From Deuterostichococcus epilithicus (taxonomy: Eukaryota > Chlorophyta > Trebouxiophyceae > Prasiolales > Stichococcaceae): DNA of 64,000 bases. Below are positions 1 through 64,000 of the stretch, piece by piece (position 1 is the stretch's first letter; every line of letters begins with the position of its first letter). The notes beneath the pieces were generated by a model that did no database searches, was not told the DNA's origin, and worked only from the letters and a program-made list of their open reading frames with translations. Position numbers and translations under genes: made by a program. The stretch covers positions 2,604,001-2,668,000 of the forward strand of contig JAVTLE010000016.1 of NCBI GenBank assembly GCA_033439295.1. Reading direction: 5' to 3'.

Positions 1-3000
1 TGTAGCCCACATCACAGGGAGAGCAATGGCAAGGGTGCGCACGATGCAAGGCAGGCGTCAAAGCGTGGTGGGACACCAGTGCAGAAGGGGATGTGCCAGA
101 GGTGGGGTGGGGGCCCCCGTGCAGACGCCCGAATTGCTCCATCATGGCAAGCTCCAGCACTGCTAGGGGCATCTGCTCTGCAAGCAGCACGGGGCTGCTG
201 GGAAGGCAAAAGGCACGAGGCACAAGGCATAAGGGGGGTTTGAATGTCAGCTTGCGGTCAAGCTGTGGCAAAATGTGCATGTTCCAGCCGACGGACAGGG
301 CTGGGCCGGCATCCCGTTGTGGGCCACTGCACAACTGGGCTAGTCGTGGGCTGCTGCACACCAGCGGGCATCCCATCACGTACCAGCACCGCTGAGCCTG
401 TGCAACCCTGTACCCGGAAAACGCCCCATCCGCTGCGTGGGCGGCGCAGCCGCGCCGACGCTGCCCCAGGGCGGCAGCCGCCGCCCGCAGCCCCGGCAGC
501 AAGGGCGCGGCGTTCCCAGCAGGCCCTGCGCCCCAGCAAGAACTGCAGAAAGGGAACATGCAGAAACACCACCGAGCTGCACCTCAGTCTGGCTCATAAG
601 CTGCGCGAAGCCGCCCCCCTGCTGCATGAGCTCGTCGTAGGTGCCCGCCTCCGACACCCGGCCGCCGCACATGTACAGGATCCTGTCCGCCGGCCGCGCA
701 TACTGCAGCTGGTTGGTCACCAGGATGCGGGTCCTGCGGCATGACGACCACCCATCGTTTCGTGCTTTGATGCTGTCTCGTGCAGGACCGGCACAGGCAG
801 GTCCTGCAAGTCCTTTGAGCCGTCCGCCATGCGGAGGGCCTTCTCTGCCAGCCGGGCGTGCCGCAGCCGGCTGGTCACCAGACTGCGCGTCCTGCGGGCA
901 GCGGAGGCGCAGGACCTTTTTGACGTCCAGCTCCACAGGCGCATGGCCCACACGAGCGCAAGCGCAAGCGCAATGTTCCGACCGCCCGCCAACATTGCGA
1001 GCGGTGCCGGGTTGTTGCACCTTGCTGCAGCAGCATCTGCAGGCGCGGAGGCTTTTGTCATCGCCTTATTCGGTGTTCTGTGTGCAGGGAGAGGAAGCAG
1101 GGGGAGAGGAGGCAAGGGGAAGCGGCAGGCGCACTTGTCGGCCCAAGCGCCTGTCACCGCCTTGCTGAAAACCTCCTGCGCCACGCGCGCGTCCAGCGCT
1201 GACAGCGGGTCGTCCAGCAGGATGTTGTCCGCGTCGGAGTATGCCGCACGCGCAATCGCGATGCTAAAGGCAAAAGAAAGGTGTCTCAACTGCAGCGCGC
1301 ACCATATGGCATTGTCAGCATTTTGGATAGGTAGCCGAGCCCTGCACAGCGCGGCGCCTCTCCAGCCTGGCCTTTGCCCGAGGCACTGCAACGCTGCACT
1401 GCGGCACAAAAGGGCCTGGGAACCGAGGGGCGGCCTGCGGAATTTGGGCGCGGCAGCGCACCGTTGCTTCTGGCCGCCGCTCACATTGACGCCGCGCTCG
1501 CCAAGCTCCGTCTCGTCCCCGGCTGCGGGCGCGCATCAGAACCTTCAGGGCTCTGTATGGACGTGCAGCCTGTCAGCAAGTGAAGCCGCCCGATTTTGCA
1601 GGCTCCGCAGCAAGGCAGCGCTGCAGGGCGGCGACGCCGGCCGCCTGGTGGGATGGCTGTCTGACTTCATCCAGGTCATTACTGTCTACACTGTCAGCAG
1701 GCACCGAGTGCGGCGGACGTATGAGTAAACACGGCGCGTGGTGCACCCTTCCAGATGCACAATGATTTGAAACGATTTCTAGATAAAATCGAAAAATATT
1801 GAACTTAATGCAACACGCCAACTGCAGTGTATTTGATGCGGCCCTCTTGGATGATCATTAACCCTCTTGCAGCGCAACAGGCGCCTGCTCTGCTCACCGG
1901 GCATCTGCAGCAGGTCGGAGATGAGGGAAGAGACCTCCAGGGCGCTGTTGTAGCGGGCCTCGTCGAAGGGCAGCCCGAACAGAATGTTGTCCCGCACTGT
2001 GGCGCCGCCGTAGATGAATGCCGCCTGTGCAGCAAGTATATAGAAAAGAGTTTCGTAGAGACATGTTCACTGACGCGCAGCGTAGATACCAGGCCTGGAA
2101 GCATGCCCATGCGTGACGCACTGTGCGCCCGTATCCTCCAACGACAGCGGCGGTGTGCGCATGCAGCCTGTAGATGAGTGACCCGCTTGCATGTCGGCAG
2201 CCGGCCCCACAGAGCTTGGCACTGGAGCAGGAAACAAGCACCTAAGATGGGCGGCACAGTGACTAAGTCGGTATGTGAACCGAATGCACACACCTGGGGC
2301 ACGTAGGCGATGCGGCCGTGCACCTCAACCGGTTGCCCAGCAACCTGCTGCATGAGGCCCAGCGCTGCACCCAGCATCGAAGATTTGCCGCTTCCTGTGG
2401 CGGGCAGCAACAGCGTGGCGTCAGCAGGGTCCGGCTATTAAAAGCGAGGGCACTGCCCAGCAGCACTTTGCCTCGTGTGTGATGTCGCTGGTGGCTATGA
2501 AATTGCGGCTGTTGCCATGCCAGAAATCCTGAAGTACTTGTGTTTGAAAGACTGGCATGGCCTATGTCTGGCGCCGACGCCTGCGGTGAAGCTGCCAGCG
2601 GGACTGGGTGATGATGCTGCTCTCCTGAATTGCAAACTGGCGGGCGCCTACCTGTGGGGCCAACGATGGCCACGAAGCTGCCGGCAGGGACCGTGACATC
2701 GATGTCCATGAGGGTGGCGGGCGCCGCCAAGTCCCACGTGAACTCGCCGGTGATGACCACGCCTGGCTCGCCTGCGGCGAGGCGGAAGCCTCAGCTGGTC
2801 GACGACTGTCTCGTCCGCCTGGAGGGACGCTAGCCCTCAGCAGGTGGCGGCGTCTGTGGCACCGCCAGCTCCCAGGAGGAAGTCGTCTGTGGCACCGCCG
2901 GTTCACAGGAGGAAGTCGTCTGTGGCACCGCCAGTTCCCAGGAGGAAGTCCCGAACTGCCATGCCCGACGTGCCTGCACGCGCCAAGGCGCTCCGCAGCA

Positions 3001-6000
3001 AGTAGGACCCAGTTGCGGCAGCACAACAGACTGGGCAGTCCTCACCCTTTTCCACGGGCGGCTGCAGCGGCAGATCGGGCTGCTCATCGGCGGCGAGGAA
3101 CGCCTGGATGCGGTTCAGCGCCACGCGAGCATTGATGACCTGGCTGATGAGCTGCGGCAGCTGGAACAGCGGCATGCGCAGCACCGTGAACAGCGACAGC
3201 GATGTGAACGCCTGCGCAAGCAGAGGGGGCCACATATGTGTCAGGCTCACTCACAGCACCAAGCTGGAACAGCAGCGTGCGCAGCACCGTGAACACCGAC
3301 TGCGATGTAAAAGCCAAACTGCGAGGGAGTTTGGGCGCTGAGGTGGCAAGGGATATTGGTCGAAACTTGGGTGGGAAGGACAGCCAACGGACAGGCAAGC
3401 TGCAAGTGAAACGGTTGCAAAGCAAGGATGTGTCTGCAGCTGCAGTCTGCCATCGGCAGCTGTAAGATTGGGACACCTTAATCTCTGCTTTGGCCTCGCA
3501 GCAAAGCAAGCAAGATGTGGACAACACACAGTGGACGGGTGGACATGGCTAGGGCTATGGCACACCTTGGCGGCGGTAAGGTTGTTGCCCATGAGGATGT
3601 AGGTCGTGAAGGTGGCGACGGAGACAACGGTGGGGATTGCGTTGAGCAGGAAGACGTTGGTGGAGTCGATGATAAAGGTCTTCCACAGGATGCCTAGCTC
3701 GGCGTTGCGCACGCGCTGGATGCGCTGCCAGAAGGAGTCCTGCGCACGAATTGCAGGCAGTTTAACACTCAAATCTGTTTTGGCATCTCTCGACCATACC
3801 CTTTCGAAACTTCCATGATCCTTGCAGTATTTGCTGATTGCATACGGTTGTGAGTCGCTAGCAACGTCCTCCAAAAGACGGCGGGCCTGTGGGGCGCTCC
3901 AGGTATGCTCTGCTGCCAGCTGCACATAGCCCCTTGATGTGGACTGCGGCTGACGCGCCAGCTGGACGGCTGACGCGCCAGCTGGGCAGCTGACTTGGGT
4001 TTTTAGCAATAGTTACACAGACAGTACAACAGTGAAGTTTTGACAGAAGCAACTGTTTGCTTCAGCCACTCCCCCTGCCGGCCAGCCAAGCGCAGCTCGC
4101 CGCATGTGGCGCACCATGCTGAGCTGACAGCGGCACCTTTCATTCTTTGCGCACCATTACTGATCAGCACACCTTCGCCACATGACAGGTGATGTCAGAA
4201 GAAGAAGAGAGTGACCCCACCTCCCAGGCAGAGCACTTGATGACGTCAATGCCGCCAATGACCTCGCCCTCCAGCTTCGACCGCTCGTCCGTCTGCGCGA
4301 GGGCACGCTTCAGCAGCCGCGCCGACCGCCGCACCAGTAGCGCCTGTTGTTTTATTCACAAAAGTCAGTTCATGTTCAGGGTCGATTGCTGCAAGAGCTG
4401 CTGACTGCGTCACTGCGCCTGCGCTGGCGCCCGCGCCGGCGCCCGCGCCGGCGCCTGTTCAGCGCCCTGGCCTCACGCCGCACCAGCAGCGCCTGCGGAA
4501 GAAGGAAGTGCACTGAGGGGAGGATAGCAAGTTCTCCTGACGAGCGCTGACGGGGGCCGTCCTGCGGGACCGGCGGCCCAGTTCAGCAGCCTCGCAGAGC
4601 GCCGCAGCGGCAGCGCCTGCAGACCTTGGCACTAATTCCTCCTAACTAGCGGCACGGGCAGCAGCTTTCTGCCTGTGCCACGTGTCAGCTTGCGCGCAGA
4701 GAGCGCAGCACCACCGGCCTTTGCCAAGAAGTGTCTCAAAAGCTCACAGGAAACCTCAAGTTCAAGCCCTGCACATAATGGGACGGGGGGAGGAGAATCG
4801 CTGAGGAATTTGTCGTTCCCTAGGCGGTGCTGACAGCGAGTGTGCAATCACCCCACAGCTGCCTCAGCAGGCTGGCGGTGCAGCAGAAAATTGTTACTGG
4901 CAGCGCCGGCGCGGGCATGTCACTGGCAGCGCCGAAGGATGGACAGGGCATGCACCTGGATGGGCATCATCAGAAGGAGAACCACCAGAGCGACCAGGCT
5001 GCAGGGCAAGGCAAAACGAAAATTGTTCGTCGGACATCCAAACAAGCAGCAGCAACACGAGCTCTCAAGGCGACACGGTCCGCAGCTGCACCTGGCCCAG
5101 CCCAGTTGGAAGTACAGCATCGTCATGGAACCTGCGCAGCAGACGGGTAACGGGTAACGCCGTGACCTACCGAGCAGCAAGGCAACTGCTTGCAGCACAA
5201 ACGCTTCAACACTACAGGTGCATTTGCAGTGGCACCTCGCATGGGCGCGGGGCCCACAGGGCGGCAATAGGGGCCGAGTCGTGCGGCAGACAGGAAGGCA
5301 CGGCGCACCAATGATGCGCAGCGGCGAGGAGAGCAGGCCCAGGCCACTAGTGGACAGCTGGTAGATGGTCTCCGCGTCGCTGGTCACATGGCTGAAAATG
5401 CGGCCGGAGGAGAACTGCGCCCGCGCCGATGGCGTCAGGAACAGGATCTGCATGTGGGGGGAAAGAGCGAGACTATCAGCCGAAGGTAGAGAATTGCGCA
5501 TGTGCCGACGGCGTCAGGAACAGGATCTGCATGTGGGGGAGGAGGGCTGGACCGTCAGCCAGAGGTGGCACTGCCTGGAAGGACAGGCGGACAGTCCTGC
5601 AACTGCAGGCGCAGGAGACACATTCGAGACTGCTTGCTCACGCCAAGAAGGAGGACCCGAATGTGGGATCGAGCAGCCTTTCGGAGTAGATGCATCAGGC
5701 ATCGGCATCTACTGGCAGATGCTCACACTGTACAGCCTCGACTTCTGTCCCTACGAGGACGTGCTGCTCACCTTGCGGAAGACCTCGTGTGTGAGGACGC
5801 CCCGCAGCCGGAATCCCGCTCGCACGACACGCTGGAAGTGCTGGTTGTCGCACACAGTGCCCACCAGCAGACCGCACAGCATAGCGGTCGCATACATGTA
5901 GCCTTTGCCCTGCACAGCAGTTCAACGATGCGATTCAACAAGGCAGGATGTGAATGACAAAGACGACGCCCACCATGGCGCTCAGCCCTCGCACAGTGAC

Positions 6001-8935
6001 CTCCCAGAATGGTTGCCGCAGCGATCCAGAACAGCTTCTCTGGCAGGACATCTGCCATGGACGCTGCCAAATTACACTCAGCGACAGAGGTAGCGCCTCC
6101 TGCCTAGCGAGGGACAGGAATCGTGCAGTGCTGTGTTATCGTGCCTGCCCATCTGGGTGTTAGATNTGGGCCGGGGGGGGGTGGGTGTGCAGGCGTATGC
6201 AACAGTATCGCCGGAGCAGGCCTGTAATTTCGAAGTGTCGGGGAATGCAAAGGCGCACCTGGGCATCGCCGCTCTGAATGACGTCCAACAGTTTGTTGAG
6301 GAAGAAGGGCCCCACGAACTGCGCACAGTCGTTGAGCAGCTTGAACGGCACTGCCGTCAAAAACAGCCAGCTGACCGTCCGCCAGCAGGCGCGCGCCTGC
6401 AGGACAGCGCAGCAGCAAGGGAATCGAAACAGGGCCACTGGCATTTGGTGCGCCGACATATCGAGCGCCGTCCCTGTCAGCAACCTCAGTGGCTGTGCGG
6501 TACGCCAGCAACACACATGGCCATAGCCCTTGGCAGGGCGCCAGCACTATGGTTCGGGACAGAAGGCACGCCCCAACACATGCATATTTAGCGCCTCAGC
6601 AACGATCAGGACGGAGGCAGGCCTGCAGGCCCCGGCAGCGCCGCACCTATACGAAGCGGACATGCAAGCCTCACCAGCGACGGGCCGGCGGGCTTCTGCA
6701 GCTCATCGTGCCAGTGGGATCGGAAATCCCGCGATACGACGCCCACGCGGTCGTCGTCCGCCAGGTGGAAGATGTCATCCGCATCCAGCGGCTGCTTGTA
6801 GCCCTGACGGCAACAGGATGGCGAGGCTGAGCATCAGACGACATGCTGGTTGAAGTGGTTTCGTCTGCAGCCACTCCTCGAGCTCGACCAGTGCATCCAG
6901 CCATCACGCCAGGCAGCTGCACCTTCTTCATGAGGGGCGACATCCAGGAGAACGTGGCGATGGACAGCAGGTTGGCCTTGGACTCGGGGTTGACGCGCGC
7001 TGCCTCGCCCGCTGGTAGGTCCGCCAGCGGCTGCGCAGCACGACATGCAGCATTTGGCCACCTGTTTGTGCAAGACGCCATAGCGGTGGGTGGATGCTAA
7101 CCTTGACGTGCGCCGCCTTGCCTCGTGCGCTGCCTTGCCTGCTGGCAGGTGTGCCGGCGGCTGCGCGACAATCAGGTGCGATGGCTTCTGCAAACCCTTC
7201 GAAGCCTGCTCTCCGGGAGGAGGGCTCAAATCTCCACAGGGGCGGTCTCCCTCTGTGCACATGGATGTCGTCGGATGCATGCTGCAGGGGCAGACGTGCG
7301 TGACAATTGGTCTGGCGGCACACTTGTCAACAGGCAGCCATGGCAGCGCCGCTCCAAGTGCCTTCTCACCAAGCACATAACAACACCCCAGCCCTTCAGA
7401 TGCCTCTGCCTTCGTGTCGCACTGCCCATTCGACAGCCCGCATAGCTGCCGCCCCAGCTGCACAGTATGCAGCCGCAGGACGGACGAACGCGCACCAGGT
7501 AGCCGTCCTCGCGGGCGGAGTACAGCAGCAGCGCCTCTCTGGACGGCCAGTGGCCCAGGCTCAGGGCGGCCACCATCGCGACGCCGCCGCAGTAGACCAT
7601 GTAGAGCCAGAAGAAGTAGTGGTGCGCCGGCGCCAGCCGCAGCACCAGCCTGCAGGCGGTGGGAGTGTGGATTCGACGTTGCGGCTGCAGCGTTGGAGAC
7701 CTCATCAGCGACTCTCAGCGGCTGGTGCAGGCGGGCAGCCGCAGCGCAAGGCCATGCAGCAGCCGACTGCTTGCGATGTGCGCTGTGCCGGACAGACGTA
7801 TGTGTTGGACCCAAATGCTTGTGATCGGCCGACGCAGCCTGCCTGGTGCCTCTGGTCCCGATCCAAGCCAGGTTCCACCTGGACAAAGCTGCAATAGCCA
7901 CACCTGAACTTGGCCAGTTCAGCGGCCAGGATGAGGACCAGCGGGAAGCGGCGCAGCCAGGTGTAACGCGGCGAGTAGCGTCCAGCCAGCTCGGTGGCGA
8001 ACACCGCCGCCAGCAGCGCCCAGGAGACTGCCGCCAGCGCAAAGCCTGCGCGACGGCTTGCGGCGTCGGTAGCTGCCCGGCTCCTTGGAGCCAGCGCTTG
8101 CAACTGTTAAGGTGCGCTAAATGCAGTCGCGGCGGTCTGGTCGAGGCGCGTCCAGCCTCGAACGGCGCCGACCCCAGCAGGACGGCCTTGCGCAGGGCTG
8201 ACACAAGACCCTGGGACGTGCGACCTCACCCGTCCACTCGAAGGGCGCCATGCCATGCCGGTGGCCGCCATGCTGCGGCAGCAGCGTCGCGCCCGCGATG
8301 CGGCCCTGCAGCTGGAACAGCGTCAACAGCAGCGCGGCAACGCAGGTGGCGCCGCCCACGGCGTGCAGCGCCCAGGCGGACCCGCGCAGCCGGTACCTGT
8401 CGGTGCGGCGCGAGCGCAGCTGCGACAGCCGCGCCAGCGCCAGCACGATGGCGGTGAGATGCGCGCCGCCTGCACCGGAGGAGATGGCACCGGTGTGGGC
8501 ACACACCCCGTTTGCAGCTTGGACACGAAGCGCCCGAACCACCATTGGTGTGATGAGAGGCACAGGCACAGGCAGATCGCTTTGGCACAAGACAGACTGG
8601 GGCATGCAAAGGCACGTGGCGGGCGCAGCCAGGACGCGCACCCAGCAGCACGATGTCAGTGAAGCAGGGGGTGTAGCCGCCAAACCAATTGTGAAAGACT
8701 CCATCGTTCGCCCTGGAGAGGCACAGGGCATGATGACTGTTGGACACGGGCGACCAGCCGCTGCCAAGCTGATTGATGCATCATGTCGGCAACGAAGACA
8801 GATTGACGCAAGTGTGCATCCGCCGACGGGCGCTGCTGCCGCAGGTGTTGGCCGTCCAACCTGGGATGGCAGAAGCCGTCGAGGGCGTGATACGGCACCG
8901 ACAGCGCCACGCCAAACGCTGTGTTGGCGGCCTGC
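1..8935 (-). CDS. ABCC (MRP) transporter, plant ABCC1/ABCC2-like, 3' half outside window
   Basis: This is the 5' half of a full-length ABC subfamily C exporter, read as many exons from about 8.9 kb down to 0.57 kb. In order I see: an N-terminal membrane region with GGYTPCFTDIVLLG (about 8.69-8.65 kb); a further TM segment (8.1-7.9 kb); NLLSIATFSWMSPLMKK (about 7.0 kb); LNDCAQFVGPFFLNKLLD of TMD1 (6.3 kb); GYMYATAMLCGLLVGTVC (5.9 kb); ERSKLEGEVIGGIDVIKC (4.25 kb); AFTSLSLFTVLRMPLFQLP (3.2 kb). NBD1 has Walker A GPTGSGKSS split by an intron (2.65/2.40 kb), signature VSGGQKQR (1.48 kb), Walker B NILLDDPLSALD (1.2 kb) and LVTNQLQY (0.7 kb). These match the land-plant ABCC1/2 clade, vacuolar exporters of glutathione conjugates and related anions; the substrate here is inferred only. 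TMD2 and NBD2 lie beyond base 1. The start is uncertain: ATG at 8935 leads to ALDGFCHPRLDG, which resembles the plant N-terminus, but ATG at 8747 is also possible. There is an N at 6166. Confidence 0.9.
689..898 (-). repeat. Diverged second copy of the NBD1 H-loop exon start
   Basis: Bases 689-740 encode, on the minus strand, the exon beginning TRILVTNQLQYARPAD, directly after a cgcag splice acceptor. Bases 847-898, on the 5' side in the gene, hold a second version that also starts after a cgcag acceptor. It reads TRSLVTSRLRHARLAE in the corresponding frame. Only the first is followed by the expected ABC sequence ILYMCGGRVSEAGTYDEL, so the second is a decoy or alternative exon. Confidence 0.7.
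2852..2950. repeat. Three tandem copies of a 33-base unit
   Basis: Units at 2852-2884, 2885-2917 and 2918-2950 start gtctgtggcaccgcc and end caggaggaagtc, with a few substitutions between copies. They lie between the exon ending LQPPVEKG (about 3.06 kb) and the exon starting VVITGEFTWD (about 2.76 kb) of the ABC transporter gene. They are therefore most likely intronic, although one minus frame is open across them. Confidence 0.85.
3159..3315 (-). repeat. Duplicated transmembrane exon segment in the ABC gene
   Basis: The 54 bases at 3159-3212 (AFTSLSLFTVLRMPLFQL) recur at 3262-3315 with six differences, giving AFTSQSVFTVLRTLLFQL. The upstream copy runs into a GTGAGT donor-like site. With its nearest CAG acceptor it would be read in a different frame, so it looks like a decayed or alternatively used exon. 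Confidence 0.8.
4309..4619 (-). repeat. Three copies of one exon start in the ABC gene
   Basis: The same 38-base segment occurs at 4309-4346, 4458-4495 and 4582-4619. On the minus strand each copy follows a CAG acceptor and reads ALLVRRSARLLK, ALLVRREARALN and ALPLRRSARLLN. Only the 4309-4346 copy continues into the expected RALAQTDERSKLEGEV. The other two sit upstream in the same intron. Confidence 0.8.
4421..4456. repeat. GC-only 12-base tandem repeat
   Basis: About three copies of a gcgccggcgccc unit lie in an intron of the ABC gene, between the second copy of the duplicated exon start and the true exon. Confidence 0.8.
5412..5539 (-). repeat. Duplicated exon start (ILFLTPSARAQFS) in the ABC gene
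   Basis: The 49 bases at 5412-5460 and 5491-5539 differ at about five positions. The lower copy continues as SSGRIFSHVTSDAETIYQ, matching TMD1 of ABCC proteins. The upper copy reads ILFLTPSAHAQFS and then diverges. Confidence 0.8.
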
Positions 8936-10148
8936 ATGACGGGGCGGCCTGCCTGCACCTGGCCACTGGGGGCACCAGCGCGCCGAGGGGTACCGCCTGC
9001 CGCTGCACAGGCGTGACAAGACCCCTTTTTGGTTGCACTAAAGGTGCAACGCATGCTCTCTTCAAGCGTGGTGATTTGTATGCGCGTGCTCCTGTTGGAG
9101 CACGAGATATGGAGGATTTGACAGTGTCGCTGCAGGCCCTGCTGCAACACAACGCAGTGTATCATGAAATTCTCTACGCAGATCTTGACATGGTCTGCGA
9201 TCGGGCCACCTCGCAGCGCGAAGCAGTGTGCAGTGTGTTACAACGATGCGAATAAGTAAGCATCAACCAGACAAAACTCAACGGCTGTGATAGACGAAGT
9301 GTGCTCATCTTAAGTCATTGTGAAGGTATCAAGCCGTCATCAATGTTTATCGGCGATGTGTGAGGCACAGAATGGGCGCTTCTGATAAAGGGCATGCGTA
9401 CTTTCACAGGAAGATGCCGCGAGGCCTCCTCGTCGCTATACACCTCCCTGCCCTGTCAAGAGCCAATCAACTGGCAATGCGGAGCGCGCTTACCTTATTA
9501 TGTGCATGCGTGGCGTGTCGTCACAGTGGAATCTGTCGGACAGCGCGGGGGCTTGCCTGGCGTATTCCATCCCCTGTGCTGTAAGGACTTCGAATTCGCT
9601 CGCACTGCAGAATCCCATTCAACAGCACGGATCCACAGCTGCAATTGCAATGGCCGCGATCGTTATTGCGCTGACCGTCGAGTAGGCATTGCGGTCTGAA
9701 GGATCACAGTGAGGCGTCTGAGCTTGCAGGCGCTGCAAGGCAGCAAAACCAGGCTATTCTGCCGTCCATGCACAGCACAGCTGGCATCAGTTTCGAAGAT
9801 AGCAAATCCGCTTTTGAGACGCGCGCGGCGATGGTGTGGGCTTGCATCTGACTGATTATCGACCAAACCTGCGTCAGCACGGGCGCTCGCTGCGGGGCTG
9901 TTGTCAGGTGCCTCGCTTTTGGCCCAGCCTGGCCCACCTCCATTCGAGTTCTGCTTGGCGGGACTTCATGCCTGCAAGGCTGCCGCCCTGACGCCCTCGC
10001 TCAGAGCATCGTATGGATGGTGGTGAAGAGGCATGCACACTTTCAAGGGCACGTTCGGCCCGTTGCAAGCTGTCGTGCTTCGCATGCTGGGACACAAGCA
10101 CAGGACCTTGCTGCTGCCGGCCTGCAGGCGACCCGACGGTGGTGCAAT
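8936..10148. promoter_or_regulatory. Divergent intergenic region between ABC and first F-box gene
   Basis: The two flanking genes point away from each other, so both promoters should lie here. I see no protein-like exon, repeat array or RNA gene. A small perfect inverted repeat (gttgcac at 9032-9038 and gtgcaac at 9044-9050) is the only visible structure. The F-box gene may extend upstream of 10149. Confidence 0.4.
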
Positions 10149-13100
10149 ATGGATGCCGAGATACATACGTGCAAGGATTTTTCGGATTCATGCGTGGTCC
10201 ATCACGGGTCCAGGCGTGACTGCCACGCTCGCGAGACGCGCGGCGGCCCAGCACTGCTGCTCTCGCACGACGAGCTGCGCCATGTCTTCCAGTTCGTCCC
10301 CGAGCTGGACAGGTGATCGTTGTTCAGCTTCATCGTGAGAGGCTCAGCTCCTGAAAGGCGACAGGCTTGTGGCAGTCACTTGTGCAGACTCCCAGCGTGT
10401 CATGTGCTCCTGCCTCATGCAGGCAGTTGTGCCTCTGGACCAGAGCATGCTGTGCTGTGTACCGAGTCGGCGGCGTGTCATCACGCATGTCACTGAAACA
10501 TGTTCATGCCTGCCCTGGTCCAAAATGCACATATGATGGTGCGCGCACAGGCGGGCGCTCCAGCCGGTGTGCAGCACCTGGGCGGCCGTTGGCGCCAGCT
10601 GCCCGCCACTGTGGACATCCGCCACGATTGACGCCGAGGAGGTGGCAAAGCGTTGGGGGCGGCCCCTGGACTGGCGGGCTGCCTGTGAGTGGCTGCGGAC
10701 GCGGCCAACGCTGCGGCCGACGCTGTCCCTCAGGTGGGCCCTGCGGCTGGATACATCGGCAGCGCCATGCACCGGCAGTGGTCGCTAGCCTGAACACGGC
10801 TGCCAACTGACACAGCACGACTGCGCATTGCCTTTTTTTGCCCTGGGATGATCCGGGTTTGCTGGCAATGTGGCTGCTTGGTTTCGCACCTGCTCTTGTT
10901 GCACCGCCAGCATGCAGCCCGCAACCGTTAGCCTTTAACAGCCCTATGCCTCCTGATTCCGGCTGCAGCCTGATGGTGCAAAGCACCACCGCACGAGGGC
11001 GGCGTGCTGCCCAGTAATCGGTGCGCTGCGGGCGCTGACCTCCGCGCTTCCTTGGCCGCAGGCTGACGGCGGGGCACCACACGATGCCGGCGGGCGGCCT
11101 GTACTCACTGCTGCCGGGCTTTGCAGCCACGCTGCGCACGTTGCGCCTGCACCTGCGCGCGCCAGCGCTGCTCAGCCGGGACTTCGTGGGCCTGGGCCGC
11201 CTGGCGGCGCTCACGGAGCTGGCGCTGGACGTGGAGGTCACCGGCGAGGTGCTGGTCATGGGGCTGGCCGAGCTGGCGCCGCTTGCAGGGCTGCGGGTGC
11301 TGGCGCTCGACGCGGTGGTAACGCCGCCCGCGGCAGGCACGCTTTGCACTCTTACACGCTTCGTTGCAGGCCGACAGACACCTGCTCTGTGCTGGAAGCT
11401 GCTGGGGCTCGTCTACATGATGGCGATGCGGCGTGCAGCCATGCAACCCCGGTCATTATTTGTTCGACCAGAAGGGCATCTGAGGGACGCTGTGTGGGGC
11501 CCTCAGCAGAGCCAGATTGCGTTGCTCGGTCCAGTAGTCATGAGAGCCGCATCGCCTGTTTATGTGTTGCAGTCACTGCGACCTGCAGCGGGTGGACACC
11601 GCATTGCTGTCTCATGAGGGTTTTAGTTATTGCATTGTTGCAAACTGCAGCAAGGCCCGGTCACGCCTGAACGGATGATCTTCTGGCGCCTTACTGCAAT
11701 GCGCTGTACCCGATGTTGGTTTTTTGGGTACACCTTTTGTTGCGCAGTTCATATTGAGATGCAATTTCAATTTGCCAATTGTGCCATCTGCAGAGCAGCG
11801 CCAGGCCTGGTCGGACGACTTCCCGACGCCCAACTACGCGGAGCAGTACCCAATGGCGGCGATCTGCGCACCATTCGGCCTGGACCTGGCCTGCATGCCG
11901 GCACTACAGAGCCTGAGGTGCTGCTTTTCCCCCCTTCTCCAGCCTCAATTCATCCAGTAGCTATCATCATGCCTATGCCTGACTTGCATGCCCGGCCTGC
12001 GGAGCCTGATTAGTAGCCCACTTGCTCCTTCCAAGATTTGCATCTCTGCGTGATTCGCTCAGGTTGGAGCACCGGCTGATACAGACCGAATACGGTGTCA
12101 GACATAGGATCCTGCAGGACGTGAGCTGCCGGCTTCTGACAGGCATTTGCAAGGGCCGTCTATCATGAGCGGCTGATCATGTGGACAGGCGCCTGTCGGC
12201 CGGCCGGCCAGCAACACGCCGATTTTTGCCGCCAGCTGTCTGGTGTCTCACGGAGGTGCGACGGCTGTGCAGGTTTGTGGCGGACCCGAAAACCGTCCGG
12301 TTCGACAAGGCGCCGCCCGGACTAACAAGTCTGTCGGCGCTGACGGTGTGCACCTTGCTCGAACCGGAAAGCGCATTCCCCCTCCAGACCCTGCATCATT
12401 GCAGCGCCTTTGGGCTGGCGATGCCTTCGCTCCTGCCACGCCGGTTGACATTCACCTTGTTTCGCACGTTCCACACTGCGCTGTGCCGGTTGACCTCGCC
12501 TTTGTGCACCGTGTCGCAGGCGCTGCACCTCAACAACTGCTATGCGGAGTGGAAGGAGCCCCGCTTTGGCAGCATGCCGCAGCTGGAGCGTCTGGCCCTA
12601 GAGGTGCGCGCTGTCATGGGGTGCTCCTCCACTGCTGTTGGTCGAAAACAGCCGGCGGCCGCCTGCTTCGCATGCTGCTGGGCCGTGCACGCTGAGCTCA
12701 CGGCAACTTGCCTCTAGAACACCAGGTGCTGCATGCTCAAGTGCAGCACTATCCACACTGTGTCGCACTTTCAAGCCCCCCTTCCTGCCTCTGGGCAAGC
12801 CGCTCACGCCCTTGCCGCCAACCGAGACACAGGACTTCAGCTTCCGCACGCCCAAGGCGGGCGAGGACGGAGGAACACCGGCGCCAACGCACCCGCTGTC
12901 CTACTTCAGCGGCCTCAACAGCCTGCGCCACCTGGAGCTGCGCCACTGCCGCCTCGATTTCGACGGCGTGCGGCTGGTGGCCTCTCTGCTGCCGCAGCTG
13001 CAGGTGGGACGCACGGCTCTGTGTGTTGTGCTGGCGTCGCGGAGGGTTTTCTTGAAAATTTCGTGGGAACCTAAATGGAAGGCTGGAGGTGGAAGTGCTC

Positions 13101-13519
13101 TTGGACCTGCTGCAGATGTGTGGGCGGCGTCCCTGGCTGAAGGTGTCTGCCTATCGTTTGCGTACAGTGCTTGCAGCATGGAGATGGTGGAATCCTGGAC
13201 TTATGCATGGCTGGGTGCCCGCCTCAGTTCGTGGGTTCGATCAGCAAGCTGGACCGTCTGGGCAGCCGGCTCAGCAGTGGGTAAGATGATGGGACTCCCT
13301 ACTGGAGGCATGTGCACTGCGCAGGAACTGGAGGTGGGCGGCAACAAGAAGCTGGAGCCGCAGGCCGACCGCGAGGGGCTGCTCAGCAGCCTGAACGCCT
13401 GGTGGCTGCGCAGCTACCTGGCAGGGCGCAAGCGCAAGTCAGACCAGATCTCGTGCAGTGGCGGCGGCGGCGGCGGCGGCAGCGGAGATGCTGCTGTCAG
13501 CATGGAGTTGGATGCGTAG
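10149..13519 (+). CDS. F-box/leucine-rich-repeat protein 1
   Basis: The predicted product is a substrate-recognition subunit of an SCF ubiquitin ligase. The F-box is split by an intron: LLLSHDELRHVFQFVPELD (exon to 10312) joins ALQPVCSTWAAVGASCPPLW (exon 10551-10733) with phase 2 kept through AG|G borders. LRR-like exons follow: 11062 to about 11310 (LRTLRLHLRAP, LTELALDVEV, LRVLALDA), about 11790-11918, 12063-12120, 12256 to about 12348, about 12518-12602 (ALHLNNCYAEW), about 12790-13003 (LRHLELRHCRLDFDGVRL), about 13228-13279, and a last exon from about 13325. The end is a basic tail (RKRKSD), a glycine run and MELDA before TAG at 13517-13519. The first Met is uncertain: 10149 is the nearest in-frame ATG, with 10017 an alternative. 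The next gene is a paralogue with the same early structure. The target is unknown. Confidence 0.75.
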
Positions 13520-13595
13520 CTGGCCGCGGAGCCATTTCGTGTCCATATTGGGGCCGGCAGTCGCATTGTGGGCATCTCTAGCTCAGCTGTAGGAT

Positions 13596-13600
13596 TGTAA
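13596..13600 (+). terminator. Candidate poly(A) signal TGTAA
   Basis: TGTAA, the usual chlorophyte polyadenylation signal, lies 77 bases after the first F-box gene's stop codon. Confidence 0.45.
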
Positions 13601-14054
13601 TCGATAATCAGGTACCTCAGCAACTGATCAGATGAGTTGCGTTGGACTCTGTAGTCCGGTGTGCGTGTTTGAGACTGTTCGGTCTATTGACCACCTACAT
13701 CTTTTGTAGGCGGTAGAATCTCCAATCTTGGTGCTCGTCCAAACTGCCTTTGAGATCTGGATCTGCCGCTTGCTGCTCGAGTTCTCGTCCAAGTGCACTT
13801 TACCCCCATCCGGGATCTTGCCCGCCGACTTTCAGTCTAGCGGGGTTCACCAAGCAAGCAGACCAATTCGCTCTCCATCAAGGCCTTCACTTTTGCTGCA
13901 GATGACAGCGTTACAGCAGCTGTTGGCTGATGAGCTGATCTGTGCTGCTTGCGGGTCAGGCGTACTGACGTGGTGGGCAAGCCTGTGAGCCCCCGCACGC
14001 ATATTGTAATGTATGGGCCCGGGAGGTGCTGGCGCGACGCGGCATCGTAGCAGC
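13601..14054. promoter_or_regulatory. Short spacer and putative promoter of second F-box gene
   Basis: This 450-base spacer separates two same-strand genes. It contains a small hairpin-forming repeat (cctaca/tgtagg near 13.69 kb) but no recognisable exon. Confidence 0.3.
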
Positions 14055-17000
14055 ATGAAGGGCGAGCTGCAAAAGTCGATGATTCTGCAGCTTCCCGAGG
14101 AGCTGTTGCGCGAGGTCTTCATGCTGGTGCCGTTTCACGAAAGGTGTGTCGCGCAAGCGTGTGCTGGTGGCCCATTCGCAATGCCTGGTGCACTCGCAGC
14201 GCCTGTCGAGGCCCGACCAGCCTGTATAGTCCTGATAACCAAGGCAGCCGTGTCAGCTTCATGCGGGCTAGACCCAGACTGCGCTGTCGTGCAAGAGGAT
14301 TGACCTACTCATGAAGGGGCTTGCTCGTGCCGTGAGCCGGCCTGTGCGGCACTGCTGCATCTCTACCAGGCTCCAGCCTCCAGCACCAGCGTCGATACGG
14401 CAACTCCCGGGACAAACTTTCCCCAGTAGCATTTTGTGGCGGCAGCGTCTGAGCTGCACCATAGTCTCCTCAGTGTAGTTCGGCGGCGACGAGCAGTCAG
14501 TCAGTATTGCCACGCCTTCTGCAAGCGGAAGAGATTTTGAAGACCTGCAGATTGGTGGAGCGGCCGTCAACCATCGCAGCTCTTGGCATGGCAGGGGCAG
14601 GGCGGCAATGCAGCGCTGTGCCTGCTGCTGGCATGTGCAATGCCATAAACGCATGAGGCTTGTCTGCAGCACGCAGCTGTTGCGGCCTAACAGAGTTTCA
14701 ATGGCAGGCCGCGCATGCCAGAGTGCATGCAGGATTATGGGGCGGCAATTTTCTATCCTGTGTGACAGCTGCATCCACCTTGTAACATGAAACGGCCGGC
14801 CGCGACCTCATGACGTCTCATGCCTCGCAGGCACTACACGCTGCCAGCGGTGTGCAGCGACTGGGCCGCCGCTTGCGCCGCGCCCTCGCCGCTGTGGGCG
14901 GAGGTCGACGCAGACGTCCGGGAGTATTCTGCGCACTTTGCCTGCACCGTCGACGCGAGCCTGCTTCGCGACTGGCTCGTCAAGCGCGCAGAGGCGGTCA
15001 CCACCCTGAATCTCAGGTCCGCAAGTCTGCTCCTCAGTGCCGCTGCATGGCAGCCTGTGCGTGCCGGGGCGCCAGGTGTATTGGCCGTGCGCCCTTGCGT
15101 CAATAGGCCTGTTTGCTGTGTGGCAACATAGGGAGGTGCCGCGGCAGCTGCTGCCGAACAGCCGTGCCTGCAGTCATGTGCGGCATCATGCCTCCCCTGC
15201 TGACCACCGGCCACTGCCCGGGCACGTGCCGCGCCGCATCACTGCCGTGCAGCACTCTAGCAGCCTGGACGATGCGGATGCCACCCCGTCGCAAACCACT
15301 GCCGCGACGTCGACCACCCGGTGCCGGCTCTGCCCCTCTGGGTGTCCTGAATGGCGGCGCCGGTGCGCTGGGCAGCGACCACACGCCCTGCACCCAGCGC
15401 ACATTTGGCTCACGGGATGCGCCGCCTCCACCGCAGGCTGTCCTGGGTGCCGGCGCCGGTGCGCAGCCTGGACGCGCCCGAGGAGGCGACAGCCGCCGGG
15501 CTCATCCTGGCGCCGCTGCTGGCTCCCCGCGCTGCCCTCGCCTCGCTGCGGCTTACGCTGCCGGACCGCACGCCGCTGACGGGGTCCGACTGCACAGCAA
15601 TCTCCGACGCGCGCGGGCTCACGCGGCTGGAGCTGCTCGGCCACGCATCCGCGGACGCCGTCGAGTCGGTGCGCGTCTGCGGGGCGCCGCTGACTGGTTT
15701 CCGGGGGCGCATCTGACCTGGCACCCTGTGCCTGCTCCCACCTTGGTCCTGCTGGTGGGAGCCTGTGCAGCAGCGGCAGTAGCACAGGTGCCATTGGGCG
15801 TCCGCCGCTGCCCCCCCCCCCACCCCACATTTTCGCCCGCGCCGCGCTGCCGGCCAGCCCTGCATAGCGAGTGGGCCTGCACTCTACGCAGCCATTGCTC
15901 TTCACAAATGTAGCTGCGCTTCGCGGCCATGCAACATCTCTTGCGACTGCCCGAAATCCGACCGTGCAGCCCTCTCCCAGCAGGGCATGGGCGCGCTGTG
16001 CCTGCTGGCCGACCTGCGGGAGCTGCTGCTGGGCTTCCGCTGCCGCTTTGCGCCGCGGCGCCCCTCCGGGTTGGGCGCTGCCCTCGGGGTGCTGACGCGC
16101 CTCACCCGCCTCGAGCTGGGCTGCCCAGGGGCCGACCTGGGGTTTGTGCCGGAGGTGCTGCCGCGTCTGCCGCAGCTGCGGCACCTGCGGCTGCAGGTGG
16201 GGGCGCATGCGACACGCCAACGCACACGAGCAGTGCATCACGGGCATGCTGGTGTCCTCCTCGGCGATGAAATGCCTGATGCACTTGAAAAGTCGCACAC
16301 GAAGGCGCCGCCCCTGGCGCACGCTGTGACAGCTTGACACAGCTCTGACCCATCTGCAGCAGATGGTGTTGTGCCGCCCCTGCAGCATTTTCATGTCCGC
16401 ATCACACCCGAGCAGAGGGTGAAGTGCTGATCCCCCAGCGTGCCAACATGCCCGTGACAGCCGCACACTGCCCGCCGCGGGCCGGCGTGCGAGCTGCCAA
16501 GTTCGGTCTCAGTCGGCCCTGCGCGCCTGCTCAGCCGACGACTCCCACCGGCTGCTCCGTCTCGCAGGAGGGCGTCCGGCCGCTGTGGCCGCTTCCGGCG
16601 GGGCTGGGGCGGCTGCCGCTGACGTACCTGTCGCTGGGCGGGCTGGAGCCCATCGCCCCCTGGTCCTCCCGCCTCGGCATGTGGGACGAGGCGCGCTGCT
16701 GGGCCTCACGACCTGGGCTCTGCATGAAAACCCCGAGCCCTACCTGGAGCTCCTGCACCGCTGTTTCTGGTATCAGCCCCCAGGCGCGTGGCCCTTGGGC
16801 GATCAGAAAAACGCCACTGTGCCGCTGTGCGTGAGGCGGCCCGTGCCGCCTGCCCTCGCAGGTGAAGGGCATGGCGGGGCTCAGTGTGCTGGAGCTGAGG
16901 GGACTGGACAATGTCGGCTTCCCGCCCGTCGCCCACCTGCCCCGTCTGCAGGCGTGCTCTCCTCTCTGCAATTTCTGTGTGTATAGCCATTGAGAGAATA

Positions 17001-18195
17001 CCTAGCTGTTGGGAATGCGCTTGGCTGCCCCGAGTGGCGCACAGTGTACATGGGCATGGGGCAACCTTGTGTCGGACAGACAAACCCATCGCCTTACTAG
17101 AGCTCTCCAAACTGGCCGCGGCCTGCGGTTTGCCATCTCCCTGAGATGGCAAAGTCTTCGGGTTTGTCAGCCTGCCGGGCACGCTGTGCAGCGGCCTCCT
17201 CAATCTGCAGGGCTGTGCATGATGCATTGCAACACATGTGCAAGAAGCTGCTCTACGAGATCTCGCAAGTTCAGCTTCGACCTCAGGGTCTTAACTTTGA
17301 GGGAGTATCTGCATCAGCAAAAGTAAGTAAGCTCCGCTTGCGCTGCCCTGTAGGAGCTGACGCTGCACTCTTGCTACATCGTGGGCATGCACGCGCTCCC
17401 CCACGACCTGCTGGCGTGTCTCACAGCGCTGTCGGCGCTGTCTCTCGTCAACTGCGAGCTGGACGTGGTGCCGGCGCTCGTGACGGGCGCGCCAGTGCTT
17501 GCCTCGCTGAGTCTGGCAGGTGCGCAGTGCACAGCTCCTTGCTCCCCGCTTGGCTTTCGTAGGTTTCGGTTCGAGAGGCAGTGTGCCGGCGCTCAATTCC
17601 TTCGTCCTGGCAGGTGCGCCACCTGCACCGTCCTTTAATGCATTCTGCTCCAGGAAGCTGCACTTGTTTGCTGGAGCTTTCCTGCTGGTGACGCAGCAAG
17701 AGCGGCGGCATCGACCGCCAGGCACGCTGTTCCCAACTCGAAGCCCATTTAGCACTCCTGCATCCTGCTGGACGCTGCAGCTCGACCTGCTCATGCCCTG
17801 TGCGCACAGTGTTGGGCGGGCCAGCCTGATGTCTGAGAGTCTTTGCCGAGCATGACACGCTGCTGCACGACAGCTTTTCAATGTAACTAGGCAGACAACA
17901 AAAATAGGAACCCACAGCTTCCCCTCCACAACGTGCAGCCAACGATCTGGCGGGCGGCATGCCGGCGGGCGCCTACCTGGGCCGCCTGAGACATCTAAAT
18001 CTGTCAGGCAATCAGCTTGGGCTGGGACTGCCGCTCAGCCTGGCGGGCGCCACACAGTTGACGGCACTGGCGCTGGATGGCAACCTCGGGGCGTTGGGCG
18101 CAGCCCGCGGGGCGCTGCTGGCTGCGCTGCCTAGGCTGCAGGACGCCGGCGGGCTGTCGCTGTCAGATCTGGGCGCCGGGCTTGCTTCCGCCTAG
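14055..18195 (+). CDS. F-box/leucine-rich-repeat protein 2
   Basis: This is a paralogue of the preceding gene. Exon 1 starts at ATG 14055 (MKGELQKSMILQLPEELLRE) and stops at 14143 in phase 2. Exon 2, 14831-15016, completes the F-box with HYTLPAVCSDWAAACAAPSP and contains LLRDWLVKRAEAVTTLNL. LRR exons follow at about 15.43-15.69 kb (ALASLRLTLPDRTPL, LTRLELLGHA), 15.98-16.20 kb (LADLRELLLGFRC, LTRLELGCPGADL, LPQLRHLRLQ), 16.57-16.69 kb, 16.86-16.95 kb (GLSVLELRGLDNVGFPP), 17.27-17.33 kb, 17.35-17.52 kb (LSALSLVNCELDVVPAL) and 17.94-18.195 kb (LRHLNLSGNQLGLGLPLSL). TAG ends the gene at 18195. At least one internal intron, after LPRLQ near 16.95 kb, appears to start with GC rather than GT. The likely role is SCF substrate receptor; the target is unknown. 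Confidence 0.8.
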
Positions 18196-18348
18196 AAGCA
18201 GCAGTCACACACTGCTGCCGGCAGCCCTGTTAACCGGCGTTCCACGTGGGAACTTGGCGCACAATCCAGGAGCAGGGTGCGGTGAGTTGGCGTGGTGCGT
18301 AGGTCTGATTTGGCTCAGCGGCCGTCAGATGGCACCATGCAGGCCGCC

Positions 18349-18353
18349 TGTAA
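18349..18353 (+). terminator. Candidate poly(A) signal TGTAA
   Basis: TGTAA lies about 155 bases after the stop codon of the second F-box gene. A second TGTAA occurs at 18700-18704. Confidence 0.4.
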
Positions 18354-18969
18354 GCCACAAAACCTGGATGCGCACGACGCCGCGCATTCGGGAGCATAGA
18401 GTATCTAGTAGTGTTGTTATGCTTAGATGGTGCGGTGCTGATGTTCATAGCAAACGGCTACCACACTGATGGGCATGCGCCTGTGCTTTGGTTCAGGTGT
18501 AAGCATGACACCGCAGTACCCCATGTGATGAGCCGGTCCGAACTCGCCAAAACACTTCCTGACGGCGGAGTGCTGCTGCTCACACGAGTGATCAGGATGG
18601 GTAGTCTGAAAACGCTGCAGAAAGTCGATTTCGTGCCACATGTATGCAGGTTCCCCTCAAAAAACACCACAGTGCAGACGTGTCTTCTACTGTTGCCGTT
18701 GTAACCTGGTTATGCAGCATTTGCCTGCATTTGTGCCCTGCTTGTTGCAACCTTATTGCGACAGTCTGCATCATCCGAGTCCAGGCAGTACAGAGGCACC
18801 GGGCGGCGAATGCCGGCTGTGGTGCGGCGATTGTCCCTGCGCCTTCCCACCGGGAAGCGCGGCATGACATCAGTCACTCCTCGCCGGTGATCGTGGTCAC
18901 ATAGGCTGCCTTTTGCCGACGGTGCACACAAATGGCAGCCAGCTAGCAGCCGGCCCTGGCAGCACTACC

Positions 18970-19190
18970 GGCAGCAGAGGCGGCAGCAGTGGTGGTGGCA
19001 GGGTCCTGGGCCTATCGCCTTCCGAATGCCTGGCGATTGCGGCCAAACCATGCTGGCATCTGCCGCCATGCATGCTGGCTTGCTTGGCACGCCCACAGCA
19101 GGTAGCCTGCCATCAGCCGTTGCAACGCGCGCCGCAGCGGCAGCCAGCGAAGGCACATTGCCAAGCGGGTACAGGCAGCATCGCCAGTTA
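18970..19190 (+). pseudogene. Fossil of the A/B family C-terminal tail
   Basis: Bases 18970-19047 read GSRGGSSGGGRVLGLSPSEC and then LAIAA. This closely matches the cytosolic tail of gene A (GSRGGSRGGTRVLGLSPSGF, then LALAA, at about 36.40-36.47 kb) and of gene B. After 19047 the similarity continues weakly, in a shifted frame, with LLGTPTAGSLPSAVATRAA recalling the B tail. No membrane exons of the family are visible upstream. It therefore looks like the remnant of a fourth copy that was deleted or truncated next to gene A. Confidence 0.6.
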
Positions 19191-20615
19191 GAGAACTTGA
19201 TCTTCTGCTTGCGCCACGAGGAGTCGCAAAGGCGATGCGTTCCAAATTGCTGAGAGCAGACTCACAGGTGACAGACTCACAGGAGCCAACTTCAGTCATC
19301 GTTGCTGATCAGCACATGCCCCACGTGTGTTTCCGGAACGCGTAGAGTTTCGCGGAGCTCCGACGTCCCGAAATGCTAGACCATCAAGCAAGCTGCATGC
19401 ACCAAATCTTCCAAGTTCCTGGTGAGAGAAGCGCCTTAATTGTCCAGGAGCAGGCACTAACGCCTCCCATCGCTCTGAAGCTACAGCACTGCTGGCCGGC
19501 ACTGCGTGTGAGGGCGGCAAGCTTGACCATCTCGACTCCTCCGCCCGCTCCTCCGCCAGGGCCCAGCTGCACACGGTGAGTACGCAGATGCCGGCCTGTC
19601 GTTGAGAATTTTCCAGATAGACCGATTGTTTAACCTGAGAACTCCAGCCAGCTGGTCGACGAGGACGCTGGATCAGCGTCCCACAGATCTTGGTCCCACA
19701 GATGCGCCGCCTGCACTTTTTGAGTCGCCTGAATGCGCTGGATTCGGCTAAAGAAGCCTTGTCCAGGCCAGTTGGTGGCTAGTTTAGGGTGGGGGCAGCT
19801 GGCCTCAAAAACTTCTCCCGAGCCACCTTCCTGGCCAGTGGGATGGCATCGGCGCGCGAGTACGAGAGCACTCGGAGAGGATCTGCAATGCCTCTTGGTT
19901 TCTCGTGTTGCTACAGCAGTCGATGCAGCTGTTGCAGTGCGCGCGTCACTTACCGTAGGAGGTGACTGCGATGATGACGACGCATGCGCAAATCCTGCGT
20001 GCGAAGCGCCGGTGCCCGCCCTCTAGATCACATACAGGGCAAATCCTCCATGAAGAGGCTAGCTCGATGAGCTGAATTGGCTTCCAGTTTTGTTGATCAG
20101 CGCTCGGCTCTCAAACAAAAACAAGCAGATAGCAGTACATGTACAGGCCGGCTCAGAATCACCACGATGCCGTCGTACGCGCATCATCTCGCCGCAACGG
20201 CTGCAATTGCGGGCAGTCTTCTGAGTGTTAACTAGCGCGCAGTGTCTGGGTGACGTTCCAGTTTGACCGTCATTGTGCGTACTCGGCTGCACGCGTGATG
20301 AGTCAGCTGCGCTGTCTCTGACATTGACAGGCATGCGGTGGCCAGAGCGCATGATCGCCGCGCTGAAAAAATTCATTGAGCAACTATATACGACGATTGA
20401 CCAGCCGCGGCAAGCTTTCTCCCGGTTTGATGTACGGCCGTTTCCTTCGTGCACGCAGGCAGCACGACCCGACGGATCCTGCAGGCAACAGCGGCAGCCA
20501 AGCCTGGTCGCCAAGGGCGTTCGGCAGCAGCAAAACGCGCTGGCATCTGTCCATTCCGCCGCGGCTGACAGCTAGTCCATCTGCGTGTCGTCCTCACGCC
20601 TGACCGGCGGCGAGG
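19191..20615. other. Intergenic stretch upstream of gene A, no gene recognised
   Basis: Short open frames occur on both strands, but none has recognisable motifs, consistent splice borders or resemblance to neighbours. The promoter and 5' UTR of gene A should lie in the last few hundred bases. Confidence 0.35.
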
Positions 20616-22805
20616 ATGGCTGACTATAGCGGAGCAGCCTCGCCGTTGCGGCTCAGTGCGGTCTCATCAGCCTCACCCAACGGACGGCAGACGCAGTCTC
20701 AGCGGATGGGCGGTAGCAAGCATGCTGCGTGCAATGCGCAGCGGCCCAGAAACCGCAACTGCTGCGGCACACGGCAGTCCATGGCAGCCTTTAGTGCCTC
20801 GGCGGTGGCGGCACTGCTTCCGCTGGCGCTGCTGCTGATGCTGGCTGCCTGCCAACAGGGCGCTGCTGCAGCACAAGACGGCCGGCGGATTGCTGGGGCC
20901 GAGGTCGGTAGCAACAGAGTCAGTGCCGGCAGTCCGGCTGGCAGCCGCAGACTGGCGGCGCAGGAGGCAGCTGCGGCGGCGGCGCTGCAGCAGGCTGCGC
21001 AGGCGCAGCAGGGCGACCTGGCAGTCATGGACGAACCTCCAGCGGAAGCCACAGCCTCGGCAGCGTCCTTCAACGTTGCTACAACTACAGAAGGCAAGGC
21101 CGCCAATTTGCCCATGTCGGCGGCGGCAGCGGCCACTTCAATTGCAGGGTTTTCTGGCGGCAACGCCACAGCGCACGCCGATGCGGGCCGCAGGCGGCCG
21201 TTGCTGGTGGCCTCAGCAGGCGATGCCGCGGCGTGGGCGGCGCTCGTGGCACTGGACCCCAAAGATGCGGCCGGCAACGAGTTGCCGGTGCCAGGCACGT
21301 CAAGAGGACGACGCTTGCTGGGCCGCGGATTGACAGAAACGGAAACAGGCGGCGGAGTGACGCTGTACTCGCCGCAGCAGCGCGTCAACCAGGTTGCGGT
21401 GAGTGCCTGTGCCACTTCAATAGAGCTTCCAGTCTCGCTTGGTTGCGCCTCGCCAGCGGGTTTGACACAATCACCCACACACCGGACTCTTACAATTCGT
21501 GGTCAGAACTAGGCCACACCACGCATGCCACCTGTTACAAACTGCTCAACACACATTTTTCTATTGCCTCATGCGTCAAAATTGTGACGACATGGTATCC
21601 GCTATCACTTATGCGCCCTTTGCCCATACATTTGATGCCTTCAGAACCTTCCCAACTCAAACTTCAGTTGTCGTTCCGCAGACGCTGTTCTTCAAGGTCG
21701 ATTTTGGCGGGCCAACGCGCAATAAGCAGCCTCTGGACCTGTTCACCATCATCGGCACCAACAGGTGAAAAACAATGCCCTGGTATGTCCTGTTGCCGGC
21801 ACCATGCTGATGCTCTGTCGGCTTTTGGAGGGGCTCATGGAGCAGGTGTAGTGCCATTACAGTCGATGCTGGTGTTCATGATGTTCCGGCCACCTCCATC
21901 TCGATGCTGCGTTGGGAGCGCGTGACGTGACGTGAGACATGAAATCAGATCATGGCATCCGCCTGGCGTATGCTTTCGTCGCCTTCCCTGCAGGATCAAC
22001 GTGGTGTTTGACGTCAACGAGGGCATCGTCTATCTGTCAGCGGCGGTGCCCAATGAAAAGCGCCGCGCGGACGTAATTCTGACCATCTCCAGGGACCGCC
22101 TGGGTGAGCCTGCAGTTTGGGCAAACCGGGCACTCGTTGAATATAGTTCATTCTAGCCCCCATCTCATCAAGAATGGAACGTTTTGCTTTGCACACAGTG
22201 TCACGGGCTGCTTTCCATCGCATGGGAGGTGCTGCAGCCAGATGGCCGAGGTGCTTTCAGGGGATGTTCCTGGGTAACACCCACATGTCGCTGAGGTGAC
22301 GTCAAGCCTTGCGGCGCGCCTCCAGGCAAGGAGATTATGCCGCCGGTGGCTCTGGACCTGCATTACGTGCCGAAGAACGTCCCGCTGCAGCATTACGGCC
22401 GCTTCAGCGCCTTCTTCCTGCTGGCCGTGCTCATCATAACTGGGTGCGGCGGGCGCCACACCTTTGAGGCGCCTCGCAGACACCTTGCCTCCACAGCTCC
22501 TGCACGCTTGCTGAGCATGCCGCTGACTGCTTCACAACATGTCGTCGTCTGCTAACTACTGGAGAGGGCTCCGCATCCCAAGCACATCCGGTGCGGGCCC
22601 GTTCCAGCAAGGATGCTGTTGCTCAGATCCCACTCGCAGCTGCGGTTGAGGGGTTGCCGAGAGCACATCAGCAGGTGGTTGTGTGTTGGATATCCGTGTG
22701 ATTTTCCTACAGTAGAAACATGGATTTTCCATCATGCAGGCTGCTCGCCCTGGCCGAGAGCTACTTCACCCCCAGCGGCGACGTGGGGGACTTTGACTAT
22801 GTTGG

Positions 22806-22840
<35 letters not shown>

Positions 22841-25800
22841 GCTTGCATGGGCGATCACTTCCGGGCGGGTCACGCTCTGGAAGCGGCTCGGGGGCCTCGG
22901 GTGCGCACGCCCTACTACTGCTCAACTCTTTGTGGGTTTTGGTATCCGCATGGTCCGTCCTTGCTACCATGGCGCGCATCCCTGCAGCGCTCTCAAATGG
23001 CAGACACCCGGCAGCCGCTCCTGCGCATTTCTTAGGCTACGTTCTTTGCAAGCTTATCGTCCGCTGCATGACCCTGCCGTTATTCCCCTTTCTGCAGCCT
23101 CCAGCCTGGGCATCGGCATTCTGGGCGCAGTCTTGGCGGCACAGACCATCTATGTGAGCGGCTACCTGCCGGGGGTGCCGCCCAACTTCCGGGATGTCAC
23201 CCGCGAATTCAACTGGTGGTCCGGCAACATCAGGTGCGTATCGAGTCGTGATATAAGACAGCACCAATAATGCAGAGCACTTTTTGCACACAACTGTGCC
23301 TACACGCACCGTATAGAGCGACCACTATCGCTGAAAACCTGCAAGTGCGGTTGCAACCGTTGAGCTGAAGCTGTAGTTGAGTTTTGAGGGTAAGTGTGGG
23401 CTGCATGGCTGCCGACACCGCCTGCAAAGCGATTTTCTGGTGCAGCAGTGGAGCAGATAACCATAAACTTGAGGGACCGCTGGCGTGCTTGGTTCAAAGC
23501 TCAGTTAGGTTGTAGGCCCCAGCAAAGGTTTGCAATGTGCTCAGTAGACAGTCGCTGCCCTGGTGCTGCAGGGTGCCCGTGTTCCAGAGCGTCAGCGACT
23601 TCGACACCCCGGTGACGGCAGGCGAAAACGCTGCCTTCGTTAACAACACCGGGTTCAGCCAGCCCGGGCTGCTCATCGAGACCCTCGGCATGGACCCCAC
23701 CACATCGTTCTACCGTGAGACCATTCACCTCGCTGGCCGACTCCTCCTCAAAAGTCGCGACGCCACACATCTGCAAGCCGCAAGCCATGATCACGGACTA
23801 CCGTCCGTCCACCAGCAACACAGCATTGGCCGGCCGCTCATATGTGCGGCAGTCACAGCGCTTTTGTCGAGGCTTGCACCTATTCTCCAAAGCTCTCCAA
23901 GCGGCCGTTTGGTTCAGCACATTGTGCACGTGCCACGTGCACCGCAAGGCGCTTGTGAACCATAAGTACAGCGACCGAGAGAGATGCACCTTGAGGAAAT
24001 GCGCTTACACTGTGAATGCATGACGCGCTACTGCAACATCGTACCTCATACATTCCAAGCATGCTGCTGATTCGCTGCTTGCAGCCTTCCCGGCCGGCAA
24101 CATCACAGGCCCGCCATCCAACACCGACAGCGCAACTCGGCCTGCGGGTGTGCAATCGCTGCATATCCCTTCCTCCCAACACCCTGCCTTGTTGAACAGC
24201 TTTACTTGCTCTGCACACTTATGCTGACTGGACACGCTACTAGCAGCATCAGAGGCTTTGTCATATTGCAGCTGACAGTGTCCATCCTATTGTGAGGTGA
24301 CCTGTGAGTGCAGGCTGCAAGCTCTTCTGTGCATTGCCGTCGTGTGCGTGCTGCAACTGATGGGTCCGAGCTGCTGCTTGCAGTGGTTGCTTTTCCTGTG
24401 CCGCTAGCAGAGGTGCCGTCCGCCAATGTCACGGCAGTGTCTTTCATCAACCCCGCTGCAACGCCGTCCGCCAACCTGACAGCGGTGTCCCCGGGTGACG
24501 CCCCACTGGCTGACTCTCAGACCAACAGCGCACCTGCGCCCGCACCAATAGCGGCGCCCGGCCCTGACGCTCTGTCGCCAGCCCCGCCCGTCGATTCCAT
24601 CCCGCCAGCGGTGCCAACACAGGATGCTGCCGCGCCGGCACCCGCCCTCCTGGATTCTGCTTCGGCATCGGCTCCTGGCGAGCAGGCGGCGGCAGCCCCA
24701 GATGAGCAGCCAGCGACTGCACCGGCCGAGCAGCTGGTATCAGCGCCAGTCGCGCAGCTGGCGCAGGCGCCAGCCGAGCAAGCGGTGTCGATGTCAGTCG
24801 AGCAGCCGGCGCAGGCGCCAGCCAAACAGCTGGTTTCACAACCGTTGGCCGAGCAGCCGGCAAATGCGCCTGCTGAGCAGCCACCAGTGGCAGCAGCCGA
24901 GCAGGCGGCACAGGAGCCTGCTGCTCTCGTGCCGCCGCAGCTGGCGGCCTCCATGCTGGCTTTGCCGCCTGAAGGTGCTGTTGCGCCAAGAGGACCGCTG
25001 GCGGCGCCGACGCCGACTGCAGCGCCAAGCACTGCCGCCCCGACGCTCATCGCAACCCCCACTCCGACCGGCAGCCCTGCGCCGGCAGCCGTTATGACGC
25101 CTGGCGGACCCAGTCCCACAGCCGCGCCAGAGCCTTCGCCAGTGCCCAACCAAACGCCTAACCCGATGGCGTCTATGCCTGCGGCAGCACCCACACCGAC
25201 TGATGCCCCGGCCCCCGCCGCAGCCCCAGTTACGGCGCCCAACATTCCCACCGAAGCCCCACCTTTGCCACGCGCCGCGTCGCCCACTACATCACCGACG
25301 CCGGCGCCGCAGCAGCGCACAAGCGATGGCACCGCTGATGGCTCAAACACCTTCGCCTGGCAGGGCAAAGCTGTGACGGTCAGCCTGTCGGCAACAGGCG
25401 GAACGTACAGCGGCGACCAGGGCAGGAAGCTGCTCTCAGCACCCGGCGACTTTCTCACCGCTGCGTCAGCCGCTGCAGGTTTCATCAGCATCGCAGCAAC
25501 CAGCCTGGATTTCGTGGAGTTCATCTACGACATCCCGCGGCTGGAGGGCGGCAGCTCGGGGTTTTTCTTCTTCAATGGTACCGCGACCGCTTTGCCCGAC
25601 GTCCGGCGGAGAGCGCTACGGGGCATCGCACAAGGCTCTGATGATGAGCTGCAAACCACAAGTCCATGGGATGAGTTGACAGCAGAAGACTCGCCGCCGC
25701 CCGCGCCGCCGCCAGCGCCGCCGCCGCAAGCACACCCCACACCGGCGCCGACTGCGAAACCGACCACGGCGCCGACGTCTGANCCCACCTCAAAACCAAC

Positions 25801-28800
25801 AGCGGCACCCACTCCAGCCCCCATGCAACAGCCCACAGGTAAGCCGGCGGAGGCGCCCACAGAAGCGCTCACCTCGCAGCCGACGAGCGTACCCACCGCA
25901 CGGCCCACAACAGAGCCAACAGCAGCGCCGACCAAGACGCCGACCTCCAAGCCCACCGAGGTGCCAAGTGAGGCGCCGACCGAGGCGCCCACTTCACACC
26001 CTACAGCTTTGCCCACCCACGCACCCATCAACGCGCCGACCGTGGCGCCCAGTGAGGCGCCGACCGAGGCGCCAACTTCACATTCAACAGCTTCACCCAC
26101 TAAGACTCCCACCGACTCGCCGACCGAGGCTCCCACTCGACGACCGACCTCTTCTGCAGCTACCGCAGAGCCGACCACGGAGCCGACAACCGAGCCCACT
26201 TCCGACATGACGTCCGCGCTGTCACGGTCACCTACAGATACACCAACACCGACGCCGCACCCGGCTGCTGGCGATTCTGAGCTGGTGCCGGCTCCAGCAC
26301 ACTTTGACCGCGCGAGCAAGCAATCGGATAGCAGTGCTGATTCGCCAAACCATGCCGACCGTGCGAGCCAGCGGGCGGCTGCCGCTGGCGCTGGTGCCGC
26401 GGAGCTTACCTACACCATTGAGGGCTATGCCGCTGGCGACTCCCCCGGCCGCGACAAGGTACCAAGTCGTCAGGATTCGAGGCGAACGCCTTGTCTACTG
26501 GCCCGCCTCGCATTTTGGTTTGTAATAGTCTTAGCTTGATTGTGCAACTGTGACGGCCTAAGCTTGATTACGAAAACTTGGCTTGCCTTGACAATCGACC
26601 TACATGCGGGCTTCCTGCTTCTGCAGATCAGGCTGACACTGGTCGACGGGTTGGGTGCCGTAGTGTGGTCTGTCAGCAGCAACGGCAGCGCCACTTCAGG
26701 CACCCGCGGCCTGTCTCTACGCCGGACAAGCCGCACTGCGCCGCTGCTGCCATCGCCGCCTGGCGCCACGCTTGCGCCCACAGACGTCCCTACACCGGAG
26801 CCTTCAGCGGTGCAGAGGCCTGATTCAGTTTCGCCGCTGCCATACCCGCCTCCACGTCACACGGGAACAGACGCCTCAACAGCGTCCCCCTCGCTGCCAC
26901 TGCCTCAGCCTCCCCCACCCTCGCCATCGCCGCCGCCTCCTCCTCAGCCGCCCTTGCCAGTATCGCCATCCACATCACCTCCTAGCCCCAACCTGCAGCC
27001 AGTGGCCCCCCTGTCGCCGCCTCTGCAGCCNCCATTGCGGCCACCTCCCAGCCCTGCGCTGCNACNGTNATCTGAGTTGCCGCCTNCGCCCCCGCAATCA
27101 CCACNNCCGCCACTGCCNTCCATCTCTNCACTTCAGCCTTCGCCCTCAAACCCATCGCCTCCTCCGCCCCCGCCGTTGCCGCAACCCCCGCCGCCTCCCA
27201 GCCCTCCCCCACAGCCGCTGTCTGATTCGCCACCATCGCCCCTGCCATCACCGCCGCCCCCGCCACCGCCCAGCCCTCCCCGCAGCCGCCGCCCAGGTCG
27301 CCGCCTCCGCCTCCGCCATCTCCTATTTCTATTATACAGTTTCCACCAAGCCCTCCGCCGCCACTGCCGCCTCCTCCCTTGCCGCCCCCTCCGCCGCCAC
27401 CAAGCCCGCTGCCGCAGCCACCTCCCCCTTTGCTGCCTCCTCCGCCGCCACCAAGCCCGCCGCCGCNGCCGCCGCCCCCTTTGCCGCCTCCTCCGCCGCC
27501 ACCAAGTCCGCCGCCGGTGCCGCCGCCCAATCCGCCGCCGCCGGTGCCGCCTCCTCCGTCGCCGCCCCCTCCGCCGCCACCAACCCCGCTGTCGCAGCCA
27601 CCTCCCCCTTTGCTGCCTCCTCCGCCGCCACCAAGCCCGCCGCCACAGCCGCCGCCCCCTTTGCCGCCTCCTCCGCCGCCACCAAGCCCTCCGCCGGTGC
27701 CGCCGCCCAGTCCGCCGCCACCACATCCGCCTCCCCCTCGCCGCCCCTCCGCCGCCACCAAGCCCGCCGCCGCAGCCGCCGCCCCTTTGCCGCCTCCTCC
27801 GCCGCCACCAAGCCCTCCGCCGGTGCCGCCGCCCAGTCCGCCGCCGCCACATCCGCCTCCCCCTCGCCGCCCCCTCCGCCGCCACCAAGTCCGCCGCCGC
27901 CACATCCGCCTCCCCCTCGCCGCCCTCCGCCGCCACCAAGCCCGCCGCCGCAGCCGCCGCCCCTTTGCCGCCTCCTCCGCCGCCACCAAGCCCGCCGCCG
28001 GTGCCGCCGCCCAGCCCTTTGGCGCCACAGCCGCCTCCCGCATCGCCGCCCCCTCAGCCGCTACTGAGCCCGCCGCCGGTGCCGCCGCCCAGCCCCCGCC
28101 ACTGCCGCCTCCTCCTCGCCACCCCCTCCGCCGCCACCAGGCCCGCCGCCACTGCCGCCGCCCAGCCCTCCGCCACTGCCGCCTCCCCCTCGCCACCCCT
28201 CCGCCGCCACCAGGCCCGCCGCCGCTGCCGCCGCCCAGCCCTCCGCCACTGCCGCCTCCCCCTCGCCACCCCTCCGCCGCCACCAGGGCCGCCGCCATTG
28301 CCGCCACCCAGTCCTCCGCCACTGCCGCCTCCCCCTCGCCACCCCTCCGCCGCCACCAGGCCCGCCGCCGCTGCCGCCACCCAGCCCTCCGCCACTGCCG
28401 CCTCCCCCTCGCCACCCCTCCCCGCCGCCACCAGGCCCGCCGCCATTGCCGCCACCCAGTCCTCCGCCACTGCCGCCTCCTCCTCGCCACCCCCTCAGCC
28501 GCCACCAGGCNCGCCGCCGCTGCCGCNACNGGGGCCGCCGCCGCCCCTCAACCAGGGTGCCCTGGTCGGACAGGCATTTGATGCTGCGACTGGCTCTCCA
28601 GTCATCAGCACCGCGCTGCAGACGGTAAGTGGCGCTGGCACCTGCAAGTTGGCTACTTGGTAATTGAACCATCTATCACCCAGCCGGGCTTGTCATCGTC
28701 AGCTGTGGCTGCCACTGTGCAAAACCGTGTTGACCGGCAGCCTCGTTTGTTGACTGTATGTCATCAGGCCACAGACTTGCAATGCACATGGTTCGTTGAT

Positions 28801-31800
28801 ACGGGAGAAACCTTAGAAATGCTCCTGCAGCTGCCCATGGTTGGGAGGCGGCGCGCACTGCTGGTGACATCGCAGGGCGTGGTGCAGACTCAATTCGTGC
28901 CGGACACGGTGCTGTTGACCGGCACTCAGTCGCAGGGGCTGCCTGATCTCAAGGCCACAGCCTTTGCTGAAGTGCAACTGGTGCCATTGGAGTGCGCGCT
29001 TTCTCAGACCCTTGCAGCCTCTGATGTTGATGACATCTTCCATGATGAAGCATGGACTTGCGCTGGGACATGTGCTGGTCTGTCTCACAGAAACGGCAAC
29101 GCAAGACGACCCGCGTTGGCTGTTGCCATGCAGGGTTTCGGGTGCCAGTATCACCATTGCTGGCACAATGGAAGCTTTTGGTACGGACATTGTTCTCGAA
29201 AACGCCCAATTCTTCACGTTCCTGCTGAACATGGTCATCGGTGAGTGCACTTGCGTTCCCCTCTCCGTGCCCTGCCTCACCAGCACGTTGACTGCCGCCC
29301 ACAAGTCAGCAGCGCAGTGTGTAGCCACAACATTCGTATATGGAGGACGGTTGAATGCCATTATGACTACAGACTTTGAGTTACACCTTTGCAGACATAG
29401 CGCCACTCTCTTCTTGTGTTCGGCCCCATGGGAGACGCCGGCTGCCAAACAAATCACAGCGACATCAGCCATGAAACACACGTCACCTCGGTCGCGGCTG
29501 CAGATGCCGATGGAGGTTCAACCTTCGATGTGGCCGTGACGGAGATACCTCCGGAGTTTGCGGACGATGCCTTCGTCCCGGTGCCGGTCACCATATCGGG
29601 AAACGGCGGCACGGGCCTGGCCTATTATCCGGGCGGCGCTGACTTTTCCAACCTCACCACCTGTATCCCGGTGACAATACTGGCACTTGGCTGGCACCAT
29701 CCATCACTTCCACAGCCTTTTGTGCAAGCAATTGTGCGTTGGGACCAGAGTCAGGTTGGAGGTTTGACGTGCCAGTCAAGAAGCCCCGTCTTTTCAAGCG
29801 ACAGCGGGCTTTCACATATGCACCAATTGTCGCATGGTGTACTAGGGCAGCGAGTTGCTGCTGGTGTAGGCTGGCAAGAGAGGCAAGAATGCGCACAAAT
29901 GTTGCTGCTGTGGTGACACGGGATGCTGCGCTGCAGGGCGTTTTCTTTTGTGAATTATGCACATCCCGCACAGACACCTGCAGTCAGTGCCAATGGTGCG
30001 GGGGTCCTTTCCTATTGCCCACATCGTCCCAACACTGCCTGGTGACCTGGCTTTTGCTGCTGTGTGTCCCCAGCCACTGCCGACCGTCCCGTTTCGGTTC
30101 CCTACGCAGTGACTACATTCTTGACCCCTTCTCCTCATTGTGCTACCCGGACCCTCTGGGAGCTGATGGCGCCAACCCCTGCCCACTTCCTCCTACCTTA
30201 CGGCGGCGGCTGCTCAACCCAGATCTGACATCACCAGCAGCTCGGCAGGCACGGGCCTGACAAGATCATATGGACATGTTGCGCCCTTGGTTTAGGCACG
30301 TTGTGCATCCCAAATGCAATACATCACAGGGTGCCTTCGGCAACCTGGCAGGCCTACTTGCTCTCGGACAGGGCAGTTGATGCCTGGTTACAAATTGCTT
30401 GCCACGCGCACTACGTTGCCAGCAGGTTGTATCGATGGAAGGCACTGCAAGTCCAAGCCTACAAGCGCACGGCCGTTCATACACTGATGTGATCCTGCTT
30501 CGTGTGTGCAGCCAGCTGCAACCGCAGCGACAGGCCCAAGCACCAGTGCCACTGTCCGTGGCAACATCACAGCGGCGCCAGTGCGCAGGCTTTCGAAAGC
30601 CCACCGCATCATTCTCGTGTGCAATGCGACGCGGATACGCGCAACGAAGTGCCCGCATCATGGCTGCTTGTCGTCACACCTACTCGCCAGGACTACTGCA
30701 CAATCATTATTTAGTTTGGGTTCCAGCATGGCTGGTGTTCACGCTTCTACCTTGACCACCCAATTGTGCAGGACACTGATGCTGCCCAGCAACTGGGCAT
30801 CCAGGCGGTCATCCCGGCAGGTCCGCACAAGACTTATGTGGTGCTGACGGCAGTCAACGCTTCCACTGGCAGCTTCACAGTGGTGCGTGCATGTTAATTA
30901 CTTTCTTGTGTGTAGTATGGTGTCAGATGCTGGTGTCGAAACTTTCGACTCGAAAGCCAAATCCATCTTGCAGAGCTCCCCCTGCCGTCTAGCGCACTGT
31001 GGTCTTTGGCCACCAGGTGGCATGGGCAGATGAAGCAGCAGTACTATGGCAAACTTGACTGCAAGCTGCCACTAGCGGCTCGTCTCTTGGTTGCGCGATG
31101 TCAGCTATCTGCCCTACAGTCGCCTTGTCACTGCCTCCAAAAGCCCCGAACTTCCGCAGGCGCTAGACGCCCTGGCGAATCTCATCCCCGGATCCGTGCA
31201 GGTGCGGGACGGGAGCGCTGCCAACGTGTCCATGGGCGGTGCGGCTGCACCTGCCGCCTACGCCGCCAGCAGTGTGGGCGCTGCTGGCGGTGCTGCCGGG
31301 CCCACGGTGACAGCAGACCTGGCACCCGGCGCCTCGGCCTCACAGAGCATCGCTACCATGGTCATCGGCCAAAACAGCCTGAACTCCGTCAATGACCTGC
31401 TGGCGGTGTTTGGAAACACTGGCAGCAGCCGTTTCTTGCACAAGTGAGTACGGTAGCTCTGCCCCGTTGTTCCATTCTGTCGGAGGTCTGCCCTAACTGC
31501 ATCATCTCTATAGCAGCGCTCGCTTGCTTTTCAATGCGAGGCGCAGCTGTGCAGTGCTCAGCTGCCGCATCAGCAGGGCAGTCTTGCTATGTGCATTCCA
31601 TCAACATTGTCAGCCAGCAGTGCACTTGCCATTGTGCGCAAAACATGTGCCGGATGCAAGCAGCATGCCGGACACTGCACAACGCCGCGAGCACAATAGG
31701 AGAGGACCCAACACCCAGGGTCGCTTGGAATGTCAGGAAGGCTCGTTGAATCAGGGGCACCTGCCACCTGACTTCAGATCGTGTCATCAAAACTCGTGTG

Positions 31801-34800
31801 GCAGGGCGGCAGAGATAGCCTTTTGGATGGCGGTCCTGGCGGTGTCGTGCGTCGTGCTGCACGTCATGCTGATACTGGGCTTCCGCTGCTTCCATCGGCA
31901 CCCGCCTGCAATCCTGGAATTCCCGCGCCTGGAGCTCTTCATGCTGCTGTGCATGGTGAGCAGCATTGTTGAGGAGCAACAGCTGCTGCAGAGTCGTCTC
32001 AATGTGGCGGCATCTGGCATGCGGGATGCTTGCACGCAGAACTGAGTGACTACTTCATTCCAATCCCTCTTGGCTGATGGCAATGCCTTTTACATGGTGC
32101 AGGTCCAGCCAATAGCCCAGTGCGCGGCACGTGAGTCTTTCCTACCCTTGCTGCTGGACGTAATTTGAGTATATTCTCCCCCTGCTTGAGGGCGCTACTC
32201 ACACAACTCGATGGCGCTGAAATTGTGGGGGTGCAACGGTTCGAACCATTGGTTTCGAACCAAAAACTATTGGGCAGCTTCTTGGGGTCATGGATCAATG
32301 TCTCGCCAAGCACTTAGGCGGTTCCTGCATGTTCAGATGATGGTCATGCCCTGGCCGGCCTTTGGCAGGCTGCTGCGGGGGACTGCGGATCCTGCCCTGC
32401 TGCAGGCATGATCAGGGCGCTTCAGAAATGCGGCTGAGAGCAGGATGGCTGACCCTTTTCGCGATGCCCACCGCAGAGCTCATTGCGTCGGGCAGCCATG
32501 GCGCCATGATCGGCGGATGGTGAGCATAGGAAGTCCTGCATGCCTATGCATCATGTCCCGTGCAGCGCACAAATGTCAACCAGCTGCAGTCAGTGCCACG
32601 CGGCTTGCGTAGGTGCATTTTCGTGCTGGGTGTCCTGGGTTTCCTGGGTTTCGGCGCCTGGACGGTGTTCAGGTCGGTGCATCACCACAGTATGCGCAAG
32701 GCACGCTGGGTGCTGCCCGCCATCGAAGACCCCAAGGTGGGTGGCACACATGATAAAGTGTAGCAGTGCCTGCCTGCTGTTGGCGCCAGAGCTGCTCGGC
32801 GAATATGTGTCACAGTTGAACTGGCCGCCGCCAGAGTCAGATGCCTCTGCAGCTGCTCTTCTGCACAGCTCACCTAGGACGATCTCTTCCAAGATTCGCT
32901 GTTCAAGAGCAAAAGGCTATTTGATCCCAACTGCATAGGCGGTTCAGGCCGCAGGGATGCGCTGGTCCACTGGTACCAAGAGCTATTTGTCGCCATCGCA
33001 TCCTTGCTCGGCGAATGACCCCCACGGGGCCAGAAACCCCGTGGAAGCCTTGCAGACCGCGACATGACCGTGACCTTGTGCACGTGAACACACAGCCGAA
33101 GCCGGGCTTCTTCGGCAAGGTGTGGGAGCGCTGCGTGGCGCGCCCCATGGCGGGGAAGCCCCTGCCCGAGGCGGAGTGGCTGCACGTGGACGAGCACAAG
33201 CACCTGCGCTTCCTGGAGCGCCACGGCGCCCTCTTCGAGGACAACAGAGGCAGCTCCCTGGCTCCTAGTTGCATCACCAGCCACAGTGCATCTTTTGAAA
33301 TGCTGCCGGGCAGTTCTTTGTTCCGCAATCATTTGATGCCCCTGCTCCATCCTACACGGTGTGCACCGATCCAGCAAGACTGTCTGACCCCTCAAAGGTG
33401 TCCTTGCAGCCCGTCCCGTCCGCATGCTGTGCTGCCACGCCGTGCCCTTGCCAGCGTGCCAAGATGCGCATAATACGGAAACCAGCAATTCAGCAGCACG
33501 CTCCCGACTCCAGGGCCGCCATACCGGTATGTGGTGGCGAGCGAGGACGGCACACCGCGCTCCGGGTCTCTACTGTTAGACGACCCCAAGCTGGCCGTCG
33601 CCGCCCAGGTGCGCCTAGCGCCGCCCTACCACTGGCAGGATGTGTCTGCCGTTCGGAGGTGCCTTGAAAGCACAGGCTAAGGTGCACCGCGCAAGGTTGT
33701 GGTGCATGGGTATGATTGCAGACTGCATAGATGCACAAGATTTGGGGCTGGGCCCGCATATCTGCTGGCCGTGCACAGCCGCTGCCTGGAGGTAAACAAA
33801 AGTCTAGGTCCTGTATGCAACACGCTCTGTCTGTCAAGAAATTCGCCATGCTGAAGCACATTGCGGCTGTCTTCGCTGTATGTAGGAGTCTGTGTGCACG
33901 GCGCAGCTGACTGCCCAGCCGGATTTTGCCGCCATGACCGACAGCCAGCGCCACGAGCACCTTCAGCACTACGGGTCTCAGGTACATCTGACACATTGCC
34001 GCCTGCTGCTCTCCGAGCTCCTGTCCCATGGCTTGGCAGCAGCCATGAGACGGACAGCTCCGGTGCAGGGACGCATGTACGGGCATGTTGTTGGTAATGC
34101 AGGCTTGAAGAGCAATGACGAGCTCCTGCAAAATCATTACACCTTGGACCAGTATGTGTCGCAAAGCACGATTGACTGACTGCTGTTCGCGTTGTAGGGC
34201 AAGGCCATTCCTGCTGCCCTGACCACCGCCATCAACACCTCAGCAGGAAGCGGCAGCCGTCTTGGCCTTGCCGCCTTGGCCATGCTAAATGCCTCGGCGG
34301 GGAGCGCAGCCACCGAATCCTTTGCAGCCGGCTCAAGAAAGGGACCGGCCTTCGGCGCTGATGGCAGCAGGGGGGGCAGCACACACGACGCAGCTGCCGC
34401 CTCCACCCCAGCAGACGCGGCAACCGCCGCCTCTACGCCGACGCCATCCGCGCATTGCGGCGGCAACACCTCATTCAAGGCAGGACGAAGTTCAGCGGCC
34501 GCTAATTCCGCTTCTGTCGCACGGTCCGATGGCTCTGGCAGCAGCGCAGGCAGTGACCCGCTCCGTACGGCACACCTGTTCGGCACCTTGGGAGGTGGCG
34601 CGGGTGGCGCGACAGCAATCCGCATTGCGAGCGGCAGCGCGAAAACGCAGTCCCTCGGCGGCAAGACGCTGCAGGCGCACATTGGCGACTCCGTTGACGG
34701 GTGGGTTCTGGCAAGCGGCCCCGCACATGTTGTCGATCGTTCAAGCTGCATTTTCTCGAGTTAAACTACTGTGATCGCTCAAAGCTGTCAGCCTTCTGAC

Positions 34801-37037
34801 GGCTCGGAGTGCCAGTTATCCTAAGCTGGGGCAGAATTGCATCTGATGACAGCCTGCTTTCGCATCAAAACAGCGGCCTTACTTCTGGAACCAGATCTTG
34901 CATAGCAAGCGCGCCCGGCCAGCCACAGCCTGCCACAACCGTGCGAAACCAAAAGAAAATCGCCTGATCAGTTTCTGGAATGGTTCGCCCTCTGTCAAAC
35001 TCCTGCAGTGGCACACTGGAGTTGGTGCCGGGCCGGCCGCTGACTACATTGTGCGGCGTGCCGCTGGGGTGGGACGAGCTACGAACGTACTCGACGTTGC
35101 TGTGGGTGCTGCGCACTGTCATCGTCGGCTACATCATCATCTCGCTGTCTGAAAAGGGTGGCTTTGGCCCGGTGCGCATACTCGAATCCCTGTTGTAATC
35201 GGCTTCTGAAATTGAGTCTGCATGCTGCAGTGTTCCGGCTAAACCTTGCTGCAGCGCGACTGATCTGGAAACGAAAGTGTCAGCTGGCGCTAGGAATTGA
35301 AAGGGGGGCACAGCCGTTACCAGCGAGTGTACTGATTCCAATCCTGATCCCTGGTGTCTGGCGGTGACATCAGGCACAAGTGCTGCTTCACTGCTGGATG
35401 TTGTCTGATATCGACCTGGTGCCTGCCCACCGCAGGTGGTGCTGGTGGTCATCGTCGCACTGCTGTGGCTGTCCTACAGCCGCCTGCTGCTTCCCATGCA
35501 CGACCGCCTGGAGCAGGTGACTCGCCTGGCCAGAACCTTCATGCGCTAATTTGTGTAAACACTTCCCCATTGTGGGTCGTTGAACTCCTTGTGGCCCTGT
35601 CGGGTTTGCTGATCACATTCTCCATCTGCATTCGACTTGCGCAGCGGCGAACAATTTGCTCTGCTGAGCCAAAATCATGTCCTGCTGAAAGATGGCACCC
35701 AGCTCGTCCGTGGGACCAACTGCTGCTGCGCACTGCGCCATGCGGTGTCTGCCCTGCAACGGAGACTGCCGCACTGCTGTGCATCATTGCCTTGCAGCAT
35801 CTCCCCTGGCTTGAATGCTTTCTCCCACGGCCAGCTCATGCTACTGTCTTTCGGATTGTCAATTGCGCGGTATCAGGCTGACCGCACATTGGCTGATTGC
35901 AGGGTATTGAGGTGTTTGCCGCCGCCGGCGACACCGTCACCTTCGCTTGCGCGCTGACACTGCTGATTCTATCAACATCGAGCGTCGAGTACACACTCAT
36001 CATGGGGCAGCTGATGGTCGCCTCACAGGTGCCCTGTCTGCCACTGCGCCCTCCTCGTTACTCTCTCTCAAAGTCTGTCGTAAACGCGCACCTGAGGACG
36101 TCAACACCTCAAGCGAGGTCGAGAGTCGATGCATGTGCATACGTACGTGGTTCTTTCTGAACTGCTTTTGTGAAGTTCGTTCATTCATCTTGTCATACTG
36201 CTGCAGGGAGCGGCCATCTGGCTGGCTATCATAACACGGCCCATCACCTGGTGGCCCGTCATCAAGCTGCACATTGCGCCCCGCCTGAGGGTGTTAATGA
36301 TCGGCACCACCATCGTGCAAGTCGGCGGCCTGTCGCCATCGGCGCACGCACCCGGCAGCGGGCACCTGGCTGATGACAACGACAGCGCCGTCGGCAGCAG
36401 AGGCGGCAGTCGTGGCGGCACAAGGGTCTTGGGCCTGTCGCCTTCCGGCTTCTTGGCACTCGCGGCCAACAGCAATGGCAGCCGCCACGGTGGCACGTCC
36501 GCGGCGGGCAGCGCTGCAACCAGCCGCCACTGCGCGCCTCGCAGCAGCGGCGGTGCTGGCAGCCAGGTCGGCACCGGCAATGTCGCCGGCAGCGAAGGCT
36601 CGACTCGCGCAAGCCGCCTAGGCCCTGCCGCCAGCCCATTTGCTCTGTCGCAGTCTGATGCCTCAGCAACGGCGGTGTCGCTTGACATGGATCCGGATGC
36701 TGGTGATGACAGCTTTGCAGGCGGCGCCACAGCAGCGCCCACGGCGCAGACGCACACGATGGGCGACGCCAAGGCTGTCCCGCGCAGCGCTTGGCCGTCG
36801 TTCATGCAGCAAAGCCTCTCCTTCTTCAGCCGCCAGGTCAGTGGCGACTGTGATGCAGGCGGCGGCCCAGCTGGAGCCGTCGCTGCCGGCACAGCATCGA
36901 CGCCTTTGGAGCGGCGTGGCAGCATTGGCAAAGTCATTGCAGCAGTGGTGGGACGCCGTAATAGCCAGGACACTGACGAGGGGTTGCCCGTCTCCCGGCT
37001 GCCATCGGGACCCGCCTCCATGCCCGGGAGGCCATGA
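20616..37037 (+). CDS. Gene A: giant polytopic membrane protein with split TRP/Flc-like core and Pro-rich ectodomain
   Basis: Exon 1 (20616-21398) carries a signal peptide (LLPLALLLMLAAC; ATG 20781 sits just before it) and ALDPKDAAGNELPVPGT. Exons 21682-21764 and 21994-22103 form a beta-rich domain (FKVDFGG; FDVNEGIVYLSAAVP). Exon 22326-22443 has TM FSAFFLLAVLIIT. Exon 23098-23233 has TM LGIGILGAVLAAQTIYVSGY, then FRDVTREFNWWSGNI. A huge Pro-rich part follows (24411-26458 and 26627-28624) with an unknown domain (TFAWQGKAVTVSLSATGG to SGFFFFNGTA). More ectodomain exons run to about 30.9 kb. From 31.2 kb come LNSVNDLLAVFGNT and the membrane core: FRCFHRHPPAILEFPRLEL, CIFVLGVLGFLGFGAW, LLWVLRTVIVGYIIISL, VVLVVIVALLWLSYSRLLLP, and IWLAIITRPITWWPVI. 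A Gly/Ser-rich tail ends at 37037. The TRP/Flc assignment is inference from motif style. Reading-frame breaks and Ns occur in the Pro-rich exon (27.0-28.6 kb). Confidence 0.75.
24540..26290 (+). repeat. Pro/Thr/Ala-rich low-complexity coding repeats of gene A
   Basis: The frame encodes EQPA/AEQ-type repeats (24.68-24.92 kb), then PTPTAAP-like repeats to about 25.3 kb. After the TFAWQG domain come PTSKPT/PTEAPT-type repeats (25.69-26.28 kb). Such segments are usually extended, O-glycosylated spacers in algal wall proteins. There is an ambiguous base near 25.78 kb. Confidence 0.8.
26880..28560 (+). repeat. Poly(Pro/Ser) PPPPSPPP tract of gene A with frame breaks
   Basis: CCG/CCA/CCC/AGC-rich DNA encodes PPPPSPPP and PPPQPP runs, typical of pherophorin-like hydroxyproline-rich spacers. 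The Pro-rich reading changes frame repeatedly, for example near 27.28 kb and several times between 27.73 and 28.2 kb. Ns cluster at 27.03-27.13 kb and near 28.51-28.53 kb. Slipped or collapsed assembly is the simplest cause. The frame that enters the next domain (LNQGALVGQAFDAATGSP) is the same one that began the exon. Confidence 0.8.
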
Positions 37038-38982
37038 ATTTGATGAACCTGGTGTTCCGGCAAGCAACTGCCACATCCGTCATCGGCAGGTGACGCTTGT
37101 GTGATGTTGGTAGGACTAATCTGTGAGCATTATTACCAAGGATGGCAATGATGTGTACCATCCCTATAATGCATGCATGGACGACGACGCTGTGCCACCG
37201 TGCCAACATTGATGTTGACCTTTGAGCAGTTTTACCCTAATATGTGCTTGCTTGCAATTGCCGCATGCGTGATGTGGAGGCTTTGGGTGCCCTTTCATGA
37301 GACAGCTAGGGTTGGGCCGCCATTCACACCAGCACACGTACGTGCCGAGCTGTTGATTTCAAACACCAACATTCCTGCTCTCCATCGTGCATGGCCGGCG
37401 CCCGCTGGCACCAGGCGCCGCCCTCAGGCCGAACCAGCTACAGTGGCGTGTGATCGCCTCACCGCCTCGAGACCGCCACTGCACTGAGCATGGCGATGTT
37501 TATTGGTCAAACGAGTCCAGGTCTAGTCTCTGGTGTTCTCGCCGCGGCATCGTTCCTGCCGCCATGATTGCTGCGCGCGCATGAGGCTGCCGATTCCGGA
37601 ATGGAATGGTTCGCTTCGAAAATGCTCAGCGCACTACTTCGCTACTTGGACTTCCTACTTCACTACTTCGACTCGATCATCCGTGGAACTGTGTTTCATC
37701 GAACCGCCGACATCACCGGAGGTGGCATCGCATGATTCCTCCTCTGAGCTGATCATGAGATCGAGGGAATCTAAATCCACGTACTACAGGTACTACTACA
37801 GGTACGCCAGGTCGCAATTGGCGCAGGGCTTCAAGCTCCGGCTGTATCTCTTTTCGCCGTTGCAATACTCCATTCTTATGGTTATGCGCAGCATGCAGGC
37901 ACGTTGATCAGCGCAGACCTGCAGGTGGCCGTCACGGCTGCACTATCGTCTGCGCAGGTACGGGGCCGGAAGCGTTGGCTGCTGGCTCGCTCGGACGGCG
38001 GCACCCCTTGATTGGCGCACAAAAGACGGCAGGTGGGTCTTGGGGTCAAAGACAGCGTCTTGTCGATATAAAATTTTGGGGCACAAATTTATGCGAGAAA
38101 GACATCGCGTCGGACGCGCTGATGCGCTTAGATAAGGAGGTCATGTCACTGGTGAAACGTCAACAGGGGTTTGCGCATTGAGGGTCGAGCGCCTCATCAT
38201 CCTTGCGAAGGATTGCCGGCTCATTAGAGGTTTTGCAGCCGACCAATTTCCCTGCAGCCGGGGGATCAGAAACCTCCTACGCGATGCTGACGGACGCCGG
38301 CGGGCAGGTGTTTCGCATCAGGGTGTTTTAGCTGCAGTTCAAAAGCCTTTCTGAGGGCTGGTTATGCAAATGAGCTCGCACCGGCCTGCACAGTGGACAT
38401 ACCAAAAAGGGTCCACACCAGGCTGTCGTTATAGGCGCTGTTATTAGCGCTGAACCGGCTTGCCTGCAGCATCATTAATTCTGCATGGCAAATTCGGAAG
38501 CAACATCTGGCAATTGCGAGCATTCCTGACGTTCAGAGCTGCCAGGCCTCGTTCGCACTATTGTACACGGAACACGGCATGCATCACGACAGATGCCTGC
38601 CACAATTGGCTGGACTCACGTCGTCGCAGCTTTTGCAAGGCTGAACCTGAACTTCAGAAGACATCCGCTGCAGGCCTGAGCGTGAGCATATGTACACGCA
38701 TTGATCGGAGCGAGAAGCACGTTAATTTGCATGCACGCATGCACGCGAGATTTTGGACAGCGTCAACGTTTCGGCGTGGCAGACTGCTCACGGCGCTGAC
38801 AGATAGATTCCTTGGATTGCTCCTTGACATGCGCGATGCTTCTTTACAAAACAGGGTGGGGCATATTGCTGGCGACGCTGGCCAGTCATGCGCGGCAACT
38901 GAAGGTCAGCCACATCAGACGGCTCTCTGTGCCGTGACGTGTTTGCAGCATTTCTTGCCGCTGCAGGCACCGCGTCAGGCGG
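37038..38982. other. Spacer between genes A and B, nothing recognised
   Basis: No exon resembling the family or any other known protein is visible on either strand. The 3' UTR of A and the promoter of B must be here. A TACTACAGG-type short repeat occurs near 37.78-37.80 kb. Confidence 0.35.
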
Positions 38983-41900
38983 ATGGCGACCTGCTGCGAT
39001 CCCGCAGTCGCAGCACTGCAGCGCCCGCCATGCCGCGGCTGGCATACAGTCCATGACTCGCTTCCTGCACAGCAGACGAGGATTCAGTGGGCGAGAAGCG
39101 ATCAACTTGCCGCATGCGCACAGCGGCCTGGCAGGAGGCGCAAGCGCTACCGCGCGGCAACATGCAGAACAACAGCATTCTCCTCCGCTGCGGTAGCGGC
39201 CCTGCTGCCGCTGATGGCGCTGCTGCTTGCCGCCTTGCCGCAGGCTGCCGCAGCCACCACACACGGCTGGCAGCGTGCCAGGATGCCGGGAGGCAGCGGA
39301 CTCGAGAGCATTAGCGGCCAGCCTCACGGCCGCAAACTGACGGCGCAGCAGCAGGCAGCAATCGAGGCGTTGCAGCAGGGCGCAGGCAGCCTGGGATTCA
39401 CAAGTCGACCTTCAGAGGCAGCGGCCGCGTCGGTGGCGGCCTTCGGCCGCTCTGCAGCGAAATCCAGAGCGGCAGCCTCGAAGGGCGCGTCGGCGGCTGC
39501 AGCGGCGATGTCCATCGCAGGCTTTTCGAGTGGCAACGCCACGTCGCATGCGGTGGCACGTCAGCGGCAATTGCTGCCATCGGCAGACGCTGCCGCGGCA
39601 TGGGCGGCGCTTGTGGCACTGGACCCCAAGGATGCGGCTGGCAATGAGCTGCCAGTGCCGGGCACGCCTGCAGGCCGTCGACTGCTGGGCCGCGGTGTGA
39701 CGGAGATGGAGGAAGGCGGCGGCGTTGAGCTGTACTCGCCGCAGCAGCGCATCAATCAGATTCCGGTGAGTCAGGTCTTGGCCTGGAGTGCTGAGCGAGA
39801 GCACCAGCCTTACTCAGAAGCTTTCTTCTTGAAGCTCAATTGGGGCTCGCAAATCTGTCACGTCATACCAGCTTTCCAGCTTTCAGTCTTTGTCACAAAT
39901 GGCAGTCCGTTTTCCACATGGAAGACTAGCCTCGACAATTTGCGAAGGAACGCAAAAACGGACCTTGGTCTCATGGTGCCGTGCTTCCTGTCTCATAACA
40001 CCTTCGGAAACCGGGGCACGGACATTGTGCTCTGGATCTGCAAGGCAGGGTCAAGAGATCCGCTTTGTCCCGCCAAATCAACCTCATCCCACTCATCCAG
40101 CTTGGTGCTGGAAAAAACCAATTACTGCTGTGGAGTGCAGACGCTGTTCTTCAGGATCGACTTTGGTGGCGCGACGCGCCTGAAGGACCCGCTGAGCCTG
40201 TTTGCCATCACCGGCACCAACAGGTGCGGCGGTTCTAGACGCAGTACCAGAGCGCCTCTCAACACTTTGCCGTGGCCGCTACCTTGTCAGCTCGAGTCCG
40301 AGCTGCTGGCGCCTTGCTTGCGACCTGTGCATGCCGTGCACTTCGTTCACAGTCTGCCTGCCATGCGCCCTGCGGCCAGACTGCCAGGTCTGGCCGCATA
40401 CAGCCGCAGCCACTTTCAGCGGTGCTACTGTGCGCGCCTCTGCTCCCTGATCTGCCTGCCCCACACCAGTGGATGCCGGTGCTGCAGAATCAACGTGGTG
40501 GATGACGTCAACGAGGGCATCGTGTACATTTCGGCGGCGGTGCCCAGCAAGAAGCGCCGTGCAGATGTCGTCCTGACCGTCTCAAGGGATCGCCAGGGTG
40601 AGCCTGCTCAACTGGAGCGGCCCCGCAGGCTTCTGTGCACGGTGTCGGAAAAGGGCGCATGTTGAGTGCAAAGTGTCATACTGAACAAGCATGCCATGCT
40701 GCGCCAGCACATGAAAGGTGCTATCCCCATGCGGCATAGATCCGCCATCGGGACAGGCGACTTCTGCAGAATCATACAGCTGCACGAAACAGCTTGCTAG
40801 TTGTGGTGGCTCGCGCGCATGGCCTGCACCTCTGGGGGATTGCGCAACCCCTGCTGCATGCCTCAATGCGTGTTTGAAGGGATGAGGCTTGGTGTGCTTC
40901 TCAGATGCCGGACTGGACTTGGGCGTCAAGAACGAGAAGATGTTGAGCTTGTCGATGATTTGCTTTCCTGCAGGCGGCATCATTGCGCCGCCAGTGACAC
41001 TGGACCTGCACTATGTGCCGAAGAATTTGGCGCTGCAGCACTTCGGCCGCTTCAGTGCCTTCTTCCTGTTGGCCATCCTCATCCTGACTGGGTGCGTGGC
41101 CTGTGTGTGGCTTGCACCTGTGAATGAGAAAGGCATGAGTCTCAGCGCTTCGCAGCCTGTGGGCAGCAAACTTCTGCCAGCAAAACGCCTGCCGCGCCCG
41201 CAGCGTGCGCCGGGTGCTGCCCCGATGCTGCGCTGCAGCCTTTGTGCCGAGAACGCTTCAGCGGCTGGGGCCATCGCAGAGAAGCATGCCAGATGGCGCA
41301 AAGCTTCTGGCACAGCATCCTGATAGCAGTGCCCCCCTTCAGCTCCTGATCTGCTGGCAAAGAGACAGGATAGCCACGTCGACACCATGCGTGCAGCCGC
41401 CTGGGTTCGTTTGCCGGCAGGCGGCCCGTTTGGTTCATGGCATCCCTGCATGACGATGAACCCTCCTGTGAGCAGGAGTGACAAAGCAGACGTGCCACCG
41501 TGCAGGCTGCTCGCGCTGTTGGAAAGCTTTTTCAACTCTGGCGACATGGGGGGCTTCAGCGGCGGCATGGACCAGCAAGGGCGGCCGCTCCCAGGCTCAT
41601 CCCGTCATGCAGCCAGGGCGGGGCCCTCAGGTGGGTGCTATCGCTGATTGGCGTTGCTGAGGCGCCGCTCTGTGCAGCTTGTGGCCAGGGCATAGGTCAT
41701 AGCAGGGCTGTCTGCATTAGCTGCAGTAGCATGCCGTACCCGCCTCATGAATAATCGCCGGCTGAAGGCCCAGCAGCAGTAGCAACAGGCAGCATAATCG
41801 GCACAGGACCCGGCGGCCGGCCTGTCAATCAGAATGCTGCACCACTGCAGCACGCTGCACGGGCGCTGCTGTGACCGCAGAAGCATTGCGTCAGAGCTGC

Positions 41901-44900
41901 TCTGGTCACGGCCCTCCCCGTCTGCAGGCTCTGCCCTGGGCATCGGCATCCTGGGCGCAGTGCTGACGGCGCAAACCATCTACGTGAGCGGCTACTTGCC
42001 AGGGGTGCCGCCCAACTTCCGAGACGTCACTCGCCAGTTCGGCTGGTGGTCCGGCAATATCAGGCGCGCCTTGAACAGCAATGTGCCGTCCGATGAACAT
42101 GCGCGCAGAAACGTGTAAGGTATGTTTTGCGCTGGGTCCGGGCAGCCAGTCCAGCGAAACACTTGCGCCTGCTGCGACTTTTGGGTTTGGAATCTGCGGG
42201 TCGAGGGCTCAAACTAGGTGCCTGCTTTCTCTGATCACACCGGGCGTGGCTGTGCCGCTGTTGCTGGCCAGCGGAGTTCGAAGAAGCTTCCGGCGCATGC
42301 CGCAATGCCATCACAGCTGCTGTCTCCTGCACTGCATGGTATGCGCGGCTCGCTTAGAGTTTCACCACTGGAGCGCTTGCGCAAACAGCGGTCCCTGCTT
42401 GGCTGAGCAGCCGGGGACACTTACATGGCGCAGGATGCCGGCGTTCCAGGACGTCAGCGACTTTGACACCCGGCTGTCGGCGGGCGAGGAACTTGCATTC
42501 GTCAACAGAACGGGCTTCAACCAGCCGGGACTGCTAATCGAGACCTTCGGCTCAGACCCTGAGACCTTCTTTTACCGTGAGACATTGCAACATGTATCTC
42601 CAAGGCCCGAGTACTGCCGCTTGCATGCACTTGCATGCATGTGACCTGAGCCATTGGCCCTGGGCTCGTCAGACTCAGCCGCGCAAAGTCCTTTCCCAGG
42701 GCATTGGCCAAATCAAGCGGCCAACATGCTGCTGCTGCTCTCAGCTCCAGCAGCAGCAGCACGCTGGCCACACTTACTTGCAGCAGTTGCCAGTGACTGT
42801 TGCGGATAGCCCATGATTCTCTGAGCTCCACCCCTCGAGGTATTTGAGGCATTATCTTCACAAGCGCATGTCGTCCCTGCTGCCTGCAGCCTTCACGTCC
42901 AACAACAACTCCACTCCACCGACCGAGACCGACAGCGCGCCGGATAGACCACCTGGTGGGTCAACATTTCCCGCCCTTTTGAAACCCAAAGCGCCTTTTA
43001 GTATGGGCGCGGTTGTCTTCTGCACAAAGGAGCATGTATGTAATCTCTTTTACAGGCACGAACGGTAGCTCGCAGTGCTGGATCGTGTGCTATCCTGTCA
43101 TACATCAAGACTTCCAATATTGTGGCTTCGAATGAGCGCCAACCCCTTGCTGCAACTGAGGTTGTGCTGCCGCCTGCAGTGATTGCGTCGCCTCTGCCAC
43201 CAACAGCGGCGCCGTCCGGCGATTCCACCGTGGCGCCATCGAACATGCCCACGGCCACCACTGTGGCGCCATCGAACGTGCCCACGGCCACTACTGTGGC
43301 GCCATCGAACGTGCCCACGGCCACTACTGTGGCGCCATCGAACGTGCCCACGGCCACGCCATCCATCAGCCCTACCACTGCGCCGTCCGTCAACCCCACA
43401 GCCGCACCATCTGACGACCCCACAGCGACGCCAGCTGTCGTCCCCGCGCCCGCTCCGACAGAGCAACCGACAACATCGCCCAGCACCGATGCCCCCACTG
43501 CCAATGCTCAGACGGGAGGGACACCCTCGCCGACGCAATCGCCCATGGTGGACGAGCCCACGCCTGCCCCCAGCCCGGACACTGCCCCCCCAACGCCGGC
43601 CGCAGCTGCAGCGGACGTGCCTCCATCTCCGGACACCGCGCCGACACCGGCACCTGCCGCCTCCACCACGCGGGAGCCAGCTCCCGCCCCGTCGGCAGCA
43701 CCCACGGACGCTCCTTCGCCCGGGTTGTCAGGCGCCACGCCCGCGCCGGCTGGCTCGCCGCCGGTGCCGGCGCCGGGAACCGCCGCTCCCACGCCTGCAG
43801 GCACCCAAGCGCCCGCAGGCAGTCCCGCGCCCACAGCCACGCCTACGCCGACAAGCCCTCTGACTCCGACAGCGCCGCCGACGCCAACGGGGACTTCACC
43901 CTCGACAGCGGCGCCCTCTGCTGGCACGCCAGCACCCACGCGCGGGCCAACTGAAAAAACCAGTGCCCCCACGCCCACCGCATCGCCCACACCCACGAAA
44001 GCGCCAGCAACTACGACATCCCCCACACCCACCGTGCAGCCCGCCGCAGCACCCACTGTGCGGCCCACGACATCCCCCACACCCACTGTGCAGCCCACCG
44101 CAGCACCCACTGGGCAGCCCACGACATCCCCCACACCCACTGTGCAGCCCACCGCANCACCCACTGGGCAGCCCACAGCGCGGCCCACGGCGCCGACGCC
44201 GGCGCCGCCGCTGCGCACGACCGACGGCACCGCCGACGGGTCGAACACCTTCGCCTGGCAGGGCGGATCCGTGGCAGTAAGCCTGTCAGCGACGGGCGCA
44301 ACATACAGTGGCGACCTTGCACGACGCCGGCTGCTGGAAGGCGCAGCAACGGAAGCAGGAAGCAGGAGGCTGCTGACGGTGCCCGGCGACTTCCTGCGCG
44401 CCGTTTCCACTGCCGCTGGTTTCACCAGCATCGTGGCCACCAGCTTGGAGGCAGTGGAGTTCATCTACGACACGCCGCGCCAGGAGGGTGGCGAATCGGG
44501 CAGTTTCTTCTTCAACGGCACCGCAATGGCAACGGCGACGCCCGCCCGCCGGCGGGCACTGCTGAGTGTCGCACAGGGGGTAGACGCCAAGGTGCCGGCC
44601 GCTAGCCTTGCGGACGAGTTGTCGGCGGCGCAGCTGGGGAGTCCGCCCCCACGTGCTGGAGAAATGGCCACGACAGAGCCGACCCCAGCGCCGACCAAGG
44701 CGCCGACCTCGGAGCCAACCCCAGTGCCGACGGAGGCACCGACCTCCGAGCCAACCCCAGCGCCGACCGATGCGCCGACCCCGGAGCCAACCCCAGCGCA
44801 GACCAACGCACCTACCTCGGAGCCGACCCCAGCGCCGACCAAGGCACCTACCTCAGAGCCATCCCCAGCGCCGACGAAGGCGCCAACCTCGGAACCAACC

Positions 44901-47900
44901 CCAGCGCCGACCGAGGCGCCGACCTCAGGGCCAACAGAAGCGCCAACTGAAGTGCCGACTTCAGAGCTGACCCCAGCGCCGACCAAGGCGCCAATCTCAG
45001 AGCCATCCCCAGCGCCAACGAAGGCGCCAACCTCGAAATCAATCCCAGCGCTGACCGAGGCGCCGACCTCAGGGCCAACAGAAGCGCCAACTGAAGTGCC
45101 GACTTCAGGGCCAGCATCAGAGCCAACAACGGCACCGACTGACGCGTCAATTGCCGAACCTACTGTAGTACCAAGCGGGGCACCCACTCCACAGCCTACA
45201 GCTTCACCCACCGACCAGCCGAGCATCGCGCCGACCTTTGTACCTACTTCATCTCCCACAGCCAAGCCGGCCACTGACCCGATGCAGCAACCGACAAGGG
45301 CACCCACACATCGGCCTGCAACGGTGCATTCCAATCGCCTGGCAGCGGGGGCCACATCGGCGCAGCGCACGGCTGGAGTGGAAGCGACGCCATCACCGGC
45401 ATTCCAGCCGACGGCGTCGGCGCGAGGGCACTCCGACCGCACCAGCAGGCAGACAGCCGGCTTCAAAGTCGCTGCTGAAGGTCTCACCTACACCATCGAG
45501 GGCTATGCTGCTGGCCATTTCCCAGGGTGGGACCAGGTGTGCTTCCTATCAGCCAGTGCATAAGGTTGAGCCAGCTGGTTTAAGTAATTTGCCGCAAGGC
45601 TGAGCCATGTCCATCGCATGGAGGCAGCCGTTGCCTGCCACGCAGATGGAGTGGTCACAAATTGCAACTTGCACGCGGCATCTGATGAAGCCCGGCATGT
45701 GAGCATTACATGATGACGTTGTTATGGCTATGCAGAAACATCGTTGCCAACAGGCACCATTGGTACCATTCCGATGCTGTCTCTGCAGGTCAAAGTGACG
45801 TTGTTCGACGCATCAGGCGCCGCCGTGTGGACAATCAGTAGCAATGGCAGTGCCACAACTGCCGGCCGCGGCCTGTATCTGCGTCGAACTCGGTCCCAGC
45901 AGCCAAAGCTGCCACCGCCGGCAGAGAGCACCCCTGCGCCCACCATCGCCCCCACGAAGGTTCCAACAGATGCGCCAACCATGCTGCTAGGCACTCCCTT
46001 CAGTCCGCTGCCACCGCCCCAACCATCGCTGTCACCGCCGCCTCCTCTGCCGACTTCGCCATCGCCACCGCCGCAGCCCCTCCTCCTTCGCCACCATTTC
46101 CGCCTCCACCATCGCCGCTGCCGCAGCCCTCACCGCCACCGCAGCCGCCTCCTCCATTGCTATCATCTCTGCCTCCACCATCGCCCCTGCCGCAGCCGCC
46201 ACCCAGCCAACCGCCGCCGCAGCTGCCTCCCCCAACACCGCAGCCTCCCCACCCTCACTGCCACCACCACAACCTCCGCCTTCACCACCGCCGCAGCCTC
46301 CACCACCCTCGCCACCACCACCACAACCCCCTCCTTCTCCGCCGCCGCAGCCGCCTCCGTTCCCACCCCCTCAACCTCCGCCGTCGCCACCGCCGCAGCC
46401 TCCACCACCCTCACCACCACCACCTACAACCTCCGCCGTCGCCACCGCCGCAGCCGCCTCCGTTCCTCCCCCTCAACCTCCTCCCTCGCCACCGCCGCAC
46501 CAGCCTCCGTTCCCTCCCCCAGAACCTCCTCCCTCGCCACCGCCGCAGCCGCCTCCGTTCCCTCCCCTCAACCTCCTCCCTCGCCACCGCCGCAGCCGCC
46601 TCCGTTCCCTCCCCTCAACCTCCGCCGTCGCCACCGCCGCAGCCGCCTCCGTTCCTCCCCCTCAACCTCCTCCCTCGCCACCGCCGCAGCCGCCTCCGTT
46701 CCCGCCCCTCAACCTCCTCCCTCGCCAGCGCCGCCGCCGCCTCCGTTCGCTACACCTCAACCTCCGCCGTCGCCACCGCCGCAGCCGCCTCCGTTCCCTC
46801 CCCCTCAACCTCCTCCCTCGCCACCGCCGCAGCCGCGTCCATCCCCTCCCCTCAACCTCCTCCCTCGCCACCACCGCAGCCGCCTCCATTCCCTCCCCCT
46901 CAACCTCCTCCCTCGCCACCGCCGCAGCCTCCGCCGTCCCCACCACCACAGCCACCGCCTCTCAGAGGTTTGCTCCTTGGACAATGCTGGTGCTGTGCAG
47001 TGCAGTCGCGGGGCCCTGCGCAAATCATTGTTGCATGCATTGCTGCGCTATGCTTGTTGCATTTGTCACCTGCAGCCAAGCCAAGCCAAGCCAGGCTTCT
47101 CCGGGTCGCAGACGGTGGCAGGCTCACAGCACCATGCCATCAGGCTGATACATGACCAATCTTGCAGGTGGGAGACGGCGGCTGATGGACGCCTCGCCTG
47201 CGGATGAAGTCGCCTCCTCACTAGCCCGCCGCCTGCAGCAGGTGGGGCTCGCGTGCCTCTGCAATGCAGCTGGGGAGCTACAGCTATAGTGAGGCATCGA
47301 TCCCAACAGGTCCTGTGTTAGGGCAAGCCTAATCAGTCCTAGGGGCTGGCGGTGTCTGCTACTACTGTTGTAACTGTCCCTGGGGTCCAGGGGCTGGCGG
47401 TTACCATTGTACTTAGAAGTATCAGCACGTCACTCGTTACAAGTCTTGTGTTGGGCGTGATGCAGGTACCCTGCTGACTCAATCTCGTTTTCTGTGCACA
47501 GGCTGCAGCTGCTGCGCCTCCCCCTCCGACAGTCCGCCCGACTGCCAACACTACAGCACCGGTGTGTCGTGGTTTCATGATCCTGGATTTGCAAATGCTG
47601 CATGATGCCTGTCGCGTCTCCTACATGTGCTCTAGGCTCGTCTAGGCTCGCCGTACAGCAGGCGGCATGAGAGTCGCCGGTCCTCCTGCTTCGCTTGATG
47701 TTGTTGGTGTCGTCCGGCCTTGCAGGACTTTCAGGCGGCCCAGCAGCTGGGCATTCCAGCAATCATCCCGGCAGGCCCGCACAAGTCGTATCTCGTGTTG
47801 ACAGCAGTCAACTCCTCGATGGGCGACTTCTCTGTGGTACAGCAACAGTCAACTCGAGCTCCCGCTGTTCTGCCCAGCCCTTTTGCGTGCATGACATCCC

Positions 47901-50900
47901 CTGGATGCTGCTTTCTTCCTGATATCAAGCGCGCGTGCATCCACCCGGCAATACATGCAAATGTGTATTTCGCTAGCTGCTGCCACCTCCACTTTCATTG
48001 TCAGATGCTCGAGGCTTTCGCCAGCTTGCATTCCGGAGATAGCAAATGCTGCCCCTGTACCCACAACATCGGTGTCAAGCAACAAACCACTTGCGTGCAC
48101 ACCGGCTCTTGCAGGTCACGAATGGGAGGGATCCAAACATGACCACGACCACACCGCCGGGCCCGGCCTCTTTGGTCAAAGGGCCTACACTCGCCGCTGC
48201 ACCGCCGGCCGGACCTTCAGAAGGACCGCAAAGCATCGCTGCCACCGTCATCGGCCAGAACAGTCTGAACTCTGTCAACGACCTGCTGGCCGTGTTCAGC
48301 AGCGGCGACACCAGCCGCTTCCTGAACAAGTGCGGGCGCTGGCTGCAACGTGCTGCAAAGCACTGCATGCGCGCGCACAACTTAATCATCAGCATCTTCA
48401 TTATGCGCTGCATGACCTCAAAGCCAGACTGAACGCCAGCAGGGGCAGATTTAAAGCAGGAAGGAGACGAAGATAGCAGGAAGGAGACGAAGATAGGATC
48501 GGCAGGCTGTGAGCCACGGCTCATGAGCCACGTGATGTGGCCGGTTTCACCTCTCCCTTGTCGCTGCTGCAGGGCCATCGAGATTGCATTTTGGGTTGCG
48601 GTACTGGCAGTGTCGTGCGTTGTGCTGCACGCCCTGCTGGTGCTGGTCTTCCGCTGCTTTCACCGACACCCGCCTGCAATCCTGGAGTTCCCACGACTGG
48701 AGCTCTTCATGCTGCTTTTCATGGTGACCATCTCCCTCTACATTCTTCGTGCATGCCATCGCCTGCTGCAGACAAACTCTGCAATCTCTGCTCGGCCGCC
48801 GCAATTTGTTTGTACAGAGGATGCCCGAAATTCTCGGTACCCGGCTGAGCTGAGCTGACACACCCTGGATCGTGAATGCAGGTTCAGCCGATCGCCCAAT
48901 GTGCCGCACGTACGCTATACACGCCACTGTACATATCTGCATCCCTGGCGCTGTATTGGGGACCTGCATGATTGGGAGGCTTGCATATGGGTAGCCTTGA
49001 AGCTGCCGCTACATTGTTGTCGTCCCTCTCAAAACGCCTGATATCGATACCGGTTCCACTCGCAGAGCTCATTGCGTCTGGCAGCCACGGCGCCATGATC
49101 GGTGGATGGTGAGTCGAGAGGGCAGAACGCGCTTCAGCCACAGACCATTCCATGTTTACATGCCTGTATTCTGCACACAAATATGCTGCTGCACTGTCTC
49201 CCCCCTGAGCCAGTTAACGGTCTTTTGAATCGCTGCAGCAACGAACGCTCGCGGGCAGCATTCCGGCGCCGCCAAGGGCCACTGCCTCACGCTGCTTACC
49301 TACTTTTGCCCCGCAGGTGCATCTTTGTGCTGGGAGTTCTGGCTTTCCTGACATTTGGCGCCTGGACGGTGTTCAGGTCGGTGCACCATCACAGCACGCG
49401 CAAGGCGCGCTGGGTGCTGCCCGCCATCGAAGACCCCAAGGTGTGTTTGTGGAGCCAAAACGGAGGACACGCCCAGCATCGCAACCCGCGGAGAGGTCGC
49501 GAGGCTGCAGGTTGCATGCGGCGTTCATGTGCCGCAGAGATGTGCCGCGGAGACGCCAGCGAATCCTGCGCCGTTGACCGCTGCGCCTAGGGTTTAGCGT
49601 GGGCTGAAATCGCCCAGCCCTCCTGCACCTCGCACGTTTGCAAACCATCACTGCGCAGCCAGCTGCTCACTGTTCATCCACGCGTTGCCGTGACGCCTTC
49701 AGGGCCGTTAAGGCTCCATGCGGCCTGGACACCGTTCAACAGCCCAGCAAGTTTCCCGAACACACATCCTGCACCTGACTCACTGTGCTGTGGTTGGCTT
49801 GCGCAGCCGGACCCCGGCCGCTTTGGCAAGCTGTGGGAGCGCTGCATTGTGCGTCCGTTCAGTGGCAAGCCTTACCCCGAGGCAGAATGGCTGCACGTGG
49901 ACGAGCACAAGCACCTGCGTTTCCTCGAGCGCCATGGCGCCCTCTTCGAAGACAACAAAGGCAAGCTTGCACTGGAAGTCCGCCGGCAGTCTTTAGGTGT
50001 GCCGCACAGCTGGCAGCAGGGAAGGAACTCATGAATTCAAAACTGTTTGCTTCCAGGAAGTGACTCCACAGACAGCCTCATCTCTCGGGTCAGCGCCGGG
50101 TCCGCCCCGGCAACGCACAGCACTGCGAAGGCTCAGAGCATCAGGGGACATGTGCACAGAATGCAAACCCTGAACCTAAATCCGGACGCGTGCAGGCCCG
50201 CCCTACCGGTACGTGGTAGCGAGCGAGGACGGCACGCCCCGCTCCGGGTCTTCGTTCTCTGACGACCCCAAGCTGGCCGTTGCCGCCCAGGTGGGCTTCC
50301 AGCCGCTCATCCAGGATGGTTTCGCATTCCGGGATGGTGCCCGCCCGGGCACGCTGTGCGTCAGGGTGTCCAAAACCCGGGAAGGAAACTGAGGCTTTGA
50401 TTGGCTCTGCGCGGGGACTGGGCTCTCCAGACACAGTATCTGCAGGGTTTTTGCGATTGAAACTTGAAGCCGAGGTGCACTGTTGCGGCTGCCGCAGGAG
50501 TCTGCGCACACCGCCCGGCCGGCCGCGCAGCCGGACTTCGCCGCCATGACTGACAGCCAGCGCCACGAGTACCTTCAGCACTATGGCTCGCAGGTGGGGC
50601 GTTTCCAAGGCGCCCCATGCGGTCGTGCTGACCTGCCTTGAATGCCTGATGGAGCAGTCGTCTGCAGCTGCTGGATGAAGGACAGTGCTCAGTCACAGAA
50701 TCTCAGACAAACCGTCGCCGAACGATGTATCGGCACAGCCCCATCGAATGTAGCTCAGAGTATGGCAATGCGTCAGAGCGGGGTGTCCTCACCACGTCTT
50801 CAAGAGGTACATTCTTCGGAACGACAGCAACTGATAACCGCGACTTGCACTGCAGGGGAGCGCTGTCCCCACCGCCCTGACCACCGCCATCCACAACTCG

Positions 50901-53866
50901 GCGAGGAGCGCCGGCACAGCATCCGTTGCAGGCGGCTCAGCAAAGGGGCCGGGCAGCACCGCAGCCGGCAGCGCGCGCGGTGGCGCCGCAGGCGCTTCAC
51001 CCCCTAGCGCCCTGCCAGCTGCCGCCACCACGCCGGCGCCGTCCGTGCATGGAGCCGGCGGCAGCGCGGCCAACGCCTCGGCACGGTCCACGGCGACGGC
51101 CGACCCGACGGCCGTCGCGCGGTCTGACGGCTCCGGCAGCAGCGCCGGGAGCGACCCGCTGCGCACGGCGCACCTGTTTGGCGGGGCCGCCGGGGGCGCG
51201 GCAGCAGGAAGCGCTTCCGCCACGGCGGGAAGCGCCAGGGGCGGCGCGGCGGCACCGACACACTCGCGGGGCGGCAAGTCGGTGCAGTCGCACGTGGGCA
51301 CTGCTGTCGATGGGTGAGCGCCAGGCAGCGTCGCTCCCATGCACTGTTGCATGCACGTCCTGTGCAACAAGACGCGCTGCAGTCCCTCCACCAAGCCCGG
51401 CAGCTCGAGCACTGTCGCACACACGAGGTAGGCAGATCCAGCTGCGACTGCTTCAATTTCAGCAGTTGACCCATAACACCCGATGCAGTGTCGGGGTTTT
51501 CACTTCTGTTGTCTTCTGTATCGACCGGTCCCCAGGGCCGAATCACCAGCCGACCAGGCAGAGTTGCTTCAGTCGAAAGAGCACAATGCACCCCGAAGCA
51601 GCAGCTGCTGTGCTGAACAACCGTCGTTCCACCTCGCAGCGGCACATTGGAACTGGTGCCCGGGCGGCCGGTGGCCACTCTGTGCGGCGTGCCGCTGGGC
51701 TGGGACGAGCTGCGGACGTACTCGACGCTGCTGTGGGTGCTGCGCACCGTCATCGTCGGCTACGTCATCATATCCCTGTCCACCAAGGGCGGCTTTGGCC
51801 CGGTGCGCATGGCCATCTGGGCTCGAGAGATTCTTGTGCTCTGTCAAATTCCCTGCAACCTCGAAGTCAGAAGCCATGCCGTCCCGGGGGAGTTTGTAGC
51901 ACGTTGCAGATGACTGCCAGATATCGGCCCCTCCGAAACCCTATGCACAATGGAGTAGGCTGGCACATCCGATGTCAAGCCCTGCTGTCCAGAAACGTGG
52001 TAACGAATAGTAACGCATTGCACATCAGGGTTTTCAGGCGCCCTGCGGCGCGCCGGCAGGCTGGCCTTGTGTAAATAATTTGACTTCTGAAAGACAACCT
52101 GTGCATTTTGCATCACTTCAAGTGTGCCCTTCGCAGGTGGTGCTGGTGGTCATCGTCGCACTGCTTTGGCTGTCCTACAGTCGACTACTGCTGCCCATGC
52201 GTGACCGCCTGGAGCAGGTGATCTGCCATTCAGTTCCCCTACCCTCCTTCCTTCCCTGTCGATGCAAGCACAAGCTCCCGAAGCAGCCTGATGTAACTGG
52301 GGCTGTGTCCCCGATGGCTTTGCCGCCCACGATCAATTGAAGCCAGCCAAGATGAGCTGCGCAAATGGCAACCAGACCTGGCTGTGACTGTGCTCTGTTG
52401 CAGCCCCAGGTTCGCAGTCGATGAGACCGGACTTCCTGCCAGTTCTGGCTATCGCCACGGCCAGCAGACTGCCGCCAGATGCCGGCTGTATGATCGCCGG
52501 CGGGGCTGAACTCCACCTCGGGTGTGCTCACCATTGCAGGGTATTGAGGTGTTTGCCGCCATCGGCGACACGATCACCTTCGTCTGCGCGCTGGCGCTGC
52601 TGGCGCTGCCGACGTCGAGCGTCGAGTACAACCTCGTCATCGGCCAGCTGATGATCGCCTCCCAGGTGGCGCCCCGTTCTTGTCCAACACCACCCGTTGT
52701 CGTGCTGTTTCCATCCTGCTCACAAACGACAAGCGCAACTTCACCTGCGATGCATGTGCTTGATGGCGCCGAGGCTTTGTCGTCTGACTCCAAACACACG
52801 AATGACAGCCTGCCTGTGATTCACATAATGCCCACGCACATGCGCATCTTCCTGAGGCTGCTGAAGCAGATTGGCTTGATCCGAGCACTTCCCCTCCTTG
52901 CTTCAGGGAGCGGCCATCTGGCTGGCCATCATCACCCGGCCCATCACCTGGTGGCCCGTCATCAAGCTGCACATCGCGCCCCGCCTGCGGGTGCTGTTCG
53001 TTGGCTCCAGCATCGTGCAAGTCGGCGGCCTCTCGCCGTCAGGCCGCGCGCACGGCAGTGGACACCCATCAGCCGCCGCCGGCGGGTCCGCAGCCGCCGC
53101 CGGCGGGTCCGGCCCTGGCAGCGGCGCCGGTGCCAGCGCTGGCAGCAAGGGCGGCAGCAAGGTCCTGGGACTTTCGGCTTCCGGCTTCCTGGCCCTCGCG
53201 GCCGCCAGCAACGGCACCCGTCGCGGCAGCACGACGCCCGGCACGCCTGCCGCGGCCAGCGCCACTGCCAGCCGCGCCTCAAAGCGCCGCAGCAGCGGCG
53301 GCAGTGGCGGCGGCTCGGCCACTGGCAGCCAGGCCGGCGCTGGCAGCCAGGCTGGCGGCGGGGGTTCGGCCCGCAGCAGCGGCGGCAACGGCAGCGGCTC
53401 GGCCACTGGCAGCCAGGCCGGCGCTGGCAGCCAGGCTGGCGGCAGGGGTTCGGCCCGCAGCAGCGTCGGCTTGAGCCCCCTGGCCCCGGCGGCTGCAAGC
53501 CCCTTCGCCCTGTCGCAGCCAGACGCTTCGGCTGCCGCTGCATCGCTCTTCCTGGATGCAGAGCCCAGGAACAGCGGCACAGGTGGTGCCGCGACGGGCA
53601 ATGCCAGGGCCGCGGCTCGGAGCGCGTGGCCGTCCTTCATGCGGCGGGGCGTCTCCTTCTTCGACCGGCAGGTCAGCGGCGATGCCGATGCGGACGGTAG
53701 CCCACAAGGAGCCGCTGGCGCGAGCTTGGCGTCGACACCGCCGCTGCAGCGCCGCGGAAGCATCAGCAATGTCATTACGGCAGTGGCCGGCCGCCGTGGC
53801 AGCCAAGGCAACGACAGCGGGCTGCCCGTTTCCTCACCGCCACAAGGACCTGCTTCAGTGCCGTAA
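38983..53866 (+). CDS. Gene B: tandem paralogue of gene A
   Basis: Gene B follows gene A exon by exon. The N-terminal hydrophobic segment (VAALLPLMALLLAALPQAA) and ALDPKDAAGNELPVPGT are in exon 1 (ends 39765). Next come FRIDFGG (40141-40223), VDDVNEGIVYISAAVP (40488-40597), TM FSAFFLLAILILT (40974-41091), and TM LGIGILGAVLTAQTIYVSGY with QFGWWSGNI (41.93-42.06 kb). Thr/Pro repeats and the TFAWQGGSVAVSLSATGA domain lie at 43.18-45.54 kb, and the Pro-rich exon at 45.79-46.97 kb. The membrane core exons then appear: FRCFHRHPPAILEFPRLEL (48.57-48.72 kb), CIFVLGVLAFLTFGAW (49.32 kb), TLLWVLRTVIVGYVIISL (51.7 kb), VVLVVIVALLWLSYSRLLLP (52.1 kb), GIEVFAAIGDTITFVCAL (52.5 kb), and IWLAIITRPITWWPVI (52.9 kb). 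The tail ends at TAA 53864-53866. B lacks most of the ectodomain block that A encodes at 28.8-30.2 kb. The start is doubtful: 38983 is the only in-frame ATG well upstream, and A's signal-peptide Met has no counterpart. Confidence 0.75.
43180..45330 (+). repeat. Thr/Pro-rich coding repeats of gene B
   Basis: Near the start a 30-base-scale unit encodes STVAPSNMPTATTVAPSNVP-type repeats (43.21-43.35 kb). Then come PTPTVQPTAAPT units (44.03-44.19 kb). After the TFAWQG domain come PTSEPTPAPTEA-type 12-residue units (44.67-45.12 kb). One ambiguous base lies near 44.157 kb. Confidence 0.8.
46010..46965 (+). repeat. Pro-rich tract of gene B
   Basis: The DNA encodes PPPSPPPQPPP runs, but the Pro frame switches several times, so no single frame is Pro-rich throughout. 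It ends in PPPLRGLLLGQ, the counterpart of LNQGALVGQ in gene A. Confidence 0.75.
48456..48495. repeat. Two perfect 20-base tandem copies
   Basis: The unit gcaggaaggagacgaagata is repeated directly twice within an intron of gene B. Confidence 0.9.
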
Positions 53867-54156
53867 CACGCTGAATGGTGGTTTCAAACCCTGATTAGCA
53901 CTAGTCTGCGCTGACAAATGCAGGCTAGGGGCTCCATGGATTGCAGCGTTGCTCCGAGGGGATTGCAGCAGCAGTGGGGGCAGTGTTTTCAGCCATCGGC
54001 GCTTGTGGAATTGTAGAACGTGTCAGGAACTAGCAGCCGCCATCAGGAACCCGCTGTTATGCATTTCAAACTTGTTCGAGCAAGCGTCGCATTGGTGAGT
54101 TGAGTATTTGGCTGGATGTTCCATTATTGGCAGGATGAACAGCACGTGCGTAGCAC

Positions 54157-54168
54157 TGTAATCTGTAA
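54157..54168 (+). terminator. Two candidate TGTAA poly(A) signals for gene B
   Basis: TGTAA occurs at 54157-54161 and 54164-54168, about 290 bases after the stop codon of gene B. Confidence 0.4.
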
Positions 54169-54306
54169 CAACCAACTTGATATATTAATAGAAGAGATGC
54201 CACTGTACCAATGTAAGTGCGCTTTGCGCCATGTCACATTTCACAAGATTTGATGTGGGATGTGGCCGCCTCACTTGAGGCACGCGTTACGCGGCTTCAT
54301 CCAAAA

Positions 54307-54311
54307 TTACA
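54307..54311 (-). terminator. Candidate TGTAA poly(A) signal for gene C
   Basis: TTACA on the plus strand reads TGTAA on the minus strand, about 540 bases after the stop codon of gene C. The distance is long, so this is tentative. Confidence 0.25.
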
Positions 54312-54852
54312 TCATCAATGTCGCATAGAGCAATCCTCCTAAATGAAACCACAACTTGGATGTTTCGATGCTAGGATACTAACGACCAAGGAAGTAAATG
54401 GCACAACAGGCTGCCCGTTGCGGCAACGACGGTCACTCTGCTTGCCGCAGAAGTAAACGAACTTACTGGGCACCCATGAAGGTTTCCAGCCGCAGAAGCC
54501 CACATCTTCATACTGAATCTTCTTGATCTTCTGTACGTCCGTGCAGGACTCATTCCGCACCGCTCTTGAGCTGTTGCTCAGCCCGGTGATGGCATTGGGC
54601 GGTGGAACTTCATGGCCCAGTGTTGGCGACGGCATCAGCGGGCAGATGATTGCCTTGCAGGTAGCCACAGGCTGGAGAAGCTGCCCCGCCTGTGCCCGCC
54701 CAGCTTCGTCACTCAGCTGCATTAGCTGGCCTCGGGCTACTCATGGGAGGCGCCAGCTCTTCTCTCGTGTTCGTTTTTCTGTGTGTGCCGTCTTTGCCGC
54801 CTCTTGCTGTCTCTGGAGGGGCGATACCGCCAGCAGCGCCACTGGCATCGCC

Positions 54853-57800
54853 TCAGCGGCCGCTGCCGGGCGCCTGGCGCCGCATGCCGCCCAGGCGCCC
54901 GCTGCGCATGCTGCTGCGCAGCCCAGTGTGCAAGCTGCCGAAAAAGCTGCCGCTGGCGGCGCCGCGGCCGGAGCCGTGGGTGGCGGCCTCTGATGACGGC
55001 GGCTCGCGGCCCGACGCTGCGCCGCTGGCGTCCCGCCTGACGGAGCGCCGCAGGAAAGCGCCGCCATTCAGGGCACCAGCGCCCATAAAGAAGATCTTCA
55101 GGCGCGGCCCCAAGCTCAGCCTGATGATGGGCCACCAGCCCCACGGCCGCGTGATGATGTACAGCCAGATTGCGCCGCCCTGCAGAAGGATTGAGTTTGA
55201 ACAGGCGTCAGGCGGACGGGCAGTGTACGCGGTGTGGGGGCATGTGTTCGAACCCACATCGATGGTGGAGGTGGTGGGCTGCTCTCGTCAGCGCCAAGGC
55301 ATGGCGTCAGACGGAATGCCAAGGCGTCCTCCGCTGCAGCTGCAGAGGCAGGTGCAGCTGCACTGTACCTGGCTGCAAGGTGCCAGCAAATGCAGCGCCC
55401 AAGTTCACCCACCATTGACGCAGCCATGAGGTAGCCTATGATGAGATTGTATTCGACACTGGAGACCGGCGACAGCACCAGCGCCAGCGCGCAGGTGAAG
55501 GTGACCACGTCACCGGCCGCCGCAAACATCTCGACGCCCTGCGACACGAGGCGGCAGGTGCAGCTGAGCCGGCCAGCAAGTAGAAGCTATTACAGACTGC
55601 GGTGACCTGCTGTCGTGCACTCTCAACTCCTCCGCAGCTGAGCATGCGAGGTAGGCGCAAGACAGCAGCCGAGTGCCCGACCACGACAGGCACGGCTCAA
55701 CGTCAAAGTCAGGCTTGGTCATTGCGGCAGCACACGATGCGCCGCGGACGCTGTGACGGGTGCAAAGTAGCAGCATCAGCCATGCAGCCGTCAGGCCAGA
55801 GTCCTGCAGCATGACAAACAGCAAACACGGCCTTTCCGATGCGGCACACCTGCTCGAGACGGTCGTTCATGGGCAGCAGCAGGCGGCTATACGTCAGCCA
55901 GAATGCCGCCAGCACGAGGATTGTAACAATCTGCGCAGCATCAAATCAGCATCATCCGTCTGCCGCCCTGCTTTGTGACCATCAGCGGCCTGGCTTTTCA
56001 TTGTCGCTTTTCACATTCAAGCAGGTTCAGAGGGCTATCAGGGGGCTTGCAGCAGTCCCACCCATCCAGCATGCATCCGAGTGTGACGCTGATTCTGATG
56101 CAGAGATTGGCTAGCGGTATGTTGACGGGGCGCACCCCGGCAATGCCGCCCTTTGTGGACAGTGAGACGAGAACGTATCCGACCACCATGGTCTTGCCCA
56201 CCCACAGCAGCGTCGCGTATGAGCGCAGCTCGCCAGCGCCGATCGGCACGCCGCGGCCGATGTAGAACAGCGGCCGCTCCGGCGCCAGCTGCAGGTCGCC
56301 AACCCTGATGGACAAGGGTTGGCAAAGCGGTCAGCAACTCGTCATTGCATCATCCTTCACAGGTCGCAGCTGAGGGAGCAGATGGGAGCAGAAGTGGCGA
56401 TGCGTTGCTGTGGTGCAAGACCAGCAACACTCGAGCCCAGTGCAGCTCTCAGGAGCGGCTTTGGTCACAAGGCGGCCCTCTTGATTGTGCACCAGGCATT
56501 GTTGATGGTCGTAGCTGCAAGCTGTACAACCCAGCCAAACGAGCGAGCCACAACGAACTGAAGCGCCAACGCTCAGCAAAGCTCACCCAATGCGCCCAAT
56601 AGCGTGCTGGCGGCGGCTGTCGTTCGTCTCGCCGCCGCGCACGTGCCGCTGCAAGCCAAGGATGTGCGCCGTGCGAAGCAACTGTGGGCCGTCCCCGGTG
56701 GGATCACCCATGACATCTGACTCTGCTGGCTGCACGGTGGGTGGCGGATCCTCTCGACCCTGCAGTGCATGCCAGAGTAGTGGCATCCTTGCGGGGCAGG
56801 CATCGCACAGGCAGGACGCTCTGCAAATCCTACAGCAGGTGCGTGCTGCCCGCAGAGTCCGAGCAGGTTGTGAGGTTTGGGTTGAAAGTAGCTGGAGTTG
56901 GGGGCAGCAGTCTGGCGGCAATCAAGCGCAGGGCGACTGGCGCACCTCGGACTGCATCCAGGCCCGCTCCCGCTGCTCGGCTGCACTCATGTTGCTTGCC
57001 ACGGACGCGCCTGCGAAACTGACGCCCCGCTGCCACCGCGAGCTGTGCAGGGACTCTCGCGCTGCCAGGTCGGCTTTGGGATCGTCACCCGAGGTCGAGG
57101 AGCGGTTGTTGCTGGCGTCAATGGCAGTGGTGCCCGCCTCGTCAGCCACCCTGAAGCGGTAGGGCGGCCCTGCAGGGGGGGCGCAAGACGCTGCTGAGGC
57201 GCACCTGGGGCAGACTCGCAAATGTCCTGGCCGACGCACTTGTTCGTTGTCGCATCGCCGCACAGCAGGGGGCAGAGGTCAGCTCTTTCAAGCCGCTGTC
57301 AGATCAGCAGTCTGACGGTGCAGGCTCCGCCTGCATATGACGCGAGAACCGGATCGTCAAGGGACTCGCAGCAGGGAGAGGCATGAAGCCGCGCAGTCAC
57401 CTTTGTTGTCCTCGAATAGTGTCCCATGGCGCTCCAGGAAGCGCAGGTGCTTGTGCTCGTCCACATGCATCCATTCCGCCTCCGGGTATGGCTTTCCGGC
57501 CACCGGCCGTATGACACAAACCTCCCACATCCGGCCGAACCAGCTTTGCCTCGGCTGCGGAGGCAGGACGAGAAGGAGCGGCTTTGAGTGGAACTCATGC
57601 AGACACATCCAATTGGCGGGATCCGTGGCTGTACTCAGGCAGTCGTTATAAACATGAGCGAAGGGTGCAAGAGCTTGCGTAAGGACATGCACCGCGCTGC
57701 AGCAGCTGACATGTCGCATCACAGCAGCTGCAGCGGTTGACAGCATGTGGATCTCTGCCAAAGCGCTTGCCCAGCGATGCGGCAATGCAATGGCACCCAT

Positions 57801-60800
57801 CTCTGGTGATCTGCTGTTTAGGGTTTGGTCGTGAAAACGCATCCAAAGCGCTGTGGCAGCCAAGCAAGGAGGTTCACCAACAGATGAGGTACCTTGTACA
57901 ATTCGATGGCTGGCAACACGAACCGCGCCTTGCGGCTGTCCTCCCTGTGCACCGACTTGAAAACCAGCCACGCGCATATGGCCAGGAACGCAATGCAGCC
58001 AAAGACGAAGATGAAGATGCCGCCAATCCTCGCCGGTCTGCTGCCCGAGGCAATGAGCTCTGCATCAGGGGGCCAAAGTCAGTTGCGAGGGTGACGAGGG
58101 GCCTGGTGGTCAACCAGGCAGATCACATCTGGGGCAACATACTCAACATATTATAGAACAGCTAGATGAGAGGATACTCAATATGTTATAGAACAGCTAG
58201 ATGAGAGGATAGTGAGACAGCCAACTTGATATAAGAATCAGTTTATCTTTAAAGATAATAAAAATCGCACGCGCTGCGACCTGCCCGATGGGCATGACCA
58301 TGAACATGAAGAGGAAGAGCTCCAGGCGCGGGAACTCCAGGATCGCAGGTGGGTGTCGGTGAAAGCAGCGGAAGGCCAGCACCAGCAGGATGTGTGCGAC
58401 CAGTACCGAGCCCACCACCACCGCCGCCCAGAATGCAATGCGCGCTGCCCTGTGTGTGGGAAACCACCAGGTTCTTATGTCTCGACCCTAAGGCCTTGCA
58501 CTGCACTTCCGCCTAGTACGCTGTCCTTGTTTGCTGCGTGCGCCACTTCGACTCGAGCAATGCCCGACGGTCAGGTGCACTTTATAGCAATCATCTCTGG
58601 CACTGCGGAGATTGCGCATGCACACGCACCTTGCCAGGTAGGCGCTCGCGGGCGTATTGCCAAAGACGGAGAGGAGGTCCGCCACTGAGTTCAGCGTGAC
58701 AGTGCCGATGGCGGACTGCGCCGACGCCGTCGTCGATTCCGCCGCTGGCCCCGGCCCGGCAGCGCTTGCTGCCGGGGCTCCGGGCCCGGGCGGCGACGGC
58801 CCGGCGCGGCGGCAGTGGCGGGGCTGTTGGGAGGGCTGGCGGCAGCGGCAGCCGCTGGGCCGGCGCGCGGACTGGGCACCGAGGCGGCTGCCGGCACCCC
58901 ACCCGGCTGCCGCTCGACCGACAGGGCACCAGTGGCGGGATCGGCGAGCAGGCTCATGACGATGAAGGTGCGGTGCGGCTCTGCTGGTGGCGCGACGTCG
59001 AGGTTGAGCTGCGAGATGGCCTCCCGGTCCTGCAGTCGCGGCGGCAGCTTTGCATTGCATCATCAATGTGTGGAGGTACTTCTATTCTGTTGAAGTTGCG
59101 GCGGCAGCTTTGCATTGCATCATCAATTTGTCATTAATCTGTTGAGGCATTGCCATTCTGTTGAAGCCCAGTACATGGCCCAGCAAATCAAGCTCCACTT
59201 TCCCACGTTGTCGCTCGTGTGGTTCGGGACAGACGCATCTTCCCTTGCATTGGCCTCTGGGCTGAAGGGCTGAAGGTTGCGTGGCAAACTCACCGAAAAA
59301 GTCCCCGAGGTTTTAAACCCTAAGTCCTTCAGCCCTTGGAGAGGCCAATGCAAGGGAAGATGTGTCTCTCCCGAACCACATGAGCGACAACGTCAACATT
59401 ACGGGATCCTGTTCACGTCAACGAGCAGCGAGCGAGGGGGCTTGCCAGAGTGGTGTTGGCGGTGGACTCGGGCGCGGCTGCGGCAGGCGAGGCATACAGC
59501 GCCACCTGTGCTAGGACCAACCACCTTTAGTCTGTCACCTTTCACAAGATAGCACCCAAGTCGCATCATTCTGACAAGACTCGCAGAGCACACCGCAGGG
59601 TGAGGCATCTGAAGGCAGGCGGGGAGGGAGTAATAACATGTGGGCAAGCACCTGCTGCTGATGCCCGGACTGGCGAGTGTCGAAGTGCCGGCGGGGAGCC
59701 GGCGTTGGCGCCGGTGCGTGCGGCATGCCCTGCTGCCGCAGGCGGCGCCGTCCCTTGGAAGCTGGCGACGGCGACTGGCACGATAGCCCCTGGCTGTCGG
59801 GGTAGCACAGCCCGCTTTGTGGGCTCTGTGGGCACAGAAGGCAGCACATGGCGGCTCGGGAATCTTGGGTTTGTTAAACAAATGCCGCTGCTGCACACAC
59901 GCCCGTGGTATGTACGCAGAATAGGTATCATCCTGTTGGGTGCCTCATCAGGGCTTGCGTCGCTCGGTGTGAAATCGGCGACAGCTCCCAGAAGGTACTG
60001 GGTACAAGGGTCATGCATCCTGGCCATAGGGTGAGACCAGTGGGAGCAGGCTGCGCAGCTGGCAATTGGGCAACAGTTAGCAATCGCACCAGGAGCCAGC
60101 CACACTGGCAGCTCGTGCAGGTGAATGGGTCGCTTGGACACGATGCGCAGCCCCACATTCCCTGCGATCCAAGCATCCCCGGTCAACGGTCAGCGTCAGC
60201 GTGAGAACAGAGCATCCGCCACCCGTTTTGCCGCCGCATGGCAATCCAGCATGCTGGGTGCCAGGCGTCTGCCCGCAACTGGCGCATCGGCGTCAAGACT
60301 CGAAGGAATCAGCCCCAGTACACAACGCTTGCAAGTCAGCGGGCAGTGAGCCAAGGTTTGCCTGAGTGCTGCAGGAGCCAACTGGAGTCTGGTCTGCCGG
60401 CAGGGCTTGGTAGAATAGAGTGTCCTGCATGCAAGGGAGTCACACTTCAATTTCGAACTTTCGTAATTCAAGAACAGTATCTGAGGCGGTCTGTGCACAT
60501 ATCAGTTGTAGCAGCTCAGTAACCTAGGAACTTGATTGCTCTGTGCGCGCAGCTGGACCCATGACGCCTCCCCCAACCCCTCCCCGCACCGTCTCATGCC
60601 CACAAAGAAATACGGCTGTGTGGCTCTGGTGATACGCTTCGCCCGGCTCTGCAGAATGCCGCTTGCTCGGGCCTGAACCCTACAGGCAAGCGAAGGGGGA
60701 CAGGTGGAACTCCGGGACTGATGCGTACCACGCCCCCCGATGCGGTGCCAACAAAGGCGGGATGGTCCTCAGGATCCTGCCCATTGAGGACCTGGTCAAA

Positions 60801-63800
60801 GCGGACGGACCACTCTGCGTTGTTGTAAGGGCACGAAGCGCCCGCTGCGCAGCCTCCTGCGACGCCAAGACAACACCTTCTTGAGCAACTGTACTGTCGA
60901 CAATCAGATGTACAGCGCACCTGCTCCCCATCCTCCGCCAACCTTGCTGGCTCACGAGGGCAAGGGAACGGTATACGGTCAACTGCTGAGGCGTATGATG
61001 GAAGGATCACGCACGAGACGCTGGGAGAGATTACGCCTACGGCACAGCACTGGGGCAAGCAGCCACCGAGGATGGTCCGCCGGGCGCGACAAAGGATGCA
61101 TGGCAGCTCTGAGAACGCTGCTGGCCAGCCTTGCGGCACAACTACAAGCTCAGCTGCCAGATGGTGCTAGGGTGGGGAACCCACCCGCGGTTAGGTTGAC
61201 ACTGACAACATGGGTGTAGTTCGTGGAATCGTAGTACTCGTCGACCTTTCCCGCCTCGGCAGTAAAGGACAGTGTCCCTTGCTGCGTGCCACCCTGCAGT
61301 GGCGAGTGCATATCATGTCACTAAGAGCACTACAAAGCAGCATCTGCCTTGCCAAGGCGCCAAGATCAGGTGGCCGCAGCACCGGGCAGCTGTCGGCATA
61401 GCGCTGAACATGGGGTGATCGACGAGCGGAGAACAGACGAAGAAGCAGGTGGTGAGCTGCGCAATTGCCTCAGAAACCCTGCAAAGGACCCGCACCGATG
61501 GATCGGCGCCAAATTGGATGTCGGTGGTTGTGAAGCGCAGCGCCCGGATGTCGGTGACCTGCGCACAGTGGGATGCGACACCGCGGAAATGCGTCAGGCA
61601 GGCTGCAGGTTGGTATCAGCAGGTCCACAAGAAGATGACAGCGGGGCACACTGGAGTCCACCACTCGAGAGCACTAGATACGGCCGCCCCACCTGCCAAA
61701 CCACAAGTGCTGTTGTAGCTGCCCCTGAAGCAGATAACTGGAGCTCCCCGGCAAAAAGGTGCCGCCCTGCTGTCTGCCATGCAGGCTTGAAGTGAAACAG
61801 GACAGGCACCTCACCCCGAGGCCCGTGATCGTGAAGGAGGCGTCAGGCAGCCCGCCTGCAGCCTGCAGCAGCGAACGGCGCCGGAAGCCGCCCCGTGGGC
61901 TGTTGTCGCCAGCGGGCAACTGCAGCGTCATGGCGGGGGTGAAGCCGCTGGCGCCTCCGCTGGTCACTGTGAGCACGTTCCAGCCGAGCACCGCGGGCGG
62001 GCCTGCAGTGCAGGGGTAGCATTTGGGCAGGTTGTATGAATGGAGCAGCTTTGCAGGGAATCGCTGATTGTGTCAGCTTGATGAGCCTTGAGAGCATCAG
62101 TGGTACAGAGGCAGAGGAGTACTTGACCTGATGCTCGCATGGCAGGATTCATAAAGGTTGCTGTCACAACTTCAGGAAGGTAGAGGGCTGGGGCTGCGCC
62201 CACAGCAGGGCACTCGCCTGGCGCGTCCACTGTGAAGGTTACGACCTGATCCGCGCTGCGCGCATACGGCGGAGACGCGGAGTTGCCATTGGTGACTCGG
62301 CACGACAGCTCGAAGGTGCCACTCGTGGTCAGCCCCGCGTACGTCATTGCCCAGGAGCCGTCTTCCGCCGTGGGGGTCGCCTGCACCAGAGTGCCATCAT
62401 TGGGGGACGTGCGCCGGCATCGAATGTTGCCGCCCGACAGCACCGTGCCACTGCCCGCCGGCTGGCCGTCCTGGACCACAGTCGCGGAACCCGGACCGCC
62501 GCTGACGGTGAGGCTGCCGCCATTGGGGATGTTGCCTGATGGCGCGGTGGCTGGCTGGCTAAGCTCAGCGGTGTAAGTGGGGGCGGGGGTTGGAGCATCG
62601 GTGGGGGCGTCAGTGGGGGCATTGGTGGGGGCGTCAGTGGGGGCGTCAGTTGGCGCATCAGTGGGGGCGTCTGTCGGCGCATCGGTGGGGGCATCAGTAG
62701 GGGCATCAGTGGGGGCGTCAGTGGGGGCATCGGTGGGGGCGTCTGTTGGCGCATCGGTGGGGGCATTAGTAGGGGCATTGGTGGGGCGTCCGTTGGTGCA
62801 TCGGTGGGGGCGTTGGTGGGGGCGTCAGTCGGCGCATCGGTGGGGGCGTCTGTTGGCGCATTGGTGGGGGCATCAGTTGGCGCATTGGTGGGGGCGTCCG
62901 TTGGCGCATCGGTGGGGGCATCGGTGGGGGCGTCTGTGGGGGCGTCTGTTGGCGCATTGGTAGAGGCGTCGGTGGGGGCATCAGTGAGGGCGTCAGTAGG
63001 TGCATTGGTGAGGGCGTCAGTGGGGGCGTCTGTCGGCGCATCAGTGGAGGCGTCTGTCGGCGCATCAGTGGGGGCGTCTGTTGGCGCATCGGTAGAGGCG
63101 TCGGTGGAGGCGTCGGTGAGGGCGTCGGTGGAGGCGTCAGTGGAGGCGTTAGTAGGTGCATTGGTGGAGGCGTCTGTCGGCGTATCGGTGGGGGCATCAG
63201 TGGAGGCGTCGGTGGAGGCGTCTGTGGGAGCGTCTGTTGGCGCATTGGTAGAGGCGTCGGTGGAGGCGTCAGTGGAGGCGTCAGTAGGTGGATTGGTGGA
63301 GGCGTCAGTGGAGGCGTCAGTGAGGGCGTCTGTCGGCGCGTTGGTGGAGGCGTCAGTGAGGGCGTCAGTGGAGGCGTCGGTGAGGGCGTCAGTGGGGGCG
63401 TCGGTGAGGGCGTCAGTGGGGGCGTTAGTAGGTGCATTGGTGGGGGCGTCTGTTGGCGCATCAGTAGGGGCATCAGTTGGCGCATCGATGGAGGCGTCAG
63501 TGGGGGCGTCTGTTGGCGCGTCGGTGGGGGCGTCTGTCGGCGTATCAGTGGGAGCATCAGTGGGGCGTCAGTAGGGGCGTTGGTGGGGGCGTCAGTGGGG
63601 GCATCTGTCGGCGCATTGGTGGGAGAATCAGTCGGCACATCGGTGGGAGCGTCAGTCGGCGCATCGGTGGGGGCGTCAGTGGGCGCCGCCGTGGGAGGCT
63701 CAATCGGCGAAGTGGTGGGGGCCTCAGTCGGCATATCGGTCGGGGCTGGCGNNGGGGCCTCAGGCGGCGCACCCGGNGGCGGCAGTGCGGTAGGCTGCTG

Positions 63801-64000
63801 CGTCGGCGAGACCGGGGGCCGCGCTGCTGTAGGCTGTGCTGATGGGGCAGTAGTCGGCGCTACCGCAGGCTGCTGTGTCGGTTGAGCCGGGGGCGGCGCC
63901 GCTGTAGGCTGCGCCGATGGCCCCATGGTCGGTGCTGCTGTAGGCTGCTGCGTGGGCACATCCGGAGGCGAAGCTGGAGTAGGTTGCGCTGACGGCCTCA
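54853..64000 (-). CDS. Gene C: convergent, more diverged paralogue of A/B, 5' end outside window
   Basis: Read from 64.0 kb downward: PTQQPTAAPT and then TDAP repeats (63.96-62.58 kb); a beta-sandwich-like segment (GSLTVSGGPGSATVVQDG to SADQVVTFTVDAPGECPAVG, 62.53-62.2 kb); GWNVLTVTSGGASGFTPAMT (62.0 kb); further ectodomain exons at 61.6-59.9 kb. At 58.72-58.63 kb comes TLNSVADLLSVFGNTPAS, then the membrane core: FRCFHRHPPAILEFPRLEL (58.4 kb), GCIAFLAICAWLVFKSV (58.0 kb), AEWMHVDEHKHLRFLERHG (57.5 kb), GPPYRFRVADEAG (57.17 kb), LLWVGKTMVVGYVLVSLSTK (56.2 kb), VLAAFWLTYSRLLLPMNDRL (55.9 kb), VEMFAAAGDVVTFTCAL (55.53 kb), and IWLYIITRPWGWWPIIRL (55.17 kb). The tail ends RRQAPGSGR, stop at 54853. 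Two frame problems are visible: in the TDAP repeats and at about 58.80 kb. The ectodomain differs more from A than B's does. Confidence 0.75.
58142..58211. repeat. Two tandem 35-base copies in a gene C intron
   Basis: Units at 58142-58176 and 58177-58211 share ttatagaacagctagatgag and differ at two positions near the start. The stretch is AT-rich compared with its surroundings. Confidence 0.9.
59037..59127. repeat. Direct repeat pair in a gene C intron
   Basis: A 30-base segment beginning gcggcggcagctttgcattg occurs at 59037-59066 and again at 59098-59127, a spacing of 61 bases. A following attctgttgaag is also repeated, so the duplicated unit is about 61 bases or more. Confidence 0.85.
59205..59393. 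mobile_element. Foldback/hairpin element inside gene C intron
   Basis: The left arm, 59205-59268 (starts acgttgtcgctc), and the right arm, 59326-59393 (ends gagcgacaacgt), are inverted copies. They differ at about three substitutions and one four-base gap, with a spacer of about 57 bases. The element could be a non-autonomous MITE-like insertion or a small-RNA hairpin precursor. No convincing target-site duplication is visible and there is no ORF. Confidence 0.6.
62577..63720 (-). repeat. 12-base coding minisatellite encoding T-D-A-P (gene C)
   Basis: About a hundred copies of a 12-base unit (plus strand gggggcgtcagt-like) encode Thr-Asp/Asn-Ala-Pro on the minus strand, with A/S/L variants. 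The unit is open in every frame, which generates spurious Val/Gly-rich ORFs on the plus strand. Two units, near 62782-62787 and 63561-63566, have one G fewer and shift the frame. Confidence 0.85.

Follow-up and report, generated by a model that had tools for sequence, protein, structure and literature searches.

The window, a stretch of 64,000 nucleotides from the green alga Deuterostichococcus epilithicus, carries a very large gene (A) and the aligned extents of two of its copies, B and C (Table 1). The splice sites of gene A were read by hand and with a spliced aligner, in place of automatic exon chaining, which included wrong exons. The resulting chain counts 30 exons, all in phase and with no internal stop, and encodes a product of 3,030 residues; a GT donor opens 27 of the 29 introns, a GC donor the other two (those following 30248 and 33249), and every intron is closed by an AG acceptor. 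The order of the parts in the protein is a signal-like segment, an N-terminal domain, two membrane segments leading to the motif NWWSGNIR, rods with small domains, seven further membrane segments and a tail. The first-pass annotation had described two membrane segments with WWSGNI, a repeat ectodomain of more than 1,000 codons and more membrane segments behind it; this order was recovered in the spliced chain, where 1,768 residues separate the motif from the beginning of segment 3.

Table 1. Features of gene A and extents of copies B and C in the window.
Feature	Position	Strand	Remark
Gene A, whole	20616..37037	+	ATG at 20616, stop codon at 37037
Exon 1: start ATG, signal-like hydrophobic stretch, low-complexity leader	20616..21398	+	
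Exons 2-4: N-terminal domain, beginning of membrane segment 1 (FSAFFLLAVLIITG)	21682..22443 (21682-21764, 21994-22103, 22326-22443)	+	
Exons 5-6: rest of segment 1, short loop, segment 2, motif PPNFRDVTREFNWWSGNIR	22740..23233 (22740-22900, 23098-23233)	+	
Exons 7-9: beginning of the ectodomain; Ala/Pro and Thr/Pro repeats, domain E1 (25322-25684)	23572..26458 (23572-23714, 24085-24147, 24411-26458)	+	
Exon 10: last part of domain E2, then SPPP/poly-Pro rod	26627..28624	+	Frame switches and Ns, sequence uncertain
Exons 11-16: modules M2-M4, Cys-rich M5-M6, short linker	28831..30580 (28831-28991, 29134-29240, 29504-29670, 29937-29995, 30110-30248, 30512-30580)	+	GC donor closes exon 15
Exons 17-18: juxtamembrane part	30772..31443	+	Exon 17 in 7/7 copies, though weakly in G; exon 18 in A-F
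Exons 19-22: membrane segments 3-5 with RCFHRHPPAILEFPRLE	31805..32736 (31805-31955, 32103-32130, 32477-32519, 32613-32736)	+	
Exons 23-26: long predicted cytosolic loop with LRFLERHGALFEDN	33096..34700 (33096-33249, 33514-33608, 33886-33981, 34198-34700)	+	
Exons 27-30: membrane segments 6-9, then cytosolic tail up to the stop	35009..37037 (35009-35171, 35436-35516, 35903-36028, 36207-37037)	+	
Copy B, tandem: N part 39589-42575, membrane part 47726-53041	39589..53041	+	Aligned extent only
Copy C: membrane segments 3-9 and part of the ectodomain	55054..64000	-	N part outside the window (locus L002); aligned extent only

A hydropathy scan of the full chain of protein A, with a cut-off of 1.5, gave 12 peaks: a signal-like one at residue 61, segments 1 and 2 at residues 352 and 422, both before NWWSGNIR, and segments 3-9 after the ectodomain, at residues 2241, 2277, 2308, 2659, 2686, 2716 and 2745. 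The two weaker peaks, at residues 195 (N-terminal domain) and 880 (ectodomain domain E1), were read as not membrane. The same pattern of two plus seven was found in copies A, B, C, E and F, that is, in five of the six copies readable at both ends; in D only the seven were seen, and in G helix 4 lies just below the cut-off (1.49) and three extra peaks fall within uncertain stretches. Lysine and arginine account for 16 of 128 residues on the predicted inner loops against 7 of 90, a modest positive excess. By hydropathy, the protein is thus predicted to have a nine-helix domain with an extracellular N-terminal domain and a cytosolic tail, as in Flc/TRP proteins. The N-terminal domain had no match above cut-off in a Pfam scan, and a search against solved structures returned nothing better than E 0.38. 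A weak cadherin-like match of the N-terminal domain (E 0.38), a DUF4232 match (E 0.011) in a Pfam scan of eight pieces, and, in the helix 1-2 segment, matches to Pertussis_S1 or 8xMP (E 0.017 at best) were all taken as chance, these matches lying under their cut-offs where one is given.

The ectodomain is made of Thr/Pro, Ala/Pro and Ser/Pro rods interspersed with small domains. Up to exon 14 its proline content is 21.5%, with 29 runs of at least three prolines, and long SPPP, TP and AP tracts lie in this secreted region; by its repeats, its proline content and the signal-like segment, it has the features of a hydroxyproline-rich glycoprotein, and the rods would be hydroxylated at proline and glycosylated. 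In the poly-Pro tract between 26.9 and 28.56 kb the Pro-rich frame switches repeatedly, and 13 of the 19 Ns of the window fall here, so that the exact letters and the length of this tract are unsure. In green-algal hydroxyproline-rich wall proteins (extensins, pherophorins), small domains separate rods of SPPP and Thr/Pro type. The algal protein shares this arrangement, whereas extensins and pherophorins, being secreted or matrix proteins, lack the nine membrane helices, and no pherophorin family was matched in the eight-piece Pfam scan, in which some pieces, joined ahead of the final splice sites, contain a few wrong letters. AlphaFold prediction of domain E1 from two sequences reached a mean pLDDT of only 40.6 and was set aside.

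A genome search found seven copies of the gene (A-G). Spliced alignments produced spurious end exons in C and G, and the N-part alignment of D was noise, so that only the parts agreeing independently were used. The N part, the ectodomain and the membrane part occur in identical order and on the same strand in six of the seven copies, those readable at both ends, and the recurrence of this order is more than chance; the lowest identity to A among them is 42-44%. The copies differ in their modular ectodomains but retain a conserved membrane core, whose exons resemble one another more closely than the ectodomain modules do and, judged from their divergence, are under constraint. Among A, B, E and F, the dS values of the two halves are similar in all six pairs, and dN/dS lies between 0.247 and 0.341 in all 12 comparisons (both halves). 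A search for relatives in viral contigs gave 35 pattern matches, of which none was confirmed.

These data bear on whether the locus could be two adjacent genes read as one, a two-helix protein followed by a seven-helix protein. The reading draws on a single TGTAA, a green-algal poly(A) signal, at 26521 within intron 9, but this signal says little here because none is found within about 3.4 kb 3' of the stop codon. Against it stand the in-phase chain of 30 exons, the constant order and strand in the copies together with a distance of only about 2.6 kb between the N and membrane parts in G, and the similar dS and dN/dS of both halves. Furthermore, intron 9 splits module E2 in A, but copy D and the draft model of copy C have this module in one piece, and no hydropathy peak fit for a second signal peptide occurs between residue 880 and helix 3. 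We therefore regard two separate genes as highly improbable, and the earlier suggestion of a single gene whose membrane core is interrupted by a giant wall-like ectodomain is strengthened by the phase-consistent splicing, the seven copies and the matching divergence of the halves.

The first-pass annotation had also compared the core with fungal TRP/Flc proteins, and a match to the PF06011 profile was looked for in spliced and piecewise sequences. None was obtained from 29 overlapping sequences of the seven copies (4 + 7 + 8 + 10) at E <= 10, nor from two hand-made consensus sequences, whereas an Flc sequence used as a control matched the profile at E = 3.4e-151. The profile likewise found nothing in the genome exon by exon, which is weakly informative since it found nothing in 14 control genomes either. 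An artificial 90-residue sequence mixing algal and Flc letters reached E = 2.4e-7; it was not counted as evidence, and the real segments of the six copies gave no match. In direct comparison with the control Flc sequence, the best profile match sits on the WWSGNI motif (P 0.039 for the core and 0.024 for the N part, with 10 and 6 of 250 shuffles, respectively, attaining the score), with an hhalign probability of only 1.3-2.0%. Over the whole core the reversed Flc sequence scored 22.5 against 23.5 for the real one, and the score of membrane part 3-9 alone was reached by 109 of 250 shuffles and exceeded by the reversed sequence. The diagonal of segment scores was equalled by 7,077 of 362,880 permutations and, with the motif segment left out, by 3,573 of 40,320. 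With no profile match, the TRP/Flc relation is a tentative one, for which the weak similarity at WWSGNI and the matching helix spacing speak.

The likeness to Flc/TRP proteins lies in the predicted extracellular N-domain, nine helices and cytosolic tail, in a spacing of 3 + loop + 4 past the loop, present in the alga (predicted) and in the control Flc sequence alike, and in a WS-G type motif past helix 2 of that sequence. Nine helices are also stated for fission-yeast Pkd2, which we take to be a member of the Flc family. The algal protein differs by the long inner loop that joins helices 5 and 6 and by the distance from the motif to helix 3, 1,768 residues against about 105 in the control Flc sequence. 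The segments, said earlier to be contiguous in the fungal proteins, are therefore not strictly so in Flc, and the algal form would amount to the enlargement of a loop and not to a new split. Fungal Flc/TRP-like proteins (PF06011) mostly carry an ML/TRP_N domain. Neither PF14558 nor PF02221 was found in the algal N-terminal region, and this domain is also missing from some fungal members, according to PMC9600462. Taken together, the sequences suggest an Flc-like topology, the TRP/Flc relation itself not being established; common descent with Flc may be supposed.

To our knowledge, the molecular basis of wall-tension sensing in walled algae is largely open, and fungal Flc/Pkd2 has been reported as a tension-dependent channel. 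We propose that the single gene would encode a nine-helix protein of the plasma membrane, its N-domain outside the cell and its tail in the cytosol, with about 1,770 residues of hydroxyproline-type rods and small domains forming an extracellular loop from helix 2 to helix 3. The rods would most likely be embedded in the cell wall or bound to it and would pull on the helix bundle as wall and membrane separate, the bundle acting as a tension-dependent channel or receptor like fungal Flc/Pkd2. We give this proposal as a whole somewhat less than an even chance; wall binding, gating, membrane location and topology are all inferred, and the protein is most plausibly a wall-tethered, perhaps tension-sensing membrane protein, Flc-like in topology. 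A narrower form is doubtful: an Flc/Pkd2-type nine-helix mechanosensitive channel would have received a wall glycoprotein between helices 2 and 3, the wall would pull directly on the bundle, and the modules facing the wall would be exchangeable among at least seven copies, each of them adapted to a different wall component or stiffness. A family of very large genes, with membrane segments apparently interrupted by a long wall-protein-like external rod, could tie a membrane sensor to the wall: a protein whose own helix bundle includes a wall-type rod would be a direct candidate for the wall-membrane link, copies with a common core and different ectodomains offer ready-made comparisons, and, if the core is Flc-like, the Flc family would be extended to a form with a built-in tether.

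Other roles could be envisaged for the same architecture. Seven-helix receptors have the same topology, with an ectodomain ahead of the helices and a tail in the cytosol, and no channel family was matched in the Pfam scans; helices 3-9 could be the core of a wall-bound receptor or adhesion protein, with helices 1-2 as an added anchor, that would serve in signalling or simply in holding the wall, without ion conduction. Such a protein is unlikely, since no seven-helix receptor family was matched in the same scans either and such receptors do not usually have their longest inner loop, as here, after the third helix of the seven. The wall-protein-type rods and the multi-copy family with a variable ectodomain would also suit a transporter or a purely structural wall-membrane tether, for instance in wall building, with the rods as scaffold; yet the membrane exons are more alike and more constrained than a plain anchor would need, and no transporter family was matched in the core scans; this role is likewise unlikely. 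In Chlamydomonas, MST3, the nearest published parallel that we found, has hydroxyproline-rich rods attached to a PKD2-like domain, and incomplete PKD domains occur together with large extracellular regions in seven other proteins of this alga, as described in PMC11015965. MST3 provides a precedent for such a rod on a channel-like domain. A PKD2 (polycystin) domain divided in the manner of MST3, its S1-S2 loop replaced by the ectodomain, nevertheless seems very unlikely, as PKD_channel (PF08016) was unmatched in the Pfam scans of the core, seven helices instead of five follow the ectodomain, and the N end is predicted outside. The preferred wall-tethered nine-helix protein resembles MST3 and the incomplete-PKD proteins in its hydroxyproline-rich rods on a channel-like membrane domain and in its several members with varied ectodomains. 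It differs in that the rod of MST3 stands ahead of the PKD2-like domain, at its N-terminal side, with helix S1 supplied by another protein (SIP), whereas the algal ectodomain lies inside the helix bundle.

Gene A lies in a genome of 46.8 Mb in 21 contigs (the window being C14:2604001-2668000). Genes rich in introns, a G+C content of about 60% and rods of hydroxyproline type suggest a green alga. Its spliced frame encodes 3,030 residues without internal stop. All 29 introns have an AG acceptor, with GT donors in 27 and GC donors in two (after 30248 and 33249). Since the neighbouring family member, copy B, has GC (GCAAGC) at 49960, at the place of the second of these donors, the intron after 33249 is a shared GC-AG intron. 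In the protein, 1,768 residues separate the NWWSGNIR motif from the start of membrane segment 3, and the inner loop between segments 5 and 6 measures 332 residues. Hydropathy peaks at residues 195 and 880 also exceed the cut-off and were left out of the segment count. The N-terminal domain following the signal-like segment gives no Pfam match above cut-off.

Features of gene A and of its family members (window nucleotides, or residues of the gene A protein where indicated)
Feature	Position	Strand	Remark
Gene A	20616 (ATG) to 37037 (end of stop)	+	30 exons
Signal-like segment	from residue 61		
Membrane segments 1, 2	from residues 352, 422		
Motif NWWSGNIR	from residue 457		
Poly-Pro rod	26900-28560		in the ectodomain
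Membrane segments 3-5	from residues 2241, 2277, 2308		
Membrane segments 6-9	from residues 2659, 2686, 2716, 2745		
Copy B	39589-53041	+	adjoins gene A in tandem
Copy C	55054-64000	-	opposite strand to gene A; runs on past the window end
Tandem array	62577-63746		between the halves of copy C
Copy D	C14:2510001-2530000		M1-M6 block twice in succession

A genome search with the helix-3/4 exon recovered at least seven copies (A to G), of which contig C14 carries five and C1 and C11 one each; a fourth family copy stands about 0.1 Mb upstream on the same contig as gene A (C14:2527k). In each of the six copies readable at both ends, helices 1-2 precede helices 3-9 on one strand, copy D being read in its downstream part only. 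Identity to gene A is 44-88% in the C part, with helices 3-9 (6 copies), and 42-77% in the N part, ahead of the ectodomain (5 copies). The motif exon and the helix-3 exon are separated by 6.5-8.6 kb in five copies (A, B, C, E, F) and by 2.6 kb in G. For all six pairings of A, B, E and F, the two halves have similar dS (for example 0.590 and 0.643 for A-B, 0.368 and 0.317 for B-E) and dN/dS is 0.247-0.341, the pattern expected of constrained halves that duplicated as a unit. The small domain E2, which an intron splits in A, is contiguous in D and also in copy C as modelled in draft. Gene A is thus very likely a single gene, and the 30 in-phase exons, together with the helix order in six of the seven copies, confirm the membrane core split by a wall-like ectodomain that the first-pass annotation had proposed.

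The copy family and the modular nature of its ectodomain were found in this analysis. In gene A, the ectodomain runs from Ala/Pro and Thr/Pro repeats through E1, more Thr/Pro, E2 and a poly-Pro rod with SPPP blocks to the modules M2-M4 and the Cys-rich M5-M6. E1 is present in five copies (A, B, C, E, F) and E2 in A-F, C having just the second half of E2. M2-M4 occur in A and E and are doubled in D; M5-M6 occur in A, E and D and weakly in C, and no convincing match to M2-M6 was found in B, F or G among module matches listed to E 0.5. G, the most divergent copy, still has Thr/Pro repeats at the ectodomain place. Hydropathy gives 2 + 7 helices in five copies (A, B, C, E, F) and, in D, the seven downstream ones that could be seen; in G, the helix 4 peak (1.49) is just below the cut-off and three extra peaks occur where splicing is unsure. 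The copies thus have their helices in common and differ by exchange and resizing of the wall-facing part. Copy D also holds about 10 kb extra between its doubled block and the pre-helix-3 exon, with further weak Cys-rich matches, and the array within copy C (periods of 24, 36 and 48 bp) translates on the minus strand as Asp/Ala-Pro-Thr repeats.

None of eight pieces of the N-domain and ectodomain, some joined before splice sites were settled, exceeded the curated Pfam cut-off. Within the poly-Pro rod, the Pro-rich reading switches frame repeatedly and 13 of the 19 Ns of the window occur there, which makes its assembly doubtful and suggests that the repeat contains errors of assembly or base calling; the reading frame chosen for gene A remains open across this rod. 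Frame switching is also seen in the rod of copy B. Chlamydomonas MST3 carries hydroxyproline-rich rods on a PKD2-like membrane domain, and seven further Chlamydomonas proteins combine incomplete PKD domains with large extracellular regions (PMC11015965); on these examples, a rod on a channel-like domain is a known principle. Among the papers listed in searches of open-licence literature, none showed a rod placed inside the bundle of a protein with nine helices.

The relation to the fungal TRP/Flc family, also proposed at first pass, was not borne out by Pfam searches. PF06011 matched none of 29 overlapping sequences, all from the same seven copies (four trimmed spliced cores, namely A, C, G and the C part of D, seven aligned C parts, eight other pieces and ten motif segments), nor two hand-made consensus sequences, and the best match among solved structures had E 0.38. 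The control, a hand-entered fungal Flc-type sequence, matched PF06011 at E = 3.4e-151 (positions 39-417). When the alga profile was compared with this control sequence by hhalign, the best local match fell on the WWSGNI region (31-32% identity), with P of 0.039 for the whole core and 0.024 for the N part and probabilities of just 1.3 and 2.0%. The score was reached by 10 and 6 of 250 window-shuffled controls, respectively, and the reversed Flc sequence scored 22.5 against 23.5 for the real one (whole core) and 14.6 against 22.5 (N part). The C part by itself was outscored in 109 of 250 shuffles and by the reversed sequence.

Among nine matched segments, picked with the hypothesis already in mind, three (helix 2 with the motif, helix 5 and the end of the 5-6 loop) were each reached by 1 of 60 shuffles and the remaining six by 11 to 25 of 60. 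Their order was reached by 7,077 of 362,880 permutations, or 3,573 of 40,320 with the motif segment left out. The alga and the Flc control sequence share three helices, an inner loop and four helices after the outer loop. Fission-yeast Pkd2 is described as activated by membrane tension, with nine helices in its membrane domain and a putative lipid-binding domain outside the cell (PMC11277609), and fungal members are described as carrying PF06011, mostly with ML/TRP_N (PMC10732042, PMC9600462). The segment-wise and profile similarity to Flc is at most suggestive; the protein may be a channel and may share descent with Flc.

Elsewhere in the window, the translations of 10558-10734 and 14841-15017 are 36% identical over 59 residues, giving the impression of paired leucine-rich or F-box-like genes.
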